DNA from: Methanospirillum lacunae
Lineage (GTDB): Archaea; Halobacteriota; Methanomicrobia; Methanomicrobiales; Methanospirillaceae
DNA: 64,000 nt
Assembly: GCF_003173355.1 (NCBI RefSeq)
Contig: NZ_QGMY01000002.1
Coordinates: 1 to 64,000, forward strand
Reading direction: 5' to 3'
In this document: one piece after another, positions 1 through 64,000 of the stretch
How the letters are laid out: each line of letters begins with the position of its first letter
Numbering within the stretch: position 1 is the stretch's first letter
Program-made: the position numbers and the translations under genes
The notes under the pieces: model-generated
What the model was told of the DNA's origin: nothing
The model's database searches: none
What the model saw: only the letters and a program-made list of their open reading frames with translations

Positions 1-1
1 G

Positions 2-982
2 CTCCAGGGGTCATCAAGCAGAGGACATCACTATGAGGGTCTTCTCACGAAATGTCCTGCTGTATCGGTCTGTGACCGGACGCTCGTTGTGGATGAGAGC
101 GGAACGACTTCTGCTCACCGGAGAGCTAAAGCCTATTCCTGGGATGATCAGGTGTACCAAGCCTGGAAGTATGGGGGAGGATGCTGGCTTGACAGAGATG
201 ACCCGCCTTCTGATGATAAAACCGGTCATGATGGGAATGATCTGAAGATTGTTCATGAAGAATTCGGAACTGCTGATGGTTGCGGGCTGACTGCAGAATG
301 TTCTGCAACGAATTCGGTTTCAGATTGCACATCAGATCAGGAATTAAATAATAATAATAATTTTTTATGTACTTATTACGGAATAAGAGAAGATACAGAG
401 AGCAGGAAAGATGATCATGAATGTGATTGTGTCTCTTCATCTGAAAATTGCAGTTCCGTAATTAGGGATCAGGATCATCATTCTGATGAATTATTAACGC
501 CTGATTGTAAAAATACTGAATATAATAATTGCACTGATTTCAGCAACTCATTTGCAACTCCTCAAAATGAGCCCGGTTTGTCAGAACGTTCGGCAGCGTT
601 CTGCAATGGCTCGTCAGGATCTATGAAGGTGAGAACGAATGAGTTCTGTGAGATTGACCAGGGTTTTGGTCAGGGTCCGTGCGACTGCTGTGGGTCAGAT
701 TGGGTTCACTACCAGGAGAGGATGACCCGGGAACGGCTGGCTGCTCCTCCCCGGATGAACAGGAAGATCTGCAGATCATGTTTTGAGAAGGCGAAACGTG
801 ATGAGGCAGCATCGTTCAGGGCTCTTCCCGGTGTGATTGATCCTCTTTCACTAATCAGGCTGAATTCTGATATCGGGAGATGCCAGGTCTGTAACACGTT
901 CAAGGCAACATGGCACGATTCAGAGTCCGGGGTTGCTGTGTGTGATTCATGCCGGTCCAGGATTCTCCGGGAGGGGTCATGA
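2..982 (+). CDS. Cys-rich zinc-ribbon protein, 5'-truncated by window edge
   Basis: The reading frame is open to the left edge of the window, so the true start is probably outside. An internal GTG at 89 would give 297 residues. The C-terminal third carries paired Cys motifs (CDCC, then CRSC about 40 residues later, then CQVC and CDSC) that look like one or two zinc ribbons. The middle, from about nt 290 to 630, is rich in Asn, Asp, Ser and Cys and looks like an unstructured linker. It is also more A/T-rich than both flanks. The stop overlaps the start of the next gene (ATGA), so the two are probably co-translated. I do not recognise the family. A DNA- or RNA-binding protein of an integrated element is possible, but that is inference. 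Confidence 0.55.
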   Translation, partial: LQGSSSRGHHYEGLLTKCPAVSVCDRTLVVDESGTTSAHRRAKAYSWDDQVYQAWKYGGGCWLDRDDPPSDDKTGHDGNDLKIVHEEFGTADGCGLTAECSATNSVSDCTSDQELNNNNNFLCTYYGIREDTESRKDDHECDCVSSSENCSSVIRDQDHHSDELLTPDCKNTEYNNCTDFSNSFATPQNEPGLSERSAAFCNGSSGSMKVRTNEFCEIDQGFGQGPCDCCGSDWVHYQERMTRERLAAPPRMNRKICRSCFEKAKRDEAASFRALPGVIDPLSLIRLNSDIGRCQVCNTFKATWHDSESGVAVCDSCRSRILREGS

Positions 983-1359
983 TTTCGCCGGTGTTTCGGT
1001 TTCACCTGCCTCATCTCTTCTGGTTTCTGTTCGGGTGCTCTGTGCTCTGGAAGGTTGGGAGGCTGAAGCCGGATCCTGTTCATGAGCAGATCAGGGTGAT
1101 AATCGACGGTCCGGGTGAAATCGGGAGGATATCCCGGAATGATGCCCGGGCGGTGATAAACCGGGAAGAGGGGATATCGATAGACCCCGGGGGAACGGTA
1201 GAGTTATCGACGTCCGGTCACGGGGTAGTGATCGAGGTTCCGGGAGAAGGTGGAGGTAGGTTTGTGGCTATAACTATGCAGGTCTGGAATATGCTGGAGT
1301 ACTGGCCGAAGAAGAAGGCAGCGTTGTTTGAGGAAGTAGGGAAAACGGATAGTGGCTGA
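979..1359 (+). CDS. Small hypothetical protein, coupled to the preceding gene
   Basis: I chose the ATG at 979 because it overlaps the previous stop as ATGA and has a GGGAGG ribosome-binding site just upstream. The protein has about 126 residues. A hydrophobic stretch at the N-terminus (His/Phe/Leu-rich, about residues 5-20) could be a membrane anchor. It is followed by a Gly/Val/Ile-rich region that suggests small beta strands and a short basic tail. No family is recognised. The tight overlap suggests it works with the zinc-ribbon protein before it. Confidence 0.5.
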   Translation: MISPVFRFHLPHLFWFLFGCSVLWKVGRLKPDPVHEQIRVIIDGPGEIGRISRNDARAVINREEGISIDPGGTVELSTSGHGVVIEVPGEGGGRFVAITMQVWNMLEYWPKKKAALFEEVGKTDSG

Positions 1360-1524
1360 TTGATGAGGTATCTGATAATATTCGTTGGATGGCTTCCATC
1401 AACCTCGGGTTTTTCAATAAATAAACCTATGAACAACCTTTTGATAGTCTAAACCAAAACAAAATCATGTGTAACAAATATAAATAATCGCTGAACATCA
1501 TCCCGATGGATTTTCGCTTATCCC

Positions 1525-1665
1525 ATGGGTCTGAATGACGTTGTCATTGGTGAAGGTAACACATATCAGGAAGCATTAACTGATGTAATATTTACTATTT
1601 ATTTTCACCTTAAAACTTATGGGAATACGATAGTTCAGGAATATATGGCATTGTTTGCTTTGTAA
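1525..1665 (+). pseudogene. HicB-like antitoxin C-terminal relic (46 codons)
   Basis: An ATG-initiated 46-codon frame reads GEGNTYQEALTDV followed by an amphipathic helix with FHLKTYG. This is the tail pattern of HicB-type antitoxins (GDTxEEAL...I..hi..fGe). The N-terminal half of a HicB, with the GxxxxxPELPGC-type segment, is missing, and there is no hicA beside it. It sits just before an intact MntA/HepT pair. I interpret it as the remnant of a lost hicAB module. A functional mini-protein cannot be excluded. Confidence 0.45.
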
Positions 1666-1730
1666 TATAAATAGATACAAAACAAACTTACCACATCTAC
1701 TCATAGGATACTCATAAAGAGAGGTTCCAT

Positions 1731-2045
1731 ATGTCCACCGATAATGAAAAAACACAAACGGTTATGGAAATCCTAAAAACAAAGAGATCAGAACTGATTG
1801 CTCTTGCTCAAAAACATGGTGCATCAAATATCAGAGTATTTGGTTCAGTATCCAGAAAAGAAGAGAATAGTAATTCAGATATTGATATCCTGGTAGATAT
1901 GGCTGAGGGTGCAAGTCTCCTCGATCTAGCCCGTCTGAAAAACGATCTTGAAGACCTGCTTGGAAGACCAATTGATATCACAACGAAACCAGCTCTCCAC
2001 CCAATGCTCGCCGGTACCATTTTGAAGGAGGCAATTCCACTGTGA
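1731..2045 (+). CDS. mntA: MntA-type minimal nucleotidyltransferase antitoxin
   Basis: This 104-residue protein has the minimal nucleotidyltransferase signature: a Gly-Ser pair at residues 38-39 (FGSVSR), then the metal-binding DID at about residues 50-52. Known MntA antitoxins transfer AMP to a Tyr of the partner HEPN ribonuclease and so silence it. The stop overlaps the GTG start of the HEPN gene, the standard arrangement for the pair. AT-rich DNA containing possible TATA elements (around 1665-1690) lies upstream. The motif, size and partner together make the call secure. Confidence 0.9.
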   Translation: MSTDNEKTQTVMEILKTKRSELIALAQKHGASNIRVFGSVSRKEENSNSDIDILVDMAEGASLLDLARLKNDLEDLLGRPIDITTKPALHPMLAGTILKEAIPL

Positions 2046-2389
2046 AGAATCAGGATATTTTCCTCATAGATATCCTTGATTCATTAGAAAAAATTGAATT
2101 CTATGCTGAAAAAGGAAAAGACTCCTTTTTTCAATCCTCTTTGATTCAGGATGGAATTATAAGAAACCTTGAAATTATTGGAGAGGCCACTAACCGACTT
2201 GACCCTTCTTTTCATTCCTTATATCCGGAGATTGATTGGAGAGGACTTATTTCACTTCGTAATATTCTCATCCACCAATATCATCGTGTAGATCTCAATC
2301 TTATATGGTCATTCGTGTTAAAGGACATTCCCGAATTAAAAGAAAAAATTCAGGTTATTCATGACAAACAAAGGTCATCGATGCACTGA
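2042..2389 (+). CDS. hepT: HepT-type HEPN ribonuclease toxin (DUF86)
   Basis: The 115-residue protein belongs to the DUF86 HEPN family. It carries the RX4HXY motif intact: Arg73, His78 and Tyr80 in RNILIHQY. In characterised pairs, Arg and His are catalytic for RNA cleavage and the Tyr is the AMPylation site used by MntA. It starts with GTG inside the mntA stop (4-base overlap). All key residues are present, so the pair is probably functional. Confidence 0.9.
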   Translation: MKNQDIFLIDILDSLEKIEFYAEKGKDSFFQSSLIQDGIIRNLEIIGEATNRLDPSFHSLYPEIDWRGLISLRNILIHQYHRVDLNLIWSFVLKDIPELKEKIQVIHDKQRSSMH

Positions 2390-2719
2390 AATATTCCTTT
2401 CATATTGTCTTCCTGATGCAAGGAGATAGTCGTCTGGAACCCGGGATATCATGCCTGGGTTACATAATAGAACCGGGCTGGTCACGGAGTTATGATAGAG
2501 ATTCAATTAGAGGAGAAGGTGATAAAGAGATCCGGAGGGAGGTTATCTTCTCAACCGAATGAATAAGAAATTTAATCGTGTATTTTTTTCATTAATACTT
2601 TTGAGGCTCCCTGTTGAGACTTCATGAGTGTTCTCATGGATTAATATGATAAAATCAATACATTTAATGTTTTTTGGTTCAAACAATGTGCGAGATAGAG
2701 TCATTATTTCTCAACAATC
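2390..2719 (+). other. Intergenic region before hsdR
   Basis: No convincing gene is present in these 330 bases. A 24-codon frame starting near 2491 is too short to support. The last 150 bases are A/T-rich (T-run near 2583-2590, then TTTAATGTTTTTT near 2660) and probably contain the hsdR promoter. The 11-mer TCCCTGTTGAG at 2608-2618 recurs as one arm of an inverted repeat at 59005-59058. Confidence 0.4.
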
Positions 2720-5467
2720 ATGAAACCAGAAGAGAAGGCCCGTCAGCAGATAGATCAGATGCTTGAAGCAGCGGGTTGGAAAGTTCAGGATTATCGTGAT
2801 ATTAATCTGGGCGCCTCTTTTGGGGTTGCAGTTCGTGAGTATCCGGTTGGAGCTGGTTTTGCTGATTACCTCCTATTTGTCGACCGGAAAGCCGTTGGTG
2901 TCATAGAAGCCAAGCACGAAGGGGTTACGCTCTCCGGAGTTTCTGAACAGACCCAGGCTTATCTGACCAGTATGCCTGCAGCGGTTCCCACTCTCTTTCG
3001 TCCCCTCCCATTTGCATATGAAAGTTCTGGGGTGGAGACCTTTTTCCGGTCTGAACAGGATCCAGAGCCCCGGTCCCGCCGGGTGTTTGGATTTCACCGG
3101 CCAGAGACACTCCGTTCCTGGGCAAAGGAAGAATCCCCACTGCGTCGCCGACTCCAGCAGATGCCTCCCCTGATTGTCAAAGGGCTTCGGGACTGCCAGG
3201 TGGAAGCGATCACCAATCTTGAGGTCTCATTTGCCAGTGATCACCCTCGATCACTTATCCAGATGGCAACCGGATCAGGCAAGACCTTCACTTCAGTCAG
3301 TTTTGCATACCGGTTGATCAAGCATGCTCATGCGAGGCGTGTGCTCTTTCTTGTAGACCGGAGCAATCTCGGTCGTCAGACACTCAAGGAGTTTCAGCAG
3401 TATGTTACGCCTGATGATGGACGTAAGTTCACTGATCTTTATAATGTTCAGCATTTGACCAAAAATACAATAGATCCGGTCAGCCGTGTTTGCATCACCA
3501 CAATTCAGCGACTCTTTTCGATGCTGAAAGGAGATGAGGTATTTGAGGAGGAGAATGAAGAACGGTCACTCTTTGATATGCCTGGTGATCAGCAACCAAT
3601 TCCGATCTCATACAATCCGAAAATACCTATTGAAATGTTTGATTTCGTGATTACCGATGAGTGTCATCGTTCTATCTATAATCTCTGGCGACAGGTGCTT
3701 GAGTACTTTGATGCCTCATTGGTTGGTCTTACAGCCACCCCTTCAAAGCAGACTATTGGGTTTTTCCATAACAATCTGGTGATGGAGTACAGTCATGAGC
3801 GGGCAGTGGCTGACGGGGTAAATGTCGGGTATGAGGTGTACCGGATCAAGACAAAGATCACTGATGAAGGCTCGGAGATAGAGAAAGGGTTCTGGGTAGG
3901 GAAACGTGACAAGCTCTCCCGCAAGGAGAGATGGGAGATGCTAGATGAGGATTTTACCTACACGCCCACCCAGATAGACCGGGCTGTGGTTGTTCCTGAT
4001 CAGATAAGGACCGTCATCCGGACTTTGCGGGATGCTCTGTTTACCGAGATATTTCAGGGCAGGACCGAGGTTCCCAAAACGCTTATTTTTGCCAAGGATG
4101 ATGCCCATGCCGAAGAGATCGTTCATATAATCAGAGAAGAGTTTGGGAAAGGGAATGAGTTCTGTAAGAAGATCACATACCGAACTACAGGGGAGAAGCC
4201 GGAGAACCTGATCAAGAGTTTCTGCAACAGTTATCATCCCCGGATAGCGGTAACGGTGGATATGATCGCTACCGGGACTGACATCAAGCCGCTTGAGTGT
4301 GTGATGTTTATGCGGGATGTGCGGTCCCGGACGTATTTTGATCAGATGAAAGGCCGGGGTACCCGGACGATTAATGATACTGATCTCCAGAGTGTGACAC
4401 CTGATGCAGATCATAAGACTCATTTCATCCTGATTGATGCAGTCGGGGTCTGTGAAAGTCCGAAGCTTGAGATCAGGCCTCTTGAGCGAAAGAGGACAGT
4501 ATCATTTGAGAAATTGCTTCAGCAGGTAGCTACCGGTATCAGAGATGATGATACGCTCACCTCGCTTGCCGGACGGATTGCCAGAATTGACCGGGAGATG
4601 ACTTCTCCGGACAGGGCTGATCTTGAGAAGGTAACCAAGGTGCCGATCCGGAGGATCATCAACCAATTGATGGATGCAACCGATCCTGATATCCAGGATC
4701 AGAAGGCTCGTGAGATCTTTGCGGTTGCTTCTCCCACATCCCAGCAGGTTGTTGAAGCGACAGAAGTTTTAACAACCGAGGCATGCAGGACGTTTGATGA
4801 TCCTGTTATCCGCCGGATGCTTGAGGATATCAGGCGTAAGAATGAACAGGTTATCGACCGGGTGAGTATCGATGAGGTGGTCTTTTCCGGTTTTGATATT
4901 CATGCGAAAGAGAAGGCACAGGCTGTTGTATCTACCTTTACCACCTTCATCGAGACCAATAAAGATGAACTGGAAGCCCTCCGGATTCTGTACAGCCAGC
5001 CGTATGGAAGGCGTCATCTGACGTATGAGGCGATCAAAGAACTTGCAAACCGTATTGAGCAGCCTCCCTATCTGCTGAGTACTGATATCCTCTGGAAAGC
5101 ATATGCCCAGCTTGAGGCATCAAAAGTTCACGGTGCCGGACCACAGAAACTTTTGACCAATATCGTGTCACTTATCAGGTTTGCGATGGGTGAAGAACCG
5201 GTTCTGGAGCCGTTCGATACCCATGTTCATGATGAGTTTAGACGATGGATTTCTGAGCAGGAGAAATTAGGAAATACCTTTACGCACGAGCAATGCCGGT
5301 GGCTGGTGATGATCAGGGACCATATCGCGGCATCACTCTCGATTGAGATGGATGATCTTGATAATCACCCGTTTTCTGACCGGGGGGGAAGGATGAAGGC
5401 ATGGGAGGTTTTCGGGGAACGGCTTGAGCCGTTGATGATTGAGTTATCAGAGGTTCTGGCAGGGTAA
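2720..5467 (+). CDS. hsdR: Type I restriction enzyme, R (motor/nuclease) subunit
   Basis: The 915-residue protein has the HsdR layout. An N-terminal PD-(D/E)xK-type nuclease carries the motif GFADYL...GVIEAKH (about residues 50-75). A superfamily 2 helicase core follows, with Walker A TGSGKT near residue 185, DECH near 312 and the SAT-like TATPSK soon after. The C-terminal region, from about residue 620, is like the EcoEI R C-terminal domain. The subunit translocates DNA and cuts it when the HsdM/HsdS complex meets an unmodified site. It is the first gene of the system. hsdS and hsdM follow 1.3 and 4.3 kb later, with toxin-antitoxin genes between. No frameshift is seen. Confidence 0.95.
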   Translation: MKPEEKARQQIDQMLEAAGWKVQDYRDINLGASFGVAVREYPVGAGFADYLLFVDRKAVGVIEAKHEGVTLSGVSEQTQAYLTSMPAAVPTLFRPLPFAYESSGVETFFRSEQDPEPRSRRVFGFHRPETLRSWAKEESPLRRRLQQMPPLIVKGLRDCQVEAITNLEVSFASDHPRSLIQMATGSGKTFTSVSFAYRLIKHAHARRVLFLVDRSNLGRQTLKEFQQYVTPDDGRKFTDLYNVQHLTKNTIDPVSRVCITTIQRLFSMLKGDEVFEEENEERSLFDMPGDQQPIPISYNPKIPIEMFDFVITDECHRSIYNLWRQVLEYFDASLVGLTATPSKQTIGFFHNNLVMEYSHERAVADGVNVGYEVYRIKTKITDEGSEIEKGFWVGKRDKLSRKERWEMLDEDFTYTPTQIDRAVVVPDQIRTVIRTLRDALFTEIFQGRTEVPKTLIFAKDDAHAEEIVHIIREEFGKGNEFCKKITYRTTGEKPENLIKSFCNSYHPRIAVTVDMIATGTDIKPLECVMFMRDVRSRTYFDQMKGRGTRTINDTDLQSVTPDADHKTHFILIDAVGVCESPKLEIRPLERKRTVSFEKLLQQVATGIRDDDTLTSLAGRIARIDREMTSPDRADLEKVTKVPIRRIINQLMDATDPDIQDQKAREIFAVASPTSQQVVEATEVLTTEACRTFDDPVIRRMLEDIRRKNEQVIDRVSIDEVVFSGFDIHAKEKAQAVVSTFTTFIETNKDELEALRILYSQPYGRRHLTYEAIKELANRIEQPPYLLSTDILWKAYAQLEASKVHGAGPQKLLTNIVSLIRFAMGEEPVLEPFDTHVHDEFRRWISEQEKLGNTFTHEQCRWLVMIRDHIAASLSIEMDDLDNHPFSDRGGRMKAWEVFGERLEPLMIELSEVLAG

Positions 5468-5545
5468 ACGACAATTCACTCCTTATATGGTATGATACAG
5501 AAGATGGATAGGAGAGAAACGTGAATACTATTTCTACGAGGAGTT

Positions 5546-5764
5546 ATGCAATTCAATATCATTATTGAAAAGGATGAAGATGGGTGGTTTGTTGCATCCG
5601 TACCCGCTCTCCCCGGATGTCATACCCAGGCACAGGGTATGGATGATCTTCTTGAACGGATTCATGAAGCCATAGAGTTGTACATCGATGTGCAGGGCGT
5701 CCCCTCTTCAGATATGGTACGATCCTTTGTCGGGGTTCAGATCATTGATGTTGAGACCAGCTGA
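5546..5764 (+). CDS. hicB: HicB-type antitoxin
   Basis: The 72-residue protein has the compact HicB partial RNase H-like fold signature: an N-terminal strand with IIEKDEDGWFVASVPALPGC, followed by a helix rich in Glu and Ile. It lacks a long C-terminal DNA-binding extension. The GAGGAG sequence directly upstream supports this start. HicB binds and neutralises HicA. The order is antitoxin first, and the end overlaps the hicA start. Confidence 0.9.
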   Translation: MQFNIIIEKDEDGWFVASVPALPGCHTQAQGMDDLLERIHEAIELYIDVQGVPSSDMVRSFVGVQIIDVETS

Positions 5765-5975
5765 TCCAAGAAAGGTTGTCAGAGTTCTCTCGGATCTAGG
5801 ATTTAGTTGTACACGCAAGCGGGGAAGTCATCTCATCATGCAGCATCCGGATGGAAGAACCACGGTTATCCCATTCCATAGCGGAGAAGAGATTCAACGG
5901 GGTCTTCTTCGATCTATCATCAATGATGTTGGTATCGACAAAGATGTGTTTGTATCACTGTTGCAAGGTGAGTAA
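5748..5975 (+). CDS. hicA: HicA-type mRNA interferase toxin
   Basis: I chose the ATG at 5748 (75 residues) because it overlaps the hicB end and begins right at the HicA fold. The dsRBD-like toxin motif is present: GF.C.RKRGSHLIM with the catalytic His at residue 28, then the basic/hydrophobic strand ending in VIPFHSGEEI. HicA cleaves mRNA when released from HicB. The pair is intact and lies between hsdR and hsdS. Confidence 0.9.
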   Translation: MLRPADPRKVVRVLSDLGFSCTRKRGSHLIMQHPDGRTTVIPFHSGEEIQRGLLRSIINDVGIDKDVFVSLLQGE

Positions 5976-6036
5976 CTACTAGGCATATCGGGATATTTAC
6001 CTGATACTGTATACCAACATCGGATGATCTGGTTTT

Positions 6037-6369
6037 ATGGTGCAGGATTCAATCATCAATACGTTTTATCGGGAAATTCTTCCAAAATTGACAGAGTTGT
6101 TTACGCCTGATAAGGTTATTCTGTTCGGTTCCCGGATGAGTGGGTCAGCTCATGAGGAGTCGGATCTGGATGTGATCCTGGTTTCAGAGAGGTTCCGGGG
6201 TGTTCCTCAACATGAGCGGTTTCCGTTGGTCAGAAAAAGTATCAGGTCAGGGTATTCGATCGATTATCTTTGTTATACGATTGATGAGTTTGAGAGGATG
6301 AAGACCCGGTCCAGTGTTCTGGGGAGTGCGTTAATCGGGCCCCATCAGATAGTTTTGGGAACGTTATGA
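6037..6369 (+). CDS. Orphan minimal nucleotidyltransferase (MNT)
   Basis: The 110-residue protein has the nucleotidyltransferase signature FGSRMSGSAHEESDLDV, with Gly-Ser at residues 31-32 and the metal-binding Asp43/Asp45. MNT proteins usually pair with a HEPN protein, but no HEPN gene is adjacent on either side. It may act on a HEPN protein elsewhere in the cluster or be a leftover antitoxin. That is inference. Confidence 0.85.
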   Translation: MVQDSIINTFYREILPKLTELFTPDKVILFGSRMSGSAHEESDLDVILVSERFRGVPQHERFPLVRKSIRSGYSIDYLCYTIDEFERMKTRSSVLGSALIGPHQIVLGTL

Positions 6370-6433
6370 AATATCCTTTCCGTCCGGTTCGCAAAGCCTA
6401 TTGCTGACTTTGACATATTAAAAGGTAATTTGT

Positions 6434-6640
6434 ATGTCAGTAATTAATCTTCTTTTGGAAGAGATTGATGAACTTGATACTGATGACCAGGAGTATCTGA
6501 TCGATATTCTCCAAAACCGGTTGAGAGATAAGAGACGATCTGACCTTGCATCCCGGGGAAAAGAGGCCCTGTTACATGCACAGTCCGGGTGTGCAAAAAC
6601 GGGATCGTTTCACGGTTTATGGGCAGACCTCAATGGTTGA
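6434..6640 (+). CDS. Addiction-module antitoxin (RelE/ParE-partner type)
   Basis: The 68-residue protein resembles the small 'addiction module component' antitoxins that pair with RelE/ParE-like toxins. It has an acidic N-terminal helix (IDELDTDDQEYLIDILQNRL), an Arg-rich turn and a short C-terminal segment ending GLWADLNG. Its stop overlaps an ATG at 6633 that begins a shortened toxin frame. The family call is by pattern only. Confidence 0.65.
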   Translation: MSVINLLLEEIDELDTDDQEYLIDILQNRLRDKRRSDLASRGKEALLHAQSGCAKTGSFHGLWADLNG

Positions 6641-6767
6641 AGTAATTGGGGATGAAAGGTCATTAAAAATATTCAGGATGTGGAGCAAAAAGCATCAGGA
6701 TCTTCTGGATAGATCATGCACCCGGGTGTTTCTTATTTCTACTGGAACCCATGAAGAAGTGTATTAG
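6633..6767 (+). pseudogene. RelE-like toxin with internal deletion (44 codons)
   Basis: The frame starts with ATG overlapping the antitoxin stop. Its first part (FRMWSKKHQDLLDR) looks like the N-terminal helix of RelE-like toxins (F.r...KKHPDL..r). Its end (CTRVFLISTGTHEEVY) matches the C-terminal strand motif GTHDEVY of the same family. The roughly 35-45 residues that should lie between are absent, and the frame is kept across the join. I infer an internal in-frame deletion that killed the toxin and left the antitoxin intact. Confidence 0.5.
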
Positions 6768-6817
6768 TTCTTTTAAAACCTCCTTTCTCCGTAGGTAATG
6801 ATAAAAATTAGGATATT

Positions 6818-8350
6818 ATGACCGATAAAATAAAAATTGATACCATCCGGGGAGGAAATTTGCTGAGGGAGTTGAGGGCCGATGATGTGGGTATTATCGA
6901 AGATTCTAGTCGGATGAATGGAGAGTTGCCGAAAGGGTGGATAGTAACCACAATTGGTGATATTCTCGATATATCAGTAGAAAAAACCAATCCACCTTTT
7001 ACCAATATTTACACATATATTGGATTAGAACATATTGAGAGAAATTCTGGAAAAATTATTGACATTGGTCGTCCAGAAGAAATTAAAAGTACTAAAACAG
7101 TTTTTCATTCTGGAGATTTATTATACGGCAAGTTAAGGCCTAATTTAAACAAAGTATGGGTTGCAGATAGAAATGGTATATGTTCGACTGATATTCTTGT
7201 ATTTGTGAAAAATAGTAATATTAGCAATAAATTTTTTCTCTATCGCCTATTATCTTACGATTACGTATCTTATGCTTCACATATAACAAGTGGTGTAGAA
7301 TTACCACGAATTGATCAAAAAAAGATCAATCAATTTTCGATTTTTTTGCCTCCCCTTAACGAGCAGCACCGCATCGTCGCCAAAATCGAAGAGTTATTCA
7401 CCCAGCTCGACGCCGGCATCGCCAGCCTCCAGGCAGCTCAGGTTAAACTCAACCAATACCGCAAAGCCGTCCTGAAACATGCCTTCGAAGGAAAGCTGAC
7501 CGAGGCATGGCGAGAGGCTTACAAGGATGAGATCGAGCCGGTATCGGTGTTGCTTGAGCGGATCCGGGAAGAACGGCGGAAGGATAAGAAATACAAGGAA
7601 CTGCCGCCGGTTGATGCGGAGGGACTGCCAGAACTTCCGGAGGGGTGGGTGTGGACAACTATTGAAACTCTCCATCCAGCACAACGAACGTGTGCATATG
7701 GAGTGTTACAACCAGGTGATGAGGTAGAGGGTGGGATTCCTCTTGTTCGTGTAGGAGATATTGGAGAAGGTGGATTTTACAATACAAATCTAAAAAAAAT
7801 TGATCCAAAAATTTCAGAAAAATATAAGCGAACGATCCTTCAAGGAGGAGAAGTATTAGTCTCATTGGTTGGGGCGATTGGAAGAACAGCAGTTGTACCA
7901 GATTGTCTTAAAGGAGCTAATACTGCGAGAGCTGTAGGCGTTATTCCATTAAGCGAACACATTAATTCCCATTATCTAGAGATGTGGATCCGTCATCCAA
8001 CTAATAATGCAGAATTAGAGAGTAAAGCTCACGAAGTAGCAAGAAAGACTCTAAATTTAGAGGATGTTCGTGTATTCAAAGTTGCTCTAGCTCCAAAAAA
8101 GGAACAAGATAAAATTGTATCCGAAATTCGACAAAAAATTTCAATTATTGATTCAATTGATAAAATTGTCTTCCAATCAATCCTTCAATCAGACTTAATC
8201 CGTCAATCAATCCTGAAAAAAGCATTCGAAGGTCGCCTCGTCCCCCAGGATCCCAGCGACGAGCCTGCCTCGGTCCTCCTTGAGAAGATCCGTCAGGAGA
8301 AGATAACAAGGGAACCGAAGAAACGAGGGAGAAAGAATAAGGGAACCTGA
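6818..8350 (+). CDS. hsdS: Type I restriction enzyme, S (specificity) subunit
   Basis: The 510-residue protein has two target-recognition domains, each followed by a conserved helical spacer. TRD1 covers about residues 30-175 and TRD2 about 275-465. The spacers contain LNEQHRIVAKIEELFTQLD with LKHAFEGKLT, and the shorter KKEQDKIVSEIRQKIS with LKKAFEGRLV. It reads the DNA target for both methylation and restriction. The TRD-coding DNA is visibly A/T-rich, while the spacers are G/C-rich, suggesting separate origins. A second ATG at 6914 is a possible start nearer the usual family N-terminus. It ends with a Lys/Arg-rich tail, and its stop overlaps the relic HEPN frame. Confidence 0.93.
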   Translation: MTDKIKIDTIRGGNLLRELRADDVGIIEDSSRMNGELPKGWIVTTIGDILDISVEKTNPPFTNIYTYIGLEHIERNSGKIIDIGRPEEIKSTKTVFHSGDLLYGKLRPNLNKVWVADRNGICSTDILVFVKNSNISNKFFLYRLLSYDYVSYASHITSGVELPRIDQKKINQFSIFLPPLNEQHRIVAKIEELFTQLDAGIASLQAAQVKLNQYRKAVLKHAFEGKLTEAWREAYKDEIEPVSVLLERIREERRKDKKYKELPPVDAEGLPELPEGWVWTTIETLHPAQRTCAYGVLQPGDEVEGGIPLVRVGDIGEGGFYNTNLKKIDPKISEKYKRTILQGGEVLVSLVGAIGRTAVVPDCLKGANTARAVGVIPLSEHINSHYLEMWIRHPTNNAELESKAHEVARKTLNLEDVRVFKVALAPKKEQDKIVSEIRQKISIIDSIDKIVFQSILQSDLIRQSILKKAFEGRLVPQDPSDEPASVLLEKIRQEKITREPKKRGRKNKGT

Positions 8351-8712
8351 AGTATCTGAATGGGTCCGTCAGGCTGAGTACGATTACGAGGATACCGAAT
8401 ATTTATTCCTGGGAAAAAGATATCCTAAAGCCATTTTCTGTTGTCATCTGGCTCTTGAAAAAGGATTAAAGGCTCATTATATTCAGGTACAACCTCCCGG
8501 ATACCTCTCTAATATTTCTCATCCAGATAATACCGGGAGGAGTTCCTGAAAGGTTTGAAAACCTGATGGATATTCTGGGAGATATGAGTGTGAAGATCAG
8601 ATATTCACCGATACTTGATATTCTTCTGATTGATATTACTAAAGAGAAAGACCACACGATCATAGAAGATACCGGAGGATTCCTCACATGGATTCGCAAA
8701 TTGAAACTTTGA
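8349..8712 (+). pseudogene. HEPN-domain gene, frameshifted and lacking a start
   Basis: The first frame reads EWVRQAEYDYEDTEYLF...FCCHLALEKGLKAHYIQVQP, a typical Pfam HEPN N-terminal half, but stops at 8547-8549. The next frame continues the same domain from about 8494: PDTSLIFLIQIIPGGVPERFENL and on to ...FLTWIRKLKL, stopping at 8712. A +1 shift near 8493-8500 explains both. No ATG, GTG or TTG start is available after the last in-frame stop at 8304. The end overlaps the ATG of an intact MNT gene, as expected for an MNT/HEPN module. Confidence 0.75.
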
Positions 8713-9020
8713 TTGCCGACTTCTTACAAGAAATCAAAAACCTTGGTGTCGATATCGCCATGATCGTGCTATTCGGCTCCCAATCTGATGGATCAGCAAC
8801 GAACGAGAGTGATATTGATCTCGCTCTCATTTCTCCATCATTCGAGGGTATTACCTCACTTGAGCGACGAAAACGGGTAAAGTCTGCATTATTTCACATC
8901 ATCGACCGGTATCACATCCAGGTAGACCTCATCCTCCTGACCCTGACAGAGTATGAGACTGAACACTCCCTCCGGATGTCTTTCATCAGACAAGGAACAG
9001 CCATTTCAATCCCTGCATAA
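8688..9020 (+). CDS. Minimal nucleotidyltransferase, partner of a dead HEPN gene
   Basis: The 110-residue protein has the MNT signature FGSQSDGSATNESDIDLAL, with Gly-Ser at residues 30-31 and Asp42/Asp44. Its ATG lies inside the last codons of the frameshifted HEPN relic. This fits a former HEPN-MNT module in which only the transferase survives. Another MNT gene follows 12 bases later. Confidence 0.85.
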   Translation: MDSQIETLIADFLQEIKNLGVDIAMIVLFGSQSDGSATNESDIDLALISPSFEGITSLERRKRVKSALFHIIDRYHIQVDLILLTLTEYETEHSLRMSFIRQGTAISIPA

Positions 9021-9032
9021 ACGGAGTGTACA

Positions 9033-9386
9033 ATGAATCAGACCTTTTCCACTATCCCTCAATCCCTCCCTTCTATCATACAAGAAGCAATCAACAGGTT
9101 TACTGAGAAAATCCAGGCCCTATTTCCCGGAAAAATTACTCATATCATCTTATTTGGATCCTATGCCCGGGGAGATTATCATAAAGACTCCGATGTTGAT
9201 CTTCTTGTTCTGACAAATGATGATTCCTGGGAACTGAAAAAAAGCATAATGGATGCTGGATTTTATTTTTATCCAGAGATTGGAGTGATGATTTCGGCAA
9301 AAGTGATGACCGAGGAACAATATCAGAAGCGATCCGGTTTTTTGTTCATTCAAGAAGTTACACGTGAGGGGATACCAGTTGTCTGA
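9033..9386 (+). CDS. Minimal nucleotidyltransferase of an MNT-HEPN pair
   Basis: The 117-residue protein carries FGSYARGDYHKDSDVDLLVL, with Gly-Ser at residues 42-43 and the Asp54/Asp56 metal pair. The HEPN gene starts inside its final codons (23-base overlap), so the two are probably translationally coupled. It resembles the MNT half of Pfam HEPN/NTP_transf_2 modules rather than the MntA/HepT type. Confidence 0.87.
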   Translation: MNQTFSTIPQSLPSIIQEAINRFTEKIQALFPGKITHIILFGSYARGDYHKDSDVDLLVLTNDDSWELKKSIMDAGFYFYPEIGVMISAKVMTEEQYQKRSGFLFIQEVTREGIPVV

Positions 9387-9768
9387 TTCGAATGAGGGAA
9401 AAATTCTCTTTCAAAAAGCGTATGAACGCCTTTCAGTCGCTGAAGAACTTCATCAGAATGGTCATTATGAGGATGCAGTATCCCGGAGTTATTATGCCAT
9501 GTATTATGCAGCAAAGGCATTGCTTTCAACAAAGGGAATTATTACAAAAACACATCGCGGATTAATCGCACAGATCAGCGATCAATATGTGAAGTCAGGA
9601 CTTCTGGATTATGAAACCTGGTCTACACTGGCTCACACAGAACCATTACGTGAATCTGCAGATTATGGCAGTGGGGAAGAGATCACCGAAATAATATCTA
9701 AAAATGTTCTTATTGATAGCAGACATTTTATTGAGACCTGCGAATCCCTCTTTTCACGGAACCTCTAA
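9364..9768 (+). CDS. HEPN-domain protein of an MNT-HEPN pair
   Basis: The 134-residue helical protein has the HEPN family pattern SRSYYAMYYAAKALL in helix 2 and a late RESADYG motif. This is the non-catalytic-looking subclass without RX4-6H. The frame begins at GTG 9364, and a TTG at 9379 is an alternative. Its stop overlaps the hsdM start as TAATG, so it is co-transcribed with the methylase gene. Its role as a toxin is inferred from the family and the partner. Confidence 0.82.
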   Translation: MRGYQLSDSNEGKILFQKAYERLSVAEELHQNGHYEDAVSRSYYAMYYAAKALLSTKGIITKTHRGLIAQISDQYVKSGLLDYETWSTLAHTEPLRESADYGSGEEITEIISKNVLIDSRHFIETCESLFSRNL

Positions 9769-11228
9769 TGGCAAACGAATCAGCAACTATTGTACAGCGA
9801 CTCTGGAATTACTGTAATGTCCTCCGGGATGACGGGGTTTCGTATGGTGATTATGTAGAACAACTCACCTACCTTGTCTTCCTGAAGATGGCAGATGAGC
9901 AGACACAACCTCCTTTCAACAAACCATCAACCATCCCTGTCGGGCTGGACTGGGAAAGTCTGGTCGAAAAAGATGGAGATGAACTCGAAGTTCACTATCG
10001 GCATATCCTCGAATCTCTAGGAAAAATGCAAGGTATGCTCGGGGTCATCTTCCGGAAATCCCAGAATAGGATCAACGATCCTGCAAAACTCAAACGACTC
10101 ATCTCTCTTATCCATGATGAAAACTGGATCAGCATGGATATCGATATTAAAGGGGATATTTACGAAGGTTTGCTCCAGAAGAATGCAGAAGATACCAAGT
10201 CCGGTGCCGGGCAGTACTTCACCCCGAGAGCCCTCATCAGGGCGATGGTTGAGGTCACCAATATCCAGCCAGGAATGACGATCTGCGACCCTGCCTGCGG
10301 AACCGGGGGTTTTCTCCTTGCAGCCCAGGAGTATCTCCTAAGGGAATTCAACCTCAACAAAGAGCAGATGAAACAGCTCAAATCAGAAATATTCAGGGGA
10401 TACGATATTGTAGATAATGTCGCCCGACTCTGTGCCATGAATCTGTTTCTTCACGGGATTGGAGGTGATGAAAGTCCAATCACGGTCGCTGATGCCCTGG
10501 CTGCAGACCCGGGAGATCGATATGATATCGTCCTCACCAATCCTCCCTTTGGAAAGAAGAGTAGTATCACCATCGTAAATGATGAAGGGAAGGCTGATAA
10601 AGAAGGGCTCACCATTGAACGGGGAGATTTCTGGGCAACCACCTCGAACAAACAGCTCAATTTCCTTCAGCATGTCAGGACGATTCTCACGATTAATGGA
10701 AAGTGTGCGATCGTTGTGCCTGATAACGTCCTCTTCGAAGGAGGAGCCGGGGAGATTGTGCGAAAAAAACTTCTCCATGAATGCGACCTTCATACGATTC
10801 TCCGGCTCCCTACCGGTATCTTTTATGCTCAAGGGGTTAAGGCAAACGTCCTCTTCTTTGAGAAGAAACAGGCGTCAGAGACTCCCTGGACAGAAAAAGT
10901 CTGGTTCTATGACCTCCGGACCAATATGCACTTCACCCTGAAGACGAATCCTCTCAAGTATGCAGATCTTGAGGATTTTATCAGATGTTATCACCCGGAA
11001 AAAAGGCATCACCGGGAAGAATCAGAACGGTTTAAATCGGTTACGTATGAGGAAATCCTGGGCCGGGACAAGGTAAGCCTTGACATCTTCTGGCTCCGGG
11101 ATGAGAGCCTGGAAGATGCGGATAATCTACCGGAGCCGGATATTATCGCAGCGGAGATTGTGGATAACCTTGAAGCAGCATTGGAACAGTTCAGGGAAGT
11201 ATTGGACGGGCTCGGAGAGAGTCAGTAA
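9768..11228 (+). CDS. hsdM: Type I restriction enzyme, M (adenine methylase) subunit
   Basis: The 486-residue protein is a type I N6-adenine methyltransferase. An N-terminal helical domain is followed by the SAM-binding motif I DPACGTGGFL near residue 175 and the catalytic NPPF near 257-260. The QYFTPR segment before motif I is typical of HsdM. With HsdS it protects host DNA, and with HsdR it restricts foreign DNA. Its ATG overlaps the HEPN stop. The subunit order R-S-M, with toxin-antitoxin genes in both gaps, is unusual but all three frames are intact. Confidence 0.95.
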   Translation: MANESATIVQRLWNYCNVLRDDGVSYGDYVEQLTYLVFLKMADEQTQPPFNKPSTIPVGLDWESLVEKDGDELEVHYRHILESLGKMQGMLGVIFRKSQNRINDPAKLKRLISLIHDENWISMDIDIKGDIYEGLLQKNAEDTKSGAGQYFTPRALIRAMVEVTNIQPGMTICDPACGTGGFLLAAQEYLLREFNLNKEQMKQLKSEIFRGYDIVDNVARLCAMNLFLHGIGGDESPITVADALAADPGDRYDIVLTNPPFGKKSSITIVNDEGKADKEGLTIERGDFWATTSNKQLNFLQHVRTILTINGKCAIVVPDNVLFEGGAGEIVRKKLLHECDLHTILRLPTGIFYAQGVKANVLFFEKKQASETPWTEKVWFYDLRTNMHFTLKTNPLKYADLEDFIRCYHPEKRHHREESERFKSVTYEEILGRDKVSLDIFWLRDESLEDADNLPEPDIIAAEIVDNLEAALEQFREVLDGLGESQ

Positions 11229-11311
11229 TCCAAATGTATGTCAATTTCCGAATGCATAAAACCGGCGGCACCTATTCGAGAAACTTGCTGAACTCTCCTC
11301 ATTTCTTTGTT

Positions 11312-11608
11312 TTAACCAATCTCCCTTTTCACTCCCTTCCTTAACCCCTCGGTCCTGGGTTTTAGAACATCCCCGGGATTTGAGACCAAGTATACATTCT
11401 GCTCATTCTTTGTCCCGTTTTTTCCAAATGTTTCCCAGGGACCGTACTGGGTCACGTCCTCATGAAATAACATGATCTTCCCGGGATCATCCCGTTTTCC
11501 ATAATTCCAGTAAAAAATACGATCCATGGTGCATAGTTTTGATCTAGAGAGGGTGAGTTCGGCTTGGGAGAATGATAACGGGGAGGTGATTACCGAACTC
11601 ACTCCCAC
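11312..11608 (-). pseudogene. Decayed copy of a secreted beta-domain (duplicate of 19059-20096 gene)
   Basis: Bases 11357-11511 align without gaps over 155 bases to 19749-19903, inside the secreted protein at 19059-20096. Both code for NYGK..DPGKI.LFHED..QYGPW.TFGKNGTKNEQNVY on the minus strand. Identity is high by eye, but the copy here lacks a signal peptide, loses conserved residues (W to L, G to E) and runs into unrelated sequence on both sides. Its N-terminal codons overlap the end of the GH26-like gene. It is best read as a gene fragment. Confidence 0.65.
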
Positions 11609-13473
11609 GATTCAGGAATTTCACCTTCAACCTGATTTTCATCTGTTGACGCAAACATCTTCTGAAGTCTTACTACTCCGAAATATTGATGTTGCGGCCA
11701 GGTGAGGGCATACACAACCTTCCATTGCTGATACCCGTTCTTTTTAAGAGTAATGGTATGTCTCCCCGAGGGCACCAGGTATGGTATCGCCGAGGTGATC
11801 GTACGCCCTATCTTATCCCGGTCATCGAGCCAGATATCTGCCCCTCCTGGGAGAGAACCGATTGAGATATAACTCTTTTTCCCAATCGTTGGCGGGATGG
11901 TGTAGGTATATGTACATGACCTGACCTGCGTACCATCTGATATCGTCAGTGTGATAGGATATGTTCCGGAATTCTGGTAATGATGGGTAATATTCTGTCG
12001 GTAATACTCAGGTTTCTGATCCCCGTCTACATCCCAACTCCATGAGATAATTCCCGGACCAGTACTCGTATCTGTGCATACCACGGTCATGTTACTTTCG
12101 CTGATATCGGCACTAAAATTCGCAGAGAGAACGAGTGATGATGGTCCAATAAAATAGGATTCGGACACGGCATCCGGATACAACTCATTCATCATATGGG
12201 TATGATCTGATGCAGAATACATGGAACCTGGCTGGGTTGTGCTTTTGCCATGATTCTCCCAATTAGCATCAGGAAACATGAAATTTTTTGTCACAAGTTG
12301 CTGATTTACATTATTTTCCCCTTTAACCACGTTAAACCAGATAATTCCTTTGACATTCGGATATTTTTTCAGGTTATTCTCATTATACAGGTATTTGACC
12401 TGGTTATTTTTCAGAGATAACTCGTCTGCAGGTATTCCATCCCCATCGGCACTCGTCTCCATGAAGATCATCGGGTGTTTGCGGTCTCTGGCATAATAGT
12501 TATAGAAATCAGAGAGATCATCCAGGGTTTTTGGTCCATCATTCCAGGGATACCATGTCATTCCAACCCAGTCAACGTAATCCTCACTCAACTGGTTTCC
12601 TGAATCATCCGTCCCGGGCCAGTAATAGATTCTATCACCTTTCGTCCTGGCAACATTGCCTGCCCATACCATCTGCACCGATGGATTGGCATTAGCATGC
12701 ACTATCTGATAAGCATCCCTGAACATCTGTCTCCAGGCCCGTTTGTTTGCGTTGTCAGTAAGGTCATTTTTCCCTGGATTTACAATATCCTGGGTATTAT
12801 ACTCAAGTCCGAAGCATATGAGGACAGTGGCGGGTTTCCCCTGAGAATCTGCGTATTTTTGACTGAGTGCATCACATCTTTGGGCAATCTCTTTTATTAT
12901 GCTATTACCATCCATATTATGGCTGTTTTTCGCTGAAATATCCAGGACTCCGTTTTTTTGCAGAGCCCAGGGGTAGAGGACAAGTACAGGAATGCCGCCT
13001 TGTTGCAGAACTTTTTCAGCCCAGACATCAGGGGGAGGGGACTCGGTATACTTAATTTTGCCATAATCGTTATCAGGGTAATAATACAGGTTAAAATATC
13101 GGGAAAAGAGTAACTGCTTCTTTCCTGCTCCATTCTTTATTGATTCAATCCCGGATCTGAAGGAATCGATTCCGGTGTCTATACTTTTCAGCATTTCGGA
13201 GTAATTATCAGATTTAATCTCTCCATATTGCTGAGGATGGTCAAGGATTTGGGTTTCATAGGGATTATCGCTTGCACTCTTGTAGTAATTGAGGCACATG
13301 TTATTGTTTGCCCCCTGGTTTCCTCCCAGATATGCCCCTATATAACATCCAATCTCATCCAGTAATCCTTCTTTCACTGTCGGTATATGATATCCGGCTC
13401 CAGAAACATCCTGAAATAAGATCGCGACGCCAAAGAGAAGTATGATTATCAGAAATTTATGTGACATGACCAT
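11599..13473 (-). CDS. Secreted GH26-like glycosidase with PKD and PEGA domains
   Basis: The 624-residue protein starts with a clear signal peptide (hydrophobic residues 7-20, cleavage near VSGA). Residues about 40-400 resemble a (beta/alpha)8 glycosidase of the GH26 type. CFGLEYN (Glu224) is a candidate acid/base, WYPW follows, and IFMET (Glu339) is a candidate nucleophile. A PKD domain follows at about 450-525 (WSWDVDGDQ). A PEGA domain covers about 540-610 (LPGGADIWLDD...KKNGYQQW). The protein should act outside the cell, perhaps on polysaccharide or envelope glycans. The GH26 call is by motif spacing only, and the substrate is unknown. Confidence 0.72.
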   Translation of the reverse strand: MVMSHKFLIIILLFGVAILFQDVSGAGYHIPTVKEGLLDEIGCYIGAYLGGNQGANNNMCLNYYKSASDNPYETQILDHPQQYGEIKSDNYSEMLKSIDTGIDSFRSGIESIKNGAGKKQLLFSRYFNLYYYPDNDYGKIKYTESPPPDVWAEKVLQQGGIPVLVLYPWALQKNGVLDISAKNSHNMDGNSIIKEIAQRCDALSQKYADSQGKPATVLICFGLEYNTQDIVNPGKNDLTDNANKRAWRQMFRDAYQIVHANANPSVQMVWAGNVARTKGDRIYYWPGTDDSGNQLSEDYVDWVGMTWYPWNDGPKTLDDLSDFYNYYARDRKHPMIFMETSADGDGIPADELSLKNNQVKYLYNENNLKKYPNVKGIIWFNVVKGENNVNQQLVTKNFMFPDANWENHGKSTTQPGSMYSASDHTHMMNELYPDAVSESYFIGPSSLVLSANFSADISESNMTVVCTDTSTGPGIISWSWDVDGDQKPEYYRQNITHHYQNSGTYPITLTISDGTQVRSCTYTYTIPPTIGKKSYISIGSLPGGADIWLDDRDKIGRTITSAIPYLVPSGRHTITLKKNGYQQWKVVYALTWPQHQYFGVVRLQKMFASTDENQVEGEIPESWE

Positions 13474-13792
13474 CCCGGTTCCCTTTTTTAGAACGGTAAT
13501 TGAAGATGCGATACTTCTCCATATAAAATGACCGTTTTTTCAGAGACAATAATAATCGCCCTGTTCGGATAATTCGTACAATTTTTCCCTGATAAACAAA
13601 TATCAGTGGGATATGTCATTAATTCTCTTAATATCTATTTTACGCAGGTCCATGTAATTTTACGGCTTTTTGCAGTGGTCTGGGTTTTGAGATTCAATGA
13701 CACAGACAATGGTCAGGTATTGGGTTTTTCAACTGTTGTTCGGTGAGATGATTCTCTCCCGAATGCGGTGCCCCAAATAACCGATTTATTAT
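13474..13792. other. Intergenic region between a secreted protein and a broken TA pair
   Basis: I see no gene in these 319 bases. The part near 13474-13560 should hold the promoter of the minus-strand secreted-protein gene. The rest is low in coding signal on both strands. Confidence 0.4.
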
Positions 13793-14122
13793 TCAATGAA
13801 TGAACCCTGTTAACCTATCTTTATACCAGGAAGGTGAATTACCATAAGAATAATTGATATTACCCAACTGGTGTCGATGAATAGGAAAATTCCTAAATGA
13901 GATGATTTGAGACGAATTACTAATCTGGGAGCCAAGTTCTGGATCTATTTTGACTTCCTGGTTGAGTATCTCACCGATTATTTTAAATTGCCGTTCAACA
14001 GCGGATTGTAACAGGACATCACTTGTATACTGATCAAACGCTTTTCCTGATATAAACGAAAAGATCCTCTCACCTGCTTCAATACTATCAAAGATCAAAT
14101 TCTGGGTGTTATGCCCGGGCAT
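13793..14122 (-). pseudogene. HepT-like HEPN gene with altered motif and shifted C-terminus
   Basis: The 109-residue frame begins like a DUF86 HEPN protein (AVERQFKIIGEILNQ). It keeps Arg77 and His82 of the RX4HXY motif, but the Tyr is replaced by His84 (RNFPIHRH). After residue 86 the sequence no longer fits the family. The neighbouring frame does (VIHLPGIK, as in the usual I..DLP.LK), which suggests a small frameshift. It lies directly downstream of a frameshifted MNT gene on the same strand. Confidence 0.6.
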
Positions 14123-14416
14123 AGATCAACTCCTTAAATGCCTGCATTGACCTCCGAAAGTATGGATTTCTGATTGCCGATGGTTCAATGACATCAACCG
14201 GTATATGGAGCAGTTTTTCCATATCTTCAATAAAGCTGAAGAACTGTTTTGCATGATCACCTTCATCTTATCGAATTCTACCAGGAAATCAAGGTCGCTT
14301 TTTGTAGGGTTGAACAGGTCTCCTGTTACAGAGCCAAACAGGGTAAGTGAGATGATATTACGTTTTAAACAAATATCATCAATTTTATCACGATTGTTTA
14401 AGATGAGGGTTTTCAT
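14109..14416 (-). pseudogene. MntA-like nucleotidyltransferase with one frameshift
   Basis: The frame starts MKTLILNNRDKID and contains the MNT signature FGSVTGD...SDLDFLVEF (Gly28-Ser29, Asp41/Asp43). Just after this (about 14260) the open frame turns into unrelated residues, while the adjacent frame continues the family: GDHAKQFFSFIEDMEKLL, IPVDVIEPSAIRNPYF and an end at 14109. That end overlaps the HEPN ATG at 14122. A single indel therefore explains the loss. A sequencing error would produce the same picture. Confidence 0.72.
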
Positions 14417-14651
14417 TGGTATTCCTCGTGATTTTTATGTTTATGTTCGCTGGCATATTCAGTAGTATGGGAATTTAGATCCTGATAACAGGTATATGGA
14501 ATGAAGCAATTTAATAACCGGTATATCCGGAAACAGTTTCAGTCATACCCATTCTAATGTCGGCAGATACTCAACTTGATCTTTCCTCGTTCAATTGATG
14601 ATCCACACAGTATTCCTTTGTGTAAAAAAGTATAATCACATATAAGTTCAT

Positions 14652-17600
14652 TTGAAACATAACGGGAACAGACCGGTGTCATCAATGGGTTATCAAACTT
14701 CCATCATGCAGAAGATTCTCCCACTCCCTATTCACCTGGCAAATCTTATTGAGATTTTATTCATCTTTATCATGCTTGGTGCCCTTTATCTCATCAGCAC
14801 CATTAATTATCTTCTCTTCCACACAATCGTAGAAGGTGCGGGTCTCGCCGTTGTTTTATCAATCTTTATCATCGTCTGGAATACCAGAAGACAGATATCA
14901 GGGGCTTTTTTCTTAATTATTGGTATATCATTCATTTTCTTCGGTAGTTTCGATCTCCTCCATACAATAGCATACAAAGGGATGAATATCATCCCAGGGA
15001 ATGGTGCTGATATACCCACACAACTCTGGATCGCAGCACGTTACTTTCAGAGTATCACCTTCCTTGTCGCAACTCTGTTTATCGGGAGATCTATTACTAG
15101 GGATCGAAAATATGATGCTAGTATAATTATTGCGGTATGTGCCATTGCATCTGCCTTCCTCTATGCCAGTATTTTTTCCTGGCATACATTTCCATCCTGT
15201 TACATTGATGGTATTGGGCTGACACCGTTCAAAATTGTAAGCGAGTTCATCATCTCGTTTATCCTTATTCTTACGATTATTATTCTGTTCCTGAGACGGG
15301 AGCACTTCGATCCAGTCGTCTTGAAACTTCTCATTTTAGCGCAGACATTTCTCATTCTCGGAGAACTGGCTTTCACCTCTTATGTGAGTGTGTACGGGTT
15401 CATGAACCTGCTTGGTCACTTCTTTCGATTCATCTCTGTCTATCTGTTTTGCCGGGTATTTATTGTCATCAGCCTGACCCGGCCATATAACCTGATATTT
15501 CATGAATTGAAAGAAAAAGAGAATGCCTTGCAGGAGAGTATAGAAGAATTCAGGGCCGTTTTTGACCAGACGTATCATCTGATGGGAGTACTTGATTCTC
15601 AGGGAATCCTCAGGGAAATGAACGCGATAGCGGTAAAATACCTCCTTGATGAAAACCTCGACCCGGGATCTGTTCTGGGGAAACCTTTCTGGAACACCCC
15701 ATGGTGGGTCCACGATCCTGTTCAACAGGATCAATTAAAATGTGCAATCAGACGTGTAGCATCTGGGGAAGTAGTGCGTTTCGAAGCGACCCATCCCTCA
15801 GGTAAGGATTTTATAAATATTGATTTCTCGTTAAAACCAGTGAGAGATAGGAATGACACCGTATTTCTTCTCATCGCAGAAGGTTGGGATATTACTGAAC
15901 GTAAACAGGCTGAGAAATCGTTAAAGGAACTTGACTTTGTCATCAGGCACAGTCCTGCCATTGTCTTTGTCTGGAAAGCAGAAGAGGGATGGCCGGTGCA
16001 ATATGTATCTGAAAACATCGGTCAGCTTGGGTATACTGTAGAAAATTTCCTTTCTGGCAATATTGTTTTTTCAAATATTATTCACCCTGATGACATTGGC
16101 CGCGTTTTTGCTGAAGTAACTCGATATAGTTCAGAAGAGGGACGGGAAGAATTCAACCAGGAATATCGTATCATAAAATCTGACCAGACAATATGTTGGA
16201 TTGATGATAGAACCTGGATAAGGCGAGATAATGCCGGTCAGATCACACACTACCAGGGGATTATTTTTGACATCACTGAACGAAAGCAGGCTGATGAGGC
16301 TGTTCAGGTTGCAGTACAATTAAACCAGTTGATTGATACCATGTCTGCAAGCGAGAGCATGAGTTACACGCTCGATGAAGCAGAACGGCTTACAAACAGT
16401 ACAATCGGGTTCTTTCATCTAATAAATCCTGATGAACAAACGATCCAGTTGGTTACATGGTCGACAAAAACCCGTAAACATTGTTTTATTCCCAAGGAAC
16501 CCATTCGGCACTATCCAGTGGAGAAAGCAGGTGTCTGGGTAGACTGTCTCCGTGAACGAAAACCTATCATTCACAATGATTACGCAAACATGCCACATAA
16601 AAAAGGGCTGCCTGAAGGTCATGCTCCAGTCCTTCGTGAACTCGTCGTCCCCATACTCGACGCAGACAAGATTGTTGCAATAATGGGTGTGGGAAATAAA
16701 GCAACGGATTATCATGAGAAAGATATCGCCGTGCTCACCCTGCTTGCTAAAAACGCGTGGATCCTTATCCAGCGTAAGCATGTGGAAGAAGCTCTCAAAG
16801 AAAGCGAAGAGCGGTTTCGAACAATGAGTGAGAGCTCATTGACCGGGGTATATATTTTCATGGATGGTCTCGTGAAATATGCGAATCCTACCTTTGCAAA
16901 GATTCTGGGGTATACTCCTGAAGAACTGATCGGAATGGATCCCCTGGATTCCGTCCACCCTGATGATCGTGATATGGTTCGGGGTAGGATGATGGCCCGA
17001 GTTGACCATAAGGAAACGATCAGTGTCTATGAATGCCGTCTGATCACCAAAGACCAAAGGACTATCCTCGTCAGTATCATGGGGACATTGATACCGTACC
17101 AGGGTCAACAGGCTCTTTCTGGAAACCTGATGGATATCACAGAACGTAAATCAGCCGAGGAAGCCCTGCGGGAGAGTGAAATCAGGTTTAGGGAACTTTT
17201 CAACTCCATGAGCAGTGGTGTTGTGGTCTACCGGGCAGTGGATGACGGTGCAAATTTTGTAATTGTTGACGCAAATCCCGCTGCTGAAGCAATTGAAAAA
17301 ATTTCAAAGCAGGATATGATAGGGAAAAATGTCAGCGAGGTATTTCCTGGTATCTTTGAGTTTGGAATTATGGAAGTGTTCCACAGAGTCTGGCACACAG
17401 GAATACCCGAACACCATCCCCTCTCCTTTTATCAGGATAATCGTGTTTCCAGTTGGCGGGAGAATTATATTTACATGCTTCCTTCAGGGGAAGTCGTTGC
17501 CATATATGATGATGTAACCGCCCGCAAGCGGGCAGAAGATGCACTTATTGAGAGCGAGCAGAAGTTCCGTGATATCTTCAACAATACTTCAGATGCGATA

Positions 17601-18590
17601 CATATTCATGAAATCAAGGAAGATGGGACACTAGGACGATTCACTGAGATTAACGACGTCACCTCAAGGATATTAGGATATACCAGGGATGAATTGCTCG
17701 CAATGGCACCGTCTGATATCACAACAGATTACCATTCTCCACCCCTTGAAAAAATCAATGAAACACAACAAACCACCGGAACTGCAAGGTTTGAGACTGA
17801 ATACCGGAGAAAAGATGGTTCAATCGTACCGGTTGAAGTCAACACCCATGTTGTTACCATTCAGGGAACCAAAGTCATGCTCGGAGTTGTCCGGGACATC
17901 ACAGAGCGGAAATTTGCAGAAAAGGCCTTACAACAGGCTAATAAAAAACTAAATCTGCTCTCCAGTATCACCAGACATGACATCAATAACCAGATTCAGG
18001 TCCTGCTATTTCTTTTGGAGTTCGCTAAAGATGCTATTAATGATTCAACCAAACAATTGGAAGTAATTGAGAAAGAGAAAGGTATCGTTGATAATATCTA
18101 TAATCAGATCAGTTTTACAAAAGATTATGAAGATTTAGGTGTAGTGGCTCCAAACTGGCAAAAGGTCGCTCCTATCATAAAAAATTGTTCCATACTGCTT
18201 CACCATGAAACTGTTCAGATATTTTTCGAAGAATCACATCTGGAGATATTCGCAGATCCACTGCTCCAGAAGGTGTTTTATAATCTTTTTGATAATGCAA
18301 TGCGATACGGAGGTGAAAAAATGACATCAATCCGTGTTTCAAGCCATGAAGAGAATGATTCCCTGATCATTGTGGTAGAAGATGATGGGGAGGGGGTCAG
18401 TATAGAGGATAAGGAAAAATTATTCTCAAAAGGATTTGGAAAACATACTGGTCTCGGTCTTTTTCTCTCCCGCGAAATTCTCTCTATTACCGGAATTACT
18501 ATCATTGAAAATGGGGTGCCAGGAGTAGGAGCACGGTTTGATATCCTTGTACCTCATGGAGAATACCGCTATTGTAGCAACGATGGATGA
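14652..18590 (+). CDS. Membrane sensor histidine kinase, MASE3-PAS-PAS-GAF-PAS-PAS-PAS
   Basis: The 1,312-residue protein starts with seven or so transmembrane helices of MASE3 type (about residues 20-275; GSFDLLHTIAYKGM is typical). PAS domains follow at about 295-415 and 425-545. A GAF domain (about 560-715) contains the REL-VVP and GVGNKATDY pattern. Three more PAS domains lie at about 720-835, 840-960 and 965-1090. The kinase core has the phosphoacceptor box SITRHDINNQ near 1108 and an ATPase with DNAMRYG, EDDGEGV and GLGLFL. The listed start is TTG; ATGs at 14685 and 14706 are plausible alternatives. No response regulator is adjacent. The signal sensed is unknown. Confidence 0.9.
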   Translation: MKHNGNRPVSSMGYQTSIMQKILPLPIHLANLIEILFIFIMLGALYLISTINYLLFHTIVEGAGLAVVLSIFIIVWNTRRQISGAFFLIIGISFIFFGSFDLLHTIAYKGMNIIPGNGADIPTQLWIAARYFQSITFLVATLFIGRSITRDRKYDASIIIAVCAIASAFLYASIFSWHTFPSCYIDGIGLTPFKIVSEFIISFILILTIIILFLRREHFDPVVLKLLILAQTFLILGELAFTSYVSVYGFMNLLGHFFRFISVYLFCRVFIVISLTRPYNLIFHELKEKENALQESIEEFRAVFDQTYHLMGVLDSQGILREMNAIAVKYLLDENLDPGSVLGKPFWNTPWWVHDPVQQDQLKCAIRRVASGEVVRFEATHPSGKDFINIDFSLKPVRDRNDTVFLLIAEGWDITERKQAEKSLKELDFVIRHSPAIVFVWKAEEGWPVQYVSENIGQLGYTVENFLSGNIVFSNIIHPDDIGRVFAEVTRYSSEEGREEFNQEYRIIKSDQTICWIDDRTWIRRDNAGQITHYQGIIFDITERKQADEAVQVAVQLNQLIDTMSASESMSYTLDEAERLTNSTIGFFHLINPDEQTIQLVTWSTKTRKHCFIPKEPIRHYPVEKAGVWVDCLRERKPIIHNDYANMPHKKGLPEGHAPVLRELVVPILDADKIVAIMGVGNKATDYHEKDIAVLTLLAKNAWILIQRKHVEEALKESEERFRTMSESSLTGVYIFMDGLVKYANPTFAKILGYTPEELIGMDPLDSVHPDDRDMVRGRMMARVDHKETISVYECRLITKDQRTILVSIMGTLIPYQGQQALSGNLMDITERKSAEEALRESEIRFRELFNSMSSGVVVYRAVDDGANFVIVDANPAAEAIEKISKQDMIGKNVSEVFPGIFEFGIMEVFHRVWHTGIPEHHPLSFYQDNRVSSWRENYIYMLPSGEVVAIYDDVTARKRAEDALIESEQKFRDIFNNTSDAIHIHEIKEDGTLGRFTEINDVTSRILGYTRDELLAMAPSDITTDYHSPPLEKINETQQTTGTARFETEYRRKDGSIVPVEVNTHVVTIQGTKVMLGVVRDITERKFAEKALQQANKKLNLLSSITRHDINNQIQVLLFLLEFAKDAINDSTKQLEVIEKEKGIVDNIYNQISFTKDYEDLGVVAPNWQKVAPIIKNCSILLHHETVQIFFEESHLEIFADPLLQKVFYNLFDNAMRYGGEKMTSIRVSSHEENDSLIIVVEDDGEGVSIEDKEKLFSKGFGKHTGLGLFLSREILSITGITIIENGVPGVGARFDILVPHGEYRYCSNDG

Positions 18591-19058
18591 AAATTTTCAA
18601 GGTTAGGCTATTACAGTCATATGATCGTAACAGGATCACATGTAATACGAATATCAAGGTCTCGTTTGATTGACATTATTTCGTTTACACTCATCTATCA
18701 ATTCTTTATCTCCGAGGAATGGGCTAAATCCCTTATAGTCATCCCCCGGTTCATCGTTGTCTTCAGTCTGGTATACGGCATATCTCCTGCTTTGAAATGA
18801 CCCTTCTTTCTGGTATCGTCACAAATCCAGAGATCATGGATTTGCTCATCCTGTAGGGTACGTGTTCTTTCACCTCCACGTGTATTCAGCAGGTTAACCG
18901 GATACCGGGAAAGATAAGAGGGATAGTGATATCAAAAGGGCATTATGAATCAGAGTCTTCCTGCTGAATATTTCCAGTTATTCAGAAATGATTTCCTCCT
19001 GCTCTCTCGCGATTCTGATGATGGTATCATTGTGGTCGCATTCGCGACCAGATACCCT
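18591..19058. other. Gene-free region with a weak minus-strand coding relic
   Basis: No intact gene is present. On the minus strand, about 18670-18835, a 54-codon frame without a start reads smoothly (YAVYQTEDNDEPGDDYKGF then LIDECKRNN). It may be the tail of a lost gene. An overlapping minus-strand frame is also open, so the coding claim is weak. Confidence 0.3.
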
Positions 19059-20096
19059 TTACTCACCCCTGCATCCTCTGACCGAGGTTCCACTGTAGGG
19101 CTCCTGACAACACCCGTTAATATCAATAAATTTCTCACGTGACATAGACAGCTCTCCTCTCTTTTCAAAATACCCGCCTTCCATCAATTCATTGATACTA
19201 CCGTCCAGGAGATACTCTGAACAATAGAGGGTATTACCCGTCTTTTTCTCTCCCGCTCCTTCTGTCTTGATGATCAGGGGAACATCCCGTTCTTCACCGA
19301 CATTAATGGTCGGAATATGGGCCGTTCCTCCTTTGTAAGAATACTTGCCATCCTTACTGATGAACCTGATCGTTACATACCCGTCTTCAAGTGCCCGCTC
19401 ACCGGTATTTTTTACCCTGATCATCACATATGCCGGGTCTCCCCCATGAATCGAACTGCTTAGTGGTCTGAATGCGACCTGCTCAATGACTGGGACTGTT
19501 TCGGTGGTATTTGCTCCCCCTTTGAGTGTAGCGGGATCCAGATCACCAGCTGTAATCGTGATTCCTCCTACCATCTCTTCAGGGATGGTAGGGATTGGGG
19601 TAATTGTTTCCTGAGATTCCAGAGAAACATTGCCTGATTCGTTCAGACACGCTACCGGTTCGAATGCGACTGTCACGATCCCCCGGTTGTCAGATCCGTC
19701 ATTATAAGCCCAGGTAGTGGGATTTGAATCAGCTACCGAATAAGTTCCGGGTTTCAGTTCATCCCCGGGATTTGAGACCCAGTATACATTCTGTTCGTTC
19801 TTTGTCCCGTTTTTTCCAAATGTCCCCCAGGGGCCATACTGGGTTCCGTCCTCATGGAATAAACTTATCTTCCCTGGATTATCCCCTTTCCCGTAATTCC
19901 AGTGATTTGTGGTGATCGAGAGGATCTTCACACACGAGTTAAAAGTTACCAGGGTCGGTTTATCAGGGGTGTTAAACAGTTTATCTGTGTTTTCGTTGGT
20001 CCAGATCTGCTCCTGGCTGCTCACTGCACCAACCCCCAGAGGGATCATGAGCATCATCAGGAGGAGACATGTCTGATATGAAATATGCATAGCCAC
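19059..20096 (-). CDS. Secreted hypothetical protein with two beta domains
   Basis: The 345-residue protein has a signal peptide (hydrophobic residues 8-24, then AVSSQE). Residues about 30-140 form a domain rich in Asp, Gly and aromatics (WNYGKG, YGPWGTFGKNG, WVSNPGDELKPGTYSV) that recurs as a decayed copy at 11357-11511. A Thr/Pro-rich linker follows. The C-terminal domain (about 190-310) looks like a CARDB- or COG1361-type surface beta-sandwich with VKNTGERALEDGYV and NVGEERDV. It is probably exported and displayed at the cell surface. Function unknown. An ATG two codons later (20090) is also possible. Confidence 0.75.
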   Translation of the reverse strand: MAMHISYQTCLLLMMLMIPLGVGAVSSQEQIWTNENTDKLFNTPDKPTLVTFNSCVKILSITTNHWNYGKGDNPGKISLFHEDGTQYGPWGTFGKNGTKNEQNVYWVSNPGDELKPGTYSVADSNPTTWAYNDGSDNRGIVTVAFEPVACLNESGNVSLESQETITPIPTIPEEMVGGITITAGDLDPATLKGGANTTETVPVIEQVAFRPLSSSIHGGDPAYVMIRVKNTGERALEDGYVTIRFISKDGKYSYKGGTAHIPTINVGEERDVPLIIKTEGAGEKKTGNTLYCSEYLLDGSINELMEGGYFEKRGELSMSREKFIDINGCCQEPYSGTSVRGCRGE

Positions 20097-20296
20097 TCAG
20101 GGTTGTGAAAGTATTTAGTACTATTATCTGACTTCTCCACCTTCTCCCGGGTATCTGATTGAAGTATGTGGTCAAGGTTGAAATTTCCTGAATCACACTG
20201 GGGTTGATTACCGGATGATTCCCCTGACCGGTGAATGACGATCGATCTCAATACCTATCTCTCATCGGGTCAAACGGGTGTACAGAGTCTGTCACC

Positions 20297-21184
20297 ATGA
20301 AGATCCCATATTATATTGTCGATGTCTTTGCAAAGAAACGGTTTACCGGCAATCAACTGGCTGTCGTTCTTGCTCCTTCTCAGGTAACATCAGAACAAAT
20401 GCAGGAGATAGCCAGGGAGATGCATTTTTCAGAGACTACATTCGTTGGTCCTGCAGCTGCATTGGATAACACCTATCCGGTACGGATCTTCACCCCTGAG
20501 CATGAGGTCCCGTTTGCCGGACACCCGGTTCTGGGAACCGCGTTTGTTATCAGGGAGATGATCATGAAACACCCGGAGAACGAGATTATCCTTGATCTAC
20601 AGGTTGGACTGGTTCCGGTCTCCTACTGCCTGGAGATTGGAAAACCTTCTGTTTTCTGGATGAGACAGCCAGAGCCGACCTTTGGAAAAACATTTGAACC
20701 TGCTGAGGTGGCACAGGCCCTTTCACTGCCTGAATCAACACTAGATACCAGGTTTCCAATTCAGGAGGTCTCCATCGGACTGCCGTTTATCTTAATTCCG
20801 GTGAAGTCACGAGAAGCAGTGAAAGCTGCACGGATCAATATGGATATTTATGAGAACCTTATCTCCAGGTCAGAAGCAAAAGCACTGTATTTCTTCTGCA
20901 ATGAGCCATACGATCCCGAAAATACTCTGAATGCACGGATGTTCGGACCATATTACGGGCTTGCCGAAGATCCGGCAACCGGCAGTGCAGGAGGATGCCT
21001 GATGGCGTATCTGCATAGATACCGGTATATTTCTGAACTCCCCCCGGTTGTTATGATTGAACAGGGCCATGAGATCAACCGTCCATCCCTGATTTATGGA
21101 AAAGTGGAAGAGAATGAGGGAAAGATCACCGTTGAGATCGGAGGTTCGGTCTTCCTGGTTGCAAAAGGAGAACTGGTGGTGTAA
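20297..21184 (+). CDS. PhzF-family isomerase/epimerase-like protein
   Basis: The ATG at 20297 is chosen because the family begins exactly there (MKIPYYIVDVFA). The protein has about 295 residues. It has the two-lobed PhzF fold signature: RFTGNQLAVV near the N-terminus, the catalytic Glu in FSETTFV, PFAGHPVLGTA, and the second-lobe motif AEDPATGSAGG. Members catalyse isomerisation or act on small aromatic or amino-acid-derived compounds, but most have no known substrate. It stands alone, facing a minus-strand gene 8 bases from its end. Confidence 0.9.
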   Translation: MKIPYYIVDVFAKKRFTGNQLAVVLAPSQVTSEQMQEIAREMHFSETTFVGPAAALDNTYPVRIFTPEHEVPFAGHPVLGTAFVIREMIMKHPENEIILDLQVGLVPVSYCLEIGKPSVFWMRQPEPTFGKTFEPAEVAQALSLPESTLDTRFPIQEVSIGLPFILIPVKSREAVKAARINMDIYENLISRSEAKALYFFCNEPYDPENTLNARMFGPYYGLAEDPATGSAGGCLMAYLHRYRYISELPPVVMIEQGHEINRPSLIYGKVEENEGKITVEIGGSVFLVAKGELVV

Positions 21185-21191
21185 TCTGGTA

Positions 21192-21656
21192 TCAGGCAAT
21201 GCCGATACAGATCTCAACCTCCCCGTCTTCCTGGTTGGCTGCCTTCTCGCCGTATATCTCAAAATCAGTATGATATGCCCGTCTTGCATCAACTTCAGGT
21301 GTCCAGATCTCCTCCCATGTCTGGGCCACTGCATCAGGTAATCTTCCTCTCGCGGTAAATACCTCGTATGAGGCCGGAGCGATGGTAATTCCTGTCAGTC
21401 CCGGAGGAATTTCTGTGAGGTCACGTACCTGGTATCCCAGGATATAGGTGTATGGCTTTGTATGATCTCCCTCGTATGTGGTGTAGATCGCATAGATGTC
21501 CGAACTGATTTTGTTCGGTACCTGTGCAATCAGGTTCTCCTGAAACAGGCGTTGCCACATCCGGGGTAGTGTGATCAGTACTTCCTGATTTGATGTCCGG
21601 GTCTCTATGCCGATGATATACATGGGGTCGGTAATAATTCGGTGACTGGTCATCAT
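21192..21656 (-). CDS. Stand-alone GyrI-like effector-binding protein
   Basis: The 154-residue protein looks like the GyrI/AraC effector-binding fold. It has an N-terminal strand IIGIETRTSN, a helix LPRMWQRLF, a central IYAIYTTYEGDHTKPYTYILGYQV and a late ARGRLPDAVAQTWEEIW. There is no DNA-binding domain, so it probably binds a small molecule on its own or through a partner. The protein converges on the PhzF gene. A start one codon later (21653) is equally possible. Confidence 0.78.
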   Translation of the reverse strand: MMTSHRIITDPMYIIGIETRTSNQEVLITLPRMWQRLFQENLIAQVPNKISSDIYAIYTTYEGDHTKPYTYILGYQVRDLTEIPPGLTGITIAPASYEVFTARGRLPDAVAQTWEEIWTPEVDARRAYHTDFEIYGEKAANQEDGEVEICIGIA

Positions 21657-22026
21657 TGCATTAACCGGTGAACTGGATGAGCATATATGAATAGTGATCA
21701 GTGACTCGATGGATACGGTTTTTTGAGATCAGTCCCTGTGAGACTTATTCGGATAAATACTCGGATACTGGGTATTTTTATATCTCAATTTATATCTCAA
21801 TATATTTCGAGTATAGGTATGAGTCCGATTCGATATTAATAGCACGAAGCAGATCAGCTGAACATCATTCATTAAGCGGTCTTTGATGTATTACAGTTGT
21901 CAACCAGTCAAAACAAGTGTAATCAAAATCAGGATTCGTACCTGCATTGATATGGTTTCAATCCTGGAATAATCCATTAGTGCCAGACAAAGAGGGTTTT
22001 GGGAATTAATGTATCTTCATACGCGG
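21657..22026. other. Intergenic region with short A/T repeats
   Basis: No gene is seen in these 370 bases. Around 21776-21810 the sequence TATATCTCAAT occurs twice in tandem and is followed by more TATA-like bases. This could be a promoter for the minus-strand effector-binding gene, but it is rather far from it. The rest has no clear signal. Confidence 0.35.
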
Positions 22027-22953
22027 TTATGTATCAGGAAGACCGAGGTAAAACTCAGCGATCGCCTTTCCGAGAGCATCTGGCTCATCTTCAGGTAAAA
22101 AATGCTTGCCCTTGCCAATGAACCGCGTCACGAGGTTTGGAATAGATGTTCTGGCTGATTCGGCTGTCTTCTTTGATACAACCATCCCAGGCTCTCCATA
22201 GATGAGTAACTTTGGGATTTTACTTTTTGACAGTTTTTCAGAATACCGGTTTATGAGATCGACAAGATCACCCGGATGATCGCTGGTTTGTTTAATTGCT
22301 CTAGGCCCGACTCCTTCAAACCAAACCTTTCTCCTGACTTCTCCATCCCTGAATGGTTCCTGATAGATTGATATCTCGTCTTGTGTGAGTTTTCTCAAGG
22401 TTGCGGTATTCATCATCTGTTCAACCATATGCAAGCCATCATCAAGGATCATATGTCTTGATATTCTCTGGTTTTTCATAAGCCATAACGAAAACCGGTT
22501 GAACAGTGGCAGGTTTTTGTATGCAATATTCATCGGCTGGAAAAAACCTTCGAAGATTACCAGACTCCGTATCTTTTCTTTATGATTCATGGCATAGTTC
22601 AAACCAACTATCAGACCCAGATCCATCCCTACGATGGTGAGATTATCAAGGTCCAATGCTGCGATGAACTCCTCAAGAAACCGGGTATATGTAGGAAGGT
22701 CATAGGTGATGTCCAGGGGTTTGTCTGATCTACCAAAACCAATCATATCAACAGCAATAGTTCTGGCATGAGGAGAAAGATGAGGAATGACTTTTCTCCA
22801 GATATACGAGTGTGTTGGAATTCCATGTAACAGAAGGATGGGTGGATCATGTGTTCCAGATTCTATATAGTGAATCATTGCTCCACCTACAGAAATATAC
22901 CTGGATTTAAACTGACCATCCGGGAAATTATTTTCTGAATCCCTCATCATCAC
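22027..22953 (-). CDS. Alpha/beta-hydrolase of the haloalkane dehalogenase-like group
   Basis: The 308-residue protein has the alpha/beta-hydrolase core: oxyanion motif LLHGIPTHSYIWR, GFGRSDKP, a nucleophile elbow GMDLGL with Asp in the nucleophile position, YGEPGMVV, and the catalytic His in GKHFLPED. The Asp nucleophile and the EPG motif are those of haloalkane dehalogenases. However, the halide-stabilising Trp after the Asp is Leu, and the Asn after HG is Ile, so true dehalogenase activity is doubtful. The first codon is GTG, followed by ATG at 22950. There is no signal peptide. Confidence 0.85.
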   Translation of the reverse strand: MMMRDSENNFPDGQFKSRYISVGGAMIHYIESGTHDPPILLLHGIPTHSYIWRKVIPHLSPHARTIAVDMIGFGRSDKPLDITYDLPTYTRFLEEFIAALDLDNLTIVGMDLGLIVGLNYAMNHKEKIRSLVIFEGFFQPMNIAYKNLPLFNRFSLWLMKNQRISRHMILDDGLHMVEQMMNTATLRKLTQDEISIYQEPFRDGEVRRKVWFEGVGPRAIKQTSDHPGDLVDLINRYSEKLSKSKIPKLLIYGEPGMVVSKKTAESARTSIPNLVTRFIGKGKHFLPEDEPDALGKAIAEFYLGLPDT

Positions 22954-23158
22954 TCACATAATGTCATATAAATCTGGTATGTATTGATACTTTGTTAATG
23001 TAGCAATAAACCTGCATTCTTGATTTGTTAGTTGCAATTCAGATGGTATCAGCGTTGATCCGTACATCAAAATTATAAACCCGGAAATTTCATATCTCAT
23101 CGAAAAATCAATTATAATTGAAATACTTTTTATTGGATGAGAATATTTTATCGGAGGA

Positions 23159-23629
23159 TTAACTACCCTCTTTCGTCAGATTGCAGAGCACGGAGAAGTT
23201 ATCGGTCTCATCTACAAGAAGGACTAGTTCCATTTGATCGGGTGAGAGAAGATATCCGTAGTCCTGTCCGGTTCCATATTCGGCAATATGAAGTGTCTTC
23301 ATATCATGGGCTACAACACCAGAAAATGGATATTCTCTGGTCGGGTCTAACCCTGATACGATGAGGGTTCCGTTAAAGATCCTGCCTTCCTGCTGTCCGA
23401 TGTTGAGGATATACTGATAATCGCCGGCATGGAAATAACCGGGTTCTGAATGAAATCCTTCTGAAGTGCAGGTCCAGTTCCCAACCAGGTTGGGAATTAA
23501 AGATTCATCAGCCATTACCCCCATGATTCCGACTCCGATTACAATCAGAAGAACCAGTATACCACTGTTTTGCATCATAGAAGATAATAGACGATCTCTG
23601 ACATAATAATGTCGAAATTCACTCATCAT
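23159..23629 (-). CDS. Exported or membrane-anchored hypothetical protein
   Basis: The 156-residue frame has one hydrophobic segment (about residues 23-40, ILVLLIVIGVGIMGV). It is followed by an extracellular part that begins NLVGNWTCTSEGF and reads like a small beta-barrel (alternating hydrophobics, HAGDYQYILNIGQQEGR, AEYGTGQDYGYLLS). An ATG at 23578 would give a compact signal peptide and may be the real start. The NxWTCTSEG pattern recurs in methanogen surface proteins as far as I can tell, but the function is unknown. Confidence 0.65.
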   Translation of the reverse strand: MMSEFRHYYVRDRLLSSMMQNSGILVLLIVIGVGIMGVMADESLIPNLVGNWTCTSEGFHSEPGYFHAGDYQYILNIGQQEGRIFNGTLIVSGLDPTREYPFSGVVAHDMKTLHIAEYGTGQDYGYLLSPDQMELVLLVDETDNFSVLCNLTKEGS

Positions 23630-23982
23630 CCAAGAGTCAGGTCATCCGTACTGTCCGTACATCTGGTCCAAATTGATCAGGAAACGTGAATGCAGCCCTG
23701 TATCATTCACATATTCCCGGAATAATACATGTTCAAAGATTCAGATGGTTCTGTTTGGACTCATAAAAAATGCGGTATAGATCCTGTATGAGCATGTGTA
23801 TTTGAAAATGCCAAGCGAAAAGAAAATACTGATACATCATTCAAAATCAACGATATCGTGGCCTCACTATTTCTGTCGAATCCAATCTGTTTTTCAGGTA
23901 TGAATTAATCCATTATCCCTGGGCTTCACTCCGTTGCATGTCGGATCGTGTTTTCTCATGAGAGAGCAATACATCAGGGTAT
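23630..23982. other. Intergenic region, nothing recognised
   Basis: No gene with support is present. The region separates two divergent genes and should hold both promoters. I could not pick a confident TATA box for either. Confidence 0.35.
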
Positions 23983-24843
23983 ATGAGTTCATCTCCGGGT
24001 GTGAAGATTCGTGCCTGTTTGGATCTGATCAGGATGGACCTTGCAGTAGGGGCAGGACTGTTTCTCATATCCGGTGAGATCATTGCTACCGGAGAACTGC
24101 TTCCTATTCCCGGGATGATACTCGGTTTCCTGACCTTATTTTTTATATCAGGATCTGCCAATATATCGAATGATTACTTTGATCGAGAGGTAGATCAAAT
24201 CAATCTCTCAACCCGTCCGCTTCCTTCCGGTCGGATATCAATCAGAGAACTATGGGCCTTATTCTCTCTGTTTACAATTCTCGGATTTATTACGGCTGCG
24301 TTGTTAGGCACATTGGTTTTGTTGATTGTATTCGTGCTCTGGGGTGTAGCACTCCTCTACAATGTTAAACTTAAGGAGTCAGGGTTTTTTGGCAATCTGT
24401 CTGTGGCATTTTGCCTTGGAATGATCTTTATTCTTGGAGGAATTCTCGCTGACACCCTGAATGGGGCCCTGATTGCCTTTGCACTCCTGGCTTTTTTCTT
24501 TGATCTGGGTGAGGAGATCGCCTGTGATGCCCTGGACATGGCCGGTGATGAGGTGAGATCCACGAGGAGTATTGCCAAACAGATGGGAACAGACCGGGCA
24601 ATGATGGTGTCAGGGGGAATGTTTGGGATTTTTATTCTGATTTCGTTCGTGCCGTTTCTGATGAGTTGGTTTACGTTCGATTATCTGTTGTTTGCATTGG
24701 TGTTAGATCTCTGGGTTATCCGGTGTGTCCAGAAACTTATGGGAAGTCAGAGTATTGCAGATAGCCGGGAACAGGTCCGGTCTTTGTATCTCAGTTGGGG
24801 ATTATTTGTGTTCGTGTTTGCATTCAGCAGATTGGTAATCTGA
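23983..24843 (+). CDS. UbiA-family prenyltransferase
   Basis: The 286-residue membrane protein has about eight or nine transmembrane helices and the two Asp-rich motifs of UbiA enzymes. The first is NDYFDREVDQIN followed by TRPLPSG (about residues 64-85), and the second is DLGEEIACDALDMAGD (about 170-186). In archaea the commonest role is geranylgeranylglyceryl-phosphate geranylgeranyltransferase in ether-lipid synthesis, and RPLPSG fits that group. A quinone or chlorin prenyltransferase cannot be excluded from sequence alone. It stands as a single gene. Confidence 0.88.
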   Translation: MSSSPGVKIRACLDLIRMDLAVGAGLFLISGEIIATGELLPIPGMILGFLTLFFISGSANISNDYFDREVDQINLSTRPLPSGRISIRELWALFSLFTILGFITAALLGTLVLLIVFVLWGVALLYNVKLKESGFFGNLSVAFCLGMIFILGGILADTLNGALIAFALLAFFFDLGEEIACDALDMAGDEVRSTRSIAKQMGTDRAMMVSGGMFGIFILISFVPFLMSWFTFDYLLFALVLDLWVIRCVQKLMGSQSIADSREQVRSLYLSWGLFVFVFAFSRLVI

Positions 24844-25188
24844 AGGATGTATAGAATGACCGGGGAATCTGTTATCTTTTATTTAGGGGTGTATTGAAGA
24901 CCTGGGCGTGTTCTTATTAAGCGATGATTGTAAACTTAATTTGAACTGATAGAAGAAATATACAATGCGGATCTCTTACTGGAGGGACCTTCACAAGAGG
25001 TGGTCTTCCTGATTGGCGTGATGTGGTTCATATCACCAGCAAACGCTGCACATGTCGTATTATACATGTTTTGGAATCATCCAGGACATGTGTTTCATTC
25101 AATGAACCGAATATACAGACATTTTATGAGAAAGAGAGTGGAGATTTATTTTTTTATATTGTACTGTGCTCATTGTTCGTCCCTTCCT
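24844..25188. other. Intergenic region, convergent gene ends
   Basis: The prenyltransferase gene and the minus-strand regulator gene end towards each other here. Short open frames exist on both strands, but none has coding character or a ribosome-binding site. I see nothing else. Confidence 0.35.
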
Positions 25189-25890
25189 TTACCGGGATCC
25201 CTGGAGGGATGCTGCATCGTTCAGGTGATACCGAAGTGTTTTTCCGGTCCGCTCAACCGTGATAACTCCTCCCCTGAGAAGACGTGAGAGATGCCACCCT
25301 GCTGCCTGTGCTGAAATTTCAAGCCTGCATCCGATCTCAAGACGGGTAAGACCCTGTTTTTTACAGAGCATAGCAACAATCTCCTTGCAGGCAGGAGATG
25401 CAGCCGCATTCATCATCTGTTTTTCTTCGTGAGAATAACCCAACTGATAATACCTGCAAAACCCATCATCCTGTTCTTTTGATATCTTCCCGTATCTGGT
25501 AAGCTGATCCAGGTGATGCCTGACGGTTCCGAGTTCCATCCCGAGACCTGATGCAATTCCCCGAAGATGAATTCCCGGATGGGTTTTAATAAAGTCATAG
25601 ATCTCTTTGCGTGGGGGAGAGTCAAAGAGGGTGTTCTGGTCAATCCGTCGGTATCCGAGGGCAAGGATCGCCTTGAGGAGGAGAAAAAATGGATTGAAAA
25701 TCACTATCTGCGATAATAACAGCCATAATGGAAGTTCAATCAGATCGACCCGCGAAGGATAGGTTGACTGACCGTCAGGGAGATCATCATACGCACTGCT
25801 AACCTGATATCTGGTTGCCATAACCTGGGCCGGAAGACAGATCAAAAAAAGAAGCAGTATCAATACAATTCTCATTCTCATTTCCTCCAT
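25189..25890 (-). CDS. Membrane-anchored winged-helix transcription regulator
   Basis: The 233-residue protein begins with a signal-like hydrophobic segment (residues 6-22) and a second membrane helix (about 52-77, LWLLLSQIVIFNPFFLLLKAI). Two winged-helix domains follow, at about 90-155 (HLRGIASGLGMELGTVRHHLDQL) and 165-230 (GLTRLEIGCRLEISAQAAGWHLSRL). The arrangement suggests that an external signal controls DNA-binding domains tethered to the membrane. Its start lies inside the end of the upstream secreted-protein gene, so the two form an operon. Confidence 0.82.
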   Translation of the reverse strand: MEEMRMRIVLILLLFLICLPAQVMATRYQVSSAYDDLPDGQSTYPSRVDLIELPLWLLLSQIVIFNPFFLLLKAILALGYRRIDQNTLFDSPPRKEIYDFIKTHPGIHLRGIASGLGMELGTVRHHLDQLTRYGKISKEQDDGFCRYYQLGYSHEEKQMMNAAASPACKEIVAMLCKKQGLTRLEIGCRLEISAQAAGWHLSRLLRGGVITVERTGKTLRYHLNDAASLQGSR

Positions 25891-26483
25891 GTTTCAATCT
25901 GAAATGGAATCGGATTCTGCAGTTGATCGCCATGAACCCGGTAATACCATCTTCCGGGATCAAGACCTTCAGGAGAATCGATCTTCAGGAAAATGGTTTG
26001 ATCTTCCTTCCCGTCAGTATCATCATGGTACGGACCATACTCTCCGTCAGGTGTATAAATTGACAGGTTCAGGGCAGAGGGCTGATTCCAGGATACTCGC
26101 ACATACTGCTCTGTCTGACCTTTTGTAATCTGATCAGAAAAATACCGTTCTTCACCAGGATTCAGTACCTGCAGAACACCGGGTTTATTTGGATCTGCCA
26201 TCTCCGAATTGTTGTATATCTTTACGATCACAATACTTTCCGTACCCTTTCCTATCGCTTCGGCAATACCGTATGTGATAACCTCACCAGATGTAGTGAT
26301 ATCAGAAGAACCGGTTTTCGTAACCGATATATACGATCCTGGTGTTTCGTCCTGTGGAGACCAGCTTTTTGGCCCATCTGTGGTTGTTACCGTCACCGTC
26401 ATCGGTTCTGCAAGAGCAAGGGGAATGACGAGCAGGATGAGGATAAATACAAGAACTGCCTTTATTACATCACTGCGTGTCAT
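25878..26483 (-). CDS. Secreted hypothetical protein, operon partner of membrane regulator
   Basis: The ATG at 26483 (MTRSDVIKAV) is chosen because it places a clean signal peptide directly at the N-terminus (cleavage near LALAEP). That leaves 201 residues. The mature part is beta-rich with WSPQDETPGSYISV and two later segments (VSWNQPSALNLSIYTPDG, GLDPGRWYYRVHG) resembling a pre-peptidase or jelly-roll-like surface domain. The end overlaps the start of the winged-helix gene by 13 bases. It may be the external sensor that feeds the membrane regulator, which is inference. Confidence 0.7.
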   Translation of the reverse strand: MTRSDVIKAVLVFILILLVIPLALAEPMTVTVTTTDGPKSWSPQDETPGSYISVTKTGSSDITTSGEVITYGIAEAIGKGTESIVIVKIYNNSEMADPNKPGVLQVLNPGEERYFSDQITKGQTEQYVRVSWNQPSALNLSIYTPDGEYGPYHDDTDGKEDQTIFLKIDSPEGLDPGRWYYRVHGDQLQNPIPFQIETWRK

Positions 26484-26572
26484 ACAATACGGGTTATCCG
26501 GGATACTATTGAAGGGTTGTGGCACAATTCTTTTCTTAATTATTCCGGGGTTATACAAAGTGGTAATCACGT

Positions 26573-26926
26573 TCAGGATGAATTCTTTTTGATTCCGGTT
26601 CCAACAACCTTTCCTGATTCGTTGTCATAGATCGTCATCATGCCTGATTCATTCATTTCTACGCGAAATTTTAAATTAGACTCAGTTTTTTTCTTTTCAA
26701 ATTCGGCTGGACTAAGTGTTTCAAGAATTTCGTCAGTATCAACATTTTTAATGATATAATTGGTTCCATCAAACTCGGTTGATATTGTTGCAGAATATGC
26801 CTGTTCAGTCTTGTTGAGGTCAGATTCCCCGGAAACTACAATTCCAGATACCGGGAAAATACTGAGTGAAATACAGATTAAAACAGCAAATATTGCTGTA
26901 ATTCCAATACTGATGTTAGTTTTCAT
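26573..26926 (-). CDS. Small secreted protein, paralogue of 27279-27746
   Basis: The 117-residue protein has a signal peptide (residues 5-29, ending VSGIVV). The mature part contains FDGTNYIIKNVDTDEILETL and later TIYDNESGKVVG. The gene at 27279-27746 encodes the same pattern (FDGSFYRVKNDVTGKVILTM, TYYDPVTSVVV), and the upstream DNA is also duplicated. No function is recognised. Confidence 0.7.
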   Translation of the reverse strand: MKTNISIGITAIFAVLICISLSIFPVSGIVVSGESDLNKTEQAYSATISTEFDGTNYIIKNVDTDEILETLSPAEFEKKKTESNLKFRVEMNESGMMTIYDNESGKVVGTGIKKNSS

Positions 26927-27013
26927 AATAATCAGGGGGTGAATAGTTTGAGTTTCATCCCCATGAATAAGGTCTGTATGATATAGTATCCTGATTCCGG
27001 CACATCTCTTTTC
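26919..27013 (-). repeat. Duplicated upstream block, copy 1
   Basis: The 95-base block covers the ATG and upstream region of the small secreted-protein gene. It aligns to 27739-27836. Near-identical runs sit at both ends: the ATG side and the distal side, where 31 bases ending in CACATCTCTTTTC are identical. The middle has diverged. It probably contains the promoter of each gene. Confidence 0.75.
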
Positions 27014-27278
27014 TGGAGAATGGGGTTGCCTTACGATGAGAATGAATGAGATGGAATTGTTCGCATTTCAGGAAAAAAGTCAAAATACACGCAGATATAA
27101 CTAAAAACCTGGGGAGGGAAATTCAATATTATATCTTCAGAAGGAGAGAATCAGGCCCGGTGGGATAGATTTCTGGGAGAAAGGATAGGAACTTGTTGCA
27201 GAGGAATATGCCTGAACCTGGCATATGTCATCCTGCAGACGTTCCCATCCCTCGTGGGGTTGTAAGAACGGAGATAGA

Positions 27279-27746
27279 CTAGTAGTATGTTTTGTATTCG
27301 GTTCCGAAATTTCCACGGTTTACCGAATCAGAAATTGTGATTGTATCAACCATTCCTGATTTGTAACCAGTGTTCAGGGGCTGGTCATAAAATGACATCA
27401 TCTCCGAGGCTCCAGGGCTGACAACCACACTGGTGACAGGATCATAATACGTTACTCTGCCAGATGAGTCTGGTCCGGTAATCCGGTACTTTGCTTCTAG
27501 GGCTGGTCTTCTCATCTGAAATTCGCGTTCCGGCATGGTTAATATTACTTTCCCGGTAACATCGTTTTTAACTCTGTAAAACGAACCATCAAAGGTGGTT
27601 GTTGTGGTTATTGGATCAGAATAACTTGTCCCGGTAATTGTGGTGACCCCGTTTATCGTATTTCCGACAACAGGGAAGATACAGAGACAGAAACTGATCA
27701 TAACGATGCAGATTGTTATTATTCCAAATCGTTTGTATGTTTTCAT
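27279..27746 (-). CDS. Small secreted protein, paralogue of 26573-26926
   Basis: The ATG at 27746 is chosen because it matches the start of the paralogue and begins a signal peptide (MKTYKRFGIITICIV, cleavage near VVGNT). The protein has 155 residues and is longer than its paralogue by a C-terminal Ser/Tyr/Gly-rich part (SFYDQPLNTGYKSG). Shared core motifs show a tandem gene duplication followed by divergence. Function unknown. Confidence 0.7.
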   Translation of the reverse strand: MKTYKRFGIITICIVMISFCLCIFPVVGNTINGVTTITGTSYSDPITTTTTFDGSFYRVKNDVTGKVILTMPEREFQMRRPALEAKYRITGPDSSGRVTYYDPVTSVVVSPGASEMMSFYDQPLNTGYKSGMVDTITISDSVNRGNFGTEYKTYY

Positions 27747-27836
27747 AATAATCAGGGGTAGAACGGGTTTTCCGGATTCATCCCCAATATCAAAGTCTAC
27801 ATGGAATAGTATCCTGATTCCGGCACATCTCTTTTC
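27739..27836 (-). repeat. Duplicated upstream block, copy 2
   Basis: This 98-base block aligns with 26919-27013 as described there. Conservation of the distal end, away from the coding start, suggests that the promoter or an upstream regulatory site was kept after duplication. Confidence 0.75.
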
Positions 27837-28370
27837 GTATGATCTCTTTTGATTAGGAGAAGAAAATCCGGTTATAACCTGGTTTTTCATGTTTAGAGTG
27901 AGATGTTATTGGGCACCGATCTCAAGTCTGGCCAGATTGAAGCATTTTAGTTTTCATGACGATGATTTGTATTCCATATAAAAGCCAGTTGAGGATATAT
28001 CAGAGCATTATCATGCAGTATGATAGCATATTCTTCACTTCAAGTCAGGAAATATGTATACGGCATTATTAACCCGGTCGGTCTTTGAAGAGTATCGATG
28101 AATGAGGTTTTTTTAGAAAAATGGCGTTCTCTGGCTAATATTCTTATTCCGGCTGATAGCCTGTTTCTGTTATCTGTACCTATTGTTCACAAGATACCAA
28201 ATATTGTCAAATCCTGAGATGAAACAAGAGTGCTGATGATAATCCTCCGGTCCTTAAAAGAGAGAACGTACCTTTTCATGATATTGACTATCTCACCACA
28301 TCAAACCAGATAGCCGGACACCGGAATGATCCTCTAACCGATATAGAAAAGGGGTAATGGAAAACCGTCT
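27837..28370 (+). other. Gene-free region with plus-strand coding relics
   Basis: No intact gene is present. An ATG at 28098 opens a 39-codon frame (MNEVFLEKWRSLANIL). Further on, about 28224-28356, a startless frame reads PPVLKRENVPFHDIDYL then QIAGHRNDPLTDIEKG. Both look more like coding sequence than noise and may be parts of one decayed gene. I cannot name it. Confidence 0.3.
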
Positions 28371-28895
28371 TCAGGATCTTTTTATACACGGGATGTAGTA
28401 ATCAAGAATGATCTCCCCGTTTTCGTCCGGTTGTGTAAATCTTGGGCAATTATATACTTCCATACACCATGTGGCATGTTCACAGGAGTATCCAATCTCA
28501 TCAACTGCCTTTTCTACAAGACTGTGTGCAGCAAAACTGATCTCTGGAACTGTAGATCCCTGTACCCACCCGATAGCAACAGTTGTTGGTTCAATATTCC
28601 TTGATACAAACCTGTCATCCATGACTGATATGTCTGAATTCATCAGCATCCCGCATATATAGGTAAATGTCCCGTTTTCGAAAGAAAAATCTGACATCCA
28701 TCCCACATAGGCATCGTCGAACAGGGCATCTCTGTAATCCATGAGATGATCAAATGTATTATCAGAAAAACATGTCTCCCAGAGGTTAGGTATAGGGTTT
28801 ATTTCTGGGCTATTTGGCATTTTAACGGTAATCTTTTTGCCAACAATAAATACTTCCGGAAGTTGACAGACCTCAGTTTTTACAATTTTTGCCAT
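28371..28895 (-). CDS. Stand-alone GyrI/AraC-type effector-binding protein
   Basis: The 174-residue protein begins with the pattern of effector-binding proteins (KIVKTEVCQLPEVFIVGKKI). A helix-rich LWETCFSD segment follows, then the central YVGWMSDFSFENGTFTYICGM. Like the protein at 21192-21656 it carries no DNA-binding domain. Four Cys lie in the last third (YSCEHATWCMEVYNC, later PCIK), perhaps for metal or redox use. The ligand is unknown. Confidence 0.65.
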   Translation of the reverse strand: MAKIVKTEVCQLPEVFIVGKKITVKMPNSPEINPIPNLWETCFSDNTFDHLMDYRDALFDDAYVGWMSDFSFENGTFTYICGMLMNSDISVMDDRFVSRNIEPTTVAIGWVQGSTVPEISFAAHSLVEKAVDEIGYSCEHATWCMEVYNCPRFTQPDENGEIILDYYIPCIKRS

Positions 28896-29102
28896 TTTGA
28901 TATCCTGAAAATAAATAATTATTTCCTGTTTTTGTCAATCTGTCTGCATATCACCATAGATCTGTGATATGCATTTCGAGAGGTTTGGTAAGTAGTTCTC
29001 CTCATTATCAATGCTTAATGACTATAAAATCATCCTTTTTTCCAGGTAAAGAATAATTTTTGAAAAGATCTGAATAATTGTCAGGTATTGTGATCAGTGC
29101 AA

Positions 29103-29666
29103 TCAAGGCTTCTGTAGATTAGTATGGTCCTGAACATCAAATTTCCGGGTACAGGCAATATACTCTGCAACCAGGTAAAAATTGTTTATATCATCGTTAT
29201 CCAGGCCGCGAAATGCGAATAGTTCATCCCAAAGGAGACTGCTCCCTTCGACCAGATAGTAAGCTGTTACAAGATCGATACCAACGATGATGTTATTTCC
29301 AGCAAACACATCATCCTGGTTTTCATAAAGGTAGGTTCCAAGTCCTGTATTTTCAATCAAAAAGACCCTTGGAGTAGGCATCTTACCGTCAGGTAATTTT
29401 GCGGCATGACATTCATTTTGGATTATATTGTCTATAACAACCTGTTTTTTTGCATCTTCTCTAAGTTCAGTTATTGGATATTTTTGGACTAGATACGTGA
29501 GTATTTCTTGCCCTGTTTTTTTGTTTGGAACCAGCGTGGCCCGGTGTTTATTGAACGTGTCCTTCCATTCATTTATCATTTCGGGTGACGGCTCTTGCAT
29601 CAGCATACGTACTTCGTATATCACACGGTATGAATAAAATAATCTTTCATTTATTGATGGATTCAA
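29103..29666 (-). CDS. Hypothetical protein, 187 residues
   Basis: I do not recognise this family. The sequence is soluble, with an N-terminal helical half (PEMINEWKDTFNKHR, then ILTYLVQKYPI) and a C-terminal half rich in Asp, Asn and Tyr (GLGTYLYENQDDVFAGNN, IVGIDLVTAYYLVEG). No signal peptide is seen. It lies 24 bases upstream of nothing on its own strand and just downstream of the kinase gene 29691-31670 on the same strand, so it could be co-transcribed with that kinase. Confidence 0.6.
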   Translation of the reverse strand: MNPSINERLFYSYRVIYEVRMLMQEPSPEMINEWKDTFNKHRATLVPNKKTGQEILTYLVQKYPITELREDAKKQVVIDNIIQNECHAAKLPDGKMPTPRVFLIENTGLGTYLYENQDDVFAGNNIIVGIDLVTAYYLVEGSSLLWDELFAFRGLDNDDINNFYLVAEYIACTRKFDVQDHTNLQKP

Positions 29667-29690
29667 TACGAATGAAAATGAGAAAATCCG

Positions 29691-31670
29691 TTATTTAGTG
29701 TCGGTAGAGGTATTAAACCGGTAATTTCCAGAGGGAACGAAAATGGTAAACTGTGCTCCTTCTCCATATGTTCCGGTTTCACGAATGGTAATATTTGTTA
29801 TTGCAAGGATCTCTCGTACCAGGAATAATCCGAGTTGATATCTGTCTTTACCCATGTAGTTGAAAAGATAGGGACGGATTTCATCTGAAATCCCGATTCC
29901 ATTATCCTCAAATATAATCTCAACTCCTTTGTCGTTCTTAGTATATCTACATGAAAACCGCGTTGCTTTTTTGCTATGACGCAGGATATTATCACCGAGA
30001 GTAAAAAACACCTTCTCAAGGAGAGGATCTGCAAATATCTCCAGATTATCCAGATGTGTATCTCTCTCAAATGAAGTGAGACTTGTGTGTGAGATCCCAA
30101 ATAACAATGATTGCATCACATTTTGCCATAATGGAGGTTTTTGTCCGAGATTTTGATAGTCTTTGGAATTTGTCAGGAGATATTTTATATCAGTCACTAA
30201 TCGCTCCTGTGTCCGAATCATGGAGTTATTATCAGGAACCTTGATAAAATCCGTCATTAATTCGATACAACCATATAGTGAAAAGAGTTTATTTTGAATT
30301 TCTGAAAAAATGATAGAATTTAAGAAATCTAATTTATTTCTTGCAAGTTTTAAAGCATCATCAGTACATTTCCGATCTGTGATGTCTTCCGAAATTCCAA
30401 GAAGAAATACAGGATTATTCTCTTCATCAAAGATAGGTATCTTCTTGGTTGAAAGAAAAAGTTCAGTTCCATCTTTTGTATGAACTATTTCTTCAGGTAT
30501 CACATGAATTAACCCTGATTGAATTACTTCCTTATCTTTTCCGGAAAAAAAATCAGCCTCCTCTTTCTTGAAATAATCTCTATCATTATGACCATATAAC
30601 TCAGATTGAGAAAACCCCAGGACCTTTTCAAAGGCTTTATTTATTCGAAAATATGTACCGTTTTTTACATCTTTGACAAATACCAGATCCGGTATATTAT
30701 CGATGAGTGTTGTTAGAAATTTTTCATTTTCTGCAAGAGCGTTAGCCCTATTATTACTGATTTCAACTTCATTTTGGAGTTCGCTGGTCTTCTGGGATAC
30801 CTTACGCTGAAGAAGATAATTCCATCCCATCAGTGCCATTATAAGAAGGATTGCGATGCCTAAAAATGTAAAAAATTGAGAGATGTTTTCTTGCGAGATA
30901 GATGTAGTTCCATACCATTTCTTTTCAATCTCCTTAATTTCGGCTTGAGATATTTTGCTAAACCCATCATCTATCGTGTGTAATAATACAGTATTTCCCT
31001 TTTTCACCGCCCGATGAAATTCACCTGTATAAATCGGGTCTGTCTGTTTGTATTTATCAATCAGGCCATATTTATATAAGAAATATACTGAAGGAGGCTT
31101 GTCGACGCAAAAAACCATGAGTTTACCATCAGCAGCTGCTTTTATGATGTCTTCATAATTTGGATACTCCTCAATTTGATCAATTCCTGCCTCTTGGAAT
31201 ACTGAAATGACATTATCCCCTGATTTCACTCCGATAACGTATCCCCTTGCAGTAGAAAGTCCGGAAAGACCAGAAATATTTCTATTATAAAAGATAGGCA
31301 CATCGATCTCGGCATACGGGGACGAAAAATCGTAATATTTCGCTCTTTCGTTGCTAAAAAATAATGTGTCGATTACATCAAACTCACCATTCAGCATCCT
31401 GGTTTGAGCATCTGCCCAGTTTAATCCGGTAATATTAACCTTGATCCCGGTTTTTTCTTCCCATAATTTCCATTCGTCTATTGATATTCCCTGGAGTATT
31501 TCCTTTGGGCCCAGAAAAGAGTAGGGAGGATAATTATTGTCAATTACGACTGTCAGGGTTTTATTGATACCTTGCTGTTGTGGGATATAGGTCGCACAGC
31601 TGATACCTGTACATAAAATGAGCGTCGCTATTGCCAGAAGCAGGATGGTCGTGAGGCTTTTTCTGTTCAT
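29691..31670 (-). CDS. BvgS-like sensor kinase lacking the phosphoacceptor His
   Basis: The 659-residue protein has a signal segment and an extracellular solute-binding domain of SBP_bac_3 type (about residues 35-255: DNNYPPYSFLGP, GEFDVIDTLFFSNERAKYYDFS). One transmembrane helix follows (about 268-288), then a PAS domain (about 315-435) and a kinase core. Where related kinases in this window have SITRHDINNQ, this one reads SIIFSEIQNK, so the His is gone. The ATPase keeps GDNILRHS and EDNGIGI and ends GLFLVREILAI. It probably senses an extracellular solute. Without the His it may act as a scaffold or a phosphatase-like regulator, which is inference. Confidence 0.85.
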   Translation of the reverse strand: MNRKSLTTILLLAIATLILCTGISCATYIPQQQGINKTLTVVIDNNYPPYSFLGPKEILQGISIDEWKLWEEKTGIKVNITGLNWADAQTRMLNGEFDVIDTLFFSNERAKYYDFSSPYAEIDVPIFYNRNISGLSGLSTARGYVIGVKSGDNVISVFQEAGIDQIEEYPNYEDIIKAAADGKLMVFCVDKPPSVYFLYKYGLIDKYKQTDPIYTGEFHRAVKKGNTVLLHTIDDGFSKISQAEIKEIEKKWYGTTSISQENISQFFTFLGIAILLIMALMGWNYLLQRKVSQKTSELQNEVEISNNRANALAENEKFLTTLIDNIPDLVFVKDVKNGTYFRINKAFEKVLGFSQSELYGHNDRDYFKKEEADFFSGKDKEVIQSGLIHVIPEEIVHTKDGTELFLSTKKIPIFDEENNPVFLLGISEDITDRKCTDDALKLARNKLDFLNSIIFSEIQNKLFSLYGCIELMTDFIKVPDNNSMIRTQERLVTDIKYLLTNSKDYQNLGQKPPLWQNVMQSLLFGISHTSLTSFERDTHLDNLEIFADPLLEKVFFTLGDNILRHSKKATRFSCRYTKNDKGVEIIFEDNGIGISDEIRPYLFNYMGKDRYQLGLFLVREILAITNITIRETGTYGEGAQFTIFVPSGNYRFNTSTDTK

Positions 31671-32004
31671 AACTGTTGAATGGTATTGTTCAGAGCATTG
31701 GTTTGAATTGATAAGATAGATTAGTTGGCAGGAACTGAATCGAATTTCATTGAATAAAACATGATCAAAATGGACAATCGGTATTTGTTATATAAATATC
31801 TTTTAGATATCGATATATGAGGATCAATATTAAATTAAAGTTTCTATCAGACCAAAAAATCAATTTATTTATTGGTCCATTAAAATAAAAAATTAATTTT
31901 GAAGATATCCTATTTAAATCTTAATTACGCCTATCTTGTTATAGATTGGGTAAATGTGTCAAAAAAAAGATTAGATATTATCAAAAAATTGTCTTTGAAT
32001 TATC
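31671..32004. other. A/T-rich intergenic region, probable kinase promoter
   Basis: No gene is seen in these 334 bases. The sequence is strongly A/T-rich, with TATA-like stretches around 31791-31805 and poly-A or poly-T runs near 31884-31895 and 31962-31968. The kinase start at 31670 faces this region. The T-runs near the chemoreceptor end could serve in transcript termination. Confidence 0.4.
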
Positions 32005-34041
32005 TTATACTTTAAAGAAATTAATCTGGATCTGAACATTTTCAACAATGGTGTTCAGATTTCCTATGACCTGGGAGATCTGATTTACTGCAACGGCAAC
32101 CTCGTTGGTTGAATGAGCTGATAATTCAGCTTGTTTAGAGGTATTTGATACCAGGCCACCAATTTCTGTGATACTTGCGGTTATTTCCTCAACAGATGCT
32201 GCCTGTTCTTCTGTTGTAGCAGCAACATCTGTAACACTTACGTTGATCTCCTCAATTAACTCAGCAATCCGGGTAAATGACTGGAAAGTGTCTTGAAGTG
32301 CTTTTCCCCCGCTTTCAACATCTTTGACAGTTTTTTCCATTGCGGTGGATGCCTGGATAGATCGTTTCTGAAGATTTTCAATAATAGATGCAATATTTTC
32401 TGCAGAAACCTGAGTCTCCTGGGCTAATGCTTTTACTTCATCAGCAACAACAGCAAAACCCAACCCAGCTTCTCCTGCTCTGGCTGCTTCAATTGCTGCA
32501 TTGAGGGCGAGTAGACTGGTTTGATCAGATATGTCTCTAATAAGACCAACAATTTTCCCGATCTCTTCCATCTGGTGAGTGATGTCCACCATATTATCCT
32601 TGCTTTCGATGGTAGATTGGGTAATTCCTTCCATCCCTTTTTCTGCAATGTCAGCGAGTGTTATTCCTTCCCGAGAGTACCTGTCAGCATCAGTTGTGAG
32701 TTTACTCACGTGTTCGCTCTTGATTGCAACCTGATTTACCGTTGTATTGAGCTCTTCCATCGCTTTTAGAACCTGGTCAACCCCATGTTTGCATTTTTCT
32801 GCATTTTCACTGACATGAAAGGATGAATCAGCAACATCTTTGACACTTGCAGCAACCTCTTCAGTACTTGCATTTACTTCCTCTGCATTGGCTGTAAGTT
32901 CCCCCATCTGTTGCTGAATTGAGATAATTGAATTGGATACGGATTTTCCACTATTGTTCAATGCATCTTTGAATTGCTTGAAATCTCCCCTGACATCTGC
33001 ATTTTCATCATATCGTACTGAGAAATTTCCTATGGAAAATTCATTTGCAATTCGCATGGCTTCCATATTTGGCCGGAGAAATGCTTCAACCAAAGCATGA
33101 GTAGCCTCAACCAGTTTTTTGAACTCGCCTGTATATTTGGAAGAATCGATTTGGATGTTGAGATCTCCACTTCGTATCTTTTCAGCAATACCCATGATTG
33201 AAGTATTGGCAAATATTGATTTTTTCAGGTTTTCTTCAATCTCCTGTTTTTGTTTCTCAAGATTTATTGACATTGAATCAAAGGAAGAGCTGATCAAACT
33301 TATTTCATCACTTCCTTTCATTTCAATGCGATATGCAAGATTTCCAGCTCCTACCTCTTCCATACCCTTTATCAGATTGCCAAACCTCCGGTTTATGTTC
33401 TGGGCTATGAGCCACGCAATAAACAGAAGAATTATAGTACAGAAAATAATAACAACGACTATGATTAGTATTCCCTGTGAATACAACTGGTTTGCATCGA
33501 TATAACACTGGTTTGATGTCTGATTATTATCATCCATCAGTTTCTGTAGATCAGTAAGAATTAGATTTCGTTTAGGAATTGCACTTTGAATCCTGAGTTG
33601 AGTCGCTTCTTCATCTTTTCCTTGAAGTGTTAGAGAATTAACCTGTTTTGTTGTTTCAAGGTATTCAGCCGACGATTTTTTAATCTCCTCAATAAGACCT
33701 TTTTCATTATCATTCATCTCAATTGAAGAGTAATCATCAAGTCGTTTCAGAAGTGAGACCCCGAATGGATCCATTTTTGTCTGAAATATTTGTTGTTTTT
33801 CAGAAACGGTTGATGCAAGAGTGAAGGTATACCCACCTATTGCATAATTGAGCATATCTGAATATGCTCCATATGCAAGCATGGAATGAGTATATTTATT
33901 CTTATAAATTTGGTTTACTTCAGAATTAATTTCCCCGGCAGTGAATAAACCACATACTCCGGTAAACATAATAGCGAAAACCCCGATTATAATCAAAATT
34001 AGCAATTTTTTGCTCATTGATATAGTATCTAATTGTATCAT
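32005..34041 (-). CDS. Methyl-accepting chemotaxis protein
   Basis: The ATG at 34041 is chosen because a GGGAGG ribosome-binding site lies just upstream. That gives 678 residues. TM1 is at about 13-33. An extracellular four-helix bundle (4HB-type, about 34-188) follows, then TM2 at about 190-212 and a HAMP domain (about 213-265). A second HAMP-like segment and a long coiled coil come next. The signalling hairpin contains the invariant [19 protein letters not shown]. It should relay an external signal to a CheA/CheW array. No other che gene is adjacent, though a CheB-CheR fusion protein is encoded at 55011-58640. Confidence 0.94.
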
Positions 34042-34111
34042 GACATCCTCCCAAGAGATCACAAAAACAGCCTGTACACATTTCTGTTCAATATCCGATC
34101 TTTTCAATCAG

Positions 34112-34180
34112 ATATTTCGGAGTATGAATAGCCTTCAAGGGTATTAAAATCGGTGATATGGTGAATCAATACCGAAATAT
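34112..34180. promoter_or_regulatory. Inverted repeat between divergent MCP and regulator genes
   Basis: ATATTTCGG at 34112-34120 is repeated in reverse complement as CCGAAATAT at 34172-34180, with partial similarity continuing inward. The pair sits between the chemoreceptor gene (minus) and the HTH-PAS regulator gene (plus). It is a candidate operator for the regulator, possibly autoregulatory. Confidence 0.45.
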
Positions 34181-34209
34181 TAATTAACCCATTAATGTAT
34201 TTATTGTAA

Positions 34210-35508
34210 ATGGATGGGGATGTTTCTGAAATAATACGAGAAGTTTTAAAAAAATTCAGGAAACCAATATCTATTACACAGATTGCATATGAAGCTTCTA
34301 TTTCACGGACAACCGCTGCACGATACCTCGATAATTTGCATTATTCTGGTCAGGTAAAGTTATTCGAGATTGGCAAGGCAAAAAAGTACTTATTAACTTC
34401 AGAGCAACCTTCTCATTCTATCTGTGACTTATCATCAGATCTTATTATCCTTTTAAGTTCATCATTCAAAATTTTGTTTGTAAACAAGGCATATCTTGAG
34501 TATTCTCACCTTTCTCTTGAAGACCTTCTTGGAAAACGGGTCGATGCCTTAAATTTAGATCTTTTTTCATCTATTAACATCCTAAAGATACTAAATGAGT
34601 ATCCAGGTGATGATCTTTCGTCTCATATCATTGAGGTATACAGGGGTAACCAACTATATATCTATGAAATGTTTTTTCTAAAAGGGCGGGTAGTATCTCA
34701 TCATGCCGCAATTTCCATTGTTATTAAAGATATTACTGCAAAGAAACGGATAGAAGATGAAAATCGGTTTCTGGCTTCAATTATTGCCTGCTCTGAAGAT
34801 GCTATTATTGCAGTCGATAACACAATTACCATTAATACCTGGAATAATGCTGCAGAACGATTATTTGGATATAATTCTGATGAAGTAATTGGTCAATCGA
34901 TATCAGTGATTCATCCTTGGTGGTATAAAGATGTGTATCCTATCCATAATCGGTTACTCATGGGTGAAACAATAAAGCAATACAAGTGTACCAGAAGACG
35001 GAAAGATGGTTCTCTCGTTTATGTTTCTATCACTGCATCATTAGTATACGATCATTCTGGGGAGATTATTGGTTCTTCTGCAATATTTCGTGATATTACT
35101 GCAGATAATCAGATAAAAAGTTATATTTCTGATTTAAATCAGCAGTTACATGCAGTACTGGATAATATCCATGAAGTTTTAGCGATTGTTGACCCTGGCA
35201 CTCATAGGGTCCTTTTGCTAAATGAGTACGGGAAAAAACGTTTTGATAGCCAGAATTCGAGATGTTGGTTTCATACAAGCCAGTATAACTTTCCACAAGC
35301 ATGTGAAATTTGTTCTCATATGAACCTTAACTACATGGAGAAATCCGGGCCAGTATCATTTGAATTTAAAACTGACAGAATAAAATTACTCTCTAAATTC
35401 CAGTTGATACCATGGGGTACTAAAAAACATGCAATGATGGTAACCATGTTTGATCAATCTGAGGATCTTAATAAGGATGGCCTAGTCTTCCCTGATAATA
35501 AAACGTAA
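34210..35508 (+). CDS. HTH-PAS transcription regulator
   Basis: The 432-residue protein starts with a winged-helix-like HTH (about residues 5-65: PISITQIAYEASISRTTAARYLDNL). A first PAS-like domain covers about 75-180. A well-formed PAS is at about 190-305 (IACSEDAIIAVDNT...IFRDITADNQ). A third, incomplete PAS follows with a CEIC pair. There is no receiver and no kinase core, so it looks like a one-component sensor that binds DNA directly. It is divergent from the chemoreceptor gene and shares a 168-base control region with it. Confidence 0.82.
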   Translation: MDGDVSEIIREVLKKFRKPISITQIAYEASISRTTAARYLDNLHYSGQVKLFEIGKAKKYLLTSEQPSHSICDLSSDLIILLSSSFKILFVNKAYLEYSHLSLEDLLGKRVDALNLDLFSSINILKILNEYPGDDLSSHIIEVYRGNQLYIYEMFFLKGRVVSHHAAISIVIKDITAKKRIEDENRFLASIIACSEDAIIAVDNTITINTWNNAAERLFGYNSDEVIGQSISVIHPWWYKDVYPIHNRLLMGETIKQYKCTRRRKDGSLVYVSITASLVYDHSGEIIGSSAIFRDITADNQIKSYISDLNQQLHAVLDNIHEVLAIVDPGTHRVLLLNEYGKKRFDSQNSRCWFHTSQYNFPQACEICSHMNLNYMEKSGPVSFEFKTDRIKLLSKFQLIPWGTKKHAMMVTMFDQSEDLNKDGLVFPDNKT

Positions 35509-35547
35509 TAATTTTAAATAAATTGCCTTTTCGGTAAGATCCGCTAA

Positions 35548-35685
35548 GCCACTATTGACTCAACAGCAATTACATTACCAGATGAGATAACTAAAGACTC
35601 AACTGGAAATTATTTGATTTCAACTGATAGTATGAGGTTCTCTGTGGATTTACCTGGAAATATAATTCAGAACAGAATGAATTAA
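35548..35685 (+). pseudogene. Coding-like relic in an A/T-rich gap
   Basis: The gap 35509-35815 holds no intact gene. One startless frame of 45 codons reads like a beta-rich surface protein fragment (TIDSTAITLPDEITK, STGNYLISTDSMRFSVDLPG). The rest of the gap is A/T-rich with no signal I can name. The call is weak because there is no neighbour or homologue in the window to compare it with. Confidence 0.3.
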
Positions 35686-35815
35686 TATTAGTAAATCCTG
35701 GTACAAATAATTAATATTCTCAATTAATTTGTTTTTTTGAAACAAGTACATGAATCTGGAAATAAAAATAAATACTGGAGTAGATATATTCTGTGCTTTG
35801 ATCCTTGAAAAAAGG

Positions 35816-36649
35816 TTAACTAAAATAATTAACTATATTTCTGAATAGTTTCATATTCAACGACTCTGTGGGAACTTTGATTCCCTGTCGTTTCATCTTC
35901 TCTTTCTGCAGTGTCCAGTCATACAGGTTGACAAAATCCATTGCACGTTCCGGATGAGGCATCATCGCCAGAACTTTCCCGTTTTCTGAAGTAATCCCTG
36001 CAATATCAGCAGTTGAGCCGTTTGGATTAAACGGGTATTCACCGTTTGCAGATTTCATGTCGTCTTTACAGTAGGTAAATGCGATCATCTTCTTGCTCTG
36101 AAGTTTGGCAAGTGTCTCTTTAGAGCAGGAAAAATTACCTTCTCCATGAGATACCGGACAGACAATTTTATCGATGCCTTTTGTCCAGATATTGTCAGCA
36201 GTAGGTTTCAATGTAACATACCGGCATTCAAGCACCCCTTTGTGGTTGGGCATCAGGGCAATATCGCGTTTGAACTGCTTGTTAAACGCAGGTACGAGTC
36301 CAAGGTTTGCAAGGATTTGGAACCCGTTACAGATCCCGAGAACAAGATTGTCGCCATTCAGAAATTCAGTGAGATCATCCCAGAGATTATTTCTGACCCT
36401 GTTAGCGAATGCATTTCCCGCACCGGTATCATCACCGTACGAAAAGCCACCTGGAAATACAAGCAGACGATAATCAGATAGTCTCTGTTTTTTGTCAATG
36501 AGATCGTTGATGTGAACGATATCAGAATCCATTCCTGCACGGGCTAATACTTCTTGTGTCTCCATCTCTGAATTGATTCCGTATCCGCTCATGATGAGGG
36601 CTTTATCAGGAATCATATCCGGAGATTCGTTAAAAAATGAAGACGTCAT
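35816..36649 (-). CDS. purQ: FGAM synthase subunit PurQ (glutaminase)
   Basis: The ATG at 36649 follows the purL stop by one base, with GGAGG within the last purL codons. The protein has 277 residues. It is a class I glutamine amidotransferase: FPGGFSYGDD, nucleophile Cys107 in LGICNGFQ, and the His-Glu pair in MMPHPERAMD. It supplies ammonia to PurL in the fourth step of purine synthesis. It is about 50 residues longer than typical bacterial PurQ, mostly through a C-terminal extension (LYDWTLQKEKMKRQGI). Coupled translation with purL is clear. Confidence 0.95.
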   Translation of the reverse strand: MTSSFFNESPDMIPDKALIMSGYGINSEMETQEVLARAGMDSDIVHINDLIDKKQRLSDYRLLVFPGGFSYGDDTGAGNAFANRVRNNLWDDLTEFLNGDNLVLGICNGFQILANLGLVPAFNKQFKRDIALMPNHKGVLECRYVTLKPTADNIWTKGIDKIVCPVSHGEGNFSCSKETLAKLQSKKMIAFTYCKDDMKSANGEYPFNPNGSTADIAGITSENGKVLAMMPHPERAMDFVNLYDWTLQKEKMKRQGIKVPTESLNMKLFRNIVNYFS

Positions 36650-36650
36650 A

Positions 36651-39599
36651 TTAGTACCCTCCAAATGGTTTTTTATACGCAGCCTCAAGTTCGCTTACCG
36701 GTACAGATAGGATCTGCTTCTTTCCTGAAATCTGGAGGTTCTTCCCGCTTACCCGTCCGATAAGGACGGCATCAGGACCCATCGTCCGTTCAAATGGACG
36801 TTTATTATCAGGTGCTATTGTGACGACAAACCGTCCAAGCGTCTCTGAAAAGAGAAGGAGATCTGATCTTCCATCACCGGGGATGGTAATATCCATTCCA
36901 AGCCGACCTGCGATTGCCACCTTTGCAAGTGCAACTGCCAGACCTCCATGAGTGACAGGGAAAGCCGAAGCAACCAGATCATGCAGAATTGCGTGTGTCA
37001 GTTTTTCATATCGTGCTTTCACTGCCGGAATTTCAATATGGGGCACCGTTCCGGCAGCACTATTTGCACCACATATCTGGACAAAGTACTCTGATCCGCC
37101 GAGTTCTTCCCTTGTTTCTCCAATGAGATAGACCAGGTCACCTTCAATCTTGGCATCCAGTGAGACTGCCTTTGTTACATCAGGATGAACACCGATCGAA
37201 GAGATCAGCAGGGTTGGAGGGACTGAAACTCTGACCCTGTTGTTATCTGCGTCAAATCCGGAGAAATCATTGAACATGCTGTCCTTTCCTGAGATGAACG
37301 GGGTCATAAACCCGGTTGCTCCATCATAGCATCCCCGTACAGCTGCTTTGAGCTGGTCCAGGCGTTCAGGCTCATCTGACGAGCACCAGCAGAAGTTGTC
37401 AAGAATAGCGATTGATTCAAGGGGGACACCGATTGCAATAAGACCACGAATGGCTGTATCAATGCAGGCTATTGCCATTCGATAGGAATCGATCTCTGAG
37501 TACGAAGGGAAGAGACTCTGGGATAATCCAACTCCTTTTTTAGAGGAAGCAACAACTTTTGTCAGCGTAGCCACTCCCTGTACTCTGCCAATTCCCTGAA
37601 CTGGTCCTAGTACATGTCCGCCCTGCACAGTGTGATCATACTGAATAGATATGAACTCCTTTGAGCAGATGTTCTTTCGATGAAGCATCGTTTTCAGTGT
37701 ATCACCAAGATTTTCAGGGCATCCGGGAACAGGTTCGCTTGCTTCAGGAGATGAGGATGATGTTTTAAGATGCTTTACAGGGAGCCCGTCATGAAGGAAC
37801 GAGAGTTCGATATCCATGACCGTGGTTCCGTTGAACTCAACCACACAGCGTCCAGTATCTGTAAATGTCCCGATTACCGTGCCTTCAACCTCTCTGCGAC
37901 CAAGAAGATCCATGAGTTCATCGATTTTTTCAGGAGGTACTGCAAGGGTCATCCGCTCCTGTGATTCAGAGATCCAGATCTCCCATGGTGCCATTCCCGG
38001 GTATTTCAAAGGAACTTTATCAAGCACAACGTGACAACCATTGCACTCCTTTGCCATCTCTGCAACCGAACATGAGATCCCTCCTGCTCCATTGTCGGTA
38101 ATACTGGTATAGAGGCCCTTATCCCTGGCTTCTTTTACGATAACGTCTGATACCTTTTTTTGGGTGATTGGATCTCCTATCTGGACGGCAGTTACCGGAC
38201 TTGCCGGATCCAATGCTTCAGATGAGAAGGTGGCCCCGTGGATTCCGTCTTTTCCAACTCTGCCCCCGATCACAACGATACGATCACCGGGTCTGGCCTG
38301 TTTCTCATACAGATTCCTGTCTGCGTTTTTACGGGGCATGACTCCGACGGTTCCGGCAAAAACCAGGGGTTTTCCACAGTACCGGTCATCAAACCAGACA
38401 AATCCCTGTGGAGTTGGAATTCCAGAACAGTTCCCTCCAACTCCAACTCCGGCTACGACTCCATCAAGGATACGTCGAGGCGTGAGAATCGGATTTGACT
38501 GGTCTTTTCCACGAAAGAGAACGGGGTTCGTATCAGGATCACCGACACAAAATCCGTAGATGTTGATACAGGGTTTTGCTCCAAGTCCAAAACCGATAGT
38601 GTCCCGGTTTACTCCAACGATACCGGTGAGGGCACCACCGAACGGATCAAGAGCTGATGGTGAGTTGTGTGTCTCAACCTTATGGGTAACGAGATACTCA
38701 TCGTCAAAGATGATACCTCCTGAATTGTCTGAAAATACGCTCAGGCAGATATCTTTATCCCCTTTTTCTGCCCGGATTTTATTGGTCGCTGCCTGGATGA
38801 ATGTTTTATAGAGACCTTTCGGGACATCCTCGTCCATTGCTGAAGCAAAGATTGTGTGTTTGCAATGTTCGCTCCAGGTCTGGGCAAGTGATTCAATCTC
38901 AACATCAGTTGGGATTCTCCCGATTGCCTTGAAATAGTCTCTGATTGCATGAAGCTGTGCAAGGTCAAGGGCGAGCGGGCCTCTTCTCTGGCCTGTGACT
39001 GGATCTAAAATTCCTTCTTTTCCAATCTGTATGAGTTCCTGCTCCTCAAGACTGAGATCAACAGGTTCAGCAGTTGGAAGTTCATGTAGTTCAACAAACG
39101 GTACTACACGATCCATACCGCTGGTTCCATATTCCTGTCGTGTTTTTACGTGAACCCGGTTGACGAGCGGGTTTGCAAGGGTTGAGGTTAGCGTATTTAA
39201 CACATCGGGAGTGAGTTTCCCACAGACAAAGTACAGATGCGATGTATAGACTGCTTCTCCAGGCTCAAATTTTCGATTGGTAAAATCTTCTATGGTCTGT
39301 CTGGCAGTTGTTCCAACATTATCTGTTACACCAGGAAGGAATCCTACCTCAATGGCTGTATCAAAATATGCCTGAGTGGCCTCGTCCACCGTGAACTTCT
39401 GTACCACCGGGTTACTCAGTTGCAGACCAATCTCTCTGAGTTCATCCTGAGTGAAATCTTTGGAGACAGTGGAGATGGTATAAATATCAACGAGATGGAG
39501 TTCTTCGATTGGGATTCCAAGCGAACGAATCCGGTCTGTTCTGACTTTAAGGCGGGGATCAGCCTTATAGCGGATCTCAATCCGGTGGACATATGCCAT
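36651..39599 (-). CDS. purL: FGAM synthase PurL with fused PurS-like N-terminus
   Basis: The 982-residue protein is much longer than small PurL (about 720). Its first 170 residues resemble two PurS-type halves (YVHRIEIRYKADPRL...ISTVSKDF and a second unit with YFVCGKLT...RVHVKTRQEYG). The PurL core follows, with AQTWSEHCKHT, DDEYLVTHKVETHNSPSALDPFGGA, an ATP-binding FGAM-type repeat and a second half with SGKDSM. The glutaminase domain is absent and is supplied by the adjacent purQ. The fusion removes the need for a separate purS. Start MAYVHRIEI at 39599 fits the first PurS strand. Confidence 0.93.
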   Translation of the reverse strand: MAYVHRIEIRYKADPRLKVRTDRIRSLGIPIEELHLVDIYTISTVSKDFTQDELREIGLQLSNPVVQKFTVDEATQAYFDTAIEVGFLPGVTDNVGTTARQTIEDFTNRKFEPGEAVYTSHLYFVCGKLTPDVLNTLTSTLANPLVNRVHVKTRQEYGTSGMDRVVPFVELHELPTAEPVDLSLEEQELIQIGKEGILDPVTGQRRGPLALDLAQLHAIRDYFKAIGRIPTDVEIESLAQTWSEHCKHTIFASAMDEDVPKGLYKTFIQAATNKIRAEKGDKDICLSVFSDNSGGIIFDDEYLVTHKVETHNSPSALDPFGGALTGIVGVNRDTIGFGLGAKPCINIYGFCVGDPDTNPVLFRGKDQSNPILTPRRILDGVVAGVGVGGNCSGIPTPQGFVWFDDRYCGKPLVFAGTVGVMPRKNADRNLYEKQARPGDRIVVIGGRVGKDGIHGATFSSEALDPASPVTAVQIGDPITQKKVSDVIVKEARDKGLYTSITDNGAGGISCSVAEMAKECNGCHVVLDKVPLKYPGMAPWEIWISESQERMTLAVPPEKIDELMDLLGRREVEGTVIGTFTDTGRCVVEFNGTTVMDIELSFLHDGLPVKHLKTSSSSPEASEPVPGCPENLGDTLKTMLHRKNICSKEFISIQYDHTVQGGHVLGPVQGIGRVQGVATLTKVVASSKKGVGLSQSLFPSYSEIDSYRMAIACIDTAIRGLIAIGVPLESIAILDNFCWCSSDEPERLDQLKAAVRGCYDGATGFMTPFISGKDSMFNDFSGFDADNNRVRVSVPPTLLISSIGVHPDVTKAVSLDAKIEGDLVYLIGETREELGGSEYFVQICGANSAAGTVPHIEIPAVKARYEKLTHAILHDLVASAFPVTHGGLAVALAKVAIAGRLGMDITIPGDGRSDLLLFSETLGRFVVTIAPDNKRPFERTMGPDAVLIGRVSGKNLQISGKKQILSVPVSELEAAYKKPFGGY

Positions 39600-39789
39600 G
39601 TGTACTTATTGTATGATCGTTTAGGGGCAAAATATGTATCAAGCCGGGGAACTCCTGATGGAAATAAAAGGGTATGATAATGTTCTGGATACCCTAGGTA
39701 ATTTTGTTCCGGTTTGAGCGCAGATATTGAAGATTTTTAAATTTTCTTTAGATTTTTTTACTGTGACGAATGCGCTAAAATGAGCGCTT

Positions 39790-39812
39790 TATTATTTATA
39801 TATTTATATTTC
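39790..39812 (+). promoter_or_regulatory. TATA-box region for the aromatic mini-protein gene
   Basis: An A/T stretch with TTATTTATATATTTATAT lies about 80-100 bases before the ATG at 39894. It is the best TATA-box candidate nearby, with room for a leader that contains the hairpin at 39848-39864. Confidence 0.4.
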
Positions 39813-39847
39813 CAAGGTTTGTTTTTTTCTGGAATGACCAACTAATC

Positions 39848-39864
39848 GGTTGTTAGCAACAACC
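39848..39864 (+). promoter_or_regulatory. Perfect short inverted repeat in the leader
   Basis: GGTTGTT-AGC-AACAACC forms a 7-base perfect stem with a 3-base loop. It lies 30 bases upstream of the ATG of the aromatic mini-protein. It could be an RNA hairpin in the leader or a protein-binding site. There is no T-run after it, so it is not a typical terminator. Confidence 0.45.
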
Positions 39865-39893
39865 TTTATCATTGTCTATAATGATTAGGAATT

Positions 39894-40103
39894 ATGGGAA
39901 CGAAAATTTTTGTTCTAGGAGTACTTGTTTTAGTTGCACTTGCTGGTGTATCTATTAGTACTCCGGTTGTTGCGGATGATGGGTATTGTTACTATTATTG
40001 CTATGATAATGGTTATTGGTGGAATTATTACTGGGATTATCTCAATTATTACTGGAACAATTACTGGTATAACTACTGGTACTATTATTGGTATGGTTGG
40101 TAA
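39894..40103 (+). CDS. Tiny secreted Tyr/Trp/Asn-rich protein
   Basis: The 69-residue protein has a classic signal peptide (MGTKIFVLGVLVLVALAGVS, cleavage near VVADD). The mature part of about 40 residues consists almost only of Tyr, Trp, Asn and a few Asp/Gly, with two Cys near its start (YCYYYCYD) and repeats of the YWNxYW kind. Such a composition is rare. The signal peptide, the upstream TATA-like element, a leader hairpin and a T-run 15 bases after the stop all argue that the gene is real. I recognise no family. A surface, adhesive or electron-conducting role is only speculation. Confidence 0.62.
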   Translation: MGTKIFVLGVLVLVALAGVSISTPVVADDGYCYYYCYDNGYWWNYYWDYLNYYWNNYWYNYWYYYWYGW

Positions 40104-40117
40104 CAATATCCATCACA

Positions 40118-40126
40118 TTTTTTTTT
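40118..40126 (+). terminator. T-run terminator after the aromatic mini-protein gene
   Basis: Nine consecutive T residues begin 15 bases after the stop codon. Oligo-T runs on the coding strand act as intrinsic terminators in archaea. No hairpin precedes it, as is usual for archaeal terminators. Confidence 0.5.
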
Positions 40127-40524
40127 ATTAATACATTCTCGAATCCATGATGTTTCTATTCTGAATAAAGAATAATTATCATTCGTTCTCGAACTAGTCA
40201 ATCTGTATAACATCAACACATCTATGGTAGTTGAGTAAAACCGTAAGCATCCTTCTCATTGTGATAACACAATTCCTGTAGATGATAATGTAATCCTCTC
40301 TCTGGATCACCATCTATTCCTTATAATTAACAGAATCGCAGCGATGAACCAATATTACGCATTTTTGGTGAAGTAAACAGCAATACCGGGAAAATTCTGG
40401 ATAATATCATTACACTAAACAACGAGTCGGCAGATGTTACATAGCCCCTCTTTTATCATTATCGCGGTTGAAGAGATTATTACTCGCAGATAATTTTCCA
40501 GACAAAGCCGGGAGAGAGATTATT
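40127..40524. other. Intergenic region before ppk2
   Basis: No intact gene is seen. A startless frame at about 40334-40444 (LRIFGEVNSNTGKILDNI) looks mildly coding and may be a relic. A ribosome-binding site (GGGAGAG) for ppk2 lies at about 40510-40517. Confidence 0.35.
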
Positions 40525-41439
40525 ATGGAATTGAAAGGACCAAAAGTCAAGGATTACATAGCGAAATTTATTGTTGAACCTGGGAAACAGGTACGTCTTA
40601 AAGATTTTAAGACCGGATGGGCTGAAAACGAACAAATGAAGAAACTTGGAGAGGATAAGTCCAAGGATCTCCTCGTGGAAATGCTTGAAAAGGACCGGAG
40701 TGCTCTGGCAGCAGTTCAGGATCTTCTCTGGTCATCCCGAACTCATGCAGTCCTGATAATTCTTCAGGGAATGGATACAGCAGGAAAAGATGGAACAATC
40801 AGACATGTTATGTCAGGTGTAAACCCACAAGGGTGTTCAGTTCATGGGTTTAAGGTTCCAAGTACACAGGAGCATAATCATAATTTTCTCTGGCGGTATT
40901 CGAATGTTCTCCCGGAACGTGGAGAGATCGGTATCTTTAACCGGTCGTATTATGAGGATGTCCTGGTAACCAGAGTTCATCCTAATATTATCTCCGGTTT
41001 TCCAAAAGATATCGGACCTGATGCTGATGGATTCTGGAAAGGAAGATATTATGATATCAACGCGTTTGAGGAGCATCTTATCAGAAACGGAACACTCATT
41101 CTAAAATTCTTCCTCCATATCTCAAAAGATGAACAGAAACGCAGGCTTCTTGACCGGCTTGAGCATAAAGAAAAGTACTGGAAGTTTTCGGTAGCAGATC
41201 TTACTGAGCGACAGTTCTGGGATAATTACATAAAAGTATACGAGAAAATGCTTGAAGCTACTTCTACCGATATAGCTCCATGGTTTGTCATTCCCGGAGA
41301 CTATAAATGGGTTGCGCGGACTGCAGTTGCCGAAGCAGTTGTTACAGCAATTAAAGGGTTAAATCTGTCATATCCGTCGGTATCAGACGATGAGATCAAA
41401 CGTCTTATGGAGGCAAAGAAGAAACTCCAGGCAGAATAA
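40525..41439 (+). CDS. ppk2: Polyphosphate kinase 2 (PPK2 family)
   Basis: The ATG at 40525 is chosen over an upstream TTG because a GGGAG sequence precedes it and the family starts here. The 304-residue protein has the PPK2 core: Walker A GMDTAGKDG, the lid segment PSTQEHNHNFLWR and the Walker B/lid pair EIGIFNRSYYEDVLVTRVHP. PPK2 enzymes move phosphate between polyphosphate and nucleotides, mostly making NTP from NDP. The single-domain length fits class I. It stands alone, followed by a small basic-protein gene. Confidence 0.93.
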   Translation: MELKGPKVKDYIAKFIVEPGKQVRLKDFKTGWAENEQMKKLGEDKSKDLLVEMLEKDRSALAAVQDLLWSSRTHAVLIILQGMDTAGKDGTIRHVMSGVNPQGCSVHGFKVPSTQEHNHNFLWRYSNVLPERGEIGIFNRSYYEDVLVTRVHPNIISGFPKDIGPDADGFWKGRYYDINAFEEHLIRNGTLILKFFLHISKDEQKRRLLDRLEHKEKYWKFSVADLTERQFWDNYIKVYEKMLEATSTDIAPWFVIPGDYKWVARTAVAEAVVTAIKGLNLSYPSVSDDEIKRLMEAKKKLQAE

Positions 41440-41591
41440 TCCCTTATATCAATATCACAACCCTGATTTGCCTGAAATGGGGGTGAACCCTTGAAAATTC
41501 AGCAAAATGGCTTCTATCAGAAAGGATGTATACTTGAATCACTAATGCAAGGTACTCTGATCTGCTTTTACAAAATTTATTTTACCATAAT

Positions 41592-41601
41592 TTTTTATAA
41601 A
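41592..41601 (+). promoter_or_regulatory. TATA box for the small basic-protein gene
   Basis: TTTTTATAAA lies 30 bases before the ATG at 41631. That distance predicts transcription starting only a few bases before the AGGTGA ribosome-binding site. Confidence 0.5.
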
Positions 41602-41630
41602 CCCAGATATCAGGGCGAATAGGTGAAACT

Positions 41631-41798
41631 ATGAGTCATGATAAAAAGAAAGCCAAGAAAGTAGTTGGTCAGGTTCAGGCGGTCGTAGAGTCAGTAAATC
41701 CTGGAAAAGTTTCTGGAGAAAGTAAATCAGAAGGAAAAAATTCAGTTCCAGATAATAAAAGTAGTTCAAGTGGACAGTCAAAATCTAAAAAACGTTAA
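41631..41798 (+). CDS. Small Lys/Ser-rich basic protein (55 residues)
   Basis: An ATG preceded by AGGTGA begins a 55-codon frame: MSHDKKKAKKVVGQVQAVVE, then a Ser/Lys/Gly/Asn-rich tail ending SKSKKR. The protein is strongly basic and probably unstructured after residue 25. It could bind nucleic acid or polyphosphate. The latter would fit its place just after ppk2, but that is inference. The TATA box and ribosome-binding site are well placed, which supports expression. Confidence 0.6.
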   Translation: MSHDKKKAKKVVGQVQAVVESVNPGKVSGESKSEGKNSVPDNKSSSSGQSKSKKR

Positions 41799-41986
41799 AA
41801 GGTCTGATAACCTAATCAGCCAATTTTTCAATATTTTTCTATATCTGTTCCATCTTTTATTCTAATTATCACGGAGAGTAATTGCAATTTGTCTCCAGTA
41901 CATCATGGTATTCCAGGGGACAATCAATGTCTCCTCAATACTGATTCAAGAATTATTTGTATTAGCTTAAAGAATTCGTTCTTTTT

Positions 41987-42014
41987 TTTATAAATCATCC
42001 ACATCTATTTATAG
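41987..42014 (+). promoter_or_regulatory. TATA-box region of the thermosome gene
   Basis: Two TATA-like elements, TTTATAAAT at 41987-41995 and ATTTATAG at 42007-42014, lie 62 and 43 bases before the ATG at 42057. Either would give a leader of about 20-45 bases. The run of eight T residues in front may be part of the upstream element. Confidence 0.5.
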
Positions 42015-42056
42015 AACTATAAGTCAATGCTAACACATTATCGAGAGGGTTCAATA

Positions 42057-43688
42057 ATGTCAACACAACTTGGGGGACAACCGGTTTACATCCTTAGGGA
42101 AGGCAGTTCCAGAAATCATGGTCGTGATGCTCAAAGTATGAATATCACTGCCGCAAAAGCGGTAGCCAATGCTGTCCGTACTACTCTTGGCCCGAAAGGG
42201 ATGGACAAAATGCTTGTTGATTCCATGGGAGATGTGGTCATCACTAATGACGGGTTTACGATTCTCAGTGAGATGGACATTGAACACCCGGCAGCAAAGA
42301 TGATGGTTGAAATTGCTAAGACTCAGGATACCGAGGTTGGTGACGGGACCACTACTGCAGTAGTTATCGCAGGTGAATTACTCAAGCGTTCTGAAGAACT
42401 CATTGAACTAGGAATTCATCCGACAATCATCGTTCAGGGGTACAGGATGGCATCTGAAAAAGCCCAGGAGATACTCAAAGGGTTGGCAATCTCAATGAAA
42501 CCGTCTGATATTGAGATCCTTAAAAAGATAGCAGAGACTGCGATGGCTGGAAAAGGGGTGGAGTCAGCAAAACTCATGCTCTGTGATCTTGTATCAAAGG
42601 CTGTTACCAGTGTTTCAGAGCCTGATGGAACAGTGGATATTGATAATATCAAGGTTGAAAAGAGAGTAGGCGGGTCAATTGAAGATTCTGATATTGTCAT
42701 GGGTATTGTCCTTGAAAAAGAGAGAGTACACCCTGGCATGCCTACGAAAGTTACCGAGGCAAAAATTCTGCTTTTGAATGTAGGTGTTGAGTACAAAAAA
42801 ACAGAAGTCGATGCAGAGATCACAATAACCAGTCCAGGTCAGATGCAGGCTTTCATTAACGAAGAAGAGCAGATGGTCAAAAAGATTGCTGATTCAATAA
42901 TCAAAACCGGAGCTAATGTAGTTATCAGTCAGAAAGCTATCGATGACAATGCACAACATTATCTTTCAAAAGCAGGAATTTTGGCAATCCGCAGGGTGAA
43001 AGGAAGTGACATGGATAAACTTGCCCTGGCTACCGGTGCGACTGTCATATCCAGTATTGATGCAATATCTGCTAAAGAACTCGGATATGCAGGTATTGTT
43101 CAGGAGAGAAAGGTTTTAGGCGATGATTTGATCTTTATTGAAAAATGCAAAAACCCTAAAGCCGTCTCTATTATTATCCGCGGGGGAACTGAACACGTCA
43201 TTGCAGAATATGGACGGGCTATTGAAGATGGCATCAGGGTCGTTTCCACTGTTTTAAAAGATAAAAAATTTGTTGCCGGTGGTGGCTCTCCTGAAATTGA
43301 ATTGTCTCTTCGTCTCAGGCAATATGGGGCTTCGGTTGGAGGTCGGGCTCAACTCGCAATTGATGCTTTTGCTGCTTCTCTTGAAATTATTCCCAGGACA
43401 ATTGCAGAAAATGCAGGTCTTGACCCTATTGATATGATTGTTGCATTACGTGCTGCTCATGAAAAAGGTGAAAAGACCGCAGGTTTGGATGTATTTCAAG
43501 GAAAACCCCTGGATATGCTTAAAGAAGGTGTCATAGAACCACTCCGGGTAAAAACCCAGGCCATTGTGAGTGCAACAGAAGCAGCGGGAATGATCCTGAG
43601 AATTGATGATGTTATTAAATCAGCAAAGTCAGCAGCCCCGGCAATGCCTCCCGGAGGTATGGGTGAGATGGGCGGAATGGGGATGTGA
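42057..43688 (+). CDS. ths: Thermosome subunit (group II chaperonin)
   Basis: The ATG at 42057 ([13 protein letters not shown]) is the family start and has GAGGG upstream. The 543-residue protein shows all group II chaperonin signatures: [30 protein letters not shown], the apical domain, and [12 protein letters not shown]. It ends in the Gly-Met-rich tail typical of thermosomes ([13 protein letters not shown]). It folds proteins in a double ring in the cytoplasm, without a GroES-like lid. It stands alone, and its promoter may respond to heat. Confidence 0.97.
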
Positions 43689-43881
43689 ATAGTCCCCCAA
43701 TCAAGATTTAGCGATTCTTTTGGTTTATTCCTGAATAAACAGACGTTTCATTATTTATTTTTGATCAGAAGGTATAATGCGGAGTAGATCCGTCTCTCAT
43801 CCGCTAGAGAGTATTTTTAAAATTTCAAATTTTGGTCTTGTATTTTAGAATTTGGAAAAATTATCGGAGAATTAAAAGGCA

Positions 43882-46800
43882 TTGAGGAATCTATTTACAT
43901 TCAGGAAAGAGTGGACTGAAAAAAAACCATCTGGTGAACATGTTGACAGAGGCCCGCTTCGGGATGAACTCTTCAGTGGGGATCAACTGGAGCAGCATGC
44001 AAGAGATATTGCAGGATGCTTTCGGATTGATACCAGAAAAGGAGAGGATCGCCTTCTTCCACGTCTTGCTGATAACGAGCAGGTTCTGTTAAAGACGCAC
44101 AAACTGCTCAATACAGTTCTGGAAGAGAATTCACCTGTTTCTCCTGCAGGTGAATGGCTCCTTGATAACTTCTACCTTGTTGAGGAACAGATCAGAACCG
44201 CTCGTCTGCATCTTCCTGAAGAATATAGTATAGAACTTCCTCATCTTGCAAACGGACCACTGGAAGGATATCCCAGGGTCTATCATATTGCACGAGAACT
44301 CATAGCCCATAGTGACGGGCGGATAGATACTGAAAACCTGTTTGCTTTTATTAACGCGTATCAGAAGATTACTCCTCTCAAACTCGGTGAGTTATGGGCA
44401 ATTCCTATCATGTTCAGACTCGCATTGATCGAGAATCTGCGCAGAGTTGCTGATATAATCTCTGAAAACAGGTCTGATCGGGATTCAGCCAACTACTGGG
44501 TGGATCGTATGACCAGAATGGCACGAAAGGATCCAAAAAGCCTCATTCTTGTCATTGCAGATATGGCCCGGTCGGATCCACCCCTGACAAGTGCTTTTGT
44601 TGCCGAAATGTCACGTCACCTGCAGGGAAGTTCAGGTCCTCTCTTATTTGCTCTTTCCTGGATAGAACAGCGGTTATCTGAAAAAAACCAGACTTTGGAG
44701 CAGATGATTACTGCAGAGATCCAGGCTCAGGCAGCTGATCAGGTCTCTTTTGGTAACAGTATAAGCAGCCTTCGCCTTCTTGATACCAGTGACTGGCGTT
44801 CTTTTGTAGAACGGCTGAGTATTGTTGAACGTACTCTACGCAGTGATCCTGCAGATGAATATCCAGAAATGGACTTTGAGACCCGGGACCGGTATCGCCA
44901 TGTTATTGAGGAGATTGCGAGAAATGACAGGGTATCAGAGGATCTGGTAGCACAAATTGCGGTAGAACTTGCATATCAGGCCAGAACGATACAGGGCAAA
45001 AAAGAACGGGAGTCCCATCTGGGATATTATCTGATAGATGATGGGAGGGAAAGACTGGAAGAATCACTCCTGTATCTGCCTTCTGGTATAGACCAGATCA
45101 AAAGAGCTGTTTTTGTCCACGCTTTTCCCCTCTATATCAGTGGGATTGTAACCATCACCCTTCTGGTTCTTTATTTCGCGTTTACCCAATTCAACTCAGT
45201 TACCTGGTTTATCACGCTTCTCATTCTGATACTGCTTTTATTTCCGATCAGTCAGAGCGTCATGAGAGTGATGAACTGGTTCTGTACCCTGGTCTTTGTG
45301 CCGGTCTCTCTTCCTAAAATGGACTATTCAGAGGCAATCCCGAACGATAGAAGAACAGTTGTTGTTATTCCAACAGTCCTTTCAGGATTTTCAGATATCT
45401 CCAAGCTTCTTGATTCACTTGAGATCAGATTTCTCGCGAATAAGGAGAAAAATATCTACTTTGCTCTGCTCACTGATCTCAGAAATGCTCCTGCAGCACA
45501 GATGCCTGAAGATGAAGAGCTTGTGTCCCTGCTTGGTTGTGGAATAAAAAATCTGAATGAGAAATACCACAAAGAAAACCCGGACACGTTTTTTCTCATG
45601 CACCGGAGCCGTACCTGGAATCCGAGTGAAAGGATATTCATGGGGTACGAACGGAAACGAGGAATACTCGAAGCCTTCAGTATCCTTCTGTCTGATCCCG
45701 GCAAAAGACCGTTCTCAAATGTTGTTGGCAATCTGGAAGCACTTACTCATATCACCTATGTGATAACGTTAGATACCGATACAGATCTTCCAAGAAATAG
45801 TGCACGAACGCTTATTGGCACAATTGCACATCCCCTGAACAGAGCACAGATTGATCAAAATACCCGGGTGATCAAAAAAGGGTATGGAATTCTTCAGCCA
45901 CGTGTTGCAATCTCACTCACGAAATCAGGGATTTCCCGGTTTGTATCGCTCTTCGGAGGAGAACTTGGGATAGATCCCTATACCCGTGTCGTTTCGGATG
46001 TGTACCAGGATGCATTCCATGAAGGATCATTTATTGGAAAAGGGATCTATGATCTTGAAACATTCTCTCTGACAGTGAAGGGTCGGTTTCCTGAAAACCT
46101 CATCTTAAGCCATGATCTTCTGGAAGGCTGCTATGCCCGGACTGGTCTTGTCAGTGATGTTGAAATCTTTGAAGAATACCCCTTAAGGTATCTGGTAGAT
46201 ATCATCCGTCGACACCGGTGGATCAGAGGTGACTGGCAGATTCTCCCCTGGATCTTTTCATCTGTTCCTGATAGTTCATCTAAAAAACAGAAGAACCCCC
46301 TTTCTCTTCTCTCGCGATGGAAGATCTTTGATAATCTGATACGGAGTCTTACAACTCCGGTTACCTTTCTCCTGTTTCTTCTATCATGGATAATTCTTTT
46401 AGATCCACTCTTCTGGACTGGTTTTATCATCTCGCTTCTCTTGATTCCCCCAATCATCATTATATTGTATAAAATCGTTAGAAAGCCGGGAGAGCATACC
46501 TGGAGGATGCACCTCTATGATATGGGTCACGATATCCGGAGTATGATAGCAGTCCCGCTGCTCATCCTCGTTTTTCTCCCCTTTGAAGCATACATCTCTC
46601 TTGACGCTATTATCCGCTCATGCTGGAGGATGAAGTTCTCACATCGTAACCTGCTTGAATGGACCACTCACCAGGAAGCAGGACGAATGGGTGTCTCTGA
46701 TGTTTCAGGTTCGTACCGTATCATGTGGCCTGCACCGGTTATCGGTGCCGGATTGCTCATACTTACCGTGATACTTCCCGCATCTGTCTCAGTGTTATGT

Positions 46801-49800
46801 ATTCCCTTTGCCTGTGCATGGATGCTCTCCCCTGCTATCGCCTGGTGGATAAGTCAACCGTTCATGTCTCAAACTCCCACTCTTTCTCCAGAACAGAACA
46901 GGTATCTGAGAAGGGTTGCACGCAAAACATGGCGGTTTTTTGAGACCTTTGTCACCGCTGAAGACCATCATCTCCCCCCTGATAATTATCAGGAACAACC
47001 GGTTGAGGCTGTAGCTCACCGGACCTCTCCAACAGATATCGGCCTCTCCCTTCTCGCAAATCTTACTGCCTACGACTTTGGCTACATATCCGCTGATGAG
47101 TATGTGAATCGTACTCATGGCACCCTGACAACAATGGGGAGACTGAAGAGATTCAGGGGTCATTTCTACAACTGGTATGACACGATAACGTTAGAGCCCC
47201 TGCTTCCCAGGTACATCTCCACGGTTGATAGCGGCAACCTTGTTGGAGATCTGCTGGTGTTACGGCAGGGACTCTTTGAACTCTCTCATGAACCGGTCAT
47301 TTCAATGAAATTTGGTGACGGACTATCTGATGTACTTCATCTCCTCACCGAAGCTCTGAAAGAAGCTGAAGAGAGTATGGGAGTAGTTCCGGTCCCTGTT
47401 CTATCAAAAATTGCGGATCTGAAGGAGTCTGTATCCGCTATTCAGGAAACGGTTCCCTGGATCATCAGTTCCCTCTCTGATTTGAATGAGATAGGATCAG
47501 ATCTTCTGGCTGAACTCAGTTCACATCCTGATGAAGAAGTCAGGTGGTGGGCTGATGCAACCTGGCGCCAGATAAAGAGTCATGAAACTGCTGTACTATC
47601 TCATATCTCATGGGCGTTCACCGGAGAACATCCTGATACGCTCTGGGATGAGATTCCTGTAGAGGTTTTGCCCGCTCTCTCCCTCTTCCTAAAAAAATAT
47701 GAGTCACTAAATGACCACATTCCAACATTCAGGGAAATCGCTGAGATCAGAGAGGTTTTCCTGAGTGATCTTGCTCCATTATTGGAGTGGCTTGCAGCAT
47801 CTAAAGATCATGCCAGTACGCCAGGTGCCGGGTACCAATGGCTTTCCCGCACTCTGGAAGAGATGCAAATCTCAAGTAAACGAGCCGATGATCTCCTTTT
47901 GATGGTATCGTGTCTTGCAGATGATTGTGAAACATACTCACATATTGAGTATGGATTTTTGTACGATAACACCAGTAAACTTCTTGCCATCGGGTATAAT
48001 GCGACAGATCTCAGACGCGACGCCAGTTTTTATGATCTCCTGGCATCTGAAGCACGACTTGCCAGTTTTATCGGAATAGCCAGAGGAGACCTTCCCCAGG
48101 AGCACTGGTTTGCGTTGGGTCGTCTCCTGACAACCACCGGAAATGGGAGATCTACGCTCATCTCCTGGAGTGGTTCGATGTTTGAATACCTGATGCCACT
48201 GCTTCTGATGCCGAATTATGAGAATACTCTCCTGGATCTGACCTATCGCACGGTGGTTACCAGGCAGATAGAATATGGCAGGCAGAGAAATGTTCCCTGG
48301 GGGATATCAGAATCAGGTTATAATATCATTGATACAAGCCAGAACTACCAGTACCGTGCATTCGGAGTCCCGGGGCTTGGGTTCAAGCGTGGTCTTTCTG
48401 AAGATCTGGTTATCGCTCCCTATGCGAGTGTAATGGGTCTGATGGTTCATCCGTCTTTAACTTACATGAATCTGAAGGAGATGGATTCACTTGGATATTC
48501 AGGGGCATATGGTTTTTATGAGGCCGTTGATTTTACCCCTTCCCGGATTCCTCCAGGCCAGAATCATGCTATTGTGCGATCGTTCATGGTACATCACCAG
48601 GGAATGGCTCTGCTCTCACTTGCCTATGTCCTTCTCAATCGCCCGATGCAGAGGCGATTTGAGTCTGACCCATCCCTTCAGGCAACACTGATGCTCCTTC
48701 AGGAAAAGATGCCACGGGTTACTCCCTTCTATCCCCACACCGGTGATGTGCAGGGAGTTCATAAAAAGAATGGTGACGCCGAATCATTGGTGCGTACCTT
48801 CCATACCGCACATACACCACGGCCTGAAGTGCACCTTCTTTCAAATGGACATTACCATGTGATGGTAAATAATAGCGGATCAGGATATAGCAGGTGGAAT
48901 GATCTTGCAGTAACCAGATGGCGGGAAGATCCAACCGCAGACACCTCGGGAACTTTCTGTTATATCAGGGATCTTGAGAGTGGTGATTTCTGGTCAAATG
49001 GCTATCAGCCCACAAAAAAGAATCCTGAAACCTTTCAAACAACGTTTAAACAGGCTCGTGCTGAATTCAGGAGACGTGACCAGGAATTTGATACCCGTAC
49101 AGAAATCATCGTTTCTCCTGAAGATGATGTAGAACTTAGAAGAATACGGGTAACAAACCGGTCCTGGAAACGAAAGACCCTGGAGTTTACCAGTTATGCT
49201 GAGGTAGTCCTGGCTCCCCAGACCTCTGACGAATCACATCCGGCCTTCAGTAATCTTTTTGTTCAGACCGAACTTCTTGCGGAGAAGAATGCAATCATAG
49301 CCACGAGAAGGCCACGTTCAGAGGATGAAAAGCCGCCATGGATGCTCCATCTCATGACTGTTCATGGCACGGTGATGAGAAAGATCTCATTTGAGACAGT
49401 AAGGACCAATTTCATCGGAAGAACAAATTCTCTCTCAAATCCTGCCGCTATGACTGACTCATCAGCCCTTTCAAACTCAGCAGGTTCTGTGCTTGACCCG
49501 GTGGTTGCGATCAGATGTACCATCATACTGGATCCACAGGAGACTGCGGGGGTGAATATCTTCACCGGAGTCAGTGAGAGCAGGGACAAATCGGTTGCCC
49601 TTGTTGACAAGTATTATGACAGTTATATCGCTGATCGGGTCTCCGAGCTTGCCTGGACACATGCACAGGTTGTACTCAAACAACTCAATGCTACAGAACG
49701 TGATGCCCGGCTGTTTGGGAGTCTTGCGTCATCGGTTATCTATGCACATCCCTCGCGTAGGGCGAGCCAGAAGATTCTGGAAAAGAACTCCCGTGGCCAG

Positions 49801-52668
49801 TCTGGTCTGTGGGGATATGGAATCTCCGGAGATATTCCCATAGTTCTGGTGAGAATTCAACACATGAGTGGGATTGGTCTGATCAAAGAGATGGTTCAGG
49901 CCCATGAATACTGGCGAATAAAAGGCCTGATGGTTGATCTGGTGATCTGGAACGAGGAACAGTCAGGATACAGGCAGGAACTGCATGATGAGATCATGCG
50001 TCAGATTCCCCAGGGTTCTGATCATCCTCTGGTAAATCAGAAAGGAGGCATCTTTATCAGACATATGGAGCAGATGTCAGATGAGGATCGTATCCTGATT
50101 CAGACCGTGGCACGGGCGATAGTATCTGACCGGAGAGGAAATCTCGCAATGCAACTCGAACGGCCGGGCTGGAATGAGACTCCTATGCCCAAATTAATCC
50201 CTGCCAGGAGTTCGATTTATGAAAATGATCCGGGAATCAACATTTCTTCTGAAGACCTCCTCTATTTTAACGGTACTGGAGGGTTTTCGCCTGATGGAAA
50301 AGAGTACATCATCTTCACCGGAAAAGGAAGGGTAACTCCGGCTCCCTGGGTAAACATACTGGCAAATGAGAATTTTGGGACCGTGATATCAGAGAGTGGG
50401 AGTGCCTTTACCTGGAGTGAGAATGCCCATGAGTTCAGACTTACTCCCTGGACAAACGATCCGGTCTCTGATCTCTCTGGCGAGGCCCTGTACATCAGGG
50501 ATGAAGAGACTGGCATATTCTGGTCTCCCACTCCCTTACCGGTCAGAGGATCTAACAATTACAAAACCCGGCATGGATTTGGCTATTCAGTCTTTGAATA
50601 CTTAGGAAACGGAATTCAGACCACACTGACGGTCTTTGTGTCACCTGATAGTCCTGTTAAAATCCTCTCTCTTCGGGTAAAGAATCAGTCAGGACAATCC
50701 CGTGTCCTCTCAGTAACCTGCTATGTCGAATGGGTTTTAGGAGAACTCAGATCTCGATCTCTGCCATATGTGATATCAGAGATTGATCCGGTTACTGGAG
50801 CGATCTTTGCTAAGAATCCATATAATTCTGAATTTCCCGGACGTGTTGCCTTTCTTGACTCAAATATTCCGAGCAGAACTATTACCGGCGATCGGTATGA
50901 GTTCATCGGGCGAAACCGCTCTATGGAAAAACCTGCAGCAATGGAGCAGGAACACCTCTCCAACAAAGTTGGAGCAGGTCTTGATCCGTGTGCAGCTCTC
51001 CAGGTCTTATGTGAACTGGTTGATGGTGAGGAACGTGAGATCATCTTTACCCTTGGTGTCGGTTGTGATGGAGAAGAAGCACGAAATCTTGTTCTCCGCA
51101 GTCGCGGAGTTGGAGCAGCACGTGCATCACTAAAAGCGGTACATGAGTACTGGGCATCGACACTCGGAGTGGTGAATATTGCAACACCTGATCCATCCGT
51201 GGACCTGCTTTTCAACGGCTGGCTCCTCTATCAGACGATTGTCTCACGTCTCTGGGCACGTTCCGGGTTTTATCAGTCAGGAGGAGCGTTTGGATTTCGG
51301 GATCAACTGCAGGACGTGATGGCCCTCATCAACACAAAACCAGACCTTGCAAGAAAACAGATTCTCCTCTGTGCCGGGCATCAGTTTACTGAAGGTGATG
51401 TGCAGCATTGGTGGCATCCCCCTGTTGGTCGCGGAGTGAGGACTCATTGTTCTGATGATTATCTATGGCTCCCGTATGTAACCTGCAGGTATGTAACCGG
51501 TACCCGTGATTTTGGGATTCTTGATGAGGTGGCTCCTTTTCTTGAAGGGAGAAAGGTGCTCCCTGACGAGGACTCATATTATGATCTCCCTGAAATCTCC
51601 GGATCAGCAGATACGCTTTATGAGCATTGTGTCCGTGCCATCAGGTCAGGCCTGATGGTTGGTGTTCATGGCCTACCATTGATGGGAACCGGGGACTGGA
51701 ACGATGGCATGAATCTTGTCGGGGCAGGAGGGCAGGGAGAGAGTGTATGGCTCGGATTTTTCCTTTACGATCTGCTTACGCGGTTTGGCAGAATATCCAC
51801 GCTTCACAACGATCCTGCATTTGCAGAGTATTGCCTGGTACATGCTAATCTTTTGAGGGAGAACCTTGAAAAAAACGGGTGGGACGGGGAATGGTACCGC
51901 CGTGCCTATTTCGATTCAGGGCAGCCACTCGGATCTTCCCTCAACCAGGAATGCAGAATAGATTCTATTGCCCAGAGTTGGGCTGTTCTATCCGGTGCTG
52001 GATCAAAGGAGAGAACCGTGGCTGCCATGAAAGCAGTAGGCACCCATCTCATCAATAACGATGATGGGCTCGTTTCTCTCTTCACTCCTCCGTTTGATTC
52101 ATCGCTCATGAATCCCGGGTACATTAAAGGATATGTGCCGGGCGTTAGAGAAAACGGCGGGCATTATTCACATGCAGCCATCTGGGTAGCAATGGCCTTT
52201 GCTACACTCAAAGATCACGAACAGGCCTGGAAACTGGTATCGTTTATCAGCCCGGTACATCATTGCAAAACTCATGATGATGTTCAAAAATACCGGGTTG
52301 AACCGTATGTTATTACATCAGATATCTATACTGCCCCTCCCTACTCGGGCCGTGGAGGCTGGACATGGTATTCGGGATCTGCTGGCTGGATGTACACACT
52401 GATTCTTGAATCTCTGCTCGGAGTTGAGGTACAAGGCGATCAAATGAGATTCAATCCATGTATTCCTGAAATCTGGAGATCATACCGGATTTATTTGAGA
52501 TACCAGTCTTCCAGGTATCATATCTCTGTCATAAAGCCCGGTCCGGGATCAGCAGTACTATCGGTGAGTGTTGAAGGGAAAAATCAGTCTGATAAAACGG
52601 TGCATCTCGTTGATGATGGAGGGGATCGTCAGGTTGTGATAGAACTAGGGGAGACATCCCTGTTGTGA
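43882..52668 (+). CDS. ndvB: Cyclic beta-1,2-glucan synthase-like protein (GT84-GH144-GH94)
   Basis: One frame of 2,928 residues starts at a TTG with AAAAGG in front. An N-terminal soluble part (1-405) leads into membrane helices (about 410-470). The glycosyltransferase 84 region has DTDTDLP near 631 and RRHRWIRGDWQ near 780. More membrane helices lie at about 816-992. A glycoamylase-like (GH144-type) domain covers about 1010-1590. The C-terminal half is GH94 phosphorylase-like: two beta-sandwiches, the catalytic helical barrel with SGGAFGFRDQLQDV and the acid motif GTGDWNDGMN near 2605. Bacterial NdvB/ChvB uses UDP-glucose to make cyclic glucan, the GH94 part controlling chain length. The protein is full length and its reading frame is unbroken. 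No glucan export gene (ndvA) is nearby. Confidence 0.92.
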   Translation: MRNLFTFRKEWTEKKPSGEHVDRGPLRDELFSGDQLEQHARDIAGCFRIDTRKGEDRLLPRLADNEQVLLKTHKLLNTVLEENSPVSPAGEWLLDNFYLVEEQIRTARLHLPEEYSIELPHLANGPLEGYPRVYHIARELIAHSDGRIDTENLFAFINAYQKITPLKLGELWAIPIMFRLALIENLRRVADIISENRSDRDSANYWVDRMTRMARKDPKSLILVIADMARSDPPLTSAFVAEMSRHLQGSSGPLLFALSWIEQRLSEKNQTLEQMITAEIQAQAADQVSFGNSISSLRLLDTSDWRSFVERLSIVERTLRSDPADEYPEMDFETRDRYRHVIEEIARNDRVSEDLVAQIAVELAYQARTIQGKKERESHLGYYLIDDGRERLEESLLYLPSGIDQIKRAVFVHAFPLYISGIVTITLLVLYFAFTQFNSVTWFITLLILILLLFPISQSVMRVMNWFCTLVFVPVSLPKMDYSEAIPNDRRTVVVIPTVLSGFSDISKLLDSLEIRFLANKEKNIYFALLTDLRNAPAAQMPEDEELVSLLGCGIKNLNEKYHKENPDTFFLMHRSRTWNPSERIFMGYERKRGILEAFSILLSDPGKRPFSNVVGNLEALTHITYVITLDTDTDLPRNSARTLIGTIAHPLNRAQIDQNTRVIKKGYGILQPRVAISLTKSGISRFVSLFGGELGIDPYTRVVSDVYQDAFHEGSFIGKGIYDLETFSLTVKGRFPENLILSHDLLEGCYARTGLVSDVEIFEEYPLRYLVDIIRRHRWIRGDWQILPWIFSSVPDSSSKKQKNPLSLLSRWKIFDNLIRSLTTPVTFLLFLLSWIILLDPLFWTGFIISLLLIPPIIIILYKIVRKPGEHTWRMHLYDMGHDIRSMIAVPLLILVFLPFEAYISLDAIIRSCWRMKFSHRNLLEWTTHQEAGRMGVSDVSGSYRIMWPAPVIGAGLLILTVILPASVSVLCIPFACAWMLSPAIAWWISQPFMSQTPTLSPEQNRYLRRVARKTWRFFETFVTAEDHHLPPDNYQEQPVEAVAHRTSPTDIGLSLLANLTAYDFGYISADEYVNRTHGTLTTMGRLKRFRGHFYNWYDTITLEPLLPRYISTVDSGNLVGDLLVLRQGLFELSHEPVISMKFGDGLSDVLHLLTEALKEAEESMGVVPVPVLSKIADLKESVSAIQETVPWIISSLSDLNEIGSDLLAELSSHPDEEVRWWADATWRQIKSHETAVLSHISWAFTGEHPDTLWDEIPVEVLPALSLFLKKYESLNDHIPTFREIAEIREVFLSDLAPLLEWLAASKDHASTPGAGYQWLSRTLEEMQISSKRADDLLLMVSCLADDCETYSHIEYGFLYDNTSKLLAIGYNATDLRRDASFYDLLASEARLASFIGIARGDLPQEHWFALGRLLTTTGNGRSTLISWSGSMFEYLMPLLLMPNYENTLLDLTYRTVVTRQIEYGRQRNVPWGISESGYNIIDTSQNYQYRAFGVPGLGFKRGLSEDLVIAPYASVMGLMVHPSLTYMNLKEMDSLGYSGAYGFYEAVDFTPSRIPPGQNHAIVRSFMVHHQGMALLSLAYVLLNRPMQRRFESDPSLQATLMLLQEKMPRVTPFYPHTGDVQGVHKKNGDAESLVRTFHTAHTPRPEVHLLSNGHYHVMVNNSGSGYSRWNDLAVTRWREDPTADTSGTFCYIRDLESGDFWSNGYQPTKKNPETFQTTFKQARAEFRRRDQEFDTRTEIIVSPEDDVELRRIRVTNRSWKRKTLEFTSYAEVVLAPQTSDESHPAFSNLFVQTELLAEKNAIIATRRPRSEDEKPPWMLHLMTVHGTVMRKISFETVRTNFIGRTNSLSNPAAMTDSSALSNSAGSVLDPVVAIRCTIILDPQETAGVNIFTGVSESRDKSVALVDKYYDSYIADRVSELAWTHAQVVLKQLNATERDARLFGSLASSVIYAHPSRRASQKILEKNSRGQSGLWGYGISGDIPIVLVRIQHMSGIGLIKEMVQAHEYWRIKGLMVDLVIWNEEQSGYRQELHDEIMRQIPQGSDHPLVNQKGGIFIRHMEQMSDEDRILIQTVARAIVSDRRGNLAMQLERPGWNETPMPKLIPARSSIYENDPGINISSEDLLYFNGTGGFSPDGKEYIIFTGKGRVTPAPWVNILANENFGTVISESGSAFTWSENAHEFRLTPWTNDPVSDLSGEALYIRDEETGIFWSPTPLPVRGSNNYKTRHGFGYSVFEYLGNGIQTTLTVFVSPDSPVKILSLRVKNQSGQSRVLSVTCYVEWVLGELRSRSLPYVISEIDPVTGAIFAKNPYNSEFPGRVAFLDSNIPSRTITGDRYEFIGRNRSMEKPAAMEQEHLSNKVGAGLDPCAALQVLCELVDGEEREIIFTLGVGCDGEEARNLVLRSRGVGAARASLKAVHEYWASTLGVVNIATPDPSVDLLFNGWLLYQTIVSRLWARSGFYQSGGAFGFRDQLQDVMALINTKPDLARKQILLCAGHQFTEGDVQHWWHPPVGRGVRTHCSDDYLWLPYVTCRYVTGTRDFGILDEVAPFLEGRKVLPDEDSYYDLPEISGSADTLYEHCVRAIRSGLMVGVHGLPLMGTGDWNDGMNLVGAGGQGESVWLGFFLYDLLTRFGRISTLHNDPAFAEYCLVHANLLRENLEKNGWDGEWYRRAYFDSGQPLGSSLNQECRIDSIAQSWAVLSGAGSKERTVAAMKAVGTHLINNDDGLVSLFTPPFDSSLMNPGYIKGYVPGVRENGGHYSHAAIWVAMAFATLKDHEQAWKLVSFISPVHHCKTHDDVQKYRVEPYVITSDIYTAPPYSGRGGWTWYSGSAGWMYTLILESLLGVEVQGDQMRFNPCIPEIWRSYRIYLRYQSSRYHISVIKPGPGSAVLSVSVEGKNQSDKTVHLVDDGGDRQVVIELGETSLL

Positions 52669-52824
52669 ATGAGATACGCGGGTAATGTTTGAGTTTTATG
52701 AATCAGGTATAAGGATCCCTCTTAAGTTGATCTGGATCCAAATCGATATTTTATTGACAGCGTCATACAAATAGCGAAGGATCTAGTTATATCAAATTAT
52801 TCTGACGAAAACTGGTTGTAGGTA

Positions 52825-53106
52825 TCAATACCCCTGCATTGATTCTGAATATTCTTTTTGATTGAGATGGTAGATGCAAGGTTGCTTTTTGGATTGTTCT
52901 TCTGTTAAGTTGTATCTTTGAGTTTTGATCTCCCAAAAATCGGGCATCTTCTCATCGCCGAGTATGTTTGCATACCCCGGCTCTCCTACCATACTAAAGT
53001 TACAATGGACGATTCCATCTTCTTCTACAAGACAATGAACACATCTCCGTGTAACATCTGCACTATAGCATGGTCTGTTTGACCTTTCTTCTATTGGAGG
53101 TATCAT
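52825..53106 (-). CDS. Small Cys-containing hypothetical protein
   Basis: The 93-residue protein has five Cys, three in the pattern RRCVHC...VHC near the N-terminus, one earlier (PCYS) and one late (PCIYH). This could bind zinc or an iron-sulfur cluster. The middle contains DFWEIKTQRYNLTEEQ. GGAAGT just before the ATG is a weak ribosome-binding site. No family is recognised. Confidence 0.5.
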   Translation of the reverse strand: MIPPIEERSNRPCYSADVTRRCVHCLVEEDGIVHCNFSMVGEPGYANILGDEKMPDFWEIKTQRYNLTEEQSKKQPCIYHLNQKEYSESMQGY

Positions 53107-53366
53107 ACTTCCAATCAGTCTTACATCTCCTTAATTGTTCCTGCAGTATTGTACAATGTCTCATCAGTCACCTTTGTGATATAAAAAAGAAAAAATTCGT
53201 GTGACTCATACCGGAGGGTGCCGGTCATCAATTTTGTGCACTCTTTCCCCTGGCAGGAAAAAGATGGCAGAATGTATGAACTATTTTTGATTCATTTCTG
53301 ATTCTAAAAACTGATTTTCAATGCTCAAACTATAAACCTTCATTGCTATTCAGTAGATGAGGTAAA

Positions 53367-53852
53367 ATGAAAACGCTTGATCGTATCAGTTCGTACAAAC
53401 CTGAAGAGATTGGTTGGGTTGATTTTATTATGGTATTATTAATCTTCTTCTCTATGACGTCTTTTATCTTTATTGGAATCATAAACCTGTTTTCTGTTTA
53501 CTTGTCTATCTATGTATTTTTTAGTGGACTTGATGGACCTATAACTGATACGCGAATATTAGGCATTATTAGTACAACCCTTTTGACTATCATAATCGTA
53601 GAACTTTATATCACGGTAAAAGAACTCAAAAGTGGAAATATCGATATTAAACTGATTCTAGTTATTGGTTTGACTGCAATAATTCGGCATTTTATTCTAT
53701 TGATATCGCAGGATTTTAGTGAAAAAGATGTATTTGCGATGATCGGACTCGCAATTGTAATGATGTTCTTTATCCTTGGATTATGGATTGTCAAGAGCAG
53801 GAATATCGACAGTATTGCTAATATCTGGTCCACTCATCCTAAAAAGGGATAA
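53367..53852 (+). CDS. PsiE-like four-helix membrane protein
   Basis: The 161-residue protein has four transmembrane helices (about 18-45, 62-85, 95-115 and 122-142). The PsiE family pattern follows: VELYITVKELKSGNIDIKLILVIGLTAIIRHFIL. In Escherichia coli, psiE is induced by phosphate starvation, but the biochemical role is unknown. A phosphate link with the ppk2 gene 12 kb upstream is possible but is inference. Confidence 0.8.
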   Translation: MKTLDRISSYKPEEIGWVDFIMVLLIFFSMTSFIFIGIINLFSVYLSIYVFFSGLDGPITDTRILGIISTTLLTIIIVELYITVKELKSGNIDIKLILVIGLTAIIRHFILLISQDFSEKDVFAMIGLAIVMMFFILGLWIVKSRNIDSIANIWSTHPKKG

Positions 53853-54196
53853 TCTATCGGATTCGTATTTAAATATATTAAAACATTGAGAAAATCGAGA
53901 ACGGTATGTTTTAGGGGTTAACTTCTTACTCATACCTGATAATCAATATAAAAATTTTACTTTGGGAATATATATTATCGATGTTATTATTTTATTCCTT
54001 AATAATGGGCAAATCAAGAATAATACCTTCATTCTCTAGCAGTTTATCTGGAAGATTCAAATTCATGGTGCCTGATTTTGGTAATATTAAGTAATTTGTT
54101 ACAGAGTAATCAGTAATTTCCATGGATGATTGAATTGTACTCTTTGTCTAAATCCCATTAGAAAAATAGATATTCAAGAAAAGGAGTTTAATTGCA
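53853..54196. other. Intergenic region with one short minus-strand frame
   Basis: On the minus strand, 53992-54123, a 43-codon frame starts with ATG (MEITDYSVTNYLILPKSG, ending in DLPIIKE). It has no ribosome-binding site and could be chance. Otherwise the 344 bases are A/T-rich and hold the promoter of the next gene. AAAAGGAG just before its ATG is a clear ribosome-binding site. Confidence 0.3.
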
Positions 54197-54688
54197 ATGG
54201 ATGAAGGTTCATTAGATAAATTAACTGGTGTTCTTGAAAAAGTTAACACCGAATTTGAACGTGAAAAACTCAACTATGATCTGGCTTTTACAAAAAGATT
54301 AGCCGACGAGACAAAAGAAGATGAAGCGAGAACAGGGTGTCAGAAACTATTTGTGTCAATAATTTATCCTACAATGAAAGAATTTGGCTTAAAAATAAAA
54401 GAATATGGCCATAATTACAGAATAGAAGAGAGTGACAATTATGATAAGAATTCCCGGAAAAATCTGTTAAAATTAAAATTTACTTTAATCCCTACAAATC
54501 CATCACAAGAGGTACATGGAATGTACACAAACCCAGAGGTATCCTTTACATGTTTACCCAATGATAACTCAATGCGTATAACATGCAACTTAACTGAGAT
54601 GATAAAGAAATTAAAATCTCATGGGGATGTGATACATTTGTCAAATCTGGGAACATTAAAAGTGAATGAAATATTGACCAATTTTTAG
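54197..54688 (+). CDS. Hypothetical protein, 163 residues
   Basis: The start is supported by AAAAGGAG 13 bases upstream. The protein is soluble, Lys/Glu-rich, with a helical N-terminal half (DKLTGVLEKVNTEFEREKLNYD) and a C-terminal part with short strands (FTLIPTNPSQEVHGMYTNPEV, MRITCNLTEMI). I recognise no family. The codon use is A/T-rich compared with neighbours, which may point to recent gain. Confidence 0.55.
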   Translation: MDEGSLDKLTGVLEKVNTEFEREKLNYDLAFTKRLADETKEDEARTGCQKLFVSIIYPTMKEFGLKIKEYGHNYRIEESDNYDKNSRKNLLKLKFTLIPTNPSQEVHGMYTNPEVSFTCLPNDNSMRITCNLTEMIKKLKSHGDVIHLSNLGTLKVNEILTNF

Positions 54689-55010
54689 TAATTGTCTTTC
54701 ATTAACTGTAGGAAAATCCTGGATTATTATCCTTTAATTTCCAATCAATTAGCAAGTAGCTGGGTGTTGCCATACTGATATCCCCACGCATATTCTATTG
54801 TAAATTAGGTTATAAATCCTAAAATTTATAAAATGGTAATTTACATCGGTTGTTCGGAGCTCAATCTTTTTGATACAATTGGATATGTTAAGGTTTTGAA
54901 TATGAGGCCTCATATCCCGAATTTGCCCCTAATTCTTACAAAAAATGTTCCTGCAACAGCCCCAAGGGGTTTGATAAGTAAGAACATAAAACATTGAGAA
55001 AACGTTTCTT
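54689..55010. other. Intergenic region with a perfect 14-base palindrome
   Basis: No gene is seen. TATGAGGCCTCATA at 54901-54914 is a perfect palindrome lying between a plus-strand gene and a minus-strand gene, so both transcripts end towards it. It is long enough to form a short hairpin or a protein site, but has no T-run after it. Confidence 0.4.
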
Positions 55011-58000
55011 TTATGTCTCATGATTTCTGAATTTACCTGAAGGAATTGTGATCTCAAATCTCGCCCCTGTTCCTTGCACTCCGCATTCTGTTATGGAAAG
55101 CCCGGTAATTGATAAAATCTCCCTGCCTAGAAAAAGACCTATTCCTGTATGAGTCCCATATCCATGGTTAAATATGAAGGCTTTCTGATCTTCAGGGATT
55201 CCTCCCCCGTCATCCTCACAGATGATGAGGTATCTCCCTTCCTGTTCCATGGCAGAAAATTGTATCCTCGTAAGATTCTTCCCATGGCGGACTGCATTCT
55301 CCATGAGGGTGGAGAATACTTTGCGTAGAATTGGTTCGGCATATATCTCAATATTCTTTGGAATCTGGTTCTCAATGGAGACACCTTCAGGGTTGATCTC
55401 TGATACTGCCGAATCTATTAATGGAGAAACTGACTGCCATCCACTAGAGATAGTGCCAAAACTTTCATACTCTTTGGTAAAACCAATGCTAGCCTCCATT
55501 TTTTGACATGCATCGATAGAGATCTGTACCCATTTTTTAAAGCTTTCAGGTATGGATTCCGCATCTATCAGATCAAAAGTTGAGAGTATTACAGAGATCT
55601 GATTGATGATATCATGCCTGGTAAGGCTGGAAAGAAGCTTAAGTTTATTATTAGCCTCATGAAAGGCTTCCTTTGTTCTTTTTAACTCAGAAACATCTTC
55701 CATTGCAAGAAGGATAAGATTCTGACCACCTTTTTTGTTCCAAATGCATCTGGCGTTTAGAATGAGGGTTTTCTCTCCAATACCCGGAATATTTACATTT
55801 ACCGTAACATCTTCAAATGAGGTTTTTTCAGGGACAATTGTGTGCAGAAGGGCAATGAGGTGAGGAATACTCCACTGACTGTTCCCTATCTCGATGAGAT
55901 TTTTCCCCTCTGTTTCCACTGGTGATGTCAGAAACATCTGGTAGTATGATTGACTTACTGATATCACGGTTAAATCATTATCTAGTACCAGAAGAGGTTC
56001 ACGTATGGTATCTATAATATTTTCAGCATATTCCCGGGACCTGACTGCCTCTTCTTCTGCTCTCTTTCTGTTATTTATATCGATAAAGGAGAGAACGACT
56101 CCGTCGATAACATTTTTGAGTGTCCGGTATGGGAGTATCCTGACCAGGAACCATCGGTTATCTGTTGTCTGTATCTCTTTTTCCTTTGGTACGAGCGAAT
56201 CAAGAACCACCGCTGCTTCTTCAAGCAGATTATCGTTTAGAATGAGAGATTTGATGTCTGAAAGCGGTCTTCCAACATCAGAACTGACGAGTCTGTAGAG
56301 AATGGCGGTTTCCGGGGTAAACCACCGTATTGCCAGGTTGACATCCAGAAAGATTGTGCCGATACCAGTACTGCTCAGGAGATTCTTCATGTCGCTCTGA
56401 ATTCCATCGAGTTGTATGATCTTCTCCTGCAACTCGGCATTCACGGACATTATCTCTTCATTAACCGACTGTATCTCTTCTTTTGATGTTTCTAACTCTT
56501 CATTGGTGGACTGAAGTTCTTCATTCGTTGATTGCAGTTCCTCGTTGGTTGATTTGAGTTCTTCGTTCGCGGCCTGCATCTCCTCTATTGTAGCCTGTAG
56601 ATTCTCTTTTGTATACAGCAACTCCTGTTCAAGTTCAGTTACCCGTTCAGGGTTTATCTGATTGGCATCTGATTTTTGTTTCTGAATGAGGTCTTCCTGT
56701 GACACCTCTGCCAGATGGAAACTGATGATTAGATTACCATGCAAGGCACCTGAACGGGTGATCGGTCTGACTTCAAGATTGACTGCTTCATACCCATCAT
56801 TGGTCCGGACCTGCAGATTTTTATACGTGACGATTGTCTGCTGCGCTTTTGCGGTAAATATTGCAGTTCTGAGATCCAGTTGCAATCCTTCACGTGCCAT
56901 CTCAATAACAGAGAGTGTCGCCTGACCCTGGGCAGGGCGAAGAAATTTACCGGTATCTCCGTGGACGTACAGAATTGTGCCAATATCATCGGTAACTACG
57001 GATGGAGGGGCATATGCAAGGAGTAATTCTCTCTTTGTCTGTTCAATCATCGACGCATCAGGACGTCCGGAATGGATCTCATAATGTGGTATGGGAGGAT
57101 GTTCGTCTCTTGAGGCGAAAGGAGTTTCCATTAATATCTGGCCTGCGTTTTTTATTCCTGAAGCCTCATAGATTCTCCATTTTCGATTAATTTGTTTGAA
57201 AAGGTCTGGAAATCCTCCGATACTTTCAGATGATGAAAGAAAAAGAATTCCCCCGGGTTTTAGTGCATAATGAAATGCGGGGATGAGCCTGGACTGGAGT
57301 TCTGATTCAAGGTAAATGAGAAGATTACGGCAACTGAGAAGATCAAGTTTTGTGAATGGTGGGTCTTTGATAAGATCCTGAGTGGCATAAATCACCATCT
57401 CCCTGATCTCCTTGTTTACCTGAAATCCGGTTTCCTGTCTGATAAAATACTTCTTCAGGCGTTCAGGTGAAATATCTGCGGTAATATTTGGGGGATAGAA
57501 CCCTTTTCGTGCGACGGCTATTACATCTTCAGCAATATCTGTGCTATAGATCTGAACTTTACAATCTTTCTCCAGATCCTCGAGTACTTCCCTGATGATG
57601 ATAGCAAGTGAGTAGGCTTCTTCACCGGTTGCACAACCGGGAACCCAGACCCTTAATGACTCATATTCATTCTTATTTCTGATTAGATCAGGAAGAACTT
57701 TCGTCTTTAAAAATTCGAACGCTTCCGGGTCCCGAAAGAAACTGGTGACATTGATGAGTATTTCACGAAAGAGTATCTTTACCTCATCCGGATGTTCTTC
57801 CACGTACCTGGCATAACCCAAAATATCCTCAATGGCAAGAACAGAGATGCGTCTTGCGATCCTGCGGGTTATTGTACTCTTTTTGTATTGAGAAAAATCG
57901 TGTCCGGTCCGTGTTCTGATGATTCTCAAAATCCTGCTAATGGCGCCCTTGTTGTTAGATTCGGTTGCTTCATCAATAGCTGGATGAGATGCTGGTATTG

Positions 58001-58640
58001 CACCAAATAGATTTAAAATACCAGAGATAAGCTGGGCAGGCATCCGTGCCACCGGAAGGATGTAGGTTGCATACCCACTATCTATGGCACTGGAGGGCAT
58101 GCCATTATATCTGGCCTCATTTGGGTCCTGAACAAAGGTTAGCCCGCCCCCTCCCTGAATTGCCCGAAGGCCAAGGGTCCCATCTGTTCCGGTACCGGAG
58201 AGAACGATACCAATTGCTTTATCCCCCAGTTCTTCAGCCAGGGATCTGAAAAACAGATCAATTTTCATACGCTGACCCTGAACTGTGTCAGGCATACTGA
58301 GGTGAATCATGGCATGGTGAATGGTCATCATCCGGTTCGGCGGGATGATATACACATGATCCGGCTGAATCAGCATCTGGTCTTCGGCTTCAATAACCGG
58401 CATTTTTGTGACCCGTCCGAGAATATCAGCAAGCATACTCTCGTGATCAGGATCAAGATGGGGAATGAGGACAAAAGCGGCGCCGCTGTCAATTGGAACG
58501 AGACGAAGAAATTGCTCGAAAGCTTCCAGACCTCCGGCTGATGCACCGATTCCAACGATTGGAAATGTCTGAATCTCGGGGATTGATGCTGCTACAACAC
58601 CTGTATCAACAGACCGATCTGGGTTGGTTTTTTTTGGCAT
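55011..58640 (-). CDS. CheB-CheR-PAS-histidine kinase fusion protein
   Basis: The 1,209-residue protein begins with a CheB methylesterase domain (about residues 27-205) with catalytic Ser34 (GASAGG), His61 and Asp153 (GTGTDG). A CheR methyltransferase follows at about 230-500 (TSFFRDPEAF, VWVPGCATGEEAYSLAI, FTKLDLLSCRNLLIYL). A coiled coil of repeated NEELQST units covers about 665-725. Two PAS domains lie at about 735-855 and 865-985. The kinase core has SLTRHDIINQ near 1008 and EDDGGGI, GIGLFLGREI. No receiver is attached to CheB. The molecule can add and remove methyl groups and also carry a kinase, so it probably regulates a chemosensory-like pathway. Confidence 0.92.
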   Translation of the reverse strand: MPKKTNPDRSVDTGVVAASIPEIQTFPIVGIGASAGGLEAFEQFLRLVPIDSGAAFVLIPHLDPDHESMLADILGRVTKMPVIEAEDQMLIQPDHVYIIPPNRMMTIHHAMIHLSMPDTVQGQRMKIDLFFRSLAEELGDKAIGIVLSGTGTDGTLGLRAIQGGGGLTFVQDPNEARYNGMPSSAIDSGYATYILPVARMPAQLISGILNLFGAIPASHPAIDEATESNNKGAISRILRIIRTRTGHDFSQYKKSTITRRIARRISVLAIEDILGYARYVEEHPDEVKILFREILINVTSFFRDPEAFEFLKTKVLPDLIRNKNEYESLRVWVPGCATGEEAYSLAIIIREVLEDLEKDCKVQIYSTDIAEDVIAVARKGFYPPNITADISPERLKKYFIRQETGFQVNKEIREMVIYATQDLIKDPPFTKLDLLSCRNLLIYLESELQSRLIPAFHYALKPGGILFLSSSESIGGFPDLFKQINRKWRIYEASGIKNAGQILMETPFASRDEHPPIPHYEIHSGRPDASMIEQTKRELLLAYAPPSVVTDDIGTILYVHGDTGKFLRPAQGQATLSVIEMAREGLQLDLRTAIFTAKAQQTIVTYKNLQVRTNDGYEAVNLEVRPITRSGALHGNLIISFHLAEVSQEDLIQKQKSDANQINPERVTELEQELLYTKENLQATIEEMQAANEELKSTNEELQSTNEELQSTNEELETSKEEIQSVNEEIMSVNAELQEKIIQLDGIQSDMKNLLSSTGIGTIFLDVNLAIRWFTPETAILYRLVSSDVGRPLSDIKSLILNDNLLEEAAVVLDSLVPKEKEIQTTDNRWFLVRILPYRTLKNVIDGVVLSFIDINNRKRAEEEAVRSREYAENIIDTIREPLLVLDNDLTVISVSQSYYQMFLTSPVETEGKNLIEIGNSQWSIPHLIALLHTIVPEKTSFEDVTVNVNIPGIGEKTLILNARCIWNKKGGQNLILLAMEDVSELKRTKEAFHEANNKLKLLSSLTRHDIINQISVILSTFDLIDAESIPESFKKWVQISIDACQKMEASIGFTKEYESFGTISSGWQSVSPLIDSAVSEINPEGVSIENQIPKNIEIYAEPILRKVFSTLMENAVRHGKNLTRIQFSAMEQEGRYLIICEDDGGGIPEDQKAFIFNHGYGTHTGIGLFLGREILSITGLSITECGVQGTGARFEITIPSGKFRNHET

Positions 58641-59235
58641 CGTTTTTCTGGGAATCAGATCTCATGTGATTGGTATGGGATGCGAACCGAAGCCTCCATA
58701 AAATTATTGTGGCTATTTGACGGTATGCCATATATCTGTTGTGTAGGCTCTGATGCTGAAGAATGTATCAATAAGGATAATGAGATGATCAAATTGACTA
58801 TTCAATATAATTAATATTTTTCTAACCAGAATGGAGATATTCAGATTGTACCTGTTCAGCAGGTCTAATCCATCACCGGTACTCATCATGATAATCGTTT
58901 CAAAATTTGTAACCTGGAAGTAGGTTTTTAAGGAGTAGGAGAAAGAAAAGAAATAGGTTCTATCTGGATATTTGCGTTGTACCATTTGAATAGCGATACA
59001 AATCCTCAACAGGGAGTGGGCTGATTTTTTAATTGCTTCAATAAAAATCCCTGTTGAGATAATACTTTATGATTGATCCGTGTTGAGTACTGCATGAGGC
59101 GCCAGAACCAGATCAGGACTCAATAATTCGAGATATCCATATCAGTCAACTCGTGCGGAACCATTCAGTACCGTATCATTCAAGCACTGAATCTCCTCTC
59201 ATGACTCAAGAAGAAAGCATACCAGGAAAGATACG
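58641..59235. other. Long intergenic region, no supported gene
   Basis: The two flanking signalling genes are divergent here. A 98-codon minus-strand frame at 58713-59009 has low-complexity Ile/Leu-rich composition and no ribosome-binding site, so I do not call it. The region contains an 11-base inverted repeat (59005-59058) and an AGGAAAG ribosome-binding site for the next gene. Confidence 0.4.
59005..59058. repeat. 11-base perfect inverted repeat
   Basis: CTCAACAGGGA at 59005-59015 is mirrored by TCCCTGTTGAG at 59048-59058 with a 32-base A/T-rich spacer. One arm also occurs at 2608-2618. It lies about 180 bases before the downstream kinase gene and may be a regulatory site or stem-loop. 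Confidence 0.45.
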
Positions 59236-62049
59236 ATGAAAACAGGAGATCCCAATGAGGGGCATGATAGAGGTTCACTTCAGGATAATGCTATCGAAAA
59301 GATCAACAATTTTCCAAAGATTCTAAAATCGGCACCTGGAAAGACATCAGAAGAACTGCTTTATGATCTGCAGGTGCATCAGGTTGAATTAGAGATACAG
59401 GCTGAGGACCTCAGGCAGGCACATCTAACTATAGAGGAGTCCCGTGATAAGTACCTTGATCTCTATGATTTCGCTCCGGTTGGATATATTACGCTCACAC
59501 ATACGGCAATAGTATATGAGGCTAACCTTACTGCTGCAACACTTCTCCGTGTTGACCGGAGAAAACTGATTCATTCTCGGTTTAGATCCTGGATAGATCC
59601 ACAAGAGAGAGAGATCTGGGATCATTATCTGGTGAATCTGCTGCGAACAGATACGAAACTCACCATTACCTGCATGCTCAGGCGAAGTGATGGAACTGTC
59701 TTCCCTGCCAGAATGGAGAGCATAAATCTCACTCACACTCCTCATAATCAATCGATCCGGGTAGTGATCAGTGATATTTCTGATCTGAAAAAGACAGAAG
59801 ACGAGTTAAAGGAAAGTCAGGATCGCTTCAGGCTTGCGATACAAAATGCCCATGTATCGGTTGCTATCCAGGATACGGACCTTGTTTTTCAGTGGGGATA
59901 TAATCAGCAGATCATGCAGAATGAAGAGATCAAAGGAAAGAAGGATACTGATCTTTTCACTCAGGAAGATGCACACCATCTGATAGACCTCAAACGCAGG
60001 GTTCTTGAGACAGGGGAGGAATTCCATGAAAAAATGTGGATGACCATTCAGGGGAAACGAAAATTTCTTGAACTCAATCTGCAACCCATCCATGATGATA
60101 AAGGATGCATCACCGGTATTGGGACCGCGACCCTTGATCTCACTGAGCAAAAACAGATTGAAGATGCGTTAAGGCACAGCGAAGAGAATCTCCAGCAGAC
60201 TCAGGAGATACTGGAAGCAGTAACAAAAGGAACTGATGTACTCATCGCCGCACAGGACATGAATTTTCGCTATATCTTTTTCAATCAGGCGTATAAAGAG
60301 GAGATGAAACGACGGACCGGGAAAGATCTGTTGTTAGGATCCAGTATGATTGACTTATTTGAGGGGGATCCGCAGGGACATACGGTGCAGGAATGGAGGC
60401 GAGTGCTTCAGGGTGAAAATGTAAATATGGAGGTGGAATTTGGGGAAAAAGGCAAGAACCGCAGAATCTATCATGTTCTGTACACTCCAATCAGGGATAC
60501 CCAGGGAATGATCATTGGTGCAGGAGAAGTTGCGTATGATGTCACTAACCAGGTATTGATGGATGAAGAGTTGAGGGAGACAAAGGATTATCTTGATAAT
60601 CTCATTACTTACGCCAACGCTCCGATTATTGTCTGGGACCCGAAATACAGAATAACGCTATTCAACCATGCATTTGAACAGTTAACCGGGAGAACTGCTC
60701 ATGATGTTATCGGAGAAAAACTGGAGATTCTGTTTCATGAACGATACCTTGCTTCTGTTATGGATCTCATCAAAAGAACAAAAGAAGGAGAACGATGGGA
60801 AAGTGTCGAGCTTCCCATTCTCCATGAAAATGGTGATATCAGAACAGTACTCTGGAATTCATCATGTATTTTTGGATCTGATGGAAAGACTATCGTTTCA
60901 ACAATCGCCCAGGGACAGGATATTACTGACCGGAAAAAAATTGAATCTGAATTCAGACTCCGGGCTTTTGAATACGAGAAGTTGAATGAGACTTTAAATG
61001 AAGAGATCAGGCAACGGATACAAGCAGATACCACCCTGAAAAAAACTCTTTCTCTCCTGCATGCATCACTTGAATCAACCGCAGATGGCATCTTTGTAAT
61101 CGATCAAGAGGGTAAAATCTCGAGTTATAATCAGAATTTTGCTTCCATGTGGAATATTCCCCGGAGAATCCTGGAGTCCGGAGAAGCTCATACAGTCCTG
61201 GATGTAATACTTCCACAAATTAAAACACCAGAAAAATTTGCAGACACCATTACCAATTTCCATTCACATCCAACCCGTGAAAGTTTTGATATGATTGAAT
61301 TTATCGACGGGAAGATCTTTGAACGTTATTCAAAACCCCAAATTATCGGCGACGTCGTAGTTGGAAGGGTCTGGAGTTTTCGTGATATTACCGATCGAAA
61401 ACGTGCAGAAAGAAGACTGGTAGCCTCATTACAGGAGAAAGAAGTTCTTCTTCGGGAGATCCATCACCGTGTCAAGAATAATCTTCAGCTGATATCAGGA
61501 CTGCTGGATATGACCCGGATGCGGACAGAAGATAAATCAATCTACAGTATTCTGACTGATATGATGCTCAAGATTCAGACCATGGCTCAGATCCATACGA
61601 GGCTCTATGAAAGTAAGCAGTTTGGCAAGATCAATATCACGGATCAGATCAGGGACCAGTCAAAAGCATTATCTAATATATATTCCAAAGAAGGGCATGA
61701 GATCACCTGCGAAATTCAACCAAATGAAATTTTTCTTCCGGTGGATCTGGCACTTCCCTGTGCCCTGGTTGTAAATGAGATTCTCTCGAATGCGTATAAA
61801 CATGCATTTCTCGGAAGAGAGAAGGGAACAATTGAGATAGCAGTGGAAGAGAAGGATGGATGTATCAGGATTTCGATACGTGACAATGGAATTGGGATAC
61901 CAGATTCAGAAGATCTCAGTCGTTCAAACAGTCTTGGGGTGAAGCTAATCAGGACTCTGGTTCAGCATCAACTCAAAGGTTCTCTGATTATTACAAGTGT
62001 TCAGGGAACTCAGATTCTGGTAGAATTCCCATATCTCGTAAAGGAATAA
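59236..62049 (+). CDS. Soluble multi-PAS histidine kinase (HisKA_2 type)
   Basis: The 937-residue protein has no membrane helices. It starts with a short region typical of methanogen kinases (ELLYDLQVHQVELEIQ), then about five PAS domains (about 70-190, 195-315, 325-445, 455-575 and 600-720). The kinase core is HisKA_2: LREIHHRVKNNLQLISGLLDM near residue 742, followed by an ATPase with NEILSNAYKHAF and RDNGIGIP. It should phosphorylate the response regulator encoded six bases downstream. The PAS domains suggest a cytoplasmic redox or ligand signal. Confidence 0.92.
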   Translation: MKTGDPNEGHDRGSLQDNAIEKINNFPKILKSAPGKTSEELLYDLQVHQVELEIQAEDLRQAHLTIEESRDKYLDLYDFAPVGYITLTHTAIVYEANLTAATLLRVDRRKLIHSRFRSWIDPQEREIWDHYLVNLLRTDTKLTITCMLRRSDGTVFPARMESINLTHTPHNQSIRVVISDISDLKKTEDELKESQDRFRLAIQNAHVSVAIQDTDLVFQWGYNQQIMQNEEIKGKKDTDLFTQEDAHHLIDLKRRVLETGEEFHEKMWMTIQGKRKFLELNLQPIHDDKGCITGIGTATLDLTEQKQIEDALRHSEENLQQTQEILEAVTKGTDVLIAAQDMNFRYIFFNQAYKEEMKRRTGKDLLLGSSMIDLFEGDPQGHTVQEWRRVLQGENVNMEVEFGEKGKNRRIYHVLYTPIRDTQGMIIGAGEVAYDVTNQVLMDEELRETKDYLDNLITYANAPIIVWDPKYRITLFNHAFEQLTGRTAHDVIGEKLEILFHERYLASVMDLIKRTKEGERWESVELPILHENGDIRTVLWNSSCIFGSDGKTIVSTIAQGQDITDRKKIESEFRLRAFEYEKLNETLNEEIRQRIQADTTLKKTLSLLHASLESTADGIFVIDQEGKISSYNQNFASMWNIPRRILESGEAHTVLDVILPQIKTPEKFADTITNFHSHPTRESFDMIEFIDGKIFERYSKPQIIGDVVVGRVWSFRDITDRKRAERRLVASLQEKEVLLREIHHRVKNNLQLISGLLDMTRMRTEDKSIYSILTDMMLKIQTMAQIHTRLYESKQFGKINITDQIRDQSKALSNIYSKEGHEITCEIQPNEIFLPVDLALPCALVVNEILSNAYKHAFLGREKGTIEIAVEEKDGCIRISIRDNGIGIPDSEDLSRSNSLGVKLIRTLVQHQLKGSLIITSVQGTQILVEFPYLVKE

Positions 62050-62055
62050 GTACCC

Positions 62056-63405
62056 ATGTCTAAAATTCTCATTGTTGATGATGAAGCGATCATCACCATG
62101 CAACTTGAAGAGCGCCTCAGTGCAATGGGATATGAGGTGGCAGGGATGGCTGCCTCTGGTGAAGAGAGCATCGAGAAAGCGAGACGATTGGGACCAGATC
62201 TTATTCTTATGGATATCGTGATGCCTGGAAAGATGAATGGCATTGATGCGGCAAAGATCATCACCACTGAATTACATATCCCTGTTGTTTTTATCACTGC
62301 ATATGCAGATGATGCCATCATCGCAAAAGCGAAGAGTGTACGGCCCTACGGGTATATCGTCAAACCCTTCAACGAACTGGAGATAAAAGCTGCTATTGAA
62401 GTAGCATTATTTCGCAGATCAGCAGAGCAGGAAGAAGAGAGATCAGTCAGATCAATTCACCGGAAAATTCCTTCATCGCCTGATGCTGACCAGATTGATG
62501 GAGACGTGACCTATCTGGATCGACCTGAAATAAAAACTGTGTTACTTGAAGATATCTTCACTGATATCATGCTCTTTCTGTATACGGATCAGGCTGAGAA
62601 AGATCCCATCTTTAAATTTGCAATAGAGGAAGGGATAAAGAAAGGTGGACGTAATCTGTTTGCCTATTCTCATTCTACACTCCAGAAATACTTCCCTAAA
62701 GAGATCTCAAAACACGAACTCTACATCCACCGGATAAAAATCAACGAACTCTACACACTCCTGTCTATTCTGGAAAAATGTACCGACTCGCTTCTCTATG
62801 AAGGCACAAAAGATTCACTCCAGATTCTTATTGATTTTTCAGAGACAGAAGAGTTCGATGAGATTATTGCTATCAAAAATCTGCTCATTGATAAAAAGAA
62901 GAGTGGGACCCTCATATCAGGGATGATCGCCCTTAATATCGGAAAAATGGATCATACCCTGATAAAAGTCCTCGCAGAGGGGATCTCCAGAATCATTGTC
63001 TCTACCGGCAAGGAGACTACCCTTTCATTTGCCCATCACACCTATCCGGTCGATTCACTTTCGGTTGTTCCCCAGTCTACCATCGATGATGTTGTAAAAA
63101 AATTACTTGAGCCTGTAGTCCTTTCTCTTCTGGATAAACCTGTTTCAGGATATGATATTGTTCATGAGATTCATAGCCGGTATCAGGTTTTAATCCCTCA
63201 GGCCCGGGTATACACCCTCCTTCATGACCTGCTTGAGAATGGATATCTTGAGATACGGATTTCGGGAAAATCAAAATTATATTGTCCAACTGATAAGGGA
63301 AAAATTCACATCAATCAGAAACTTAACGACTTCAAAAAAGTATTTGAGCATATTCTGGGTGGAGGAAGGGGATTACCCACCAATGACACAGATTCCAGGA
63401 TGTGA
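62056..63405 (+). CDS. Response regulator with MEDS-like and PadR-like domains
   Basis: The 449-residue protein begins with a receiver domain: Asp8/Asp9, phosphoacceptor Asp53 (LMDIVMPG), Thr81 and Lys103 (IVKPF). The middle (about 170-335) resembles the MEDS sensory domain found with methanogen kinases (FTDIMLFLYTDQAEKDPIFKFAIEEG). The C-terminal part (about 348-430) looks like a PadR-type winged helix (VLSLLDKPVSGYDIVHEIH, RVYTLLHDLLENGYLE). It follows the kinase gene by six bases, so the two form a two-component unit that probably acts on transcription. The MEDS assignment is by pattern only. Confidence 0.85.
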   Translation: MSKILIVDDEAIITMQLEERLSAMGYEVAGMAASGEESIEKARRLGPDLILMDIVMPGKMNGIDAAKIITTELHIPVVFITAYADDAIIAKAKSVRPYGYIVKPFNELEIKAAIEVALFRRSAEQEEERSVRSIHRKIPSSPDADQIDGDVTYLDRPEIKTVLLEDIFTDIMLFLYTDQAEKDPIFKFAIEEGIKKGGRNLFAYSHSTLQKYFPKEISKHELYIHRIKINELYTLLSILEKCTDSLLYEGTKDSLQILIDFSETEEFDEIIAIKNLLIDKKKSGTLISGMIALNIGKMDHTLIKVLAEGISRIIVSTGKETTLSFAHHTYPVDSLSVVPQSTIDDVVKKLLEPVVLSLLDKPVSGYDIVHEIHSRYQVLIPQARVYTLLHDLLENGYLEIRISGKSKLYCPTDKGKIHINQKLNDFKKVFEHILGGGRGLPTNDTDSRM

Positions 63406-64000
63406 CGAGCATCCATTCTTACCGGATTTATCGAAAATACTCACCCCATATACTATCAGAATTAATCCTGCTCTTTTTTGCCATGGCTAAATCAAAAAAT
63501 GAAACAAGATTTGTATTATGTAGTCAGGTTTATCTCGTTTCATATAGTGGAAGTAAATGGGTACAAGGATACCTACAAGAGGAGAACCTACACCATTGAA
63601 GAAATACATGAACTCATCTGACCAGGTGAAAGCAAACATATCAATCCTACATATTGTCATACTCAAGATGCATTAGAAAGATCTCAACCAACAATATCTG
63701 CGGTTCTTCTTTCGAAGTACTCCGGATATCTACGACACGATATCCAGAGGTACGTACCATGTTCAGGTCAACATTGAGTACTGCATTGCAATTTCTCCGG
63801 GTAATGGGTTGCATACCATTTTCAATTGGGTAGTTCTCCTCCTGTTTGTTTTTTTATTGGCAGTAAACCTACCAGAACTGAACTGATGTGAGTTTTAAAA
63901 GCTCAGTATGGTCCGAGTATTTGATGCTGATACAAAAAACCAGGAAATTTGGAACATATGAAGCCAGACACCATAACCGAGCCTTTCACAACACTCATAG
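63406..64000. other. Intergenic tail of the window
   Basis: No intact gene is seen in these 595 bases. A plus-strand startless frame at about 63680-63882 ends in a hydrophobic segment (IFNWVVLLLFVFLLAVN) and may be a relic of a membrane protein. A short frame at 63402-63599 overlaps the response regulator end and lacks coding character. Confidence 0.35.

Follow-up and report, generated by a model that had tools for sequence, protein, structure and literature searches.

A clade-restricted Methanospirillum gene for a small, probably secreted protein rich in tyrosine, tryptophan and asparagine

Why would a methanogen keep a gene for a 69-residue protein that, beyond its signal peptide, is composed largely of tyrosine, tryptophan and asparagine? 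Such a gene lies in the window, the whole 64,000-nucleotide stretch of Methanospirillum lacunae DNA analysed here. An earlier note had read from this DNA a signal peptide followed by an aromatic and amide chain of about 40 residues with the motif CYYYC. Translation of the open reading frame at 39894-40103 (+ strand, 69 codons) yields MGTKIFVLGVLVLVALAGVSISTPVVA followed by DDGYCYYYCYDNGYWWNYYWDYLNYYWNNYWYNYWYYYWYGW, which matches that description exactly and sets the mature part at 42 residues.

The gene and its encoded chain

The features of the gene are as follows.

39894-40103, + strand: gene for the Y/W/N-rich, probably secreted 69-residue protein, stop codon included; two orthologues and frame-specific purifying selection
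39894-39974, + strand: signal peptide, residues 1-27, as read from the sequence and the orthologue alignment
39975-40100, + strand: residues 28-69, the mature aromatic chain; 38/41 and 30/41 positions match the two orthologues
39987-40001, + strand: residues 32-36, the cysteine pair CYYYC, which reads CYYC and CNYC in the orthologues
40017-40100, + strand: residues 42-69, the conserved tail WWNYYWDYLNYYWNNYWYNYWYYYWYGW containing YW[NY]x tetrads, from the alignment and the tryptophan periodicity

The signal reads as Sec type, with a signal-peptidase-I-like site and no hydrophobic helix afterwards. Cleavage would fall after VVA, and in the alignment both orthologues share an A-x-A-like end to the signal peptide. 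The resulting chain would start at Asp28 and hold 18 Y, 8 W, 6 N, 4 D, 3 G, 2 C and 1 L (Y+W 62%, Y+W+N 76%). Lysine, arginine, histidine and glutamate are absent, the calculated pI is 4.05 and the mass is 6080 Da. The bias is extreme for this DNA: when the window is translated in all six frames, the stop-free 40-mer richest in Y and W lies in the mini-protein and has 26/40, versus 9 for the runner-up.

To which family does this protein belong? Searches of Pfam, NCBIfam, PHROGs and PDB chains gave no match better than E 0.13, in agreement with the earlier impression that no known family has this make-up. Rfam gave no match, and a description of the mini-protein was not found in the literature, open-licence papers only. 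Judged by its sequence, the mini-protein defines a new and unusual orphan family restricted to one clade, to which a function can be assigned only tentatively. Small secreted orphan proteins in general are common, which tempers this novelty.

Orthologues, selection and descent

Is the reading frame a selected gene or an accident of repetitive DNA? Two of the 11 other genomes of the genus carry full-length orthologues, at G007:C1:313739-313945 (+ strand) and G002:C263:6323-6529 (- strand), with 76% and 68% identity, respectively, to the window protein over the aligned part. Both keep the signal peptide, both cysteines and the aromatic tail. The earlier note had staked its reading on conservation of the signal peptide and tail in relatives, and the reading survived this test in two congeneric species. 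The signal peptide, cysteine pair, YW[NY]x tail and palindromic upstream element are all found in the window's genome (G000), G007 and G002. The cysteines are invariant in the three sequences, with a spacing of 3 in the window versus 2 in the orthologues. The signal peptide has diverged (11-14 of 27-28 residues identical) with its character kept, and the tail, residues 42-69, is identical across species at 22-27 of 28 positions.

The selection analysis rests on these three sequences. The mature part has a dN of 0.04-0.12 and, in frame 1, a dS of 0.9 or, in some pairs, saturated. When all frames were compared, only frame 1 combined dN << dS with a whole-gene open frame. Third positions account for 16/20 differences between the window and G007 (binomial p 2.5e-5) and for 16/26 between G007 and G002 (p 0.003). 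An excess was not found for the mature window and G002 pair (7/19, p 0.46), so these two sequences by themselves do not settle the matter. Within the gene, lengths differ by whole codons, and the start and stop are conserved.

These data bear on the possibility that function does not lie at the protein level, the open frame arising only as a side effect of some conserved RNA or DNA repeat. The TAY-TGG DNA is repetitive and its other frames are also long, as such an explanation would have it. We find it scarcely credible, because the other frames are not open over the whole gene, dN << dS appears chiefly in frame 1, the ends and codon-wise spacing are preserved, and an Rfam match is absent. Orthologues with the same architecture, together with dN << dS in frame 1, argue for a selected protein rather than a chance open frame. 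We conclude from these comparisons that the frame is a real gene, and its product is probably expressed and secreted. Furthermore, as the tail is conserved and dN is far below dS while the signal peptide drifts, selection targets the aromatic chain itself. The aromatic pattern therefore appears to matter: the mature part evolves far more slowly than the signal peptide, with dN << dS in frame 1 only.

How widely is the gene distributed? No further member turned up among 232 genomes of the order or in a sample of 393 genomes from the phylum. Viral contigs, searched with tblastn confirmation, gave none either, nor did phage and plasmid DNA, and in the GTDB contig set the only member was that of G002. 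BLAST-type low-complexity masking could miss distant analogues, and pattern and HMM scans were added to reduce this risk. Weak matches in G009, G084, G158 and G210 were rejected as chance, lying on signal peptides, in unrelated proteins or in stop-containing frames. Hits to a YWxxYW pattern, whether in viral contigs or in other genomes, were likewise rejected as short frames lacking a signal peptide or as readings unlike the gene. A spread over Methanomicrobiales was not borne out: among the genomes searched, the family appears confined to one Methanospirillum clade.

A PurL tree places G000, G007 and G002 in a single clade (support 99/97) together with G006, a genome of 64% completeness. A single origin there followed by vertical descent therefore suffices. 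The gene is absent from G001, G003, G009 and G010, which lie outside this clade and are each at least 96% complete. Because near-complete genomes of other Methanospirillum species are without the gene, the mini-protein is not a core part of the sheath.

Upstream element and genomic neighbourhood

Three further features flank the coding sequence.

39829-39893, + strand: conserved upstream region of 65 bp (promoter/operator or leader); identity among the three loci 65-75%
39848-39864, no strand assigned: palindrome GGTTGTT-AGC-AACAACC, core TTGTT-N3-AACAA kept, directly before TTTA
40119-40127, + strand: T-run, possible archaeal terminator; T-runs also past both orthologue stops

Identity among the three loci is lower elsewhere, at 46-60% further upstream and 42-60% past the stop. 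Across 12 genomes of the genus, the exact extended motif TCGnTTGTTnnnAACAACCTTTA occurs with zero mismatches only before the three mini-protein genes; because the motif was derived from these loci, its occurrence there is a given, but its absence elsewhere is not. Additional sites with 2-3 mismatches were about as frequent as in the control, and a palindrome regulon was rejected.

What might the palindrome do? A leader hairpin had been proposed here. The inverted repeat is indeed present, and in the relatives only its core TTGTT/AACAA is kept: the left arm has G, A or T at position 2, opposite a C that stays the same. Because this outer pair is lost with no compensating change, it is simpler to read the palindrome as a protein-binding site, with 39848-39864 perhaps acting as an operator; a weak 5-bp hairpin is less likely. 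The TATA-like region of the earlier note was seen as AT-rich sequence at two places, 39794-39808 and 39865-39870. The latter, TTTATC, lies ~26 bp before the start codon, a distance that fits a leaderless archaeal transcript; the former would imply a leader of ~60 nt. The T-run read earlier as a terminator is also in place after the stop. With its own conserved upstream element and T-run, the mini-protein gene has the look of a single-gene unit.

The gene stands alone between purL (36651-39599, - strand) and a PPK2-type polyphosphate kinase gene (40525-41439, + strand). Close orthologues of this PPK2 (73-78%) are limited to the three genomes with a mini-protein gene, and other genomes have only distant PPK2, in a longer frame. 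In G007 the PPK2 gene is far from the mini-protein gene; a link to this neighbour was therefore rejected, and the co-occurrence likely reflects the shared clade. In G007, the mini-protein gene is ~3 kb away from purQL, on its purQ side, and close to a gene for a condensation/PapA-like acyltransferase; the G002 gene adjoins one.

L068:10308-11651: condensation/PapA-like acyltransferase gene, G007
L069:4757-6103: condensation/PapA-like acyltransferase gene, G002
C2:700373-701707: condensation/PapA-like acyltransferase orthologue, window's genome

A link to this gene was rejected as well, since it is 660 kb distant in the window's genome and the G006 copy has no mini-protein gene upstream. A common operon partner is not evident across the three loci.

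The acyltransferase gene bears on one alternative, in which the mini-protein is an adhesin or a binder of carbohydrate or aromatic surfaces on the cell, its aromatic face sticking to partner cells or minerals. An export signal and an aromatic stripe would suit such a role, Trp and Tyr are the usual sugar-stacking residues, and the acyltransferase gene is nearby in two of three genomes. We regard this as unlikely, given that the gene lies elsewhere in the window's genome and that the mini-protein has neither an anchor domain nor a sorting signal.

Other genes of the window are of separate interest. To the 2928-residue protein encoded at 43882-52668 (+ strand), Pfam assigns a glucoamylase-like domain together with the supersandwich and catalytic domains of GH94, the layout of bacterial cyclic beta-glucan synthases; the host here is a methanogenic archaeon. 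A Type I restriction-modification locus occupies 2720-11228 (+ strand), with an HsdR-like gene by Pfam and a specificity-like subunit and methylase-like gene by reading. The 297-residue frame at 89-982 (+ strand) is rich in Cys, Asp and Ser and has zero Pfam matches. At 11599-13473 (- strand), a probably secreted 624-residue protein carries PKD and PEGA domains, and its N-terminal part is glycoside hydrolase-like by reading, with no Pfam match.

Repeat pattern and possible function

In the window protein, the tryptophans recur with a period of 3.83 (R 0.81; shuffle p 0.004). The periodicity holds in G007 (shuffle p 0.008) and is weaker in G002 (period 3.75, p 0.065). From residue 53 onward, the only variable residues are 60, 64 and 68, each the fourth place of a YW[NY]x tetrad. 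The pattern fits a helix carrying one Trp stripe. A strand is also compatible, in which from residue 53 onward one face would be Trp and the opposite face mostly Tyr. AlphaFold, given the three sequences, returned low-confidence single-chain helices (mean pLDDT 59 for the precursor and 64 for the mature chain).

What could such a chain do outside the cell? Our preferred reading, offered tentatively, is a self-assembling, disulfide-linked aromatic surface peptide that forms an envelope film, glue or fibre after export. The small protein would leave the cell by Sec-type export from its solitary, clade-private gene, and removal of the signal peptide would place a 42-residue acidic aromatic chain outside the membrane. 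There the Trp/Tyr tetrad repeats may pack together through side-chain stacking and hydrogen bonds between Tyr hydroxyls and Asn, and the N-terminal cysteine pair may join chains via disulfides. The assembled, insoluble film or fibre would coat, glue or seal part of the S-layer/sheath envelope. The low-confidence AlphaFold models, which show a single-chain helix rather than an assembly, count against this reading without deciding it.

There are precedents for such behavior. Tyr/Cys peptides, e.g. YYACAYY, form disulfide dimers, are helical by NMR and assemble into sheets (PMC6382316). The mini-protein is likewise Tyr-dominated and Cys-assisted and is expected to stack and cross-link; the designed peptides differ in being synthetic 7-mers with no Trp repeats, export signal or natural gene. 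The envelope of the genus is built of an amyloid sheath protein that requires DTT plus NaOH to dissolve (PMC6242892). This protein, MspA of Methanospirillum/Methanothrix, resembles the mini-protein in being secreted from a non-operon gene into an envelope of the same genus, and cysteines are proposed to be important in some MspA homologues (PMC6242892). By its description MspA stands apart, with ~40-60 kDa and long imperfect repeats of G/A/N/Q and V/P (PMC6242892), in contrast to a Y/W/N mature chain of 6.1 kDa.

The M. hungatei archaellum and Geobacter e-pili, both conductive filaments (PMC6469973), are also extracellular, with aromatic packing proposed to be functional. They have a pilin/archaellin fold and signal and a phenylalanine core, none of which is present in the mini-protein; by reading, it has neither a class III signal nor a retained hydrophobic N-terminal helix. 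Neither the sheath amyloid nor the M. hungatei archaellum protein resembles it in make-up. The CxxCH motif of multihaem cytochrome nanowires is missing too, as CYYYC has no trailing H and histidine is absent from the mature chain.

These comparisons bear on a redox or charge-hopping role, in which a dense Tyr/Trp array would move charge, as electrons or protons, along a filament or through the sheath and aid interspecies electron exchange. The aromatic content of 62-66% would suit such a role, a path along the phenylalanine core is proposed for the conductive M. hungatei archaellum (PMC6469973), and proton and electron conduction can be coupled in Tyr peptide materials (PMC6382316, PMC7677316). 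Conduction cannot be demonstrated from composition alone, a haem motif, a pilin-type signal and an evident redox neighbour are all absent, and most species of the genus live without the gene. We therefore hold this role to be distinctly unlikely.

Could the peptide instead act on competitors? A secreted, archaeocin-like antagonist or interface-active peptide would bind competitor membranes through its Trp/Tyr belts. Membrane interfaces are favoured by Trp and Tyr, and the protein is small and secreted, with a narrow distribution and its own regulatory element. The acidic chain has zero positive charge, and with no K/R/H/E and a pI of 4.05 it is by composition not a cationic membrane-lytic peptide. 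A shared immunity, transporter or maturation gene is not evident at the three loci, and the slow evolution of the mature part is unlike that of typical antagonistic peptides. We judge this alternative very unlikely.

The self-assembling surface peptide thus remains our preferred reading. A bolder form of it, which we put forward with considerable doubt, is a natural, gene-encoded peptide material: a short secreted chain of almost nothing but Tyr, Trp and Asn that builds, by stacking and disulfides, a film or fibre in the envelope of an archaeon and that may also conduct charge or be redox-active. It would be a kind of extracellular matrix protein with no known relatives. The family also points to a blind spot of proteomics. 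Because the mature chain is without lysine and arginine, it is predicted to give no tryptic peptides of the usual size and would be missed by standard methods. Tyrosine-rich peptides have been designed by chemists to self-assemble and conduct; if our reading is true, the mini-protein would be a natural 42-residue version. It would then offer a genetic and evolutionary handle on peptide materials, in a methanogen that has an amyloid sheath and often lives alongside syntrophic partners.
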